Program-made: the position numbers and the translations under genes
Assembly: GCA_963920765.1 (NCBI GenBank)
Contig: OY987242.1
Span: forward strand, 38,216,002 to 38,280,001
Direction of reading: 5' to 3'
Length of the DNA stretch: 64,000 bases
Origin: Ulota crispa
Lineage: Eukaryota; Streptophyta; Bryopsida; Orthotrichales; Orthotrichaceae
Notes under the pieces: model-generated
What the model was told of the DNA's origin: nothing
Databases searched by the model: none
Seen by the model: only the letters and a program-made list of their open reading frames with translations
Shown: positions 1 through 64,000 of the stretch, in pieces
Position numbering within the stretch: position 1 is the first letter of the stretch
How the letters are laid out: each line of letters starts with the position of its first letter

Positions 1-14
1 CAGAGGAAGGGACG

Positions 15-2794
15 ATGGGGACATTGACCTTGCCACCCTATTTTAATGTCCAAGAGGATTGTCAAGAACTTCACGCTGCTTTCAAAGGTACTCTCTCAGT
101 TGTATAACATTTTGCAAAATTTTGCAAATGCATCATCACAGGTTTGAAGGAACGGGAGTCGAAAGGTGCGTGCTGTGTTAAAATGTGGATGGATGTGGGT
201 GTAATCTAGGGCTCGGATGCAACGAGAAGAATGTTATTGAAATATTAGGCAGGAGAACGCAGGCGCAGCGGTTGGAGATTGCGCAGGCCTATCAAACAGT
301 ATATGGAGACAGCTTGCATAAACGATTGAAGCAATCCTTGAGCGGAAAACTCGAGGTCAGATGTCCAACAGATGCCTGTACTGTAATTGATCAAGTTGGT
401 TCAAAGTGTCGCCTTTTTCACAGAAAGTGTTTGTAGAGAATTCCTTTGCTTTGATAGTACTACTGATCATATACTCATATGAGGGATAGTCTTTTCTAAA
501 GGTGTTTCTGAATTTATGGGGTTATTTGAATGGCGTGGATGGATACAGAAATGTGTATTGCTGTGGATGATGGACTCGGCTGAGCGTGATGCAATACTCA
601 TGTACGAGCTGATGAAAGTGGGAGGGCGGAAGGCAGATCGTGCCTTAATAGGGATAGTTTGTACACGGAATTCTGCACAAATTTACTCGATCAAGCAAGC
701 GTACTACACCATGTTTAATCAGACTCTGGAAAACCATATCGACGGAACTGATTCCCATTTCGTGGAGTTCCAGCAAAGGGTACGTGGCATGGAGAGATTA
801 TGTCCAGTATTGTGAACTTGATGGGATGCAGCTTTTTCAGTGGGCAGGCAGTATTGTTTAATCTAAAATCCGCATTTGGTTTTTTTGCTAACACTAGTAG
901 ATTTCTATATAACGATTTTCTATTCAAGGAAAGAAAGTGCATGTGGGTTAGGTGTAGACTTCGAACTATGGGCTCTGCGATGTATGGAACTCTTTGTTTT
1001 CTGCAACAAGCTTACAGAGGTTGAATTTCTTTGGATGGGTCAGAAAAAATGGGCGTTTTGGCGTGGGAGCGATTCTAAGGTGAAAGAGATTCCCAAGCGA
1101 TTACTGAGTATTACAAAGGTGAACTTTCTCACCTTCTGTGGATTAGCACATGCCATGAAAAGGTTTAATTTAGGCCAGGTCGTTCGTTGAAGGGTCGTAT
1201 TGAAAATATAATTATGAATGGCTTAAACTTGTTCCCTTCCAAGGGAAAAAAAAGAAAAAAAGAAGAAATCTGCACGGAATGTTGAAAATTGGTTTCCTTT
1301 TGAGTTTCTGAAACTCTGTTACTTTAGAGCTGAATGTTTTCGTTTCGTTTGTGAAATGGAATTTTCTTGTTTAAGTGCTTAAATGGGATTTGATTTTGGA
1401 TAATGTGCAGCTTTTGCTGGCGCTAGTTCGTGGAAATCGACCTGAAAACACACCTGTTGACAGGCACATTGCTTTGAATGACGCACATCAACTTAATAAG
1501 GTGTTCATAGGAAAAGTTGGTAAAGAGGACACTTTGATCCGCATTTTTTGCACCAGGAGCTTACAGCAACTGACTGCCACGTTGAATTACTACCATCAAC
1601 ACTACGGCCAAGAAGTTGAGCAGGTTGGTCATTCTCCTTGACCCTTCTTTTCTTTTTTGACTGAAGCTGTTTGAACATTTTCCTGTTCAGTGGTCTCGTT
1701 GTTTTTCTGAATCTTCGATGTTGACGTTCATTCATGCTGAACCTCAAGGTTGTGTTCTGCAGTCCTTACTTATGAAGAATTCTGGAGACTTTGAACAAGC
1801 GCTGCGTTTCAGTGTGATGTGTCTCCGCCAACCAGCCAAATTTTACGCCGAGGTATTTCCTTAGCATTCAGACATTCTTATTTAAGCTTTGTTTTAGAGC
1901 TTTGATAGTTCATGTAAACTACACAGGCGTATGGCTGTCTAGGTCAATTGTTTCTAGTCCAGCATCAGAGAATTTGCATGTGCGGAGGCACAACATCTTG
2001 TATTTTATGCATCATCCTGCTTTCATTGCATACGTAATATCTGTAAACATTACTAACACGGTGTCTTTGGATTCGTGAAGGCAAGTTATGCATCAACACG
2101 GAAAAATTAAATTTTTGAAGAAGACTACTTGCAACCAGTGATCCTAAACGTGATGTTCATAATTGTCTAAAATGGCTAAATCCACTGCTGAATCTGCTAA
2201 ACATTCAAATTCAACAACTATGACATTCACAAATATTGTAGCGTTTTGCGAAGTTTAGCCATGTTTGGGATCACTGCTTGTGCTTGGTGTCAGATATAGC
2301 ATTGTAGGTGTTTGTCTGACACGTTCCTTGACTGCCTAACGTCGGTTTATCTTTTTAAATTTACGATTTCGTGGCTTTTACATGTGCTGAGGATGCTAAA
2401 CATTCTGACAAGACTGGGTTTGTGAGTTTCTTTCCAGGAACTTTTTGCTGCTCTCGGAGAAGCAGGGACAGACGATGATGCCTTGATTCGAGTGGTGACC
2501 ACGCGAGCGGAGGTGGATATGCAGTACATCAAGTTGGAGTTTACGAATGAAAGTAAGCGATTACTGGAGGAGATGATTGCTACTGACACTGCTGGAAACT
2601 ACCGGTACTTTCTGCTTACCCTTGTTGGACCTGGGGACTTGGGTCTGTCCAGCCCTAGAACTTCCAACGGTTCGGCCTCCTTTTACAATCCCCGATCCAG
2701 TGGATCTCGTCATCCTTCCACTAGCTCACACAATGGCTCAGCAATCTCTTATTACAGCCAAAGATCAAGTGGTCTGGGATCTTTTCAGATGTAG
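15..2794 (+). CDS. Annexin, plant type, six exons, complete coding region
   Basis: Annexins are cytosolic proteins that bind acidic phospholipid membranes in a Ca2+-dependent way. I read exons 15-87, 210-355, 549-779, 1411-1623, 1763-1852 and 2438-2794, all joined at GT/AG borders with frame kept, giving 369 residues. The ATG at 15 is chosen because the N-terminus (MGTLTLPPYFNV) matches the usual start of plant annexins, which are about 315 residues long. Four annexin repeats are recognisable. Repeat 1 has GLGC (25-28) where the type II Ca2+ site expects GxGT, and Ser67 where the acidic ligand is expected. Repeat 4 keeps Gly-Thr (261-262) and Asp301 at the canonical 39-residue spacing. The position of the peroxidase-linked His40 of Arabidopsis ANN1 is Gln here. 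Residues 319-369 form an extra Ser/Gly/Asn-rich tail that is absent from typical plant annexins. The family call is very secure; the promoter lies outside the window. Confidence 0.95.
2136..2276. mobile_element. Small hAT-like MITE inside the last annexin intron
   Basis: About 141 bp bounded by inverted ends: the left end reads CAGTGATCCTAAAC and the reverse complement of the right end reads CAGTGATCCCAAACATGG. The inverted ends also share GGCTAAA further in. The flanking 8-bp sequences start alike (CTTG) but then differ, so the target duplication is decayed or absent. There is no coding potential. The element sits wholly inside intron 5 (1853-2437) and away from its splice sites. Confidence 0.5.
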
Positions 2795-3853
2795 TCCTGT
2801 CAAAAAACAGGCAACATGAAAATTGCTTAAATTTGAAGATTAGTCCAATACCAAGGTTTGACAGACAATAGGTTATCCTGTGGACTACCTCCCCTCGAGC
2901 CTACGACTCCACTGTACAGTACAGAGTGAGTGTTGTATCCAGAGCTGTACATTACCACCTTGCTCTTGTTAATGTCTCCGTTTTACACACTCCAATGAAG
3001 ATTTTAAGTCTCGAAGGTTTTTGAGATTAGCACTCTTGTGGATTCACGGGCATTGGTTTCGTGTGTAACAGAATTGTTTGCGTGGTGTTTACTGCGTTTG
3101 TGTGTTCCCTGTGAGTTGTGCTCAGAGTTTGTTATAAATGAGTTGTTAGAAGTATATTTTCTAGATTAGGGTGAAAGTTTTCTGTTTCTTTTGCAATTTT
3201 TTGTAGTAATTTCATGCAGTAGCAATATGAATAGGTGATGTTAATATATCTTTAGTATTTTCCTTACAAATATTGCTTTTCAGAGAAATTAATGCTGAAA
3301 ACTAGACTTGAGTGATAAATGCATCCAGTATTGTAAAACATTTGATTGTTGTAAAGTTTTGATTGGCTTGAAAGATTTGTAGACATGAAGAAGTGGTGAA
3401 TTGTGCATTTAAAGGTGAGTATTGTTTTGATGATCTTGTCAATATCAAGTCAGAATGAACGTAAACTGAGGAAATATTTAAGAAATATTAAGAAAGAAAT
3501 ATTTAACTACTAGTGCTCTTTTCATGTAATCATGACTTCTTACGTCTTTGAACACATGGAGATCTCCCCATATTTTATATGTGTTTCTTGACGCTTTGCA
3601 CGTAATTATATATTATTATTTGGATATTTTTGTAAGTATTTTTCATTGTTTTAACAGTTGTAGGGTTGTTACTTATGGATTTTGGATAATCCATAAGCAG
3701 AAAGATATGACACAATGGATATCATTTCAAGTGCATAGAATCAACTACTTTGGTTGGCAATTTCTTCCAAATATTAGAATGTAATATCTTCTCATATTTT
3801 AGTTGTCATTTAATTGTCAATTTTATCAAAATTTTGATTGTTGAAAAACTTTG
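2795..3853. other. Annexin 3' UTR and intergenic DNA
   Basis: This follows the annexin stop codon and becomes increasingly AT-rich. The first few hundred bases probably hold the 3' UTR, but I do not see a decisive polyadenylation site. The short ORF at 3548-3784 has no recognisable similarity and no coding-like composition. Confidence 0.4.
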
Positions 3854-3857
3854 TTAA

Positions 3858-4208
3858 GGTAGCAGCATCCATAAGCGTTGTGTCCTTATGGGCATCACCT
3901 GACAGTGGCAAGGGCTAATTAATAAAAAATAAATGGTTGTGGGTGACAACATGATGGTTTTGAGTATCCATCTCACTATTTAAGAACCAACAAGGCTTGT
4001 TTTTAGCATCTCTTACACATGATTCTTACAATTTCAGTGATTTTGGACTTTGAAAAATCTTTGTGAACAAATGTTTGCAATTGGAACCTTGAAATTGATA
4101 CCAATATTTTTGATTTCCACTTCCTAACTTACAATACTTTCTTCAAAGTTAGTCAATTGTTTTACCTACTCCAAAACCCCTATTTCCATGCTTATGGATG
4201 CGCCTACC
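3858..4208. mobile_element. Foldback MITE with GGTAGC-GCATCCATAAGC ends
   Basis: The left end reads AAGGTAGCAGCATCCATAAG and the right end, reverse complemented, reads AAGGTAGGCGCATCCATAAG, so about 350 bp are bounded by a near-perfect inverted repeat. TTA/TAA sequence lies at both edges, which would suit a Tourist (PIF/Harbinger) type, but the exact target duplication is ambiguous. Confidence 0.5.
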
Positions 4209-4627
4209 TTAGTTAATAACTTTTTTCACAAGCAATTGATTTGATTTCAGAATTTTATTTCAGAATTTTGTAAGAGCCACTTGTATTTAAATAAGTCATG
4301 TAAGAAGTATCATGAGTACAAGTGATTTTAACTTCTTTCTACATCAACACAAATCAACGTGTCACACAACCATGTTGCACCACCAAAGCATGCTTCTCCA
4401 AAGTTATTAGATTTTATTCCTAAAATTTTACACAGCACTATCACTTGTGCATTTTAGAAGTTTCAAAGCTCAAAGTACATTGCCAAAAATGACTTGACTC
4501 CTAAATGCCCAAGGTATCAAAATTTGGTGTTTTTAACACTAGAGTTTGGTACTATACGTATTTAGGAGTTAATGTGCTTTTTTGAATTGAGCTTGTATTT
4601 TACATGTATTGACTAGAATTGTAAACA

Positions 4628-4875
4628 ACGCATTATTCGTTAATTTGGGAATTTGCTTACAAAGTGGGACTCTTGAATTTTTAAAGGTTTTAGTTAACTT
4701 TCAAGAGTACTAAAAATCGGTCCACGTGGCCTCACTTGAGAGGAAGAATTTGCAAGAGAAAAAATCTTAGTGACTTAGACGGAATTTGATACTTTTGAAT
4801 CTGGTTTAAGATAACTTTTTGGGTTTAAGGTGAGTACAAAATGAGACACCCGTTTTTCCCAATTTAACCACATTT
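4628..4875 (+). mobile_element. GTTAAATTGGGAAA-type MITE, copy 1
   Basis: About 250 bp with ends CGTTAATTTGGGAA and TTCCCAATTTAACC. Inside are blocks shared with two other copies in this window: CACGTGGCCTCAC-like sequence, GGAAGAATTTGCAAGAG, and GGTTTAAGATAACTTTTTGG followed by a TACAAAATG block. It is non-coding and non-autonomous, and the superfamily is not clear to me. Related copies start near 10099 and 10595, and a fragment lies at 12327. Confidence 0.65.
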
Positions 4876-5716
4876 AGCAACAATTTTTTTGGATAAGGAG
4901 CAACAACAAGTTCCAAGTTCGAAGGATAAGTCGTCAGTTCTTTTGTACGATTTCTAACCAAAATAAAATTTGAACTAATTTCACAAAAGCTCAAAGAAAA
5001 AAAATCCTACAGTATCCTTTGGAAACTTGGTTGAAACAAATTGCATTAAGATTTTTGTACTATCAATGTTCAATTGAGTGCATCATGAATACCATACTCA
5101 TGAAAACGTGATATAGCATAAGAAAACATCATAACTGAATGATGTTCTTGCAAGTTCAAAAAGGACAAATGTGAATGGCATTCTGATTTTTGAAAAAACG
5201 TAGTTATGTTGAAACAATATACTGTTTTAACAATGGGATGTTTTGCGTGTAAAGTTATAAACTGTCAAATCCAAGACTCTACAGAGTCAGCTTCAAAAAC
5301 GAATATGACATGAAACTTCAGCATGTCAAGCTCTTTTCGCCAGTATTAACTCCTCTTACACCACCATATCCAGATTGAATTGTAGTCTCGTAAGTTAATC
5401 TATAAACACGTGGCATAATCCATACATCAGTTGTAAATATACTACTTCACACTGCAGGGAATGACACCTAGCAATATTCTAGCAGGTAGTGCGCAAAGAG
5501 TGGTGTATGTTATAACATTATTTCTAAGTGTAAACGTTCCCTTCAGAATATTTCTTTTCTACTCGATAGACTCGTGACCCTAACGAAAATAGAGATTAGT
5601 AAGTTATACATCTCTGAGTTACAGTGTTCAGCAAAAACACCCCCATAGGCCCATACCCAATTCCACCGGAGGTATGAGTTAGTAATGTTCTGATTAGTAG
5701 CCAGATGTGCAGATGA
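4876..5716. other. Intergenic DNA between MITE and SRPBCC gene
   Basis: AT-rich sequence with no ORF of interest. The last part, lying just after the stop codon of the minus-strand SRPBCC gene, is expected to contain its 3' UTR. I see no repeat or motif that I can name. Confidence 0.3.
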
Positions 5717-6672
5717 TTAGCCCAGAGCACAAGCGCTGGCAGGGGCTGCGAGCTTTTCCAACTCCTGGACATACAAATCGGTTCCTTTCATGATGAAGGG
5801 CACAAAGCGATCAGAGCCAGCTTGCGATGGACTGAATCGGAAAGCCCACGTCACGGTTGTCTTTCCGCCTTCTTCCTGCTTGGCCTGCGATTCCGTGGAC
5901 CACAAATCAAATGATGATGTGAAAAACTATAAAAACAACTCCAAGCTTCAAACAAACCTGTAGTTTCTTTCGATCACATTCAAAGGTTTAGCTAGCAAGT
6001 AACTGAACACGTGCAAAACTGGGATCCTACGAGGTAAGACTGCTGCAAGATATGAGGGCAGGTTTCGAGGAGTAATATACCAGGGAAGTTTGAGGCCTAT
6101 GGAGAGTGGAAGAAATATTTATAGTGATGAGGGAAGCTTGCAAGATATCGACGACCAAGCGAAGGGTGAACACAAAGGAATCCGGCGAGTACAAGGAATC
6201 GAAGGCATGCATGTGACATGCAGACGGATCCAGCGATGATCGATAGGTGGATCGGAGGAAGGAGTTAGTAGTAGAAGTAGAAGTAGGATTATAATGGAAT
6301 GCTGGCAGGGCAAGAGGGCAAGGATATAATTATATGCAAAACCTGGAAGGTGGAGAAGTAGCCGGGATCAACGCCGGTGTTGTTCTCGAGGAACTCGTAC
6401 GAGAAGACATGCTCGGCGGGGTTGATGGCCACCAGTTTCTGCTTCGCCCACTGCGCCGACTTGGTGTCCGTGCGCCCCGGCAGGTTGGTGACCTTGCGCG
6501 TGCACCCCGCCACCCGATTCTCGCCCTCCACCGCCTCGATGGTCAGCAGGTTTGGGAAGCGCAGGAAGTCCGACGCCACCTCCCACACCTTCTCCAGCGG
6601 CGCCGCTATCGTCTTCTCCAGCACTCCGTTCCATTGCCCTGGGTCGACCACCGGCGCTCCCGCTGCCGCCAT
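5717..6672 (-). CDS. SRPBCC (Bet v1-like) protein, lachrymatory factor synthase/polyketide cyclase type, two exons
   Basis: The START/Bet v1-like fold forms a hydrophobic cavity that binds or converts small ligands; plant members of this subgroup resemble lachrymatory factor synthase and the polyketide cyclase/dehydrase family. Exon 1 is 6672-6343 (110 codons from ATG, phase 0) and exon 2 is 5884-5717 (55 codons plus stop), joined across a 458-bp GT-AG intron, giving 165 residues, which is usual for the family. Visible features are the N-terminal strand GVLEKTIAAPLEKVWEVASD with its W...P.E.VW pattern, then FLRFPNLL, GCTRKVTNLPG, a central AEHVFSYEFLENN strand, the C-terminal TTVTWAFRFSP strand, and a long C-terminal helix (MKGTDLYVQELEKLA). 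Exon 1 is far more GC-rich than its surroundings. The natural ligand cannot be deduced. Family confidence is high. Confidence 0.88.
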
Positions 6673-9600
6673 TATATATAATTATATCCAACACGATCGA
6701 TCTACACCACTGCGTTCTTCGATTCCGCTGTAAAAACTCTCAAGAGCTAGATCTACTCCAGATACTACTCGTAGAAATACTGTCTCTCTTGCTGATAAGA
6801 ACGAGCCAGGACAACAGTCAAGCGGAGAGTCTCGTTCCAGGAGGCCGTGTTATTGATGCAGAGAACGATGCAAGCGCTGGAGCTCCATACGTCTGGTCAT
6901 CTGGATTTATGTACTGTCTGGTTGTGAGTGAGGACGACGACATCTAGAGTAGGCGACATGTGCTCCAACAGCCCCGCTGTGGGAATAATCGGAGGTCGAC
7001 GAATTTCATCTTCGGAAGTTGTGCAGTATTATATGCTTTGGATGATTATATAATTGAGATTGAATGCATGCTGCGGGCTAGTTAAGCTTCCTCTACAATT
7101 TCTACATTCAATACTCAATCTGAAACTTTCAACTCTGATTCGCCTGTCATTTGCTGCACCAGCCGGACCCACTTCGATCGAGATACACCGCTCTGGACAT
7201 CCTCTCTCCAGATGCGCTGGGAATGCATGCACTTGGATCCTGCAGAAAATCTTGGTTGCCACTAATTTAGATGTTGCAGTTCATAATTCAGTAGAACTTA
7301 GGATCTCAGTAGCCATGTTATGAGCGTTGTCACAAGTCCATCTGAGAAGTAATGGATACAAGAGATTTGGAGTGAATGCAGGGAGCTTATGATAATCCCA
7401 GTATACAATTACGAGCAGAACGAAAGTACCGTGTGCTGAACTGCTGATAGCGTATAGTCTGAATCTCTGAATCTTTCTGAGCTCGTCCTCGACACACACG
7501 ACTGCGCGCTGGAAGCTACGGTGTACTATTTAGAGGGCTCCGCTTTCAGACTGGACCTATGCTAGGGACCTCCTCAGTCCTCAGAGGGTTTGGAAGGGTT
7601 CCTTTTATGAAATCTTGTTTTGCCTGTTGGTTGAGTACATTGCTTTAATTATAATTAAGGAAGAAGCATATGAAAAAATGCGTTCTTTATCGTGGCAGTG
7701 AAAGTCGTATCAACATATCACAGCTCGTTGATACTAATGGTCAAATTTGTTGTTATGGCATGTCGGCCAGAGCTCGCCAAGATTGTGGCATACTTTTGCA
7801 CTGAGCTCTGAACACCAGAACTGGTTTCGATCTAAGTGCCAACTTTTTATAAAGTCTCTGCAGTATCGACATCTTTCTAAGTACCAACTTGGCTTTCTTG
7901 GAGAGAGTGAAAGTCTTTGAACCCGTTAAGCTGTGACATGCAATCCATGTACTTTTCTTATGGGTCATCTATTAGTGGCTTCTGATCTGAAAAGCATCAT
8001 TCTATTCAAGCTTTGGGTTTCAGGCATGCAGTTCAAATCCCCATACATGTGTGGCACTTGGACGGGAACTTGGAAGTTGGAACGTTGTGTTTCTTAGATG
8101 GTGTTGGACAATGTAGATTACCATTGGCTTGAGTCCTATCGACTCTTTCTTGTCGATGAGCGTCTGAAATGGCTCACAAGCATATAATATGTTGATCACG
8201 ATTATGGTAATTTGGAAACCTGGACTGGAGCCCATATTAAATTTAAGACTGGATATTTAATAATCTTGATTGCATGCTGGACTGAAGACTTGGAAGCGAC
8301 CAGATGATTTCACTGTGTGCATGAGGTAGACAACTAGACATGTCACGAGAATTCTAATAAAAGTGAAAATCATGCTTCTTCAGTGATAGGGGTGGCAACA
8401 AGACATAGTCAATCTCACATTCCTGACGAGGCTTGGCCTCACTGCATCGATAACAGGACACGACCGAACTTTCTTCCCGTGAAGTCAGAGCAAGCCTTCT
8501 CACGGATCCCACGAAGGGGACCACAGACAGCCCGCCTCCATCAGACGGCCTCGTCTGATGCTAAACTTTTGTCTCTTTGCTTGGTACCTACGTATGAAGT
8601 GAATTTAATTTGCAGGGACCCGGTTGGTTCTTTCATCTGACAACAACACCCTTTTTTCGCATTATTAGTGAGGTCCCGGGTTGGATACCGTTTGAATCGA
8701 TTACTTTATCGATGCATCGGCTGGTATCACATCGCTGTGGCGTCTATGAAGTCATATTCAGACCCTGGCTGGCACAACTACTAACACTGTCTAGCTTTTT
8801 TATTATGGAGCTGGGATTCTGAGACACTGCACCAACCTGAGTTGACCGGTCAGCACCTCCTATTGAACAATTGGAAGCCAGTGAAAGATCAATTATCTGG
8901 ACACCGAAATGTTTTCGAGGTGAACATATCATCCTGGTTATAATTGGGTACCGTCCGTTCAAGTTTCTGAAATGTTTGCCGACAAATACCAGCCGCACTG
9001 GACGGGACCGAGCAGTGGGGACTTGCCCTAGGATCGCATAGCGCTGCTCCTATCAAGTTCCCGGAAGCAATCCAGAGCTGTTGAACATTTGGTAAATAGT
9101 GGGGGAGAGATCATGCATAGTGCCGATTCCACAAGCAGTGAATATTCAATTCCAAGTGTGAAAAATCTAAACTGCCCCTGCATGCATGGTCCCTGCTAAG
9201 TTCTCAGTAGGGCTGGAACTTTTTCTTTTAATTCATCCTCCACTAACGCCAGGTTCCCGTAGATTGAAATGGAATCTGTTTCTGCATTGATCGCAGGACT
9301 TACTGTTACCATGGTGATCTCTCGTACTAGCTATTAGGTAAATAGTGCGGACTAAAAATTTGCTGAATCCAGGTACGTGGAGGCTTACTAGCCGGCCACG
9401 AACGCAGCAGACATATATTTTCTGAAAGCAATCAACCAAAGCTGCCTAGCAAGCAAGCAAGCAAGCAGACTCCGTAGGTGTTGGTTCTGAGATTGAGATT
9501 GCCGCCCAGACGCTTTACATGCTGTGTTGCTATGCAGTGTCGCTCTCTTTACCTCCAGAGAGAGAGCCCTTGGCAAGTGCACAATCTGGCGACGCCTTGA

Positions 9601-10095
9601 GCGAGAGGTACATTCAATCTGTGCCTCCGCATTGGATGCATTTGAATTCAGTGCGGCGTCCGGTAGTCGCCTGCTCCGATTGCCTGTGCATCCTTGCATG
9701 CTGCTGAGGACATTTCTCACGCCACTGGCCTCTGCTGGTGCTGTCCGACAGCCAGCTTCACTTGCTGTAACTTATGTAACTTACTCCAGGAGTCCAGTGT
9801 ACATGAGTCAGGCTCTTGTACGTGTCGATCTTCAGATCTCTGAAGCCCATGGCATTCTAGCGTAATTGCATTATTAACTGCATGAGGTCGGCTGTGGTAG
9901 GCAGCTAGCTAGCTAGCAGGATAGTAACACTTTGTACTAACTAAGCATATTATTCCTTCGCATGATCTAGTCATGTCAGACTTGATTTCTGTGCTTTCGA
10001 CAAATCCCGGGCACGATTTAAGCTCAAGAGGAGGGTCAGGCTATATAGGCCAGCACTGAGAGATTACCGCACGCTACCGCTGTCCAAAGATTCCC
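6673..10095. other. Upstream region of the SRPBCC gene and unique-looking intergenic DNA
   Basis: Base composition is more balanced than in the rest of the window, and I find none of the transposon families seen elsewhere. A TATATATAATTATAT-like stretch abuts the SRPBCC start codon, so it is probably leader rather than TATA box, and no promoter can be placed with confidence. Short ORFs (for example 8383-8640 and 9524-9865) match nothing I recognise and overlap others on the opposite strand. A few short repeats (AAGCAAGCAAGC near 9450, GCTAGCTAGCTAGC near 9905) are present. Confidence 0.4.
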
Positions 10096-10098
10096 CTT

Positions 10099-10340
10099 AA
10101 CGCGTTATTAGTTAAATTGGGAAAGTTATTACATTTTGGGACTTTTGAAGAATTCAGGTGATCACCTGAAACCGAGCTCACAGTGGTACACGTGCCCTCA
10201 CCTGATAGGAGGAATTTGCGAGGGAAAAATCAGACTCAATTTGATTTCGAATCTAGTTAAGGTGACTTTTTGGGTTTAAGGTGGAATACAAAATGGTACC
10301 TCTGTTTTTCCCAATTGAACAAATAACACGTTCCTTGAAG
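10099..10340 (+). mobile_element. GTTAAATTGGGAAA-type MITE, copy 2
   Basis: Starts near AACGCGTTATTAGTTAAATT and ends near CCCAATTGAACAAATAACAC. Internally it carries GGTGATCACCTGAAACC, an ACGTGCCCTCACCTGA block and GGTGACTTTTTGGGTTTAAG. It has the same organisation as the copy at 4628. It lies in opposite orientation to copy 3, only about 260 bp away. Confidence 0.7.
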
Positions 10341-10594
10341 TTTCAGAGATTCACAGCTGTTGACAATGCAGCATGGTGGCCATGGTTTGCGTGCACTGAA
10401 AGACTCTACAATTCTACATTGCATGACACGGATGTACCAATCAATGGCCACAGACCCACAGTGCAACTTCTAATTGTTAGAATTATAACTGGAATTTATG
10501 ACAGATGTGCCTTGATATTTGCAACAACTCTGGAAGGAAGTGATCTGTGGTGCTGTCCCAAACTTTTCTAGCTAGAGTCTTTCATTCTAAACAT

Positions 10595-10855
10595 TGAACG
10601 CGATATTCATTAAAATGGGAAAATGATGGGTACCATTTTGTACCTCACCTTAATCTAAAATAGCCACCTTAAACCAGATTTGAAGGTATTGGATTCAATT
10701 TGAGCCACCAAGATTATTTCCCTTGCAAATTCCTCCTCTCAGGTGAGGGCACGTGTACCAAAAAACGCTGCGAGCTTGGTTTTAGGTGATCACCTAAAAT
10801 TTTCAAAAGTACCAAAATGTACTCATTTTCCCAATTTAACGAATATTGCATTATT
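10595..10855 (-). mobile_element. GTTAAATTGGGAAA-type MITE, copy 3 (inverted)
   Basis: The reverse complement reads GTTAAATTGGGAAAATGAGT, then ACTTTTGAAAATTTTAGG, GGTGATCACC, a GTGCCCTCACCTGAG block and the TACAAAATGGTACC end, parallel to copy 2. With copy 2 it forms a roughly 750-bp inverted pair enclosing 10341-10594, a stretch in which I see no gene. Confidence 0.7.
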
Positions 10856-10878
10856 GTCTCTATGTCACATTTAACTAG

Positions 10879-11589
10879 CCCCTAAAGGACCAAGCCCCCC
10901 ATCTGAGGGACAAATGGGATTTTGGGCATGTACCTATGGCTAAACTACTTTGCTTGATTTTTTGAAATTTTTATGGATGATGGGGAATTCAAAGATTTAT
11001 TTGGGCATCTAATTTTTTGTTCATTTTGACATTTATTGAAGAAGTTAAAAATGAATTTTTGGAAAATGGCCAAGATCAAGCAGCCCAAAAATTTCTTTAA
11101 AAAGTGCATTTATAAAAATAAAAAAATGAAGTAGGTTCTTTAAACACATATTGGTGGGGAGCTTTGAATCATTCAATTTTCATTGATGAGATGAAATTTA
11201 TGAGAAGTTTTTGTTTGTGGGTAGTGTTTTCTCTCAAAACCACACCTACCCACAAACAAAAACTTCTCATAACTTTCATTTCACCAATCAAAGTTGAATG
11301 ATTCAAAGCTTGCCACCTATATATAGTCTAAAGAACCTATTTCATTTTTTAATTTTTTTTAAAGCAATTTTTAAAGAAGTTTTTAAGCTGCCCAATCTTG
11401 CTTGTTTTTGAAAATTGACTTTTAACTTCTTCAATAAATGTCAGAATGAAAAAAAAACTAGATGCCCAAGTAAATCTTTAAATTCCCCATCATCCACAAA
11501 AATTTCAAAAAATCACACAAAGTAATTTAGCCATAGGTACTTGCCCAAAATCCCATTTGTCCCCTATAGGAACAATGATCCTTTAGGGG
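10879..11589. mobile_element. Perfect foldback, piggyBac-like ends, flanked by CTAG
   Basis: The ends CCCCTAAAGGAC and (reversed) CCCCTAAAGGATC match the TTAA-flanked family found elsewhere in the window, but here both flanks are CTAG (10875-10878, 11590-11593). Nearly the whole 711 bp is one hairpin with ~350-bp arms meeting near 11236, where GGGTAGTGTTTTCTCTC faces ACCACACCTACCC. The arm sequence is related to the right parts of the copies at 17526, 22825 and 61489. Confidence 0.75.
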
Positions 11590-11593
11590 CTAG

Positions 11594-12946
11594 ATATGAC
11601 TTATCAAAAGTTCATAAGTAATAGTTTAGAATCTGTATTTATTTGCAAAACATGGAGAGGTACTTGAAAAATATTGACAGATAGTTGCAAAACATCATTA
11701 AAAGAAAAATGTCCAAATCAGAAAACATGCAAAATCAGGAAAAACACATGCAAAACATTGGGAAAGTTCTAATGATCAATGATATGAAAAGTCCATATTT
11801 ACATATTAAATAAATAGTCCATAAGCAGTTAAAGGTGTCATCTTTGTACATGCATAAATAGTGTTTCTCTTCAATTTGAACGAAGGGTTTGCTCATGCAC
11901 ATCCGAAAGTTGCTGAATTTTTTAAAATAAATTTCCTATCATTCTTGCATTTCAATAGGAAGGCCATGAGTTTGGTCCTTTTTGCAAAGTTGTGTTGTAT
12001 GCTTCGGTGTGTGTGTGATTTTTGTATACACATGCATTATGTAGAGTGAGAATCCCAAATTATTCGTACAGAACGCTAACTTTCAAAACTTCGTTAGAAG
12101 TGGAAGGATTGTTGTGATCCTAAAAAACCAGGTTTCGCACAACCTGGTGTCCTCGTGAATGTCTGGCAAGTACGAGGTTTGATGAGGGGGGGAACAAAAA
12201 TTTACTCTAATTGCAACCTTAAAAACATGGAATTTTATTCTAGAGACGCTCTCTGAACATGTTTGACAAAAAAAAACTAAAAAAGAAAGCCGATATTTCC
12301 TGTAAATAACAACGTCATGTTATGTAATCTGGGAAAAAGGAGGTACCATTTTGTATTCCACCTTAAACTCAAAAAGTTACCTTAACCCTTGAACAATGAC
12401 AGGCCTCGCAGCAACGGCTCTGTATCCTCCACATACAATGGAGGCCTCAATTTTTGAGTCTTGCAGGTAGAATGGTTTAGGCGCTTGTGACCGGATCGAT
12501 TGCGTTGTCATTGGAAGGGGGTGGTTCAGAAAATTTGGCTATGCTGATGGAGCCCGCATCGCCTCAAACTTTTGCAATATTTGAGCACTGTGTGGATGAG
12601 TAGTCGTGTGCCGGGACTTCTTTATTTACAAGAAATTCACGTCGCACTCATCCTAGAATTGCTACGGTGAGGAGTGGTGCATTGCTGTTGGGAATTGCTC
12701 AAAAAAATTTGAAACCAAAATTTGAAAGGTGTAGATGGATGTGTGAGTTTGCAAAATTGTATTTGGAGGAGTCGGGTTGCTTGGAAGTACGTTGGGTGGG
12801 GTCTTTGTATGCGGTCAGCTCCCGCAGATCGACAAGAAGGAAGCTGACGTGCACAGCCTATGCGGCCAAAAGAGCGCGTGGAGCTTCGATTTGAGGGTAT
12901 CTAGTTGGAGAGGGCCAATGCCTGTATTGACATTTGGGCCTCCGTA
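11594..12946. other. Unassigned DNA left of the first CACTA-like element
   Basis: AT-rich to 12300, then somewhat richer in GC at 12400-12940. ORFs at 11861-12049, 12667-12894 and 12777-13031 have no recognisable similarity. The only named feature is the MITE fragment at 12327-12388. Confidence 0.3.
12327..12388 (-). mobile_element. Fragment of the GTTAAATTGGGAAA-type MITE
   Basis: The reverse complement reproduces the right end of the copy at 10099: AAGGTAACTTTTTGAG, TTTAAGGTGGAATAC and AAAATGGTACCTCC, then TTTTTCCCAG. Only about 60 bp remain. The next bases are TTAACCCTTGAAC, like a piggyBac-type terminus, which may mark the cause of truncation. Confidence 0.5.
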
Positions 12947-13654
12947 CACTATAATAGAAAACTCCATCCAAAACAACAAAAAATCAACACCTTCATGTTG
13001 TTTTGGGCACTTGCACACGCTAATTGACTAATTTAACAAAATTTTGTAAAAAACTACCTACGTTCTATTGATTTGGACACCATTGTCTAAACCAATAGAA
13101 ATTTTAGATTCTTTCAAAATCAATTTTGGAATCTTTGAGAATCTTTGAGAATCTTTGAGAATCTTTGAGAATCTTTGAAAATCTTTGGGAACCTTTAAGA
13201 ATCTTTGAGAATCTTTTCAAGTTATCCAAGAATCTTTGAGAATCTTTGAGAATCTTTGAGAATCTTTGAGAGTTTTTAAAGAATCTTTGAGAATTATTGA
13301 AAATCTTCAAGATTTTTCAAAGAATCTTTGAGAGTTTTTAAAGAATCTTTGAGAATCTTTGAGACTTTTTAAAGAATCTTTGAGAGTTTTTTAAGAATTT
13401 TTAAGAATTTTTGAGAATCTTTGAGAATCTTTTCAAGTTTTAAAGAACCTTTGAGAATCTTTGAGAATCTTTGAGAATCTTTGAGAATCTTTGAGACTCT
13501 TTGAGAATCTTTGAGACTCTTTGAGACTCTTTAGAGAATTTTAAAGAATTTTAAAGAATTTTTGAGAATCTTTGAGAACCTTCTTGAAATCTTGAAGAGT
13601 CTTTTAAAAAACTTTTTGGACTTCATTAAAATACATCAAAATCTTTATAAAAGA

Positions 13655-14225
13655 TCATTCCGTATGCACAAAGAAGCGCAAAAGAGCAGCACGCACCCTA
13701 AACAAGTCTATGAGCGTAGTCCATGCTTCAATCCGGTAACCCATAGCATTTTGGACGCACAAAGAATACAGAAGAGCAGCACGCACCCTAAATGAGTCTA
13801 TGCCCGTAGTCCGCGCTTTGGTAAGGTAACCCGTAGCATTCCAGACGCACAAAGAAGCGCGGAAGAGCAGCACGCACCATAAATGGGTCTATGAGTATAG
13901 TTTGCGCTTCGGTAAGGTAACCCGTAGCATTCTAGACGCACAAAGAAGCGCACAAGAGCAGCACGCACCGTAAACGGGTCTATGAGTGTAGTCTGCGCTT
14001 TGGTAAGGTAACTCGTAGCATTTTGGACGCACAAAGAAGTGCAAAAGAGCAGCACGCACCATAAACGGGTCTATGAGTGTAGTCTGCGCTTTGGTAAGGT
14101 AACTTGTAGCATTTTGGACGCACAAAGAAGCGCAAAAGAGCAGCATGCACCCTAAACGGATCTATGCGCATAGTCCGTGCTTTAGTTCAGTATCCCGTAG
14201 CATTCCAAACGTGCAAAGAAGCTCA
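13655..14225 (+). repeat. 91-bp tandem repeat, about six copies
   Basis: Each unit contains CACAAAGAAGCGCAAAAGAG, CAGCACGCACC, GGGTCTATGAG, GCGCTTTGGTAAGGTAAC and GTAGCATT. Copies are spaced 91 bp apart (for example successive minus-strand ORF starts shift by exactly 91). It is more GC-rich than the surrounding decamer array. The minus-strand ORFs of 63-85 codons here are artefacts of the repeat: 91 is not a multiple of three, so successive units open different frames. Confidence 0.9.
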
Positions 14226-14280
14226 GAAACTCAAAAATGTAAAGTACCAAATTTTACAAGGAGCAAAAGGAATGGAAGTT

Positions 14281-14312
14281 TGGAATTAGGGTTTAGGGTT
14301 TATGGTGTTTAA
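14281..14312 (+). repeat. Short interstitial telomere-like motif
   Basis: TTAGGGTTTAGGGTTTATGG is close to two copies of the plant telomere unit TTTAGGG. It is too short to indicate a telomere or a fusion and probably arose by chance or by repair. Confidence 0.35.
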
Positions 14313-16184
14313 GAATATTTGAGAATCTTTTTAGAATCTTTAAGAATCTTCAATAATCTTTGAGATTCTTTGAGATTCTCTTAAAATCTTTGAGAATCTT
14401 TGAGAACCTTCTTGAAATCTTTGAGAATCTTCAAAAATCCTTGAGAATCTTTGAGAATATTTAGAATATTTGAGAATCTTTGGAAATATTTTGAGAATTT
14501 TGAATTTTTTTGAGAATTTTTGAAAATCCTTGAGAATCTTCTTGGAATCTTTTAGGAAGCTTTGAGAAGCTTCAAGAATCTTTGAGAATCTTTGAGAATC
14601 CTTGAGAATCCTTGAGAATCTTTAAGAATCTTTAAAAATCTTTGAAAGTCTTTGAGAATCTTTTAAAAATCTTTTTGGAAATTTTAAAAATCTTTGAGAA
14701 TCTTTGAGAATTTTCAAGAACCTTTTTGGAGTCTTTGAGAATCTTTTTAAAATCTTTATGAAATTTGTTAAAATATTTCTAAATATTTATAGAAACAAAA
14801 TCTCTTAGATTGAATTAGAGTCCTTTTGGAATCTTTTTGTAATTCATCAAAATACTTTAAAATATTTTTAATAAAAAAACTATTAGAATAGTTTAGGTTT
14901 GTTTTTGAAATCTTTCTAGAATCTTTTTGGACCTCATTAAAATGTTTTGAAGTTTTAAAAAATAAAAGAAGTTTTCAAAAAAATTAGAATCTTTTAGAAT
15001 TTTGAGTGTACATTGACTAGTTTTATTTTCTTTACTTTTCACAATTTGGTTAGATTTAAAATTAGCAACCATTAAAGTCAAGTAAAAACATGACCATAAC
15101 AACAAAAAAATCAACAGTTTTTTGTTGATCTTGACACTTTTGGACATAACTTTACTAATTCAACAAAAAAATTTATAAAAAGTACAAACTTTTTTTTTCA
15201 ACATTTGAAGTACATGTTAATCTTCAAACACACCATTTGGATTTTCCATATCTAAAAACATGTGGTGGTAAACTTCACTCAAAAATGTCATAGTGTATTT
15301 GCAAAACTAGTCATACAATGGCATTGCAATATTTTTTAGGATGTGTTTTGTGTCTTTGATTGCCTTGAAAAATTGGTGTACAAAGGTCTAACTTGATTAC
15401 CTACAAGAAAAAATTACAACTTCAAGGTCCATAGTGCAAAAAAAATCAGCAAATGGTGGTCAAAGCCATCTGAAATTTTTGGGCACAATGGAAAATAAAA
15501 AAAAAATCCCTTCAAATGCTCATAACTTTCAAACCGTACTGTCAAGTGTCACGAGATTTTTACCACTTCTTCTTCTACAAGTGCATTACAAGATTGTATG
15601 GTTAGATTTTCAAGAACAACATTTTGTTGAAATTTTTGAAGAACACAGCAATAGGGACAGTTTTGAGTAGTTTTTGGCAGAAAATGGCCTTGGTAGTTTA
15701 GGGGTTAAAGGGTCATTCTTCAAGTGGCAGTTTTTATTAACAAATTTAAATATTTCTCAAATTCATGCCACCTAGTTGAAACAATCTAACATGGAGAGCA
15801 ACAATCAACATTACAAAATTTCCAACCTTTATTTGTCAAGGCTAATTTACGAATAAAAACTCTTACTACCTAATGTTTTTTATGCCTTACTTTATATATA
15901 CTAAAATACATAGTATCTCATGAATGCTATCGTAGCTCTACATATTATATACTAGTATACAGGCACACGCTTTGCATGAATAGGACATGTATGAGTAATG
16001 CAACATTCAATTTTACAAAAATTGGTATCTCACAAATCAATTGGTCTAGAATTTAATTCACATGCATCATCATTTTGATCCCTTTCTAAGACCAACAATA
16101 CCAATTGCTTTCATCACAATGTTACTTTTTTATATTTTCTAGGAGGGGCTTAGTGTTTTATTAATTTCTAGCACACGGGTGGAG

Positions 16185-16350
16185 GGCGTCAAATGGTGTT
16201 CTATATTTGGGGCATCCTTTATTGTTTCAACTTTCACAAAAATGTTCTACAAAATTTTGGAATTAAACATGGTTAGAGGGCACTTGGTGTTCTATATATA
16301 AGGCGTCCTTTGTTGCTTCAACTTATACCAGAACTTCTAGAAGGTTCTAG
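16185..16350 (+). repeat. Short local tandem duplication
   Basis: Two roughly 90-bp stretches share TGGTGTTCTATAT, GGC(A/G)TCCTTT(A/G)TTG and TTCAACTT. Nothing else in 15.2-17.1 kb is recognisable apart from small meaningless ORFs. Confidence 0.5.
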
Positions 16351-17170
16351 AAAAGGGTGTACTTAGGGAAATCCTCCCTCTTAGTAGTATAAATGTTTTT
16401 GTTTTTTAATTAAATGGACCCTATTTTCTAAAACACTAGTGGACCCTTGTACCCGCCGTTCTGGCAGAGGGCCATCACAGGAGAGGGTCCTTGCAAAAAA
16501 ATTAACGTGACCTTCCTCATAATCACCTTCTTCAGGCTTCTTCTCCTTTTTGTTACAATGGGCTTACTTGTACTATGCCTACCTACGCGCTTTGCCTCTT
16601 TCTTTAAGCATCCACCCCTATTCCCATGTATACTCCATTCCCAAGGAAGACCATAACCACCACATAATCATAGAAATAAGAATAAGCGTCACATAACCGC
16701 CATTTAATCTTCTTGTAGCAACACCCAACTACTCAACTAATAAAGATTTTATTCTATTACAAACACCCAACTAATGGAACCAAGCCTATTATTAGTACAG
16801 ATGGACTAGTGGTCTTCCCGATTGAAGAGAGCATATAAGTGAACTATTGGTTGTAAGCAACAAATCTTTTTTGGGCTTAAATATTGAAAAATCTCCACAA
16901 AGTTTAATCTGCAGTCCTACTAGGCTACTAGCCTCTAGATATTTTTAACTGCTAGAGGATCATTTTTGTTGTCAATGCGTGGTTTTCAAATTTAGGATTT
17001 TAGCACACAAGTTTTTTCAATTGGTGCAAGATTTCAAATCACAGAAGGCCCTTTTACACTAATTTGGGTAAATTTTGATTCTTTAGTATGAAAGTGTGGC
17101 ATGTCTTTGGTACTTCTTGTTCAAGTAGGTTTTTAGCTACAACCTTTTATTCCCCTTCAAATAACAACTT

Positions 17171-17315
17171 CACTAGAAGAAAAATGTGTCCTAAACAACT
17201 TGTTCACAACCACTACAAATGTCTTAAACAATTATATAATGATTCATTGTACAATTGTTTAGGACATTTGCAGTTGTTGTGAACCATTTGTTTAGGACAT
17301 GTTTTCCTTCTAGGG
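17171..17315. mobile_element. 145-bp CACTA-type miniature foldback with CTT target duplication
   Basis: Begins CACTAGAAGAAAAATGTG and ends CATGTTTTCCTTCTAGGG. The two arms are almost perfectly complementary (TCCTAAACAA against TTGTTTAGGA, with TTCACAACCACTACAAATG-like sequence opposite) around a loop near 17230-17255. CTT flanks both ends (17168-17170, 17316-17318), the 3-bp duplication expected of CACTA elements. Confidence 0.8.
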
Positions 17316-17525
17316 CTTGGTAATGAAACCTTCTTGATTTTGCATCCTTCACACACTCTTTAGCTGAGCTAAGTATTTGCAAATTCTTTTTGAATTTAGG
17401 CCATTTGAGTTGCTTTAATTAAAAAAGCTTATAAATATCATAACTTAGAGTATATTTAATTAACGTAAATGAGTGTGAAGTACTTCATTAGTGCGCCTTG
17501 CAAACTCACCTATCTATTTGGTTAA

Positions 17526-18453
17526 CCCCTAAAGCACTAAGCTAAAATTTTCATAAAAACCGCTCCAAAACTGCCATTTCTAGTACAAGTACCAAATTTT
17601 AGGAAAAGAAAACGTTTTTTGACAAATTTAGCCATAAGATCTTGTATCCAAAGATGTGATAAAAATTTCAGAAATTTTCACCATGTAGATTGTTAGATAT
17701 TTGAGTTTGAATTGCCAAAAAACCATTTTTTGTCTCTACAAAAATCCAGGCAGCTGCACTTCCCAAGGTCATATTTGCATGAATAAAACTCCAAAATGGT
17801 TGTAATTTTTTGGGTTTGTTCTTCAAAGCAAGTTGGGTACACATTTGAAAGCTTTCAAATCATTTGGAAGTGTAAAACACATGGAAAATAATAATAAGTA
17901 AAATGAAGTAGAGAATAATTCAAACCACTAAATTGTTAAGAACTTAATCATGAAAATGAAAAATGCCAATCCCCAATGGTTGTAATGTTGTGATAAACAA
18001 TCTAAATCTTTTGGTTTTGTTTTTTTCTAAATGATTGAAAATTGAGCAAATTAATGAACTTCAAAGTTTATTTTAGAGTAGAGAATCCATAATTGCCTGC
18101 AAACAAAATCTCCTCACAACTTTCATCTCATTGATAAAAACGGAATGATGCAAAGCTTTCCAAGTATATATAAATCAGAAGAACCAATTTCAAAAAAAAA
18201 ATCAAAAAATATAAATTTTAAAGAAGTTTTTTTTTTTTGCCCGCCGAACAAAGAAAACTAAATATCACGCAATATCATGCATTAACTTTTGAACCATGAA
18301 GTCAAAAGTTATGAAATTTGTGGACCTACAACTACTCCTTGGACACATCATGTGTGAAAATTTCAAAAGAAAAAAAAATGAAAATCCCATTGGTAGTGAG
18401 CTACCCAAATCTCTATGCTACCAAAAATAAAAAGGTGTTTAGGACTTTATGGG
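17526..18453. mobile_element. piggyBac-like non-autonomous element (TTAA-flanked), 928 bp
   Basis: TTAA at 17522-17525 and 18454-18457 flanks ends CCCCTAAAGCACTAAG and, reversed, CCCATAAAGTCCTAAAC. Interior blocks (AAAACCGCTCCAAAACTGCC, CACCATGTAGATTG, AAATGCCAATCCC, GCCTGCAAACAAAATC, TTTTTGCCCGCC) are shared with the elements at 22825 and 61489, which have nearly the same length. There is no ORF of note. Confidence 0.75.
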
Positions 18454-19645
18454 TTAACTCAAGTGTATACCATAAAATTACAAGGAGTGATCTCCTTGAG
18501 CTTCAATCACAAAATGTAAACTTATGATTAAAAGATAAAATTTGAAAAACACCAATAGATTTTGCCGTATTTTATAAAACACCCTCGTAATTTTCAAAAT
18601 TGCAAAAAAATCCTTATAAATGTTCTATAAAGCACGTACAGTGCAATGATATACAAGTGGCATGCACGAGAATGGTAATGCTTCCCCGTCCAGTTTCGTA
18701 AACACTCTATTCATTGAAGCCAAATCTTTTAACTGTGAAAAGCAATATGCAAATATGCAAATATATTAAGCTATTAGCTTTACTATTTAGCGGTAATTGC
18801 TTGTCTATTGGTGAATTGAGAGGAGATTCTTGGTGTTCTTTTGTATCATATATGGGTGGTTGTAGGTTGTTTAATATTTTCCGCCAGTCACAATAATATT
18901 TGCACAAGAGTAATGAAACCTCTATATGGGTATTTTGCAATTTGAAGCTACAAGTGTATTTTTCAAAATACAACAAAATGTATGGGTGTTTTTCAAATTT
19001 TCCCTTATCATAAAACCAGACTAGCATTTAGGGAGAAATATTATCTTCATCTGCTAAAATTTGGCCTTGTTCAATTTTAACCGGTTTTTCACAAGCATAC
19101 ACCAAAAAAAATCCATACTTGTGTTGCAACGTACTATAATGAGAATTTTTTGTAAAATTTCGCCGATTTTTTTATCAAGTATTTTTAACTTTTACTTCAT
19201 CCTTTTGCCATTTCAATTGGCTAACTTTGCATTGAGAGTTGGTTCCCCCCAAACATTTATCCAGACAACAGAGTGATGTCATTGCTTTTTTGGACAATGT
19301 TTTGCTTCGAAGTTATACAGTTTCTCTGAGAGAATGTTTGACAATATTTTCTTCCTTATTCAATGGACTAAATTGCTGAAATATTCCATGATCTGGAGAT
19401 GATATTGCTCTTTTTGGATGAATGTGGTCTATTCTTAACAAAGCGATAAGTGTGTTGTAGATAGCATTCATGTCCATGATGTAAATAGCTTAGTTAGTCA
19501 CTCTAATAAAGATCGCTTGGCGACCATCCACACCGGCTTAGCAACATGGGGGCCATTCATTGATTTCCAATGGAAGACGCTCAACTTAACGCACTAGAAG
19601 CGTGCATTCAGAGCAGGGCTACATCTCTAAGAGTTTTTTTTGTAA

Positions 19646-20082
19646 GGGCATCCCCAATCCAGCCGCAATATTAGTCATGGGAACTGTGTGGGAGTATTTG
19701 CATGTGTCAGAGCGTGTCTAACTTGGAGTCAAATACACAGGAGGGCCATTTCCCCAATCCAATAGTCCCAATGTAAATAAGATTTGACACACACTAAACA
19801 TGAGTTTTTAATAGTTTATGTTTGTTTAAAGTGCTTATGTGTGGCTGATTCAAGTCAGAAGTATCTGAAATTCCCTAAAATTGCGTCAGTGTCAAAGCTG
19901 GAGTGGTATGCAGGACTCTCCAATTAGTGCAAACTTGTAGGGGAGGGGCTCTAATGTGGGGAGCCTTGAAAAATGCAATATGGTTTAACTGTTGCATTAG
20001 AGCCCATATTTTTGCTCAAGTCCGGTTTAAACCACTGCAGAAGCTATTGCCTACCTCTCTTACAGCTGCATTGAGGATGCCC
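19646..20082. mobile_element. Tourist-like (PIF/Harbinger) MITE with TAA duplication
   Basis: 437 bp with ends GGGCATCCCCAATCCAGCCG and, reversed, GGGCATCCTCAATGCAGCTG. TAA flanks both ends (19643-19645 and 20083-20085). End sequence, length and TWA-type duplication fit Tourist-like MITEs of the PIF/Harbinger superfamily. The small ORF at 19903-20085 lies inside and is not credible. Confidence 0.8.
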
Positions 20083-20146
20083 TAAGCTAAACAAAAGCAA
20101 TGTAAGTTGAACACACCAACCCCACATGTACCTTGTCAACTATTAA

Positions 20147-21108
20147 CCCCTAAAGGACCAAGGGTGTTCTTTGAGAAAAAAAATCTTAGAAACTACCAAT
20201 TTTTAGTGCATTGCCCAAAACTGAAAATACAAACTTTTTTCTCAATTTCAACCATACAAAATTGTGCAAAAAATAGATAATTTAATGTGCTAAAAAAACT
20301 TCAGCTCATTTGATCGCGCAAATTGTAAGATTATAATGTTTGAAGTGAGAATAACAACTTTTTTCCATTCCTGCAAAACAAAGTCAGCATACTTTGAGCC
20401 CTCCTAGAGTAAATTTTTTGCTCTACACAAAAATGAGCTTTTTGACCATTCACAAGTATATGATGTTAGGTTCACTCATGAAAATTTTCAGGTTCAAATA
20501 TAGAATTTGGCTTATTTTGAATCACCTTGCAATGCAAGGAGGTTTGTTAAATTGGCAATACTTTAGTCATTCTTTCATTGTTTCTTGTGCAATAAGGAAG
20601 TCTTTTATTTGAAACCTGAATGGTGAAAAGTTAGAGACAAACGTTTGGAATATGTGAAGAAAGGTTTCAAGAGCTTTGGATTTATAAATTGAAAAATAAT
20701 AGGGCCTGAAGTTAGAGGAATATTTTTCTTCTTGAAACTGCTTGAACATAGTTAACTAAGTTTGACTCCCTTCAAAATGTGATGTGAGAGCTTAATTTTT
20801 ATTTTGTATTCTTAATAATTGTAAACCATGTTTTTTTGGTTCCATACTTGCTAAATTTCAAAAGTTGATGAGAGTTTTAGCATAAGATTCTCCAAAGATG
20901 CTTGAATTGCCCAAGTTGACTAATTTCTTTTGGGCAACATAACTTTTGAAGTGAGCATCCAATTGGGGAAAAAAATTGCATTTCCACTTGGGGGATACAT
21001 ATTTGCACATTGTGTAACAATTTTGAGAACATCTAATAAAAATTGCCTCCATATGAACCTACAGGAGTTCTCAAGTAGTTGTTGAACAACCTCTTGGTCC
21101 TTTATGGA
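20147..21108. mobile_element. piggyBac-like non-autonomous element (TTAA-flanked), 962 bp
   Basis: TTAA at 20143-20146 and 21109-21112 flanks ends CCCCTAAAGGACCAAGG and, reversed, TCCATAAAGGACCAAGAGG. The interior (for example GAGCCCTCCTAGAGTAAA and CTTTTGGGCAACATAACT) is not shared with the 17526/22825/61489 group, so this is a different non-autonomous lineage using the same ends. Confidence 0.75.
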
Positions 21109-22275
21109 TTAACAAAACATGAAATTGTGTGGCAATCTCTGGGTGCACCCGTTTTTTTTCAACAAAGATCGCTTTTACTGCCAAAATTCAATGAACAAAA
21201 ATAACATTAAGTGATGTCTAGAGTGTTTGAAGGGTACAGTAGAAGGCTTGAAATGCAACCCTTGTCAGACATTGAATTCCACGTGTAGCGCAAGAATGGA
21301 TATGAGGTGGTTCTTGAATGGACCCTCCTTAGTCTTAAATGAAAATGTGTCTTTTATTGCAAAAGCCAATCACAAGTCTTGATTTCACCTAATCTCTTTA
21401 TAGATTATAGGGGGACGGTTTATAGGAGACCTAGAAACATAAATAGGTACCTACTATAGAAAATTTTGAAGATTTATCAACAATTCAATAATGCCTAAAA
21501 AAAACATGAAAAAACTTGGTTACAGTTAGCATCCATTTCTCTTTGTTTAAAAATCACACAAAAATCTCTTGATCTAGGAAAGACCACAAAAAAGCAAATG
21601 AGCCTTTAATCCCTGAGCGCCCAGTTGACATTATACTGTCGCTAGGGCCCATAACTTTATCTTGCTTTTTCTCTTAATTTGTACGGTGAAAATAGTCATG
21701 ACTGGTCTCCATCAGCAAAGAAGGTAGTCCTTTTTCAAATCTTGCAATCACTTTTTCCGGATGTAATTTCCAAGCTGTGGTGGCCATTAAACCCCCATTT
21801 TCTCCTAAATCTTAAAATAACTCTGCGCACTCCAAGATTAAAGGGTCGCTTTTTGAGCCTCCTACCTTAGGGCTTGATGCAAAACGGGGCAGTGTTTGCA
21901 AGATTTTGAGCTTATTCGGCAAAAAAAATCTACCAGTTTTTTAATGCATGCACCAGATACTGCCTATATCCTTATACTATAATTCGAAGCTTCTTGAAAA
22001 TCAAACTGTTTTTTATCCTATTTTTAACTTTTCAACCTGATTTTGTGTCATTTTAGTCGGCTTTGGATCTGCCCGCTCATTGAATAGGGGACTTGATGGG
22101 GGAAGAGATAGAGGCTGAGAAAATGTGAGGAGCCAATGAGGTGACCACGGCACTCTCCCTAGGCGGTGAAATTATAAGCAATTCAGTTGTCGCACTGCCA
22201 AACGACCAAGTAATTATTTACTTACCTGCTACAAAAGCTGCGAAGTTATAGCCCTGACTCCCTTTCCCCCCCTCA

Positions 22276-22600
22276 GAGCATCATCAATAGAGCACGGGCA
22301 TTTGAGCGGGCCTTGGGAAGGTAAAAACACTGTTATTTTTTGACTAGTTTATAATTAGGAAATGAGATTACTATCATTGGAAGCATATACAAAAACTAGT
22401 CAAACCAATAAAATGACATATGGTATTGAAAATTGGATTAACAAACTAGAGTCCATTGAAAAAGTAGCTAAAAGACAAACAATACGGCAAACCATGCCTA
22501 ATAAAAAAGATTAGATAGTGGCACTCCAAATTCTCAAAAAATAGCAGTGTTTTTGCCGTCTCGGGCCCACTCAAATGCCCGTGCTCTATTGATGATGCCC
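22276..22600. mobile_element. 325-bp Tourist-like MITE with TCA duplication
   Basis: The ends GAGCATCATCAATAGAGCAC and, reversed, GGGCATCATCAATAGAGCAC continue complementary through GGGCATTTGAG(C/T)GGGCC. TCA flanks both sides (22273-22275, 22601-22603). The arms also share AACACTG(T/C)TATTTTTTGA. Confidence 0.8.
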
Positions 22601-22824
22601 TCAGTCTGCAAAGCCATCCTCAATTCCTCATACACACGCCCTTGCTATGAAGTCAGGGGTGCCAAAGGTGTCCCACTTTAATTACTTTTGCGTTGTCAAA
22701 TATTTTCATAATTCTCAGCCCCAGCTCATTTTTTAAGACAGATGGAACATGGAAGCTGCATAAAACTCACTTTGTCCACGATGACTGAAACCTTTTGTAC
22801 AATACCACTTCAGTAACCCTTTAA

Positions 22825-23736
22825 CTAAAGGACCAAGCAAAGTTTTCACCAAAAACTCTCCAAAACAGTCATTTTTAGAGCATCAACCAAATTTGAAAAC
22901 ATAAACATTTTTATGCATATACAACCTTGGAATCTTGTAGAAGAATGGTTTTAGAAGATGAGGAAAAAATTTCAGAGTTTTCCACCATGTGGATTGGAAG
23001 TTAGAATGGTTTGAATATTCAAAAACGTCTTGTGAAAAACTGGGCAGCTACCCTTCATAAGGTGAAATTCTTAAGGAAAAAAGGCCATGTGGGTGGTGCT
23101 TCTCTAAATTCCTTATTCCACCTAAGTAAAGTACATTTCACAAAGTTTCAAATCATTTGGAGTTGTATAACATTTGAAAAGAAATTAGTAAGTAAAAAGA
23201 AGTAGAGAATGATTCAAAACACTAAATTGTTAAGGATATAGTTATGGAAATGAAAAATGCCAATCCCAATGGTCATGATGTTGTAATAAACAATCTACAT
23301 TCTTTGGTTTTGTTTTTTTTTTCCCAAATGTTGGAAATTGAGTAAAATAAAGGACTTCAAAGTTTATTTGAGAGTAGAGAAACCATAACTGCCTGCAAAC
23401 AAAAAATCCTCATAACTTTCATCTTGTTGATAAAAATAGAATGATTCAAAGTTTCCTACATTCACATGAATCTCCTAAACCAATTTCATATTTTTGTTTT
23501 TGAAAATCTTGATTATTAAAAATCTGCCCAAGTTGCCCGCCAGACGTAAAAAACAACATATCAAGCCATAGCTTTTTACTCATAATTCCAAATGTCATGA
23601 AATTTAATGCATATGAAAGATAAACCTTTTTCCCACATTTTGTTAAAATCTCAACCTAAAACATGCAAAACTCCAATCATAGGGGCCTGCCCAAAATTGC
23701 TATGTTTCTAAAAAAGGGGGTCTGGTCCTTCAAGGG
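22825..23736. mobile_element. piggyBac-like non-autonomous element (TTAA-flanked), 912 bp
   Basis: TTAA at 22821-22824 and 23737-23740. The left end CTAAAGGACCAAGC has lost the first two C residues, and the reversed right end reads CCCTTGAAGGACCAGACC. The interior is homologous to the element at 17526 throughout (CAAAACAGTCATTTTTAGAG, CACCATGTGGATTGG, AAATGCCAATCCC, TGCCTGCAAACAAAAAATCC). Confidence 0.75.
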
Positions 23737-23740
23737 TTAA

Positions 23741-24863
23741 AGCCCACACACATTTTCCCAAAATCCACTAGAAACCGGGGTAGTAAAACTAGATGTGCAT
23801 TTAAAACAAATGTGGACCCAATTTGAATAATCCAACTCTACAAATGTGAAGGACACCTTGTTTGTCATAATGCATCAAAATTTCAGCTAGATCTACTGTT
23901 GGAGGTGAAATATTATATTAATTGAGTGAGCCGCATATGTAATATCTCTGGTTTTTCATGCTTGTGTGGTTTTGAATGGTAGCACTTCATGCAAGCTTTG
24001 ATTGAGAAGAGCCTTACATTTCTAGAAAGCAAGGTTTCCCATCTTTCCAACAAGACCAGTTTCACTCAAAATAGACAAAAATAGCAATCACAAGGTGTAA
24101 CTAAGTGGACAAAAAGGGTCAAAACTCCCATTTTCTTTGCTACCCTAAAATTGTACTACAAGAAATTTGGTAATTGTTACAAAAAATCTGATCGATGAAA
24201 GCAATCAAGAATTGACCTTAAATGTAGGATGAACTTTTTTTTAAATAAATTGATATCATCATTTCAATGGATTCTCAAATAGTACAATTGTACTACTACC
24301 GTATAGAGAAACAATACAAGCATATTTTTTAAGCAATTTGAAGTTTTTTAAGATTGCACAATTGAAATGTGGCATTCTTCTTGGATGTTTGATGTATTGT
24401 GTTGTTGCTTTGATCCATATTTGACCAAATATGAATATGTATTTTGAGGGCATGATGTATAAACACCATTATTTATCAACTTCCAGATCCAATTCTATTA
24501 TTGAAGAACTCAAAATCTCTAAAATTTAGAAGCTCCCAAAGCCCAATCTGACCTCCTAATTGAAAATGAAAGGGGAAATAATGGGGACCACCAAAGCAAC
24601 ATGTGGCAAGTCCTCCTTACTTCCTCCCCTTCAAAGTCAATATTTTCTCCCTTGCCCAAGTTGCTCCTCGAACTGCTTTTGGCCAAAAGAAGTCCATAAC
24701 TTGTGAACTGTGTGACATAATCACATGATTTTTTGCATCCCACAAACCTTGTAAATTCCTACACACTCATAAAAAGTTTCAAGAAATAATGTGAAAAATT
24801 GAGGTCACAGGAGCCTACCCAAAATCCCAAAAGTCCCAAGAGGGGACTTTGGGGCTTTAGGGA
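23741..24863. mobile_element. piggyBac-like element sharing its TTAA with the previous copy
   Basis: The left edge is the same TTAA (23737-23740) that ends the preceding element, and the right TTAA is at 24864-24867. The reversed right end reads TCCCTAAAGCCCCAAAGTCC, while the left end starts at AGCCCACACAC, so a few terminal bases are missing. About 750 bp from the left match, in inverse orientation, the element at 52635-53540 (for example TTTTCCCAAAATCCACTAGA and TTTCAGCTAGATCTACTG). Confidence 0.6.
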
Positions 24864-25447
24864 TTAATTCATATGCATGATATTGGTTTCATGGTGTATA
24901 CCATATGTGTACATCAACATTTTGTTGTTTTAAATACCAAAATTTCTTACAAACAAATATAAAAGATGCTCCTCAATTCTTTGAAAAAATCATATATGTC
25001 CCTCAAAGATTAAAAGTACCAAAAATATCTTTCCTTTTTGTATAAATTTCAACAATGCTTCTAATATATTGGGAAAATATTGAAAATGCTCCTCAACTAT
25101 TTTAAACTATTAATATCTTTGTGTTATATGATAACCAAGTGTATAGTTTAATGCACATTCTTACAAAAAAACCAAAGGTGATTTGTACATTTCAAATAAA
25201 ACAATGATAACTTTAACATTTCAAAATAGAAGAGCTTTTTTATTAATTTTCCAAAATAATAGGAGTATAATTGATATTCCTACAAAAAATAAGGAATATT
25301 TTTTATGTTTCAAATATTTTTGACGTAAACTTGATATTTTGAAAGACTTAAAGGGTGTTTTTAGTATTTTTCCTTCTATTATTGACCAAATGAATTATAA
25401 AAAAAAACAATCTTATAAAATATTTTTATAAGCTTTAAAAGATGGGA

Positions 25448-25851
25448 ATTAATATGTGTACCACACCCTTCTAATTACTATACCACATCATAGGGTAAAT
25501 TTTAGATGTCTACCATTAAAAAGCTAAATTTGAAAATTTTGAATTCAGATTTGGACTCAAAGACCATGGTATTGTCTAGAACCATAAAAAAAGTTGCAAT
25601 TCAACAACACCCAATGAAAAAGTTTAGTTAGGGAGAAAATTATTACTTTTACTTTTGTTTGTAAAAAAAGATAAGCTTTTTCATTGGGTGTTTTTGAATT
25701 GCAACTTTTTTTATGGTCCTAAACAATATCATGGTCTTTAAGTCCAAATTTGAATTCAAAATTCTCAAATTCAAATTTTTGATGGTAGAAATCTAAAGTT
25801 TATCTTGGAGGTATGGTACAGTAGTTCAAAGGGTGTGGTACACATATTAAT
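25448..25851. mobile_element. 404-bp foldback MITE with ATTAATATGTG ends, inside A1
   Basis: Begins ATTAATATGTGTACCACACC and ends GGTGTGGTACACATATTAAT, with arms complementary through GGTAGA(C/A)ATCTAAA, GAATTCAGATTTGGACT and GCAACTTTTTTATGG to a loop near 25640-25660. It interrupts sequence that is continuous in copy A4. Relatives lie at 48008-48955 (itself interrupted) and 63837-64000 (cut by the window end). Confidence 0.7.
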
Positions 25852-26364
25852 GCCCTTAAAAAATACCCAAAACTATTCAAAGGTCTATAGAATTTTGATT
25901 TTATAACTGCAAGGCTTTATTTCCTTCACTTTTCACAATTTCATGGTTTTTAGAAGTAGCAATCTATTGAGGCTATTTTAACATAATATGGTTGTTTTTA
26001 TTAAAACAAAAATAGCACTAAACAACATTTTAAAATGAAGCCAACCTTCACCTCTAACAATCCTATAGAAATTTGTGAATTCCAAAAAATTTATAAACAA
26101 AATCAAAAGGATGGAAATGAACAATTTTTTTAAAATTTCTTAACACCTTCTTTGATTTTAGCTCATAACTTTTGATAAAAAGATTGAAATCCAAAAAAAA
26201 TTGTTGAGGATAAAAGTAAAATACATTTACCAACTTTTCTTAGTTCTAAGTTTTTTGAAGAAAAGTCCTTTAATAGGCCAAAATAGCCTCCAAAGTCTAG
26301 TAGCTTACTAAAAACAAGAACATTTTATGTACAAATAAAACTATGATTCCACAGAGTGCATGTG

Positions 26365-26465
26365 TGGGTGCATGTGTGCTAGTGGTAGTGAGTGTTGTAG
26401 TAGTCTTGTGGTGTGAGAGACCGGTGGTGGGGGGTTTGAACCCACTGCTGGCCCTTCTTGGCGGT
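26365..26465 (+). repeat. tRNA-like (SINE-head-like) segment inside A1
   Basis: TGTGCTAGTGGTAGTG resembles a Pol III A box, and GGGTTTGAACCC about 50 bp downstream resembles a B box (consensus GGTTCGANTCC). The same arrangement occurs in copy A4 (54810-54905), with corresponding B-box-like palindromes in inverted orientation in A2 (near 27035) and A3 (near 32010). There is no cloverleaf I would accept as a functional tRNA. Confidence 0.45.
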
Positions 26466-26873
26466 AGCCGTGCTTGGCCTAGGGGCCAGGGGCCAATGGC
26501 CTAGCCCCTAGCAAATTAAAATTTTGATTTTTTTATTGAAAAAATAGATAATTTTATGAAAAAAAATAACATTTAAATTTTTTTAAAATAAAATAGAACA
26601 ACATAAAATAAGTGAAAATCAATAGAAAATTAACAGAAAATGAACAGAAAACAGCAAATAATCAACAAAAAATCAACAGAAAATTAGCAAACTCTTGTTG
26701 AAAAGTATCCAAATCAACTTGACAAAATCAACAGAAAAAATCAACAATTTTTGGTTGAAATTCTATTGATTTTGTACTAAATTTTCTACTAGTGATAGTT
26801 TGTTGTTTTTTTGTTAATGTCTATTGATTTTTTGTTGTTTATATGTTGTTTTTTCTTAGTAATTTTTTTTTCA

Positions 26874-26877
<4 letters not shown>

Positions 26878-26940
<63 letters not shown>
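26878..26940. repeat. (AT)n microsatellite
   Basis: About 60 bp of uninterrupted AT dinucleotide lying between the tail-to-tail copies A1 and A2. It is near the centre of a large inverted structure, where cruciform formation would be favoured. Confidence 0.95.
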
Positions 26941-26944
<4 letters not shown>

Positions 26945-28260
26945 TTGAAAATTTAAAAGAATTTTTTTTGGCTGGACGGGGCAGATGCCGTTGCAACCCT
27001 ATAGCCGCAACGCGGCTATAAGCATAGCAGCTGGGGGTCGCACCCCAAACCTTGGGCTCCTAGCTCAAGCCCCTTCTTTTGGCCTTCACAACCACCACAC
27101 CAATCACATTATGATGTGCACAAGATACTACTGAAAATACATTTGTAAACTACATGAGAATACTTTTAATTACTTCGCAAAGCTAGTAGACTTTGGAGGC
27201 TATTTTGGCCATGAAATTATCTTTTTCTCAAAAAACTAAAACTAAAAAATGTTAGTTAATGTACTGTGCATTCACCTCTAACAATTTTTCTTGGATTTCA
27301 ATCTTTTAATCAAAAGTTATAAGCAAAAATTAGAGGAGGTGTTTAGAATTTAAAAATAAAAATAAATTATTTCCACCTTTTTCATTTTGTTCATAGCTTT
27401 TGATTTGAATTCAAAAAACTCTAAAACATTGTTGCAAGTGAAGGTTGGCTTCATTTTTAAATGTTTTTTAGTGCTAATTATTTTTAAAAAAAAACCTTGT
27501 TCTATTAAACTAGTCTCCATAGTTAGCTAGCTTTAAAAAACATGAAATTGGGAAAAAGCATGGAAATGAAACCTTGCAATTATAAAATCTAAATTCTATA
27601 AACTTCTTCATATTTTTGAATATTTTTTAAAGGTTCTACAAATATTTCATAAGATTTTATTTATTATAATTGATTGGATCAATAAAAGAAGGAAAAATTG
27701 TAAAAATGCCCTTTAATGCTTTCAAAATATTAAATTGCCTCAAATATTTAAGACATAAAAAATACTCCTTACATTTTGTAGGAGTATCAATTATACTTTC
27801 AATATGTCAAAAAATCACTAAACTTGCTCTTCTATTTTGAAATGTCAAATATACCCTTGTGTTATTTGAAATGTAAAAATCACCTCTGGTGTTTTGTAAG
27901 AATGTGAATTTAAGTATACCCTTGCTAATCATAAAACAAAAAGATATTTGATAATTTAAAATAATTGGGGAGCATTTTTGATATTTTCCAAGTATATTAG
28001 AGGCATTGTTGATATTTTTGCAAAAAGCCTAGGGTATTCTTGATACTTCTAATCTTTGAAGGACATATATGATTTTCTTAAAGAATGGAGGTGCATCTTT
28101 TATATTTTTTTATACAAAATTTTTTTGGTATTTAAAACAACAAATGTTGTACAATTTATATAAATTTTTGTTGAATTAATGAAGTTGTGTCCAAAAGTGT
28201 CCAGATCAACAAAATATTGTTCATTTTTGTATTTTTGGTCATGTTTTTAGAAGGCTTTAA

Positions 28261-29063
28261 TCCTTAACCCTTGAAAGGCCCATCGGCCATCTGCAGCCGT
28301 ATATACAACTGTATGTACAACCATATTTGAGCTGCTCTGAGGGCATCCCAAAAAAAATGCACCACCATCATACAACCCTTTGATATGTATGGTTGTAACA
28401 CTTAATTTCTAGCTAATTCCAACTTTTGAATATTGGTTGCGACTGTATTTGGTATTGTATCTCTAGAGCCCAAGCGCCCTTCAGGGATTAAGGGATCAAG
28501 GAGCCCTTTGCGGCTAATACAATATTTGGTATTTTCTTCATTAAAAAAAATATGGGGCCCCAATAAGGCCTTGAGTTTGGGGGGTCCTTAGCCATGGGAA
28601 TCTGATTATCAATAAAATCATGTGCAGGTTGACGTGGAACTATTGGTGCCACATCAGCTTTTTTAATTTTTTTAATTTTTTAAATAAAAATATTAAAATA
28701 TTAAAAAATCAAAAAAGTTTCTTATTTTTTTCTAAGATTTTTTTTTTGTTGGATTTGTGGGATTTTTTTAATTATTTTTTTCTAGCCTTCAATAAGGGTT
28801 GGTTCCCCACAATGGGAACAAAAAAAATGGAGGGCTGGAATTGTTTATAAAGGCCTTATTCAGGCCCCATATTTTTCCTAAGACGGTATTTGGAATGCAT
28901 CCACACCTTTACTACATTTGAGATCAACAAAGAAGTTAGAATATAAATCAATGTGGTTCTAGTGAGCTAGTCAAGATCCCAAATTAAATTTTTTTATTGG
29001 TAGCAAATGCCAATTATACGATAGCATATATATTATGTAATTCGTAGAGCTGTCCTTTAAGGG
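28261..29063. mobile_element. piggyBac-like element inside A2 (outer of two nested)
   Basis: Flanked by TTAA at 28257-28260 and 29064-29067. Copy A3 has the unoccupied site at about 33846-33860 (GACTTTAAAGGCTACTAATG). Its right end, reversed, is CCCTTAAAGGACAGC. The left end begins TCC, then is split by the inner element at 28268-28487, and continues GGGATCAAGGAGCCC, matching the CCCTTAAAGGACCAAGGAGC-type end seen at 49880. The ORF at 28620-28850 is low-complexity and not credible. Confidence 0.7.
28268..28487. mobile_element. 220-bp piggyBac-like element nested in the TIR of another
   Basis: TTAA at 28264-28267 and 28488-28491. Ends are CCCTTGAAAGGCCCATCGG and, reversed, TCCCTGAAGGGCGCTTGGG. 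The TTAA it used is the one inside the host element's own terminal sequence CCCTTAAAGG. Confidence 0.7.
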
Positions 29064-29379
29064 TTAAAGGCTACTAATGTTAAATCATACCAAATTGTGA
29101 AAAATGAAGAAAAAAGGCACAAACAAGATTTTAAAAGATTCTAATTTTCTTGAAAACTTCTTTTATTTTTTGAAACTTCTAAACATTTTCATGTAATCCA
29201 AAAAGATTCTAGAAAGATTTTAAAAACAACCCAAACTGTTCTTAGGGTTTTTTATAAAAAAACAATTTAAAGTATTTTAATGAATTTCAAAAGTATTCTA
29301 AAACAACTCTAATTGAGTCTAAGAGCTTCTATTTTTATAAAGATTTTGAAATATTTTTACAAATTTCATAATTAAAGAT

Positions 29380-29660
29380 TTCAAAAAGATTCTCAAAGAT
29401 TCCAAAGAAGATTATCAAAGATTGTTTAAAAACTTGAAAAAGATTATCAAAGATTCTCAAAGATTTGTTAAAATTTTCAAAGATTTTCAAAGATTTTCCA
29501 ATATTTTCCAAAGATTTTCAAAGATTCCCAAAGATTCCCAAAGATTTCCAAAGATTCCCAAAGATTTTCAAAGATTCTTAAAAGTTCCATAAAGTTTCTC
29601 AAATATTCTCAAAGATTCCAAAAATATTTTGAAAGATTCTAAAATAGAGTTTGAAAGATT
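29380..29660 (-). repeat. Decamer array (A2)
   Basis: Runs of AAAGATTCTC / AAAGATTTTC / AAAGATTCCC, the reverse complement of the GAATCTTT array of A1, in the equivalent position relative to the element end. Confidence 0.85.
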
Positions 29661-29819
29661 CTAAAATTTCTAATGATGTAGATAATGGTGTCCAAATCAA
29701 CAGAACATAGGTAGTTTTTTACAAAATTTTGTTAAATTAGTCAATTAGCATGTGGAAGTGTTTAAAACAACAAGAAACTGTTAATTTTCTGTTGTTTTGG
29801 ATAGAGTTTTCTACTACTG

Positions 29820-30280
29820 TACACCAAATAGTGCATTTAGGTTGCCCCATATTAATTTCTTGACATTTCACACTATTTAAATATTTACCTAGACTGTAGT
29901 AACTTTTGTCAATAATTACGGCAACAAACAATTATAAGAATAAAACCAATAAGCACTAATTTGAATGTTGATTTTGACAAAAATACAACTAATCCTAGCA
30001 TAATCAGGATTATTTTCATATTGAATCCAAATGGTCTTTTCTGCCTTGTATTTTAATTGACAATCATATAATATCAAAATTCTCATAATTTAAATATACA
30101 AATAAAATGATGAACTCATCTATGTGATAGAATAAAATTAATTATAGGTATTAATGCTTTGCTTGTAACTATAAACAATTTCTAATGTGATCAACAATAG
30201 TCACACGTATATATTCTTTCTCACATAATCAACAATAGTCATAGCAATAAACAATTTTCGTCACATGATCAATAATCTCA
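29820..30280. other. DNA between A2 and the hAT-like MITE; starts with a CACTACACC-type terminus
   Basis: The first 27 bases (TACACCAAATAGTGCATTTA and on to GGTTGCC) match, in inverse orientation, the sequence ending at 50825, where it is complete as CACTACACCAAATAG. This is probably the edge of another CACTA-like element, damaged where A2 joined it. The remainder is AT-rich and unrecognised. Confidence 0.45.
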
Positions 30281-30288
30281 TATTAATA

Positions 30289-30596
30289 AGAGAAATTTGA
30301 TGGATACACCTAAAGTTTGTGGTATTTGTATAGAAACCCCCAATTTTTTCAGAAATTGCACAAATACCAAGCATAAATAATAGGCTCTTTTTTTATTGTG
30401 CATACCACTTCCTTCTCCCTTTATGCGCATGCAAAATGAGAAAGAAAGAATGTGCTCACGAAGAGAGAAGGAAGTAACATACACAACAACAAAATTGCCT
30501 AAAATTTATGATCCAAGGGTATTTGTACAATTTTTGAAAAATCAGAAGTGTCTATACATATACCACAAACTTCAAGGGTATCCATCAAATTTTCCC
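30289..30596. mobile_element. MITE with perfect 8-bp duplication TATTAATA
   Basis: TATTAATA occurs at 30281-30288 and 30597-30604. The ends AGAGAAATTTGATGGATACA and, reversed, GGGAAAATTTGATGGATACC are complementary, followed by AAAGTTTGTGGTATTTGTAT against ATACATATACCACAAACTT. The 8-bp duplication would fit hAT, though the ends do not show the usual CAG start. The two ORFs here (30278-30484 and 30396-30602) are artefacts. Confidence 0.65.
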
Positions 30597-30725
30597 TATT
30601 AATAAATAGTTTCTCACATGATCAATAATACAACATCAAATCATTGTTTCTTGTAGAAAATACTCATATAAACACAATATGTGTTTGTATGTACCTCAAT
30701 AAATATGCTTTGCTAAATAAAATTA

Positions 30726-31653
30726 TCAAAGAAGAATAGGAATAAGTTCTCCTAAAAAATGATTTGGGTATTTTGCTATAATACCTGGAAGCTCTGGGGT
30801 CAGCTGTTTAACATGCCATCCACCAAGAACATTACGTGCTAAACCAATACAAATCATAGCTTTTCTAGTAAAATGAATTCCTCTCTGATCTCTATGTCCA
30901 TTTATATCTTTCATAGCAACTACTGCTAACCCCATAAAAAAAAGGTTTACTAGGGTTCCTTAACATTCCTCATACCCTACCATCTTCACGCACTTCATCT
31001 TGCCAATCTCCATTTTGAACACATTATAACTTGTAGGCTTCCCAACACAATGAAACATCTTTAATCTTTGAAATAATAAATGAATCTGTTGGTTGACACA
31101 AATCTGTTGCATTAGCTGGAAGTTTTCTAATTTCTATGTTTAATCTATCTATTGTTAGAAGTACTTGAGTAGTATCATTGTGTGATGCACAATTATCTAC
31201 ATACATCAATTTCCTTTGCCCTAACAAATCTAGTTGAATTGCTCTTTGTTCATTTAAATACTCATTCCAAACTACTCCTATCATAAATCCTTTTGCAGTA
31301 GTGCGATAACTTAAACCTACTACATCATCTGGACAACCATGAATAGGATGTTTACAATCTTTATTTTGGAATATTAAAAATGGATCATGTATCATAGCAT
31401 TTTGACCCCTTGATATTCTTACTAACATTGTAATTCCAACTCCACCAGACACCACATTTGCATATTTTATAGTACTATCTCCCCTAAACCCTAAAGTTCT
31501 ACCATTATCCATGTTAATAATAAAATGTGTCTCATCAACATTTTCAATAAGATCTTCATTTAATTCTCCTCTTTCAAAACCCCTACTCAACTCACCCATA
31601 TGATATGCTACTATTTGTTCAATATAAGCTTGTTTAATGGGACTTACTAATAG
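30726..31653 (-). pseudogene. DDE_1 (pogo/Jerky-type) transposase, C-terminal two thirds of a split gene
   Basis: Catalytic part of a DNA transposase that cuts and rejoins element ends with a DDE/D triad. In the open frame 31653-31024 the three acidic residues are visible: Asp in VDETH (codon at 31536-31534), Asp in MYVDNCASHN, and Asp in LCQPTDSF, spaced D-112-D-36-D, the DD36D pattern of DDE_1. The frame stops at 31024, but coding-like sequence resumes in another frame at 30935-30726 (TRKAMICIGLARN, LTPELPGIIAKYP), matching the usual C-terminal region, so a stop and a frameshift have broken it. The upstream border is an inserted CACTA element; the gene continues at 34568. Similar proteins are known to me from oomycete and other eukaryotic repeats. 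It is non-functional as read. Confidence 0.85.
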
Positions 31654-33487
31654 CACTATTAGAAAATTTAATAGAAAATCAACAGAATTTCAACTCAAAA
31701 TTGTTGATTTCATCTGTTAATTTGGTCAAGTTGATTCGGATACTTTTTGACAAGAATCTGTTGTTTTCCTGTTGACTTTTGTTGTTTTTTTGTTAATTTT
31801 TGTTGTTTTTCTATTTAATTTTTGTTATTTTTCTGCTGATTTTAGTTGTTCATTTGTGTTTTTTATCATTTTTTAATAATTTTTTTCATAAGAATTTATT
31901 ATTTGAAACCTTGTATGCTGGAAAATATAAATACCCAACCCGAAGGTTGGCCAGGCAGGCACAGCTACCCAGCTGCAGGCACACCAACTAGAGGCACCAG
32001 GGCTGGGGGTCAAACCCCAAACCTCAAGCTCCCCACTCAAGCCCCCTTATCCAACTCTCATGGCCATCAAACCACCCAAAATTGCATGTGTGCACATAAG
32101 AATAAGAATTATATTTGTACACTAGAAATGAATACTTTCCACTACTTGGCTATTTCGGCCTTGTAGAGGGCTTTTTTTCAAAAACTCAAAACCACAAAAA
32201 GTTGGTTGATGTAATCTACTTTCACCTCCAACAATTTTTTTGGATTTCAGATCTTTAATCAAAGATTATGAGCAAAAAGCTAAGAAGGTATTCAAATTTT
32301 TTTTTTAAATTATTTATTTCCTTGCTTTTGATTTTAGTTTATAACATTTGATTGAAACACATAAATCCCAAAATAATTGTTGCAAGTGAGGGTTGGCTTT
32401 ATTCCTAAAAAAATTCGTTTTGTTTTTTTTTGAAAACAAAACTCTTATTAGAATACTGTAGCCTCCATGGTTTGCTAGGTTCAGAAAACATCAAATTTTG
32501 AATAGTTATGGAATTGAAAAGCTGTAATCATACAATCAAAATTTCTAAGTATCCAAAAGATCAAAAAAGATTCTATAGTATTTTGAAGATCTTTGAATCT
32601 TTTTAAAAATTCAAAAAAATTCCATACGATTTCAATTTTTTTGTTGATTTGATTCATAAAAAAAGAGGAAATATTAAAAATGCTCTTTAGTTGTTTCAAA
32701 ATATTAAATTAAAATATAAAAAATAGTCTTTTTTTTGTTAGAGTATCAACTCTACCCCTAGTATTTTGAGATAATATAAAAAATGTTCTTTTATTTTGAA
32801 ATAGCAAATATTCTTTTGTGTTATTTGAAATAAAAAAATTACCTTTGGTTTTATGTAAGAATATTAATTAAACTATACCCTTAGTTCATTTTGAGGATAC
32901 TAGAAGTTCTCATAATTCACTTTTTTTTATTACAATTTTTTGTAACTACTAGAATGACAATGAAAATTACTAAATATAAAGGCAAGTGAAATGCAAACTT
33001 AATCTTATAGTAAAGTTGTTCAAACTCTTTATAGGAATTCTGCATATAGATTTATGCAAAAATTATTGCATCAACTGCATAGTGGTTATTATTTTTAATA
33101 TGAAATTTAAAATACAATTAGGAATACAATTTCATAAAAAGACAAAAAAAAACTAGAGGTATTTGTGGTATTTTCAAAATTTAAGAATAAACATTAATTG
33201 GCATTTTTACACAAAGCCAAAGGTAGATTTTTTTTTTCAAACTACACAAGGATTTATGTGATAATTTAAAATAGTGGAGGAGCATTTTTAATATTTTCCT
33301 AGTATATTAGAGGCATTGTTGGTATTTTTGCAAAAAGCCAAGGGTATTTTTGATACTTTTAATGTTTAAGGGACATATATGATTTTCTGTAAGAATTGAG
33401 GGGCATCTTTTAAATTTTTTCTTAAAGAAATTTTGGTACTTAAAACAACAAATGTTGTACTTTTTATATAAATTTTTGTTGAGTTAA

Positions 33488-33711
33488 CCCTTAAAGGACC
33501 ATAGGGCATAGTATATACGTTGTCGTATAACTAGCATTTGCTTCCAAAAAGAAGTTTTAATTGGGATCTCCAATAGCTCACTAGAACGGCTTGATTTATT
33601 TTCCAACTTCTTTGTTGATTTCAAATGTAGTAAAGGTGTGAATTTAGTCCAAATACAAGAAAAACACCTTGTATTCTATTGGTAGCAGCGGCACGCTATA
33701 TCCTTTAGGGG
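33488..33711. mobile_element. 224-bp piggyBac-like element inside A3, with empty site in A2
   Basis: TTAA at 33484-33487 and 33712-33715 flanks ends CCCTTAAAGGACCATAGGG and, reversed, CCCCTAAAGGATATAGCG. The equivalent place in copy A2 (near 28170-28190) reads GTTGAATTAATGAAGTTGTG with a single TTAA. This is direct evidence for TTAA target duplication and precise ends. Confidence 0.9.
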
Positions 33712-34159
33712 TTAATGAAGTTGTGTCCAAAAGTGTCCAAATCAACAAAAAACTATTGATTTTCTGTTGTTTTGTTTTGTCCAAAAGTGTATAGATTAAC
33801 AAAAAATTGTTGGTTTTTTGTTGTTTTGGTTATGTTTTTAGTAGACTTTAAAGGCTACTAATGTTAAACCATACCAAATTGTGAAAAATGAAGAAAAAAG
33901 CCACATTAAAATTCTAAATGATTCTAATTTTCTTCAAAACTTCTTTTATTTTTCAAAACTTCAAAATATTTTCATATAGTCCAAAGAGATTCTAGAAAGA
34001 TTTTAAAAACAACCCAAACTATTCTAATAGTTCTTTATAAAAAAATATTTTAAAACATTTTAATGAATTACAAAAAGATTCTGAAACAACTCTAATTGAG
34101 TCTAAGGGATTCTATTTTTTATAAATATTTTTAAGTCCTTTAACAAATTCCATAATTAA

Positions 34160-34420
34160 AGATTTCAAAAAGATTATCAAGGATTCCAAAAAAGATTATG
34201 AAAGATTATGAGAGATCCCAAATGATTCTGAAAGATTCCAAAGAAGATTTTTAGGGATTTCAAAAAGATTCTCAAAGATTCTCAAAGATTCTTAAAAGAT
34301 TATCAAAGATTCTCAAAAGATTTTCAAAGATTCTCAAATATTTTCAAAGATTTTTAAAGATTCCAAAAAAATTCTTAAAGATTTCCAAAAGATTTTTCAA
34401 AGATTCCAAATTTTTTGTTG
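34160..34420 (-). repeat. Decamer array (A3)
   Basis: AAAGATTCTC-type units in inverse orientation, shorter and more degenerate than in A1 or A4, at the same distance from the element end. Confidence 0.8.
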
Positions 34421-34564
34421 ATTTAGATAATGGTGTCCAAATCAACAGAACGTATTTAAATTTTTATAGAATTTTGTTAAATTAGTCAATTAGAATGGGC
34501 AAGTGCCCAAAACAATAAGAAATTGTTGATTTTCTGTTGTTCTGAACGGAGTTTTCTACTAGTG

Positions 34565-35045
34565 TAGCTTTCCAGTTTGAGTTCTTACAACAATATTAAA
34601 ACATATCACAAATGTTTGAACCTAAGCAAGATTCAACAACTCTAATAAACATTTTGTAGACCTTGGTTCTCTATAATGTGGTGAGAATAAGTGATGAGGA
34701 GACAATGACAAGATGTCTCTAGCCAAAGAGAGCAGTAATCTTGCAGAGAACTTGACACCAGCAGCTCTTAATCTCAGAAATTCAATTTTGAGCTCTTCAT
34801 GCAACCATGTGATCCATGATTTCTGTTTTCTTCCATAACTAGGTAAAGCTTTTATGTCCATCCTCCATCAAACTGAGTTACTAGCACGCACCATTGAAAA
34901 ATGATTGCCTTCCTCTTCTAATTGTTGAAGAAATTGAACTTGCCCTTTCCACCATTTACTAGCCTTTGTGATGTTGGCATGATAATTTTTATGTTGGAAA
35001 TGTTGAGGAAATTCTCTTAGACATTTTCCCATAGGCCCGATTTCA
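34565..35045 (-). pseudogene. DDE_1 transposase, N-terminal/HTH part of the split gene
   Basis: On the minus strand the sequence reads as coding from 35042 (IGPMGKCLREFPQHF, then NITKASKWWKGQ), through a CENP-B-like helix-turn-helix and linker region (WITWLHEELKIEFLRLRAAG, VKFSARLLLSLA), to RTQTGK at the lower border, where A3 was inserted. The order and content match the region upstream of the DDE domain in DDE_1 transposases. In-frame TGA (just before MDIKALPS) and TAG (after LLELLNLA) show decay. The upper border is the end of a 12-kb element, with the first exon-like piece resuming at 47065. Confidence 0.8.
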
Positions 35046-35299
35046 CACTATAAAAAATCCCCGTTTTTTTAGATGTCCAAAAACTGCCAATTTTGTGTTT
35101 AATTTGATGACAAACAAGTCCGCTCGCATGTCAAAAAATTTGTGTTAACTTCAACTAGCAAAATTCATCAAAAATTTCAGGAAAACAAGGGCATGTTTTT
35201 GGTGAATGTCAACATTAATATGGCTTCAGGGGGTAAGAAAAAATTGACCCATGGGGCAGATGGGCAGTGCCGGCCCTAGAAAACCTCATCCAGTAACTT

Positions 35300-37000
35300 T
35301 TTTTTTCATCCGGTGAAAATTTGACATCAACTCTGACATGCACGCATCCCAAAATCTTATGTGGTTTGTCAGAACAAGGGTAAGAGTGACCAATTCCAAC
35401 ATCAAGAATAACGTCAATAGGGACATCAAACTCAATGTTATCCTACCATTGAAAACATCTACAGCATTACAATCCATGTCTATATTGATGTGCAATGTCA
35501 CATGGCCCTATTTTGCTAGATGTTCCGCATTACGCAAGTAAGGACATGTTCAAGGTTGGACTTCAGGGTTATGTGTCCAATTCAATGTCTTCATTGACAT
35601 ACCTTTGCTCACCCAAGGCATTAAAAGTAACGTATATGATTACATTTGATTTTCTTGGAATTGTAAAATTTTGCAACAAGGTGTTGACTTAGGAGTACGG
35701 TGTTGACATTTGGATCGATGTGCACGTGCAATCTTGACATTCATTGCTACAACATTGGGGTTCATATGGATGTTAAGTTTGTCCGCTTTGGCATTCTAGG
35801 TGATGGCAAGCAAATCCCATGCCCTACTAAGCATGTATATTCTGGCACGGTATTGTTGATCAGAGTGCTATAATTGGCACTTTCCTTGACATAAGATGTT
35901 CCCCATGACGGCATTCCAAATGTAACATAAATCAGTTTGAATGTTCTAATTTACAACCACAGAAGTGCGCCATGTTCTAGGGGTATACAAATACATGTCT
36001 GTCAGCATGTAAATTCATGAGTTCTATTGTTACAAAAACATGGGTTCATTGATAGTGCATGTATAGATCCCTATATGTCTTGATATCCTCTGGAGTCACA
36101 TAAGCGTTTAATTGGATGTATTTTTAATTTTAGGGAACATTGATCTATATGCGCAGCACGTTTACGTGATATTGTTTGCCATGCGCAATGTAGCCCTTGC
36201 TTGTCCATCATAATGTCTCTAGGACATCAAATTGGAGGCTTGGGGTTTAAGTTGGTGATTGTTATTATGCAACGACAGCTTTGTTTGACATCTTTCCTTG
36301 TTTCCAAATTGTTTGAATGAATGCTAGTGGTTTAGGGTGGTGTTCATAAATGCCTACCATTTAGTTCATATTTGCCTACATGAATGTCTTCAATGACATA
36401 TCAGGAACGTCAGCTACTGAACTCAACAGCTCTATGAACATCCACTTAGTTCTAGTCTTGCCCCCCACGACACCTACTTTAATGCTTCCTTGGACATCTA
36501 CTGTGACCACATAGGTATTTCATTAAACATGCTTCTTTTAGTACTAAGGGGAATGGACGTCCCTTAGATGATTAGATCAACGTAGTACCAGGTGTTTCAT
36601 TGACGACATTGCAATGTCTTCAATGACATTCTCAACATGCATTATAATTACTTCCATCCTACCATAATCAACAAGGGGTTATGACCAATAGTGAAAGTCA
36701 TGCAAGCATCATTACCATGAAATAAAGTGTAATACAATGCACACTTCATGGTTCCATGTGTACATAATGTAACTTGGCACTAAACTCCAGCTTCCACATG
36801 TAAAGCTAAGCTCCCTCTTCCACTAGAATAAATCTAATGTTGTGCCGGATGTTGATTGGGATGTGAACACTACCATCTCTGCTATTAGGTCTAACGCACA
36901 TGCAATGCTGCACACGGCGTCCAAAAGGATATCAACCCCGTTAGAGATAATGCTCACATAAACAAATAAACGCAAGCCATGACGACTTCACATCAAAATC
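35300..37000. repeat. Dense GACATC / AATGTC motif field (left side of element B)
   Basis: Short words GACATC, GATGTC, TGACAT, ATGTCA and GACGTC recur every few tens of bases in both orientations, some as inverted pairs such as AATGTCTTCAATGACAT (twice: near 36385 and 36610). There is no credible ORF. The layout resembles the subterminal transposase-binding repeats of CACTA elements. Confidence 0.6.
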
Positions 37001-37097
37001 ACTCAAATCCTCAAATTCACCTACATCCGAAGCGGCAAAGGACTTCATTTCTTCCTTGCCGCATCTACCCTTGTTGTCAAAGCCCTTGCCTACACAA

Positions 37098-37334
37098 TCA
37101 CATTTCCTGTGTCAAGCCCTGTGTGCGTAGTTCTTGGTCATACAAAAATTCATGAAAACTGTAGAACTCACTAACCTTTCCATTTGATTTTATGGACCTC
37201 AGGTGGTTGGTCACAATCAATTTGGGGGCAACCGCTTCCACGGACAACAAAGGCCCCGTTGAATTTGTCGCCTTCTTTGCCGCTACCGTGCTACCCATTT
37301 TATATGGGTCCTCGGGTGTTGCTTGCTGCTGCAA
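37098..37334 (-). pseudogene. Possible downstream coding remnant of element B
   Basis: An open stretch on the same strand and just downstream of the ORF1-like remnant. It has a more coding-like composition than its surroundings but no motif I can name. It may be a 3' exon of the element's gene or chance. Confidence 0.25.
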
Positions 37335-37490
37335 GAAAATATCACCCTAGCAAAATAGTGGCACACAACATAGATGAGAGCGTCTAAATAAGCATGGATT
37401 GTTATAATGCATGTCGACCAAAGCATTCTCATTGACCTCCGCCTACATATGTAAATGTCATACAAGTCATTTCAATCAACATAACCCCGT

Positions 37491-39101
37491 TTAAAGATAC
37501 CTGCACAAAATATTGTTTACCTGCTCTAGCATGACTACAACAATGTCCTTAGTTGCATCCTTTGTTGGAGGTGTGCTGATAGCCAGTGTAACCTTGTTGC
37601 TATCCACACCCCCATCCTTTGTCACCATTAAGCCCTCCTTGGTGGCTTTGTCTGCAATCCCTCCATCTACCCCCACTCCTCCAACCACCACCGCGTCCCC
37701 ATTCACAACCACCGCCTCATCTCCACCAGACTTTGCAATGTCCACTTTTGCTCCTTCCTCCCTCTCCACCTCCTCAACTCCATCATTGGTCAATTGCTTC
37801 TTCTCTCCTCCCTGCGCTTGTGCGGCTGCCAAGGCTGCCACGCTTGCAGCCAACTCCTTGAGCATGCCCTCCAATTGAGATTATATAGACATCATAGCCA
37901 ATGACAGCTCTGCAACCAACCCTTGCACCTCTACTGTCCCTTCTTGAAAAATTGCAACTTCTTTGTTGAAGTCTGCACGCCCTTTTCCCTTCTTGCCCTC
38001 CAACCGCTTCATCTCCTCATCTATCTCTTCAACAATCTTGGTCTCATAGGGCTACTTGCCAAGCTCATTATCCTAAAACATAGATATCCACATCAATGTA
38101 GGGAAAAAATGTCAATACAGACAGCCACAACGTCACATACAAGGGGGATATGCTATAAAAATGTCAAGCAAATTATCAAAATAAGCCAACTACCATTATT
38201 TAGAACATCAAGGATGACAAGACGCACACATCATAAACTTTGAGGACATCCAACAAAACATGAAAGGACACGCATCTTACCAATCTATAAGTTATAGATG
38301 TCTGGAGCGCATTCAACTTTGCCGTATTGCCCCCCTTGCCTTGTGATATCGCCCGCATCTGTTGCAACTTTGCCTTGGACTCCACCGTCGCACGTTTCTC
38401 TATTAGAGACTCCCACTGCACGTCAGTGACCTTGGGCGGCTTTGGCAGGTTCTCATCGATCATCTTGTTAAGTTTGAAGCGCTTGGCAATGAGTAATTTG
38501 GTCATCCTGGGGCCTAAGCACTCCTTGTTGATCTGCTTCTCCCTATTCCTCCCCCGCAACTTAAACTGTGCAAGGACGTCCATCACCAGGCCAACATGAA
38601 CTACCCTATGCATACCAACATGAGAACAAGATTGCAATGTCAGTACAACAACAACCTAAGAATACCAATAACAAGTTTAAAGTGACATGGAATTATCCGC
38701 ATACAAGCGGTCAAAGAATCGCTCTTTGAGCACTTTCAACTACTGTGCCCAGCTGTAATAGCAATCAAGGTCCTTTGAAAGGAGCCTAATATCTGAACGC
38801 AAAGTCTTCACCATCTTCCCAATTAGGTTGAGATTGACGTCAATGAGTATTTTCTTCTTCTCCTCAACATCCTGCAGACATCAAAGCCGCTTGAAAGGCT
38901 GCTTCTCAACCTTTGGCCTGATTGGCAAAGGAGCGTGGTCAAAGTTAGACTCTTCCTTGTTTGTGCTCTCCTCCTCTTCATCACTATTTCTCCCCTCATC
39001 CTCTTTTGATGAGGAATCAAAAGGACTAAACAACATATGCAACACATCTGAGTTAATATGTCTTCTATGTCATTTGAGGTGTTCAACAAAACATGAGACA
39101 T
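37491..39101 (-). pseudogene. Decayed CACTA ORF1-like protein (Ptta/En/Spm, Transposase_24-like)
   Basis: Read from high to low coordinates, the pieces are: an acidic stretch (EDEGRNSDEEEEST) near 39000; a block VKTLRSDIRLLSKDLDCYYSW (ends near 38745) followed by an in-frame TAG; the long frame 38637-38200 with VTDVQWESLIEKRATVESKA then QGKGGNTAKLNAL, whose W...SKAK...R...GG layout resembles plant Transposase_24 proteins; a charged helix KIVEEIDEEMKRLEGKKGKG (near 38030); and a coiled-coil-like frame at 37874-37491 (MLKELAASVAALAAAQAQGG). Several stops and frame shifts separate the pieces. Such proteins in intact CACTA elements are thought to bind subterminal repeats. The family assignment is by pattern only. 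Confidence 0.5.
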
Positions 39102-39419
39102 ATAAGAATTTGCAACTAGACATGTATAAGAAAATCAAAACAAATGTACAAACAACAAATCACGTTGAAAACAACGCATTTGGACAACATATCGGACGTA
39201 AACATTCATCAAACATGTCCATCCAGACATCCAAAAAGCTAACCTCAACAATTAAGTGCCAATTCTGGAATGTGTAAAACAAACCCTTGTCAAACCCCTC
39301 AGCCTTATCCATGCTAACCTCTTTCCAATTCAATGTGGAATCTGGGCAAACCTAGCCTACCTAATCCACTAACATGATTGGAAAAATAACATAAACTACT
39401 GAATCACCAAATCAGAAAC

Positions 39420-40990
39420 TAAAAAGAAAAGAAACCTATCCCTACACCCTCTCCCTTCTCTACAAAATCTCCTTGTCCATCCCTATTTGGAATACTCACA
39501 AGTCAAGCCCATCAAAATCACCAAACATGATTAAACATTACCCACAAAACTCTAATTATAACCAAACATGAAACAAAAAATGAAAAAAGGGGCTTATAGC
39601 CCTGTGCCTTCTCCATGACATCCATGTCCATCCCAATTTTGAAAAATTCACAACTTTGGCCAGTTTAATCACCAAACACGATTAAACATTACCACATAAC
39701 TTTGATTATACCAAACATGAACCAAAAAATGAAAAAAAAGGTTAATAGCCCCATGCCTTCCCACGACATTCTCGTCCATCTCATTTTCAAAAAAATTCAC
39801 AACTCTTGCCCATCCAATCACTAAGCACAATTATACATTACCACAAAACTCTAATTACAACCTAACATGAACCAAAAAAAGAAAAGAAAAAAGGCTCATA
39901 GCCCCGTGCCTTCCCCAGGACATCCCTATCCATCTCAATTTTGAAAAATTAAACAACTCTGGCCAATCCAATCACCAAACACGATTAAACATTACCCACA
40001 AAACGCTGATAATACCATACATGAACCAAAAAATGAAAAAACGGGGGCCTTATAGCCCCATGCCTTCTCCATGACATCCTTGTCCATCCCAATTTTGATA
40101 AAGTCACACCTCTCGCCATCTAATCACCAAACACAATTAAACATTATCCACAAAACTTTGATTACAACCAAACATGAACAAAAAATAAAAGAAAAAATGC
40201 CTTATAGCCCCATGGCTTACCCACGACATCCTTGTGCATCCAAAATTTGAAATATTGACAGGGCTAGCCCATCCAAATCACCAAACATGATTAAACATTA
40301 CCACATAACTCTGATTATACCAATCATGAACCAAAAAATGGAAAAAAACAAGTTTAATAGCCCCGTGCCTTCCCTTGACATCCCTGTCTGTTCCAATTTC
40401 AAAATATTGACCAGGCTGGTCCATCCAAATACCAAACATGATGAAACATTACCCACAAAACTCTAATTACAACCATATATGAAACAAAAAATGAAAAAAA
40501 TAGGCTTATAGCCCCTTGGCTACCCCACGACATCCCTGTTTACCCCAATTTCAAAATATTGAGAAGGCTGGTCCATCCAAACACCAAGCACAATTAAACA
40601 TTACCTCAAAAGTCTAATTACAACCAAACATAAACCAAAAATTGTAAAGAAAATAATTTAATAGCCCCATGGCTTCCCCACGCATCCGTGTGCATTCCAA
40701 TTTCAAAATATTCACAAGGCTGGCCCATCCAATCACCAAACACTATTCAACATTACCCACATAACTTTGATTACAACCATACATGAACCAAAAAATGAGA
40801 AAAAAAGGGCCTTACAGCCCCTTGGCTTCCTCGCAAAATCCCTGTCCATTCTAGTTTCAAAATATTCACAACTTTGGCCCATCCAATCACCAAACACGAT
40901 TAAACATTACCCACAAAACTTTGATTACAACCAAACATGAAACAAAAAATGACAACACGGCCCCTAAAATTTCTTGCCTAAATCCAAGAA
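39420..40990 (+). repeat. 152-bp tandem repeat array, left (about ten copies)
   Basis: Unit landmarks are ATCACCAAACA(C/T)GATTAAACA, TTACCCACAAAACT(C/T)TGATTA, AACCAAACATGAACCAAAAA, (C)TTATAGCCCC(A/G)TG and CATCCCTGTCCATCCCAA. The TAGCCCC landmark recurs at 39597, 39746, 39899, 40053, 40205, 40358, 40509, 40662 and 40815, a spacing of 149-154 bp. The units are inverted relative to the array at 43180-45290. Confidence 0.92.
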
Positions 40991-41099
40991 ATCTCCTATC
41001 AATCTCAATTTGAGAATCTATGCACTTCTGGCCGAACCCTAAACCCTAATACAATTGTGAAAACTCCATACAACTAGATCTCAACCATACTTAGAATTG

Positions 41100-43140
41100 G
41101 AAATCCATGACTTGTATGAATTTGGAACCTGTGCACCCGGACCACAGGTCACCGCCCTTGTTGCATTCAATTCAAAGCCCTCAATCTACAACAATTGTTG
41201 AGCAACCTTTGACGTCCACAGAAACATAGAGCCTTGTCTAGCTAAACACTCGCGCATCTTGTCAAACATCTCATTGACAATTTCCAAAAGAGCGAGAGAA
41301 CTGAAAGTAGTACCTGCCATCATTGGGCTCCACGGATACCTGTTGTGCAACCTCTCGCTCGTCCCTCTTGCCATCGGACCTTTGCTTTGTTGCTCAAACC
41401 ACCTCCCCTCTGTGCAGCTTTGGACGTTGAGGTACCACCTCCACCAACAACTTTGCCTTCCCTCTTGAGCTTAATGCTCCTGCGTCTGACCATGCCTTGG
41501 ATGGCATATCGTGAGCTTGTCTGCGCCGCCGCTGCTCCTCTTGGGGAGATTTGTCTAGACCATTGTTGATCTCAATTGGCTTTGACTGTGGTGATCGCAG
41601 CCGCTTCCCCAAGCTAGGTGTCTTATCCATCCTTGCTGCCCTGCAGGACCACCATTGGAACTGCAAGAACAACTATCAGTATAGTTGTGTACAACAAGAG
41701 AAACCAGCACTGATGAAGAGAAATCAGAATTGAAGCAACAAACACTTGTGTCGACGTCTACAAGATTGGCCTCAACGCGTCCCCGCCGCTTTGTCGTTTG
41801 CCGCAACTCCTTGACACAGCAAGCTTGTCGTTAGATCCACGCTCATTAAAACTAACAGCCGACATCAGACGAAATGCACAAACAGTGGCATGGTGGACAT
41901 CTACCACCAAGGGCAAGCCCTACCGCCATGAATGAGTACCTGATGAAGATCTGTGGCCTTTGTGGCCTTTCGAGTCCCTCATTGCCTCTGTCTCTGAGCT
42001 CTCGCCTCTGCCTCCAAGCTCCCGCCTTTGTTGGCCTTGGGCCTCCATTGAACGCCTGCCCTCCGCTCCCTGTCGCCTCCCCACCTCCGTTCCAACCAAG
42101 AGCCGCCACTTCTCCACCTTTGTCTTCTCTAGTTGCCAAAGGAGCATTGCACCGCTTGCGCAGTTCATGATTGTGTGAGTGGAGCCAAAGAAGATGAAGG
42201 AGCCATTGTTGCAGCTAGCTCCACAAAATTTGTGAACGCTTCAAGTGCAGTGCTGCTAACCTCAATTCTACAGGTGCGTCTCCTCTAATTGCGGAAACCC
42301 TATTGTCCTTGTAATGCAATGCATTGACGTTCTTCAGTCGCATTGTGAAACTTCACATTTGCAACTTTCTCGTCAAGCATGACTTTGAAACCCAAATACC
42401 TATTTTCCGTGTGGTGTGAACTTTTGAGACTTTTGAATGAAGCCTCTCAAAAGGATCATTGTGTGCATTTAGTTGGCCACATGGGGTCATCCAAGTATAT
42501 CCACTCCCTAAAATTCATGATTACAATAGTATGTCTTGTCGCAAAATGTCTCTGGAGACATCAAAAGAGACGTCAATACGTCAGTAGTAATGTGAATGTC
42601 AACAATTTAGTCCACAATGATACAATAAGCATTGTAAGGAACGTTACACATGCCATAATCAATGTCGCCCCAAACATGTAGGTCAATGCATCTAGATCCA
42701 AGTTAGTTTCAGCGTGGTCATTGTGCATTGCCTTCACTGTGTACAATTTTCCACGATTGCCCTGTGCTTGCTGGCTGATTGTATTGAATATAATAATCAC
42801 CATGTACTAGGTATTGGTTGAACTTGATGGTTACAGATGACTGATACGAATGAGACAAACATGTTTGTTTCTTGACGCAATTTTCTGGACGTCTACCAAC
42901 TCTTGTGTTAACGATGACATGAGGCAAATTACAAACATGTTAATTTTGTTGTCAATCAAATCACATGGATGTCACAATAGACATCAATTACAACATAAAA
43001 ACGTGGATGATTCTACAAACAACTGAAGAAAACCATGAGTTTTTTTCAATGAAAACAAATGAGGTGCAAAAACTAAGGCTAAGAAAAGTAAGGTCAAATC
43101 AAAAACCTAGGATTTGGTTTACATTTTTGGGACAAATTAG
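41100..43140. other. Central segment of element B, between the opposed arrays
   Basis: 41.2-42.2 kb is relatively GC-rich and holds overlapping ORFs on both strands (for example minus 41852-42139 and 41920-42168, rich in Gly, Arg and Glu). None shows a recognisable domain, and the two-strand overlap suggests compositional artefacts or an old promoter/first exon. 42.3-43.1 kb returns to GATGTC/GACATC-type sequence. Confidence 0.35.
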
Positions 43141-43179
43141 AGAGTGTCTTAGCCTAAAGATTTAGGGAAAAGTACATAC

Positions 43180-45290
43180 AAACTTGGAAACAAAGGTACC
43201 AAGATGAGCTAGGCCACTTAGGCCCCTTTTCTTTCAATTTTTGGTTCATGTATGGTATAATCAGAGTTCTGTAATAGTGTTTAATCGTGTTTGGTGATTG
43301 GATAGCCGGAGTTGTGAATATTCTGAAACTGGAATGCACAGGGATGCGTGGAGAAGCCATGGGGCTATAAGGCCCTTTTTTTCATTTTTTGTTTCATGTA
43401 TGGTTGTAATCAAAGTTATGTAGGTAATGTTTAATTGTGTTTGGTGATTGGATGGGCCAGCCTTGTGAATATTTTGAAACTGGAATGGACAGGGATTTTG
43501 CGGGGAAGCCAAGGGGCTGTAAGGCCCTTTGTTTTCATTTTTTGGTTCATGTATGGTTATAATCAAAGTTATGTGGGTAATGTTTAATCATGTTTGGTGA
43601 TTGGATGCGCCAGAGCTGTGAATATTTTGAAATTGGAATGCACAGGGATGTTGTGGGAAGCCATAGGGCTATAAGGCCCTTTATTTTTCAATTTTTTTTT
43701 CATGTTTGGTTGTAATCAGAGTTTTGTGGGTAATGTTTAATCATGTTTGGTGATTGGATGCGGCAGCCTTGTGAATAATGTGAAACTAGAATGGACAAGG
43801 ATGCATGGGGAAGCCATGGGGCTGTAAGGCCTTTTTTGTTTCATTTTTTGGTTTATGTATGGTTGTAATCAGAGTTTTGTGGTAATGTATAATTGTGCTT
43901 GGTGTTTGGATGGACCAGCCTTCTCAATATTTTGAAATTGGAATGCACAGGGATGTTGGGGGAAGCCAAGGGGCTGTAAGGCCCTTTTTTTTAGTTTTTT
44001 GGTTCATGTATGGTATAATCAAAGTTATGTGGTAATGTTTAATTGTGTTTGGTGATTGGATGGTCAGAATTGTGATTATTTCAAAATTGGAATGGATAGG
44101 AATGTTGGGGGGAAGGCATTGGGGCTATAAGGCCTTCTTTTTCATTTTTCAATTCATGTTTGATTGTAATCAAAGTTTTGTGGTAATGTTTAATCATGTT
44201 TGGTGATTGGATGGCCAGCCTTGTGAATATTTTGAAATTGGAATGGACAGGAATGTTGGGGGGAAACCAAGGGGCTGTTAAACTTTTTTTTTTCATTTTT
44301 TGCTTCATGTTTGGTTGTAATCAGAGTTATGTGGTAATGTTGGATTGTGTTTGGTGATTTGGATGGGCTAGCCTTGTGAATATTTTGAAATTGTAATGGA
44401 CAGGGATGTTGGGGGGAAACCAAGGGGCTGTTAAACTTTTTTTTTTCATTTTTTGTTTCATGTATGGTTGTAATCAGAGTTTTATGGGTAATGTTGAATC
44501 ATGTTTGGTGATTGGATGGCCAGAGTTGTGAATTTTTCAAAATTGGGATGGACAAGGATGTCATGGGGGAGACACGGGGTTATAAGCCCTTTTTTTGTTT
44601 CATTTTTTGTTCCATGTTTGGTTGTAATCAAAGTTTTGTGGGTTATGTTTAATCATGCTTGGTGATTTGGATGGACCAGCCTTGTTAATATTTTGAAATT
44701 GGGATGGGCAGGGATGTCGTGGGAAGGCACGCGGCTATGAAACTTTTTTTTTCAATTTTTGTTTCATGTATGGTTGTGATCAAAGTTTTGTGGGTAATGT
44801 TTAATTGTACTTGGTGTTTGGATGGACCAGCCTTCTGAATGTTTTAAAATTGGGATAGACATGGATGTCGTGGGGAAGCCAAGGGGCTATAAGCCTTTTT
44901 CTTTTTTCTTTTTTAGTTCATGTTTGGTATAATTAGAGTTATGTGGTAATGTTTAATCGTGTTTGGTGATTTGGATGGGCCAGAGTTGTAAATATTTTGA
45001 AACTGGGATAGACAGGGATGCGTGGGGAAGCCATGGGGCTATAAAGCCCTTTTTTTATTTTTTGGTTCATGTTTGGTATAATCAAAGTTTTGTGGGTAAT
45101 GTTTAATCTTGTTTGGTGATTTGGATGGGCCAAAGTTGTGAATATCTCAAAATTGGAATGGACAGGGATGCCGAGGGCAGTCATGGGGCTATAAGGCTCT
45201 TTTTTTCATGTTTTGGTTCATATTTGGTTGTAATCAAAGTTTTGTGGGTAATATTTTATCATGTTTGGTGATTGGATGGCCGGAGTTTAG
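43180..45290 (-). repeat. 152-bp tandem repeat array, right (about thirteen copies, inverted)
   Basis: Reverse-complement units of the left array, with the landmark GGGGCT(A/G)TAAGGCCC near 43362, 43513, 43666, 43818, 43970, 44122, 44271, 44424, 44576, 44730, 44884, 45036 and 45187. Spacing is again close to 152 bp. The ORFs reported here (for example 43261-43566 and 44081-44308) are repeat artefacts. With the left array it could form a stem of well over 1 kb. Confidence 0.92.
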
Positions 45291-45699
45291 GTGTTAGGGT
45301 TTAAGCGTGACAAAGATGGCTTTAGCATAGCCAATTTCAACCGCATGGATAGTGCGGTGAACGCCGACTCATTTGCATTTCCATTGCATTGTCAGCAAGT
45401 ATTTTTGTCTGATGATGCACAAAGAAATAGATGGAAGGTTTTTTGTAGAACAAACGTGCGAGGGCAACGTTCAACACGGCATGAAGAGCAACATGACCCT
45501 ACCATCATCAACATCAGAATGATGCTGACTTTGAAGGCGTAGCACCCGTTGCAATGGAAACATAACCCAGAAGAAGACCAGACACTAGGGGTGGTACCTA
45601 CATCGTACCCACAATAGAGAGACCCGAAGGAGTAGCCACAGCACATGAGGAGTGATACATGTCGTGGCCTTAGACTACATGACTAGGACATTGTCTGAA

Positions 45700-47000
45700 G
45701 CACGTGCTGTATGACATCCCTAATATACTAGTAGACGTTCAAACCCACGTCAATCGCAGAAAATGAGGTATTGCGTACCATTTGCATAATTTGTGGGATG
45801 TTCTAGTGAGCACCCACTTGTTGGCCCTGCACAGTAACTTGGAATTTTCTACATCAAAGATTGTGTTTGAGAAAATGTTCATGTGGATGTTGTTAATAGC
45901 GTGGTGCATGTCCACGCAAATGATGGATGTATGATTTACCTGAAATGGTCCATTGCAAATTGGATGTCTTCAAAAGTCAAAACTGCATTCAGTAGGATGT
46001 CAATGTGAACATCACTCTTATTGTGGAGTGGCATGGTTAAAGTGATGTCTATCTGAATGTCCCTCATGACGTTAGCATTTATAAGGTCCATGACACTTGT
46101 AATGGGCAATAATTACCTTAAATCCTCCATAGTAACATGTACAAAGTAACCCAATGTTAATTTGAGCCACAATTGCCAGCGTGGTAGGCATGTTTAGATT
46201 GATGTCATGACGGACATGGTTATAGATGCGTGGAATGTAGCTAATCATAATTTCTAAAAATGGTGGACTTTTAACTTCACAATGCATAGTAACTAATGGA
46301 AATTTACTGTGTGAAATTGACCCACCTTGTCAGAGTGTCAGTCACGTTATATTTGATATCCGAGCAAACATTGTAGCAAACATGCAAAAATTCCCACAAT
46401 TAGAATTATTTGATGGTCTGCGTTTTCACTTGTACGTACTCTGTAACTTTGGAAAAGTTACCCATGGTAAACGCGGCCTCCAATGCCAACCTGGCACTTA
46501 TGTTTAGTTTGACATCAAAGAAAACGTCTTTGCAGACATCTAAATTTCTAGGGACAATTTTTTTATACTGGTCAGCAATTTTACCCTTTATGTAAATAGT
46601 TAACTCCAGGAAGTTACCCTTGGTGAAATTGACCTCGCATTGTCAGAGTTACAATCATGTTCATCACAATGTCAAGCCTGATGTGGGAACAGACGTTTGC
46701 ATTTTTGTGGGCTGTAATTTGTATAGTGGGCAATTTTTTACCAAAATCTAGAGAGGTAAATTGTGGAGAGCTACCCATAGTGAAATAAATGTGCCCTTGT
46801 CAGACTGGTAAGCACGTTGATTTTTATGTCATAATGGACATGTGTGAAGACATCCATGTTTGGATAGACATTGTCGTTGTTTTTCTTGACATTAGGGCTA
46901 CTATTCTTGACAATCACACGTTCAATAGATGTTATGAAATGTTGACATCAAAATTTTCTAGATTTTGAAAGCCAATTGATGCCAAAATTATGTTAGAATA
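45700..47000. repeat. GACATC / GATGTC motif field (right side of element B)
   Basis: The same short words as at 35.3-37.0 kb recur in both orientations (GGATGTCAATG, GTGATGTCTATC, GATGTCATGACGGACATGG, AAACGTCTTTGCAGACATC). There is no credible ORF. It mirrors the left field in position relative to the element end. Confidence 0.6.
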
Positions 47001-47064
47001 AACGCTTCTAACAAGGGGTTACTTTTGCATGGACGTCAAAAAAAACGCAAGTTTCAGAAGGTGA

Positions 47065-47159
47065 TCACCTTCTATTGTTGATGTACTTATCATCCATTGA
47101 ATCACTTCTTTACTGATTGCCTTTGTAGAAACATGTTGCCTTGATTCTCCATTTGTCAT
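47065..47159 (-). pseudogene. DDE_1 transposase, first N-terminal piece of the split gene
   Basis: On the minus strand, ATG at 47159 opens a short frame containing STKAISKEVIQWMIS that reaches ATAGAAGGTGA, where element B was inserted. The frame resumes at 35042 on the far side with AATCGGGCC. The content (basic start, then a KxxVIQWM helix) fits the N-terminus of this transposase family. It is short, so the assignment depends mainly on the shared duplication and the rejoined frame. Confidence 0.6.
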
Positions 47160-48007
47160 AACTAAAATAATGAAACAAAACAACATTTTTATAAGAATAA
47201 ATTCTATTAGAAAAAGTAAACTCAAACACTTCCACCAAATCAAAAATGAAAAGTAAAAGCTTTAAATGGAGATTGTAACATTCACAACATCATGCACATT
47301 CAAAACAACACTTGCAAAACTTACTGAAAGAACTCTTTTTATCTTCAAAGTTGACAAATTTTAGTCCACTTCCACTTCAAAGTTTAATATCAATCAATGA
47401 TAACAAAAGCTGCTCCCCAAAGAACTTCATAAATTTTCACGTGACAAGCAAATAATCACATGCCTCCATTGCTTGCATGGTCTCTTACTCCCTTTCTTCT
47501 TGCAATCCCATTCATGTCTCCGTTTAAGGGCTCTCTCAAGTCAAATACAAGCATATAGTCTTATTCCAAGCTATAAGCTGAAAGCAATTCAAAACCCTAA
47601 TTAAATCTAGCTCAATCATTTATACAAAGTTCCATACCAGGTTCAAATATCCGGGCGTAAGAAATCCAATTTGGTTCATAATTACAAATTAGCAAGTTGA
47701 ATACAATATCAAGTTGATATATTATTAAAAATGATCACCAAATTAGATGTAGGCATTAAAATTAGTTGAGAAGATCATGTACATGAATTTGTAATTCATT
47801 TCCAACAAGAAGGCCTTTTGTTGCTGCTAGAAATTTGGTATACAACTAACAAAACCCATGTCGTGCTGGACCCTTTACTTCTTTGACATGAAGCAACTAT
47901 TTGTGTTAGCTATTGCAAAATTAGAGGACATTCTAGAGACGATGAAAAAAGTGAGGATAGATACAAAAATAAGGTCTTAGAAAAAGAGAACATTTGAGTT
48001 TGAATAA
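47160..48007. other. AT-rich DNA upstream of the split transposase
   Basis: Probably includes the 5' end of the element that encoded the DDE_1 transposase, but I could not identify its terminal repeat. No ORF is recognised. Confidence 0.3.
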
Positions 48008-48955
48008 GGAAATTGATATGTGCACACTTGGGGTTTGATATGTGCACATTATGGGGATAAATTTTAGATAGAGACGGGGACACAAAGATCCATTCCCAAC
48101 TCACACGCCTCCCACGCTATCAACACTTCACTAAATATAAAATTTAAAATTATATATGTTGGAAGTTCTAATTATAAATGGAGAATGTGTTGGTTTTAAA
48201 TTGATGATGGATTGGAAGTGATTTTAAAAGCGTTTTAATCAAAATTTGATGCTTTTTGCAAATGTTTTTTCTTAGAACTTCTCTTAATTTGATTCATGTC
48301 AAACTTTAGTACATTGTGTCCCTCTTTCTATCTACTAGAGGCTCGCTTGAATTGAGGCAATTTCAAGCTCTAAAAGGTGGTTAAAAGCTAAAAACATTGT
48401 TGGCAAAAGATTAAAAGTTGATAAATTTAGCATATTTGATAAAGCAAAGTAGCACTTGGCATGGATTAAAGGTGAGGAGTTGGAATAGTATACTCTTCAA
48501 ATTTTAATGCATGTTGTCCCCCTTTAAAGGCTTTTAAAATACGTAATTGGTTTTAGATTTGGTGAAGAATTGATTACACGGGAAGGGTTTGAGTAAGGAA
48601 TGCATCTTTTTGTCCACATCTCTATATAACATTGGCAAGTTGAGTTTTGAAAGTTTGAATTCAGATTTGGACTTAAAGACCTTGATTTAGTCTAGAATCA
48701 TAAAAGATGTTATAGTTCAACAACACCTTATGGAAAAGCTTAGGTAGGGGCAAATTATTGTTTTTATCCTTGTTTATAAAAAAAACTAAGCTTTTCCACT
48801 AGGCATAGTTCAATTGTAGCCTCTTTTATGGTTCTAGACTAAATCAAGGTCTCTAAATCCAAATTTCAACCAAATTTAGCTTGTCCACGATAAATATCTA
48901 AAATTTATTCCCTAGTATGCATATATTAAACCTAGGTGTGCACATATTAACTCCC
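48008..48955. mobile_element. Foldback MITE (ATTAATATGTGCACACC family), interrupted
   Basis: The left end GAAATTGATATGTGCACACT is near 48008 and the right end AGGTGTGCACATATTAACTC near 48935-48955. The inner hairpin (TTTGGACTTAAAGACC against GGTCTCTAAATCCAAATTT) lies at 48650-48890, as in the copy at 25448. Sequence at about 48076-48640 is foreign to the hairpin and matches 57200-57740, so a second element lies inside. Confidence 0.55.
48076..48640 (+). repeat. Dispersed repeat D, copy 1
   Basis: Shares with 57200-57740, in the same orientation, CAAAGATCCATTC, CAATACTTCACTAAAT-like sequence, GTGTCCCTCTTTCTATCTAC, AGGCTTGCTTGA(A/G)TTGAGG and TGTAATTGGTTTTAGATTTG. A more distant relative is at 58060-58560. 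There is no coding capacity. Confidence 0.7.
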
Positions 48956-49875
48956 ATGAATAAATATATTTTGTGTACATACCTATTGTTTTTAGAATGA
49001 GCTTTAAAACCAAAGCCCCACTCAATTTTATTGTGCTGCTATGTTATACATGCTCTTCATAGTGGTGTAAAACACCGGGAATACGTAATTCAGGAACTGG
49101 CAACTAATTGGTGCTATGAAGACATTTGAATGATGTCGTATCTTCCTTGTTGCCTTCATGGATTTATAATGTATATTTACTTTGGAACCTGAAAAGCATA
49201 TGGAACAAAGACTTTTTTCTTTGTTAATGTGTTAAAATTGTACTTTTATTGAATTCATCACTGACAATTTTTGAAGCATCTCACAATACCTTCTCAGCTC
49301 TAGACAACTCAACAAAACTCTTTGCTTGTCATATCCTTCAAGTAAAGATACATGCTAGGCTCTAAGTAAAATGACGACGAAGTTTGGGTTACATCTTACC
49401 AACGTTGACGACTATTCCCATTCTATCCTCAACTGCAATGTAAGGTGAATATCTGCAGACGTCGACAATGCAAATACAATTTTTTTAGAATATGTCACCT
49501 AATCTTCCATCGACTAATGTGCAATTTCACAAGGTTCATTTGCTTTTCATACTAAAACAAAAAAAAAAATCAACAGTGAGGCAAGGAAATGGAAAGTACC
49601 TGTTGCATGGCTGTGTATTTAAGTGTTGTTTCCTGTATCGAACTCTGGAAAAATGAGCAAAATTGCTTGTAAATCATTTCCGTAGTGAGCAGAAGAAATG
49701 GAGGAAACAAGCCGGGCCCTGAGGTTGGGCGCAACAACAAGCCCAGAGCGAAAGCCAACGAGCAGGGCAGCGCCAGAGAATTTGGAACTTACTGTAGCAT
49801 AAAGAGTTGCATGAGCCTCCAAGTGGCTAAGTGTGAGTTATGGGGTAACTTTGCCAAGGTAAGGCAACCTAATTG
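48956..49875. other. Unassigned DNA, partly within a CACTACACC-type element
   Basis: No recognised gene. Opposite-strand ORFs at 49619-49822 (minus) and 49685-49879 (plus) overlap in a slightly GC-richer patch and resemble nothing I know. It may belong to the element whose right end is at 50825. Confidence 0.3.
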
Positions 49876-49879
49876 TTAA

Positions 49880-50791
49880 CCCCTAAAGGTCCAAGGAGCC
49901 CATTTTGGGCTTTATGAGAACTCAGGCAGGCTTTATTGATTTCATAATTTGGAAATGTTTCATGAAATTTTTAGGATAGATGCTACTCATCATAATTTAC
50001 ATGTGAAGCTTTATTTCATGTCATTCCGATAAGTAATGCAAAAGTTAGAAGGTTTTTTCAATTTCAATGTCAAACCGGGCAGCAAAAAATATATTCTAAT
50101 TTTTTTTAAAATTTTTTTATAGAATTGTATAGATTGATACCTACTCAAAAAAATTGACACACTCAATTCCAAACAATGAGGTAAGAGTTACAAGGAGTTT
50201 TCTTTTGCGGGCAAAGAAGGTAGGAGGAAGAGGGTAGAAAAAACATATAAAGTTACCTTTTACTCTCAATTTTGAAAATTTTCAAATGAAAATGAAAATG
50301 AAAATTACTAATTGTCTGTTAGAGTATTCTCACCATTGGGATTAACAATTTTCAAATTCTTCCAAAACTTATTAGCATATTAGTTATATCTTTCATTCAT
50401 CAATACCTTTCACTTTACTATTTTTGTAAAAATGAATCCAATTTTTTTTGGTTAATTTTGTTTATATATGCTTTCAACCCGTTTTTTGACATATTGCAAA
50501 ATTTGCACAAAAAATACAACATATGTGTTTTTTTCAAAAAAATTTGAAAATCAAAACTTCACCTTTTGGAAGGACTAGAAAAACTTACATTTTGAAGTTT
50601 AGACACATTGATCTTGCAATTGGTGGGGATATTCATTTTGAAATTTTGGGACAATATAGTTGTGCAAGTCAACTAAAGGATCCTATGGTTGGATTTGTTA
50701 AAAAATAAGTTTCAATGAAGATTTTGATCCTGGTTTGGAGACTAGTATTTGAAGCAGTTTTGAGCCTCTACACACAAAAGAATTTTAGGGG
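49880..50791. mobile_element. piggyBac-like non-autonomous element (TTAA-flanked), 912 bp
   Basis: TTAA at 49876-49879 and 50792-50795 with ends CCCCTAAAGGTCCAAGG and, reversed, CCCCTAAAATTCTTTTG. Outside both ends lies a longer repeated flank (TAAGGCAACCTAA on each side), which would otherwise look like a 13-bp duplication; TTAA alone explains the other copies. The ORF at 50523-50708 is not recognised. Confidence 0.7.
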
Positions 50792-50795
50792 TTAA

Positions 50796-50825
50796 GGCAA
50801 CCTAAATGCACTATTTGGTGTAGTG
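50796..50825 (-). repeat. CACTACACCAAATAG-type terminus
   Basis: Read on the minus strand from 50825: CACTACACCAAATAGTGCAT, then TTAGGTTGCC. It matches the damaged copy at 29820-29846. It looks like the end of another CACTA-like family; the partner end was not found. Confidence 0.45.
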
Positions 50826-51184
50826 ATAAAAGTTGAAGTTCGTCTTGTAAAAGCTGAAGAGCAGCCTAGAGCCCAAGTGGCTCTGAGCGCATACTCAGAC
50901 TTAAACTTGATAAACGCAACATTTATATCACATAAAAGTTGAAATGGAAGAGATGAGAGTGTTTCAAATCCTCTCATCTATGTACTCTCTTAAGCACTTA
51001 CCCTTCACCTAAGAGATAACTACGTCCAAGGTAAAATCCTCTCTATGAAGTGCCTTCTATAGCATGTCCTCTCTCTTTGCTCTATATTATAACAGCCGTT
51101 TTGTTTGAGAGTGCACGATGCTATACATATGAAAGCAACATATCGCTACCAGTGCAATGATAATATTATCACCTAAACCCTAAA
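50826..51184. other. Unassigned DNA before the satellite
   Basis: A balanced-composition stretch with no ORF or repeat that I can name, except a short telomere-like CCTAAACCCTAAACC near 51174-51188. Confidence 0.3.
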
Positions 51185-51298
51185 CCACAAGGTTCATTGT
51201 GTAATTGTCATGGATTTAGTTGACATAATCCAAGTGAAGACCCCCTAAACTCAAAACCCTTTGCAATTTACATGAACAAATCGGCTAATCCAAAATGA
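51185..51298 (+). repeat. Diverged 163-bp satellite monomer left of A4
   Basis: Aligns with the monomers beyond the element: ATTTAGTTGACATAATCCAA, CCCCCTAAACTC, CCCTTTGCAATTTACATGAA, then AAAATGAACA. The last bases meet GCAATCAAGG on the far side of A4, giving the monomer junction AATGAACAGCAA seen at 55395 and 56713. Confidence 0.65.
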
Positions 51299-51469
51299 AC
51301 ACACTAGTAGAAAATGAATTAAAAACCAACTGAAAACCAACAAGTCTTTGTTGTTTGGAGCACTGAAATCCACAAGTGCAATATTTGAAGTGATTTTTGT
51401 TCAGCCAAGAACAGATGCTACTCTTTGTTTGTTGGTTTGGACACTATTGATTAAATCAACAAGAAATTT

Positions 51470-52340
51470 TGGAGTCTTTGAGAATCTTATTAGAAAATTT
51501 GAAAATCTTTGGAAATCTTTTTAGAATCTTTGAGAATATCTAAGAATCTCCTTGGAATCTTTGAGAATCTTTGAGAATCTTTGGGGATATTTATGGAATA
51601 TTTGGAGAATCTTTTGTGAATCTTTTATAAATCTTTGAGAATCTTTGAGAATCTTCTTTGAAATCTTTTTAGAATCTTTGAGAATCTTTGGGAATCTTTT
51701 TAGAATCTTTGAGAATCTCTGAGAATCTTCTTGGAATCTTTGAGGATCTAATTAGAATCTTTGAGAATCTTTGAGAATCTTTGGGAATCTTTGGGAATCT
51801 TTTTAGAATCTTCGAGAATCTCTAAAAATCTTCTTGGAATCTTTGAGGATCTGATTAGAATCTTTGAGAATCTTTGGGAATCTTCTTAGAATCTTTGGGA
51901 ATCTTTGGGAATCTTTTTAGAATCTTTGAGAATCTCTAAAAATCTTTTTGGAATCTTTGAGGATCTTATTAGAATCTTTGAGGATCTTATTAGAATCTTT
52001 GAAGATCTTATTAGAATCTTTGATAATCTTTGAGAATCTTTGAGAATCTTAAAGATCTTTAGGATCTTTAAGAATCTCTAAGAATCTTCTTGGAATCTTT
52101 GAGAATCTTTTGGAATCTTTATGCAATCTTTAGGAATCTTTTGGAAATCTTTTGGGAATCTTTGAGAATCTTCTTGGAATCTTTGAAAATCTTTGTGGAA
52201 CCTTTAGAATCTTTGGGAAGCTTTATGTAATCTTTGGAAATCTTTTTGGAATCTTTTTGGAATCATCAAGAATCTTCATAGAATCTTTGAGATTCTTTTT
52301 GGAATCTTGAGAATCTACTTGAAATCTTTATGATATTTGT
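51470..52340 (+). repeat. Decamer array (A4)
   Basis: Units GAGAATCTTT, GGGAATCTTT and TTTTTAGAATCTTT, with a higher-order repeat of roughly 100 bp visible where GAATCTTTGAGGATCT(T/G)ATTA recurs (51730-52020). Confidence 0.88.
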
Positions 52341-52634
52341 CAAAATGCTTCAAAATCTTTATAAAAATAAATCTATTAGACTCAATTAGAATCTTTTTAG
52401 AATCTTTTTGGAATTCATTAAAATATTTTAAAATGCTTTTTCATAAAAAAACTACTTGAATAGTTTGGGTTTTTAAATCTTTCTAGAATCTTTTTAGACT
52501 TCATGAAAATGTTTTGAAGTTTAAAAAAATAAAAGAAGTTTTCCAAAAATTAGAATCTTTTAGAATTTTAAGTGAACATTGAATGGGTTTTTTCTTCATT
52601 TTTCACAATTTGGTATGATTTGAAATTAGTTTAA

Positions 52635-53540
52635 CCCTTTAGAGACCACCAAACCATATTTTGGTTCAGGAGAGTAGTTTTTGGCATGTACAATAAAATC
52701 AATCAACAATTTGGAAAATGATCTTGAAGAACACTTGTGATCACAAGAATTTTGCATCCAACCCAAGAAATGACAATGGAATCGGATATGTAAGTTGATA
52801 AATAATGGTGTTTATATGGCATGGCCTCAAAATACGTATCCATATTTGGTCAAAGATGGATCAAAGCAACCACACAATACACCAAACATCCAAGAAGAAT
52901 GCCTCATTTCACCTAAGCAATCTTAAAAAGTTCAAATTGCTTAAGGAATACGCTTGTATTGTTTCTCTATACGATAGTAGTACAATTGTAGTATTTGAGA
53001 ATCCATTGAAATGACACTATCATTTTATTTTTAAAAAAATCATCATATACTTAAGGCCAATTCTTGATTGCTTTCACCAATCAGATTTTCCATAACAATT
53101 ATCAAATTTCTTGTAGAATTGTTTTAGGGTAGCAAAGAAAATGGGAATTTTGATCCTCTTTGTCCACTTAGCTACACCTTGTGATTGCTATTTTTGTCTA
53201 TTTTGTGTGAAACTAGTCTTGTTGGAAAGGTGGGAAACCCTGCTTTCTAGAAATGTAAGGCTCTTCTCAACCAAAACTTGCATGAAGCGTTAACATTCAA
53301 AACCTTTACAAGCATGAAAAACTAGAGATTTTCCATATATGACTCACTCAATCATTATGATATTTCACCTGCAACAATAGATCTAGCTGAAATTTTGATA
53401 CATTACAACAAACAAAATGCCCTTCACATTTGTACAATTGGATTATTCAAATTGGGTCCATATTTGTTTCAAATGCACATCTAATTTTGTTGTCTTGATT
53501 TCTAGTGAATTTTGGGAAAATGTGTGTGGTCTTTAAAGGG
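52635..53540. mobile_element. 906-bp piggyBac-like element inside A4
   Basis: TTAA at 52631-52634 and 53541-53544. Ends CCCTTTAGAGACCACC and, reversed, CCCTTTAAAGACCACAC. It occupies the same TTTAAAG position of family A as the unrelated insertion in A2 (28261-29063); A3 is empty there (33846-33860). The interior matches 23741-24480 in inverse orientation. The ORF at 52805-53014 is the counterpart of the one at 24259-24453 (minus), which is the same repeat read twice, not a gene. Confidence 0.8.
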
Positions 53541-54759
53541 TTAAAAGTCTACTTAAAACATGACCAAAATCACAAAAAATCAACAATTTTCTATTGATCT
53601 GAACACTTTTGGACACAACAAAACAACAAAAAATCAATAATTTTTTGTTGATCTGGACACTTTTGGACACAACTTCACATGATCAACAGAATTTTATATA
53701 AAAAGTACAACATTTTTTTGTATTAAATACCATAATTTCTTTATGAAAAAATATAAAAGATGCCCCTTAATTCTTTCAAAAAATCATATAGATCCCTCAA
53801 AGATTAAAAGTATAAAAGTTACCCTTGGCTTTTTGTAAAAATATCAACAATGCCTCTAATATATTGGGAAAATATTAAAAATGCTCCTCAACTATTTCAA
53901 ATCATCAAATATCCTTGTATTATATGATGAACAAGGGTATAGTTTAATTCACAATTTCTTACAAAAAAACCAAAGGTGATTTTTATGTTTCAGATAACAA
54001 GAGGGTATATTTGACATTTCAAAATAGAAGAGCACTTTTAGTATTTTTCCAAAATACTAGGAGTGTAATTGATACTCCTACAAAAAGTAAGGAGTATTTT
54101 TGCTGTTTTTAAATATTTGAGGCACAAATTTAATATTTTGAAAGAATTGAAGGGCATTTTTAGTATTTTTCCTTCTTTTATTGACCAAATCAAAAAATAA
54201 AATAAAAACCTTATGAGTTGTTTTTTGAATCTTTAAAAACACTCAAAAATATTCAAAAAATTATAGAATTTTGATTTTATAATTGCAAGACTTTATTTCC
54301 TTCACTTTTCACAATTTCATGGTTTTTAAAGGTAGCAAACTATTGAGGCTATTTTAACAAAATACGGTTGTTTTTATAAAAAAAATAGCACTAAAAAAAA
54401 TTTTAAAATGAAGCTAACCTTCACTTGCAACAATCCTTTTGTGATTTGTGAATTCCAATCAAAAATTATAAACAAAATCAAAAGAGTGGAAATTTATAAT
54501 TTTTAAAAAATTTCTAAACACCTTCTCTGATTTTTGCTCATAACTTTTGATTATAAGATTGGAATCTTAAAAAAATTGTTGAAGGTGAAATTAAACTACA
54601 TTAAGCAACTTTTTGTAGTTTTAAGTTTTTTGAAAAACAATCTTCTAATTGGCCAAAATTGCCTCTAAAGTTTATTGGTTTTACAAAGTATTGAAAACAT
54701 TCACCTAATATAGTGTACAAGTAGAAACTTCATTCCCGTGTGCACATGTGCTCATGCAA

Positions 54760-54910
54760 GTGACCTAGTGGCAGTCTTTGAATGCTCCGGTTTTTTCCCC
54801 TTTAGAGGTTTTTCATGCAAGTGACCTAGTGGTAGGGTCAATAAGTGGAAGGTGGTCAAATGAGTGCCAAGAGGTATGGGGTTTGATCCCCACCTCTGGC
54901 CTTCCTAGTT
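54760..54910 (+). repeat. tRNA-like (SINE-head-like) segment inside A4
   Basis: TGACCTAGTGGTAGGG (A-box-like) is followed about 60 bp later by GGGGTTTGATCCCC (B-box-like). The A-box-like sequence GCAAGTGACCTAGTGG is present twice (54756 and 54817), which suggests a partial tandem duplication. The ORF at 54778-54981 overlaps it and is not credible. Confidence 0.45.
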
Positions 54911-55239
54911 GGGGTTGGGGCAGAGGCTGCGGCTGTGGCCAGAGCGCCTACAACCCCAGTTGCCTACCCAGGCCTTTTTAGAAATTTGTTTAAATAAATT
55001 TCACATACGGAAAATTTAAAAAAAAAAAAAAACCTATTAAAAATAACACATACATGACAAATGAACAACAAAAAACAACAAAAAGAACAACAAAAAAAGA
55101 ACAAAAACCAATAGAAACCAATAGAAAAACAACAAATTGGAGTCCAAAAGTATCCAAACTAACACGTCCAAAGCCACAAATGGAATTAATAGTTTGGAGT
55201 TAAAATTTTGTTGATTTATTAATAAATTTTCTACTAGTG

Positions 55240-56790
55240 ATAGCAATCAAGGTTGGAATGGAATGAAAATTGCACCATGTGGTCAAAGTATTGTAAGGGG
55301 CATTGGAGAATTTTTGTGGATTTAATTAACCCAATCTCATTGGGCTCCCCTTATACCCTATCCATTTTTATATTACATGAATTAAGGGGTTAACTCTCAA
55401 TGAACAGCAAGAAAGGTCACAATGAGATGAAAATTTAACCACGTGGTATGAATAGCATAAGGGGCTATGGGAAATTTTTGTGGAATTAATTGACCCAATC
55501 TCATTGGCCCCCCTTATACTTTAAACTATTCGTAGTTTATATGAACTAAGGGGTGAATTATAAATTTATAGCAAAAATAGTCAAAATGAGGTGAAAATTG
55601 AACCACATAAGGTGTTGTAAGGGGGTATAAGAAATTTTTGTGGAATTAATTGACTCAATCTCATAGGGCCTCCCTTATACCCTATCCCTTTTAAGTTTAA
55701 ATGAACTAATTGGTTAATTCTAAATGAATAGCAAAAAAGACTAGAATGGTATGAAAATTAAACCACATGGTCTAGGTATTGTAAGGGGTATTGGGAAATT
55801 TTTGTGTAATTAATTGACCCCATCTCATTGGACTCCCCTTATACCCTATTCCTTTTTAGTTTCCATGAACTAAGGGGATAACTCTCAATGAATATCAAAA
55901 AGGATTAGAATGAGATGAAAACTAAACCACATGGTTGAGGTAGCATAAGGGGATATGGGGAATTTTTGTGGAATTAATTGACCCCATCTCATTGGGCCCC
56001 CCTTATACCCTAAACTGTTTCTAGTTTACATGAACTCTGCGGTTAATTCTAAATTTATAGCAAGCAAAGTTGGAATGGAATAAAAATCTGAGCCCTTGGT
56101 CAAGGTAGCATAAGGGGCTATGGGGAATTTTTGTAGAATTAATTGACCCAATCTCATTAGGCTCCCCTTATACCCTATTCCATTTTAGATTCCATGAACT
56201 ATGGGGATAACTCTCAATGAATAGCAAAAAAATTAGAATGAGATGAAAACTAAACCACGTGGTTGAGGTAGCGTAAGGGGCTATGGGGAATTTTTGTGAA
56301 ATTAATTGACCCAATTTCATTGGGCTCTTCTTATAGTTTAAACTCTTAGTAGTTTATTTGAACTAAGGGGTTAATTCTACATTTATAGTAAAAAAGGTTA
56401 TAAGGAGATGAATATTTAACCACAAAGTCAGTGTAGCGTAAGGGGCTATAGGGAATTTTTGTGGAATGAGTTGACCCAATTTGATTGGGCTCCCCTTGTA
56501 CCCTAAACCCTTCAAAGTTTATATGAATTAAGGGGTTACTTCCAAATGAATAGCAATCAAGGTTGGAATGGAATGACAATTTTATCAAATAGTGAGCAAA
56601 CGTGAAGGCGCATTTGGGATCTTTTTTAGAACTAGTTGACATTTTCATAAAGGGGGTCTCCAATACCCTAAACACCCCGTAGTTTACATGAACTAAGGGA
56701 TTAATATTGAATGAACAGCAAGCAAGGCTAGAATGCAATACAAACTTAATCACAATATATGAGTTACCTTGCCAAAAAATAGATTCCATG
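55240..56790 (+). repeat. 163-bp satellite, about nine monomers
   Basis: Each monomer carries GGAATTTTTGTGGAATTAAT, TGACCCAATCTCATTGGG, CTCCCCTTATACCCTA, ACATGAACTAAGGGGTTAA, AATGAATAGCAA and GAATGAGATGAAAA. The AATTGACCC landmark recurs near 55324, 55485, 55646, 55809, 55973, 56137, 56301 and 56466, a spacing of 161-165 bp. Monomers are clearly diverged, and the last (to 56790) is the most degenerate. The ORF at 56346-56789 (minus) is a satellite artefact. Confidence 0.92.
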
Positions 56791-57140
56791 AAGAGTTATC
56801 AATTTTACTAAATTTGGCTTGAAATTTGAAAAAAACTAGATTTTTTTAGAATTTGTTTGGAAATTTATGTTTGAAGCAAATATGTGCATATGGATGTCTC
56901 CATTATATCCATGCAATCAAATCTTAGAAATTCATCATTTTTGTTTTTTATTCAACTTTCTTGATTTGAAGACAAAACAATTTACCAAAAATAAGATTTT
57001 GATTTTTAGTAATTGAAATTTGGTATGCTTGATCATGATTGCACAAGGATCACACACAAAAAATCTGAGGATAATATGCCACTTATATATAATGGAGATA
57101 TTGAAAAAAACTTGGCATCTAAGCAAACAATGAGACAACT
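56780..57140 (+). repeat. Dispersed repeat E, copy 1
   Basis: Shares with 60145-60480 CCAAAAATA(A/G)(G/A)ATTTTGA, TTTTTAGTAATTGAAATTTG, GCTTGATCATGATTGCACAA and GGATCACA(C/T)ACAAAAAATC. It is also distantly similar to the arms of the hairpin at 59108-60014. Confidence 0.65.
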
Positions 57141-57199
57141 TTGGTAGTCACTATAGCTCCATTGATTCAATCCCTAAACCAAAACATGAAAACTATAGG

Positions 57200-57740
57200 T
57201 AGAGCTGGGAACACAAAGATCCATTCTTCTATCACACCCCTCTCACACCATCAATACTTCACTAAATCTAAAATTTAAAATTACATATGTTGAAAGCTCT
57301 AATAATCGGGTGAAAATGTATTGGATTTAGAATGATGGTGGAATTGTATTGATTTAAAAAGCATTTTAATTGTAATTTGATGCTTTCTCAAAATGATTTT
57401 TTATTCACACTTCTTCTAATTTGATTCATGCCAAATTTCTGTGCATTGTGTCCCTCTTTCTATCTACAAGAGGCTTGCTTGAGTTGAGGCAATTTTAAGC
57501 TCTCAAAGGTGGTTGAAAACTAAAACAATTATTGTTGGAAGACTAAAAGTTGATGAATATTACATATTTGATAGTGCAAAATTGCACTTGACATGGGTTA
57601 AAGGCATGGAGTTGGAACACTCTACTTTTCAAATTTTAATACATGGTTTCCCCCTTTATAGGCTTTTAAAATATGTAATTGGTTTTAGATTTGATGAAAA
57701 ACTAATTACATGAAAAGGGTTTGAGTGAGGGATGAATCTT
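57200..57740 (+). repeat. Dispersed repeat D, copy 2
   Basis: Direct-orientation counterpart of 48076-48640. Similarity includes CACAAAGATCCATTC, TTTAAAATTACATATGTTG and GAGTTGGAACACTCTACTTT (against GGAATAGTATACTCTTC). The ORF at 57513-57713 falls inside and is not recognised. Confidence 0.7.
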
Positions 57741-59107
57741 TTGTCCACATCTCTATATGCTTTAAATGCTATATGAACCCTTACCAAAAACATTATGTTA
57801 CTTCTATATTGATATGTTTTGGAGGGAAAAATACAAAATCCTTTCCTCTGAAAACTACTTCTTATGAATATCACCATCAGTTCTAGAAATAAATTTAGAC
57901 AAAATTTATTTATTAAATCGTCCTTGTCATTGTAAAACCCAAATCATCTTTAATACCATATGTTCTTGCCATCAAGTACAATAATTTACTTTATTTCTAA
58001 TGTAAAATTAAAACATACTATAGGAGTCCTGGCCAGTAAGTTGTAGTCCTTTTTTTATAACTTTCTCATGCAATCAATACTTTACCAAATCTAAAACTAA
58101 TTACATATTTGAAAATCATAAAGAAAGGATCAACTTTTGTCTAAGGTTTGACGTAATTCTAATTCATAGAAGTGTTAGAAAAAAATTCATTTGAAAAAAA
58201 GAGTACTTATGATTTAAATACTTTTAAATTCACTACAAGTTTGTCAAAAATTTACCACTAGTATATTCCAAGTCTATTCTCCATGTAGAATTGCCTTGCT
58301 TAAGTTGAGATAGCTTGAAGTTCTAAAAGGTGGTGAAAAGCCACAAATATGTTGATTATGTTCATAAAAGTGGATAAATAGGAGATACTCATTTGTACAA
58401 AATAACATTTGACATGGATTAAAAGTATGAAACAAGAGAAATGTACTATTCAAATCTTAATTTATTTTGTTCCCGAAGCTGACTAATCAAATTCGGAAAT
58501 TACTGCTAAATTTGATGAAGGATTGAATGTGTGGCATGCGTTTTAAATAAGACTACAACTTAATGTCGAGGACACTAGTATTCCTACAATTAACAAGATC
58601 TTTTAAATCTTACACTTGACTGAAAGTTACCTACAATCTCATGTTGCATTTTCAATTCTTAAAGGTTGTTGTTTCTAGGGATTTTTTTTTTGGTTTTTTG
58701 GTGCTAGATTGCACTAAAAAGGAATATTCTGGTTAAAAAATGCCAAAAACTAGGATGAAATTGCTAGAAGGCCTCCAAATTTATTTTTAAAACAAATTCA
58801 TGAAATTGCCAAAGTGCAGATGAAAACCAAATTGTAGACATGTAAGATGTACTAATGTGATATATTTTTTTAATATGGGAATGATTGTTGAAATTTGGAG
58901 CACCACTATAAAATTTTAAATTGCCACTTTTGCACCTCATAAAACTTGGGAAAAAAAGGCCGTGATGGTTTGACCCAATTAGGAAAACAATGTTTTTTAT
59001 AAACCAAATACAATTAGGAAAACAGTGTTTATTATAAACCGAATAAAGGGGTGATGTTAAAAAATATTATGACTTACTCGAGGTGTTCACTCACCATATG
59101 TTAGAGT
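57741..59107. other. AT-rich DNA including a distant third copy of repeat D
   Basis: 58060-58560 shows weaker similarity to repeat D (ACTTTACCAAATCTAAAA, AGTTCTAAAAGGTGGTGAAA). Nothing else is recognisable; short ORFs are compositional. Confidence 0.35.
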
Positions 59108-60014
59108 TCTTCTCAGGGTATTGTACAGTACCCTTGCATATCTTTACGCCTAGCCCATTCTGTCATTCCACAAATTTAGCATTTTACACAATACAATTGG
59201 CAATTTTGTATTTGGAATCATTGGCCTATAATCCTTATACAATCCAAATCAAGCACTCCAAATTTTGAGTTCTAAAAATAAAAATCCCATTTTTGGTGAA
59301 TTATTTTAGATAAAATTCATGGTTTTGCTTGACAATAGATTAAAAAACATTGGTGATGGATTTTTGAGATTTGATTGCATGGGTATGTAGGAATCATTGG
59401 TACACATATCTTTCCTTTGAAATAAAATCTTCAAGAAGTTTCAAAATTCCTTCTACAAAGATTGTAGTGCTGGGCCCATCGTGACTAATTTTAGTAAACT
59501 AGATATCTCCAATCTTTAATTAGTTTTTAAAATTTGACTCATACATTGTGGTTAAGTTTGCACCTTTGAGCAGAGGAATATGTTTATTTTTTAAAAAACT
59601 AATTAATGACTAGAGATATCTAGTTTACTAAAATTAATCACACTGGACCTAGCACTACAATCTTTGTAGAAGGAATTTTGAAACTTTTTGAAGATTTTAT
59701 TTCAAAGGAAAGATATGTAAACCAATGATTCCTACACATCCATGCAATCAAATCTCAAAAATCCATCACCAATGTTTTTTAATCTATTGTCAAGCAAAAC
59801 CATGAATTTTATCTAAAATAATTCACCAAAAATGGGATTTTTATTTTTGGAACTCAAAATTTGGAGTGCTTGATTCGGATTGTATAAGCTTTATAGGCCA
59901 ATGATTCCAAATACAAAATTGCCAATTGTATTGTGTAAAATGCTAAATTTGTGGAATGGCAGAATGGGCTGGGCGTAAAGATTTGCAAGGGTACTGTACA
60001 ATACCCTAAAGAAA
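59108..60014. repeat. Large hairpin: ~430-bp inverted repeat with ~50-bp loop
   Basis: The left arm (59108-59535) starts TTCTCAGGGTATTGTACAGT and the right arm ends ACTGTACAATACCCTAAAGA. The arms are complementary nearly throughout (GGCAATTTTGTATTTGGAAT, CCATGGTTTTGCTTGACAAT-type matches, CTACAAAGATTGTAGTGCT), meeting around 59540-59590. No terminal duplication is obvious. It may be a foldback transposon or the source of a long double-stranded RNA. Confidence 0.85.
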
Positions 60015-60144
60015 GTGTACATGAGTCTCTCTAATGGGATTCAAAGAAGTTTAATTGTAAATAAATTATTTTTTGGCAAAATAAACATATCATTGTGTTT
60101 AAAGGCACAAACTTAATCACAATGTATGAGTCAAATAACCAAAA

Positions 60145-60480
60145 CTAATTTCCATAAAGAAATATATATTTTACTAAATTTGGTCGTGATCACCCTAACT
60201 TTAAAATCTCTATAGAGGGAATTTTAATTTTTTTTGAAATGTTTGTTTGAAAGGAAGATGTGCATATGGATATCTTGTACATGTCCATGCAATCAAATCT
60301 CAAAAATTCATCACCACTATTTTTTAATCAACTTTCTTGTAAAACCATGGTTTTGACACAAAACCATTTACCAAAAATAGAATTTTGATTTTTAGTAATT
60401 GAAATTTGGTACGCTTGATCATGATTGCACAAGGATCACATACAAAAAATCTGAGAATAAAATGCCAGTTATGTTCTTTG
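60145..60480 (+). repeat. Dispersed repeat E, copy 2
   Basis: Direct counterpart of 56780-57140; it begins immediately beyond the hairpin. Non-coding. Confidence 0.65.
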
Positions 60481-61484
60481 TTATACCAACTTTTTTGAAT
60501 GCCATGAGAAGGACTTATCTACTCTTTCTTTTGGGTATTGTACATTAAAGTTGGTGGAAATTACAAATGGAGGCATGAAAATGTAATATATTACAGGTAG
60601 GGGCCCAATGTTAGTATAATTAGAAATGTTGGCACGTTTCCAAAAAAATGTAACTTTCTATCATATTTTCAATAAATGTTAGCTAACTTTCAAATTTTTA
60701 AAAAATCTTCAGAAATTGTTATCCCTTATACCAAAATTTCTTTAACTAGGCTTGATTTGGAGAGATATTTATTTATTTTAGCTAACGTTTAATGGGATGT
60801 ATATAAATTAATTAATGTCCTAACCAAAAAAAATTTACAAGAATTTACATTTTCTTCTAATATCGTGCCTCGCATTGTAATTAATTTGAAACGGCGCCCC
60901 TATTTGTAAAATTCTACGTTTTCATGCCCCTATTTGTAATTCCCCCTTAAAAGACGACTTAAAAAATCTATGCAAAATGCCTACCACATGCGCACGTACT
61001 CCATTTTCTTCAGAGGAACATGCACAAGAATGTAAAAAATTCAAAGTCTAAATTCCGATCCTAAATCAGCAGTTCATAAATTGATAACGTTTATTGACCT
61101 ACCAAGTGAGGAATGTCTCTTCAAAGTTTTGGTTTAGATGAGAGAAGAAAATGTTGTTATTTTAATTTATTTGCAGTAATTATGGTTTTGAACAGAGACC
61201 ATAAAGGTGTCACATTAAGATGTTGGGGCGGTTTTTGAAAGGGGTGGAATAATTTCTTCGTACTAAATTTACAATTTTGGGGTATAGGTTGCAATGGGAG
61301 AAGAAGTAGAAGACGAGGAAGAAGATGAATCATAGCTCGTTTATACTAAGCTTGAGTGTGAGACATTATGTAAGCCTATTTTGTGTAGAACAACTCCTTG
61401 TTAACTGGTAAGCTTATGTGCATTTCACGTTGTTGCGTTAGAAATGTTTTGGACCCTCCATAAGTTCCTTAAGATTTGACACTC
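60481..61484. other. Unassigned AT-rich DNA
   Basis: No ORF or repeat that I recognise. A short purine-rich tract (GAAGAAGTAGAAGACGAGG and similar) lies near 61300-61330. Confidence 0.3.
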
Positions 61485-61488
61485 TTAA

Positions 61489-62415
61489 CTCCTAAAAGTC
61501 CATGCCATTTTTTTGTGAAAAATAATGAAAACTGCCACTTTTAGGTACTAAAAGGAATTTTTTTTCTTTTGTTTTTTTTTTTGAAATCCAACCATAAGAT
61601 CTTGCTCTAAATAGTATGAGGTACTTGGGAAAAAAAATTGAGCTTATACCAAATGAAAAGGAGTGAGAGTTACATGCAAAGCAAAGGAAAAAGTTTTATT
61701 TCATACTACCCAAAAATTTCAGAAACCGTTGACCACTCCTATATCAAAAAATTTGCTTTACGCAAAGTTGGGGTTTTTTTTTCCCATGTAGAAGACCAGG
61801 TTAGGTATGTGTGGGAGAATTTTCAAATCAATTGGAACTATACAGCACACGGGAAAAATCAATAAGTAAAAAGAAGTAGAGAATGGGTCAAAACACTAAT
61901 TTGTTAAGAATCTCATTATTGAAATGAAAAATGCAAATCCCAATGGTGATAATGTTGTATTAAACAATCTACTTCCTTTGGTTTTGTTTTTTTTCCAAAA
62001 TATTGAAAATTGAGTAAAATAAAGGGCTTCAAAGTTTATTTTAGAGTAAAGAATTCATAATTGCCCGCAAACAAAAACTCCTTATAACTTTCATGTACTT
62101 GATTGGAATTGAATGATTCAAAGCTTCTCATGTATGAAAAAATCTAAAGAACTAGTTTCAAAATTTCATTTTAAAAATGTATAACTTTTAAAGAAGTTTT
62201 TGGGCTGCCCGGATGGACAGCCCTCTCCAAAATTTCAAAAAAACATGCATAACTTCTTCAATAAATGTTGAAATGAAGAAAAAATTTGATGCCCACATAG
62301 ATCTTTGAATTCCTCATCTACCATAAAAGTTTCAGAAAATTACATAAAGTAGTTTACCCATAGGTACATGACCAAACCCCAAACGGTTCCCAAAGGGACA
62401 ACGGGCCTTTAAGGG
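61489..62415. mobile_element. piggyBac-like non-autonomous element (TTAA-flanked), 927 bp
   Basis: TTAA at 61485-61488 and 62416-62419. Ends CTCCTAAAAGTCCATGCC and, reversed, CCCTTAAAGGCCCGTTG. The interior is homologous to the elements at 17526 and 22825 (AAATGCAAATCCCAATGG, TGCCCGCAAACAAAAACTCC), and the right third matches the arms of the hairpin at 10879 (TTCTTCAATAAATGTTGAAA, GATCTTTGAATTCCTCATC). The ORF at 61638-61865 is the same repeat as at 23011-23205 and is not a gene. Confidence 0.75.
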
Positions 62416-62419
62416 TTAA

Positions 62420-63836
62420 CATGTATTGGGCCTAGAGTGGGTACATTAGAAGCACATGCAAAGTGTCTTTACCATGTGTGAAGTGTCTCTACCTTGTATG
62501 ATTTTTTGTACTGTACATCACAAAAACTATGGAAAACGTCATATTCATTAATTCATGAAGAAATCCCAATTTTGGGGGTTTCAGGTGACCACTTTAAACC
62601 AAGCTCTAGTTGTAACGTGAGTGCAACTTGGAAATTTGGTTTTCTTAATCTATTGAATATGACGTTTGAATAGAAAATGGCAATCTTGTAAAATGCCACA
62701 AGTTCTTAGTGGGTGTCCTACTATTGTACACAATCATAACTTAATGTTACCCTCACAAGTACTAGTTAAAGATTTTAATTTTTCAAGAGGAAAAACGCGT
62801 TGGAGCAAACACAAAGTACATGTTGTTTTTTTGTTCACAACGCAAAATTTAATGTTTCCAGCGCACAATTATGTGTTTGGAATAATAAATATTATGTACA
62901 TTCCAATGCAATTTTCTTCTACTGAATAGAGGAAAAGGACCATGGTAATATGTACATGTAATTGTGACCATAGTGAAAATTGGACATACCAATGTGAACC
63001 ATGATTGTACTGGAAGGCATAGTAGGGTGTAAGGAATTTTTATTATCCCAAAGAACAAATAAATACAATTAAGGAGACCCATCAAAAGGGGTTCTTGGGG
63101 GCCGTGTGGAGGGACTCTATTTTTTGTAATGTGAGTATATAGTTATGCCTCTGAGAGGGTTGAAGTTAGATTACCAAAATCATGGAAGAATATTGGTAGT
63201 TCTATCCAATGCAATTTATACATACAAAGGAGGGGGTTAAAGAAATACAAGGTGGAGTTTGATACCCTAGAGTGAGGAAGAAGTGTTTTGTGTAAAGTCA
63301 ATCTGCACCTTCACAAAACTATTTGTGACCAATATTTCACCTTTACTTTCCCTTACTTTACATATAAATGTTATAAGGAAAATTGTCCAAAATGATAAAA
63401 ACATGTCCAAATCAACATGGCAAAATGTACATAAATTATCCATGTTGACAATCTTTTTGTCATTTTGGACACATTTAGTCAATTTGAACGTGTGAAGTAG
63501 GACTCAATTTCTTGTAGTCTTCTTTTTATAATAGAACAGGGTGTCCATATGTATGTATTAGTTAAGAGGGGGCTGCATGATAAAATTGCACATGGGCCAT
63601 GGGGGGCATGCATGGGGGGCATGCATGGGGCTATGGGGGGTTGATAAAAATTAAGAGGGGCTCCTTGATAAAATGTCCGTATGTATGTATGGGTTGGAGC
63701 ATGCACGAGGCCATGGGGGAGTGATAAAAATAATCATAAAAAGATCTCCAATTGATATCTCACCTGTCACACATTAAAAAAAACAATTAAAATAAGTCTC
63801 ATGTGTCATACATTAAAAAAAAACAATTAAAAAAGG
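62420..63836. other. Unassigned DNA with a small hairpin and G-rich tandem
   Basis: A short foldback at about 63387-63471 (GTCCAAAATGATAAAAACAT against TTTTTGTCATTTTGGACA) and a G-rich duplicated stretch at 63590-63640 (GGGGGGCATGCATG repeated). Short ORFs on both strands are not recognised. Confidence 0.4.
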
Positions 63837-64000
63837 GAATTGATATGTGCACACCTGGGGTTGATATTTGCACACCCCCTTGAGAGGTAAATTGTAGATT
63901 TCTACCATCAAAAATCTAAATTTGAGAATTTTGAATTCAAATTTGGACTTAGAGACCATGGTTTACATTAGAATCATAAAAAAGTTTGCAATTGAACAAC
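63837..64000. mobile_element. ATTAATATGTGCACACC-type foldback, left part only
   Basis: Starts GAATTGATATGTGCACACCT and continues with GTAAATTGTAGATTTCTACC, TTTTGAATTCAAATTTGGAC and AATCATAAAAAAGTTTGC, as in the left arm of the copy at 25448. The right arm would lie beyond the window. Confidence 0.65.

Follow-up and report, generated by a model that had tools for sequence, protein, structure and literature searches.

The window, a stretch of 64,000 nucleotides of Ulota crispa (contig OY987242.1, positions 38,216,002 to 38,280,001 of the forward strand), contains a transposase pseudogene in three collinear minus-strand pieces (window coordinates 47159-47065, 35042-34568 and 31653-30726), with a 12.0-kb and a 2.9-kb CACTA-type insert, E2 and E1, in the two gaps. 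The N-terminal piece of this DDE_1-type gene (P1, 47065-47159), placed by tblastn and by its in-frame joint, starts with an ATG at 47159. The middle piece (P2, 34568-35042) was recognised by tblastn and carries two in-frame stops, and P3 with the C-terminal tail (30726-31653) was recognised by Pfam PF03184 and tblastn. The DDE_1 catalytic part in P3 is open across 31030-31653 (208 codons), with a frameshift and stops beyond it. The three ranges total 1498 bases, about 499 codons, in agreement with the original prediction that the islands read in order and that excision of both gaps restores a transposase of about 500 codons apart from later stops and frameshifts.

The identity of the pseudogene was assessed by Pfam scans. 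P3 reached the gathering score of PF03184 (32.9 bits, cut-off 22), and a 172-aa frame of the relative L005 scored slightly below it (21.9 bits). Scans with E up to 1 gave no match for P1 or for the stop-free part of P2 (34625-34867), and no CENP-B/Tc5-type DNA-binding domain was detected at that threshold in L005 (382 aa), L003 (270 aa), window P1 or part of P2. DDE_1 was the sole Pfam match, both for the window copy and for the relatives, and the CENP-B label given earlier finds no support. No PDB relative of P3 was detected at E up to 1. We take DDE_1 (PF03184) transposases to belong to the pogo/Tigger-like group, and P3 presumably bears D/E-type catalytic positions in the usual motifs. P3 resembles that group in exceeding the PF03184 cut-off; unlike it, this copy gave neither a DNA-binding domain match nor element ends, and a comparison of five relatives together with a search for inverted repeats around the window copy revealed no convincing pair of TIRs with a TA TSD. 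P3 has 24 matches in the genome, the window copy counted.

Each piece was searched separately by tblastn against 15 genome loci, which represent 12 places besides the window itself. The results showed P2 and P3 both present across the joint in five of the 12 places (L002-L006), P3 alone in six, and partial, weak matches to P2 and P3 in L014. P2 matched L002, L003, L005 and L006 at 34-36% over 150-162 aa (E 1e-21 to 6e-25), L004 at 39% over 64 aa and L014 at 24% over 141 aa; P3 matched L002-L006 at 39-50%; and P1 was matched in four of the 12 places (L002, L004, L005 and L006) at 50% over 24-30 aa (E 8e-4 to 6e-3). The P2 match in L002-L005 extends up to the codon where P3 starts, and the P3 match in L006 begins at residue 7 with the register unchanged. 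With one TSD copy retained, the short flanks at each insertion site continue in a single frame. In the window and in all five relatives, a shared G and FP at the P1/P2 joint have 11 residues between them, and the P2/P3 joint aligns gap-free; compared with the uninterrupted relatives in the same genome, both joints have zero residues lost or added. Single open frames of 382 codons in L005 and 270 codons in L003 span both insertion points. The predicted continuity at the joints and the protein similarity of the pieces at 35.0 kb (P2) and 47.1 kb (P1) were both recovered.

E1 occupies 31654-34564 on the plus strand. Its TIRs start with CACTA (CACTATTAGAAAA and TTTTCTACTAGTG), and it is bordered cleanly on both sides by the TAG duplication noticed earlier (31651-31653 and 34565-34567). 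A 10-bp AAAGATTCTC array lies close to its right end, and no open frame exceeds 106 aa. The E1 family is multicopy, with at least 168 matches (best 40 of 5758 candidate places scored), including two full-length relatives (L017 and L018) that are 87-89% identical to E1. Ten relatives among L017-L030 have both ends in the locus; L020, L021, L024 and L030 were excluded from this count because one end was missing or came from a neighbouring copy. Read by eye, the TSD copies agreed in seven of the ten (AAA, TGT, TTT, GTA, TTT, TAA and CTA) and disagreed in L019, L025 and L026. The right terminus of L027 reads GGG instead of GTG.

E2 spans 35046-47055 on the plus strand, with an intact left end (CACTATAA) and a right end from which the last 8 bp are gone. 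Of the 12.0-kb gap described earlier, the duplicated TCA was present (35043-35045 and 47065-47067), while the bases at 47056-47064 proved not to be element sequence. The E2 family is likewise multicopy (40 genome matches to the left end and 32 to the right end, window copy counted), and its nearest relatives are 90-91% identical, a divergence of about 10%. Of 28 E2 copies whose two ends could be paired, 19, the window copy counted, have identical TSDs, as do 15 of the 17 pairs off contig C11. Within E2, a 152-bp satellite array (39470-40952) and a 153-bp array in inverted orientation relative to it (43224-45279) follow a 2.6-kb segment (36852-39453) that is missing in a short sister copy, L063. 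This segment was considered as a nested insertion and rejected, since many E2 copies have it, at 85-90%, although L063 does not; its relatives stand at an equal distance from the E2 left end wherever coordinates were compared, and it is native to the family. No TNPD-type transposase (PF02992) was matched by any of the 60 listed E2 frames, and the window copy may be defective.

These observations bear on two other accounts of the gaps and their contents. Introns are known in transposase genes and in host genes, and the gaps might be introns or unrelated spacing between separate relics. This is extremely unlikely, as a single open frame crosses both points in the relatives and the gaps carry CACTA termini and 3-bp TSDs that recur elsewhere with other TSDs. 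The proposed order of events, a DDE_1 gene first and then two independent CACTA-type hits, is supported by the uninterrupted relatives, the 3-bp TSDs and the multicopy inserts. A further element of the original prediction, a piggyBac-like transposon nested in one insert, is very unlikely, even though inverted segments bordered by TTAA do occur within E2. A search for TTAA-flanked TIRs in E2 found no inverted pairs other than repeat units within the opposed 152/153-bp satellites, shared by L063, and none of the 60 listed E2 frames of at least 55 aa, a list that leaves aside the satellite-array frames, matched the piggyBac domain (DDE_Tnp_1_7) in Pfam. The 2.6-kb stretch that L063 lacks is found in many other E2 copies.

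The comparison of element ends revealed a scar at the right end of E2. The expected last 8 bp, TTATAGTG, are absent, and the 9-bp AGAAGGTGA stands in their place (47056-47064). These bases reproduce, in exact reverse complement, the flank that follows them, TCACCTTCT (47065-47073), which forms the outer arm and opens with the right TSD copy. The resulting palindrome (47056-47073), which the original prediction had overlooked, has its centre precisely at the TSD border; the left end of E2 and both TSD copies are intact. In a count of palindromes by centre across the window, from which one (TA)n run was omitted, an arm of at least 9 occurred at five of 63861 positions, the scar among them; arms of at least 6 occurred at 51 positions and arms matching at least 7 of 9 at 252.

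Similar scars were found in two other copies of the family. We examined 31 of the 32 right-end matches; C11:4057626-4057833 was excluded because it spans only query bases 1-207 and reaches no end. L046, L059, L074 and L075 were read by eye, and L046, L074 and L075 were measured at the TSD border. The terminus TTATAGTG or a near variant was kept in 28 of the 31 and absent from three, the window copy (L046), L074 and L075. In each of the three, a palindrome has its centre at the TSD border. It is perfect in two, with 9/9 in the window copy and 6/6 in L074, whose TSD TCC is confirmed by its left end L091, and matches at 7/9 in L075, where the right TSD copy is ATC and the left flank at L090 has GTC. 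Right ends with small terminal changes had no arm longer than 4 near the border. Among 35 of the 40 left-end matches (15 loci and 20 more), the terminus was absent from only one (L096), whose 8-bp palindrome is weak and for which there is no partner; the excluded matches (C1:38174188, C2:18923982, C11:4465465, C1:38174892 and C7:7068091) cover internal query parts only. No scar was seen in the E1 family: among the best 40 of 1037 candidates, a choice that disfavours truncated ends, each of the 39 other right ends stops no more than 3 bases short of the element end.

We read the scarred right ends of window E2, L074 and L075 as failed one-ended excisions. The locus is probably a nest of a DDE_1 gene, E1 and E2, followed by a failed excision of E2 that left the right-end scar. 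In this history, E1 (TAG) and E2 (TCA) interrupted the transposase gene independently, each with a 3-bp TSD; the nearest relatives of E1 and E2 are 87-89% versus 90-91% identical, values that do not give the order of insertion. E2 would later have attempted to leave and failed. A CACTA transposase may have cut the right end of E2 alone, leaving a flank that closed into a hairpin flush with the E2 border; a host nuclease would then have opened this hairpin 9 nt off its tip, and the overhang would have been filled in. The exposed E2 end would have lost 8 nt before end joining resealed the break. Since one TIR is damaged, E2 is likely now stuck in place. More generally, it is possible, at somewhat less than an even chance, that CACTA transposases form a flank hairpin flush with the element border, rather than one base away from it as in hAT, and can cut one end alone, failed excisions leaving palindromic scars on retained elements.

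Against the failed-excision reading, no transposase was seen in E2, the third scar (L075) is imperfect, and at four of the eight lost terminal positions the base is one that plain substitutions would have left in place (TTATAGTG versus AGAAGGTG). The E1-family right ends and the E2-family left ends described above also count against it. With E2 about 10% diverged from its closest relatives, the nest could stand and its right end could have decayed through substitutions and a one-base insertion, becoming palindromic by chance. We consider this decidedly unlikely: four changes in 8 bp and an insertion would jointly have to turn the end into an inverted flank copy that is perfect at 9/9, the same geometry recurs in two other copies whose TSD borders are established by their left ends, and the right ends with minor terminal changes have no comparable arm. 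Repair of an end break by snap-back or template switching, independent of transposase cutting, is also unlikely. Fold-back priming at breaks is proposed as a source of inverted duplications in excerpts of PMC10622511, but a random break followed by fold-back would usually be expected to leave a spacer, and the palindrome centre lies on the element/TSD border in all three cases, which points towards the transposase cut site.

Like the plant CACTA (En/Spm) elements Tgmt* and Tgm9 of soybean, the inserts have CACTA-type TIRs (in window E2, intact at the left end), 3-bp TSDs, repeats near the ends and defective copies (excerpts of PMC2613891 and PMC4773125). E2 differs from the soybean elements in its opposed 152/153-bp satellite arrays and scarred right end; as further differences from them, no transposase domain was found in the E2 frames and E1 lacks a long frame. 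Tgm9 sometimes fractures while excising, giving rise to stable mutations (excerpts of PMC4773125). Flank hairpins are reported for hAT elements in part of PMC3878927, and for Ac/Ds part of PMC5873905 documents palindromic P-nucleotides that arise when hairpins are opened, with arms of up to 20 nt in yeast. The E2 scar resembles these hAT footprints, as excerpts of PMC5873905 describe them, in being an inverted flank copy attributable to off-centre opening of a flank hairpin. In the same excerpts, the centre of the hAT palindrome is the complement of the base beside the element, and the element is gone, whereas in E2, which has stayed at its site, the centre falls between two bases and is flush with the TSD border. 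Rice excisions, with superfamilies pooled, were mostly imperfect, with deletions or filler DNA (part of PMC4423477). Among the papers searched, none was recognised as giving direct biochemistry of CACTA cleavage; nothing relevant to CACTA footprints was located in PMC8195511, and PMC8978399 never mentions a hairpin or palindrome.

Taken alone, the nest is an ordinary case of transposon biology in plants, but its documentation is unusually good: uninterrupted copies elsewhere in this genome allow each joint to be verified. Of the two findings the scar is the more important, as it would provide evidence at sequence level on the way in which CACTA transposases cleave DNA. If this reading is true, the scars in three of the 31 E2-family right ends are a fossil record of CACTA cleavage, open to survey in whatever genome is chosen, and retained elements with one dead end may offer a means to read cleavage and to spot immobile copies.

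The minus-strand pieces of the split transposase pseudogene, P1 (47159-47065), P2 (35042-34568) and P3 with its tail (31653-30726), were compared with their genomic relatives. A Pfam scan matched the open frame 31030-31653 (minus strand; 24 genome matches including itself) to DDE_1 (PF03184; 32.9 bits, cut-off 22) and gave no match for P1 or for the stop-free part of P2. Each piece was searched separately by tblastn against 15 loci, representing 12 places besides the window. The results showed that piece order was constant at every place where more than one piece matched well; P2 and P3 matches adjoined in loci L002-L006, and P1 was matched in L002, L004, L005 and L006. At L014, the P2 and P3 matches were weak, partial and not adjoining, and P3 matched alone at six places. 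The P1 match was weak by itself (E 8e-4 to 6e-3), and its assignment was accepted because of its exact place and frame, not the match score alone. Additionally, the short flanks of each insertion site were fused with one TSD copy retained, yielding a single frame that aligned with relatives at both joints: the shared G to FP at the P1/P2 joint measured 11 residues in the window and 5/5 relatives alike, and the P2/P3 alignment was gap-free. The original prediction, that the islands form one continuous transposase once both inserts are excised, could have failed on relatives discontinuous at the junctions; L002-L006 run on, and uninterrupted open frames in L005 (382 codons) and L003 (270 codons) cross both points, so the split-gene claim survives. 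The relatives share 85-97% DNA identity in alignable pieces, whereas the window copy reached 39-50% (P3) and 34-39% (P2) identity to them; this far lower identity marks the window copy as a lineage that is both old and separate. A search for the ends of its element found none. Directly downstream of the pseudogene lies a MITE-like unit (30290-30600) with long inverted ends (ATTTGATGGATAC...GTTTGTGGTAT...).

The insert between P2 and P3, E1 (31654-34564; CACTA TIRs, TSD TAG), was taken as non-autonomous because no open frame in it exceeds 106 aa. The family has at least 168 matches, counted by scoring 40 of 5758 candidate places, and includes two full-length relatives (L017 and L018; 87-89% identity). 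The 3-bp flanks, read by eye, agreed in 7/10 relatives whose locus contains both ends (not in L019, L025 and L026). More E1-type CACTA ends occur in the window at about 12947-26794, which would delimit a 13.8-kb minus-strand element, at about 29819 and at 51302-55239. At C2:5705355-5709732 (L019, L020, L024), an E1 copy split by about 150 bp adjoins an inverted partial copy, which suggests that E1-type elements insert into, or recombine with, one another. Transposons are abundant in the window (C1:38216002-38280001; assembly size 275 Mb), and Pfam also matched parts of ordinary genes (annexin repeat, Polyketide_cyc2 domain) at 2426-2794 and 6289-6681. An assembly contig with rbcL and accD presumably resembles bryophyte chloroplast; at L062 (C97:118173-118940), chloroplast-type rbcL is joined to an unrelated protein-like stretch in a single 964-codon open frame, and this contig looks chimeric or contaminated.

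The insert between P1 and P2, E2 (35046-47055), has a left end starting CACTATAAAAAATCCCC. Genome searches with its 600-bp left and right end stretches returned 40 and 32 matches, respectively, which paired into 28 elements including the window copy (median length 16.6 kb). The 3-bp TSDs were identical in 19/28 pairs (15/17 off contig C11; 4/11 on C11). C11 is a small contig (6.3 Mb) crowded with E2-type elements (e.g. L035, L038, L040, L041, L042, L043), possibly a non-recombining chromosome; 6/7 of its TSD-mismatched pairs measure 16.2-16.8 kb, as if flanks had been swapped by recombination between copies. At L082/L072 (C4:14226566-14236199), an E2-type element lies mid-way in an imperfect palindrome, its left and right flanks being inverted copies of each other for about 20 bp, with TSD TTA central. 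The sister copy L063 (8.3 kb; TSD CTT; 91% identity over both ends) lacks 36852-39453; this segment was rejected as a nested insert, being present in many other E2 copies. E2 contains two arrays of a 152/153-bp repeat in opposite orientations. A Pfam scan of 60/60 listed frames of at least 55 aa outside the arrays found no transposase, nor the piggyBac-like element originally placed inside an insert.

The expected E2 right end, as in L055 and L057, is CGCAAGTTTCTTATAGTG followed by flank; the observed end instead gives, in this order, CGCAAGTTTC, AGAAGGTGA and TCACCTTCT. The 9 bases inserted at 47056-47064 and the 9 that follow them are perfect reverse complements, the latter beginning with the TCA copy of the TSD. 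The terminus or a near variant was kept in 28/31 E2-family right ends examined, including variants in L056 (AGTA), L059 (ATATAGT then ACCC, by eye) and L070 (2-bp loss), and was absent in 3/31: the window copy, L074 and L075. The L074 border is CCTGGA|TCCAGG, its TSD TCC supported by left end L091; the L075 border is CCTATCGAC|ATCAATAGG (7/9 paired), with left flank GTC at L090, and either one TSD base is altered or the call is imperfect. The palindrome centre coincided with the TSD border in 3/3. Among 63861 centres of the window, counted outside one (TA)n run, arms of at least 9 occurred at 5, including the scar, arms of at least 6 at 51, and at least 7/9 pairing at 252; the comparison is post hoc, though the TSD sets the centre. 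Left ends lacked the terminus in 1/35 vs 3/31 right ends, both small numbers. In this left end, L096 (C11:898660-898780), CACTATAAG is missing and TCAATTGA stands at the border; it has a weak 8-bp palindrome and no partner end from which to read the TSD, and is a possible fourth scar.

In E2, the terminus is lost, the inverted flank copy is exact, the left end is intact and both TSD copies are present. We propose a failed excision, in which transposase would have cut at the right end, a hairpin would have formed on the flank and been opened off-centre, and fill-in and end joining would have followed; E2 would have been retained because its other end was uncut or resealed. An inverted flank copy from off-centre opening follows the hairpin logic of hAT (Ac/Ds) elements (PMC5873905); unlike theirs, E2-family palindromes are even-length and flush with the border, and E2 is still in place. 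The soybean CACTA element Tgm9 is described as occasionally fracturing on excision (PMC4773125), consistent with this reading. Against failed excision, the third scar (L075) is imperfect, no CACTA transposase was found for E2, plain substitution would also retain 4/8 replaced bases, and among the best-scoring E1-family right ends the 39 besides that of E1 itself lacked a comparable scar. Flush palindromes in CACTA elements may already have been published, older En/Spm and Tam footprint papers lying outside the literature covered. In the resulting relative history, the DDE_1 gene is earliest, the CACTA-type E1 and E2 inserted later, and the scar is younger than the E2 insertion.
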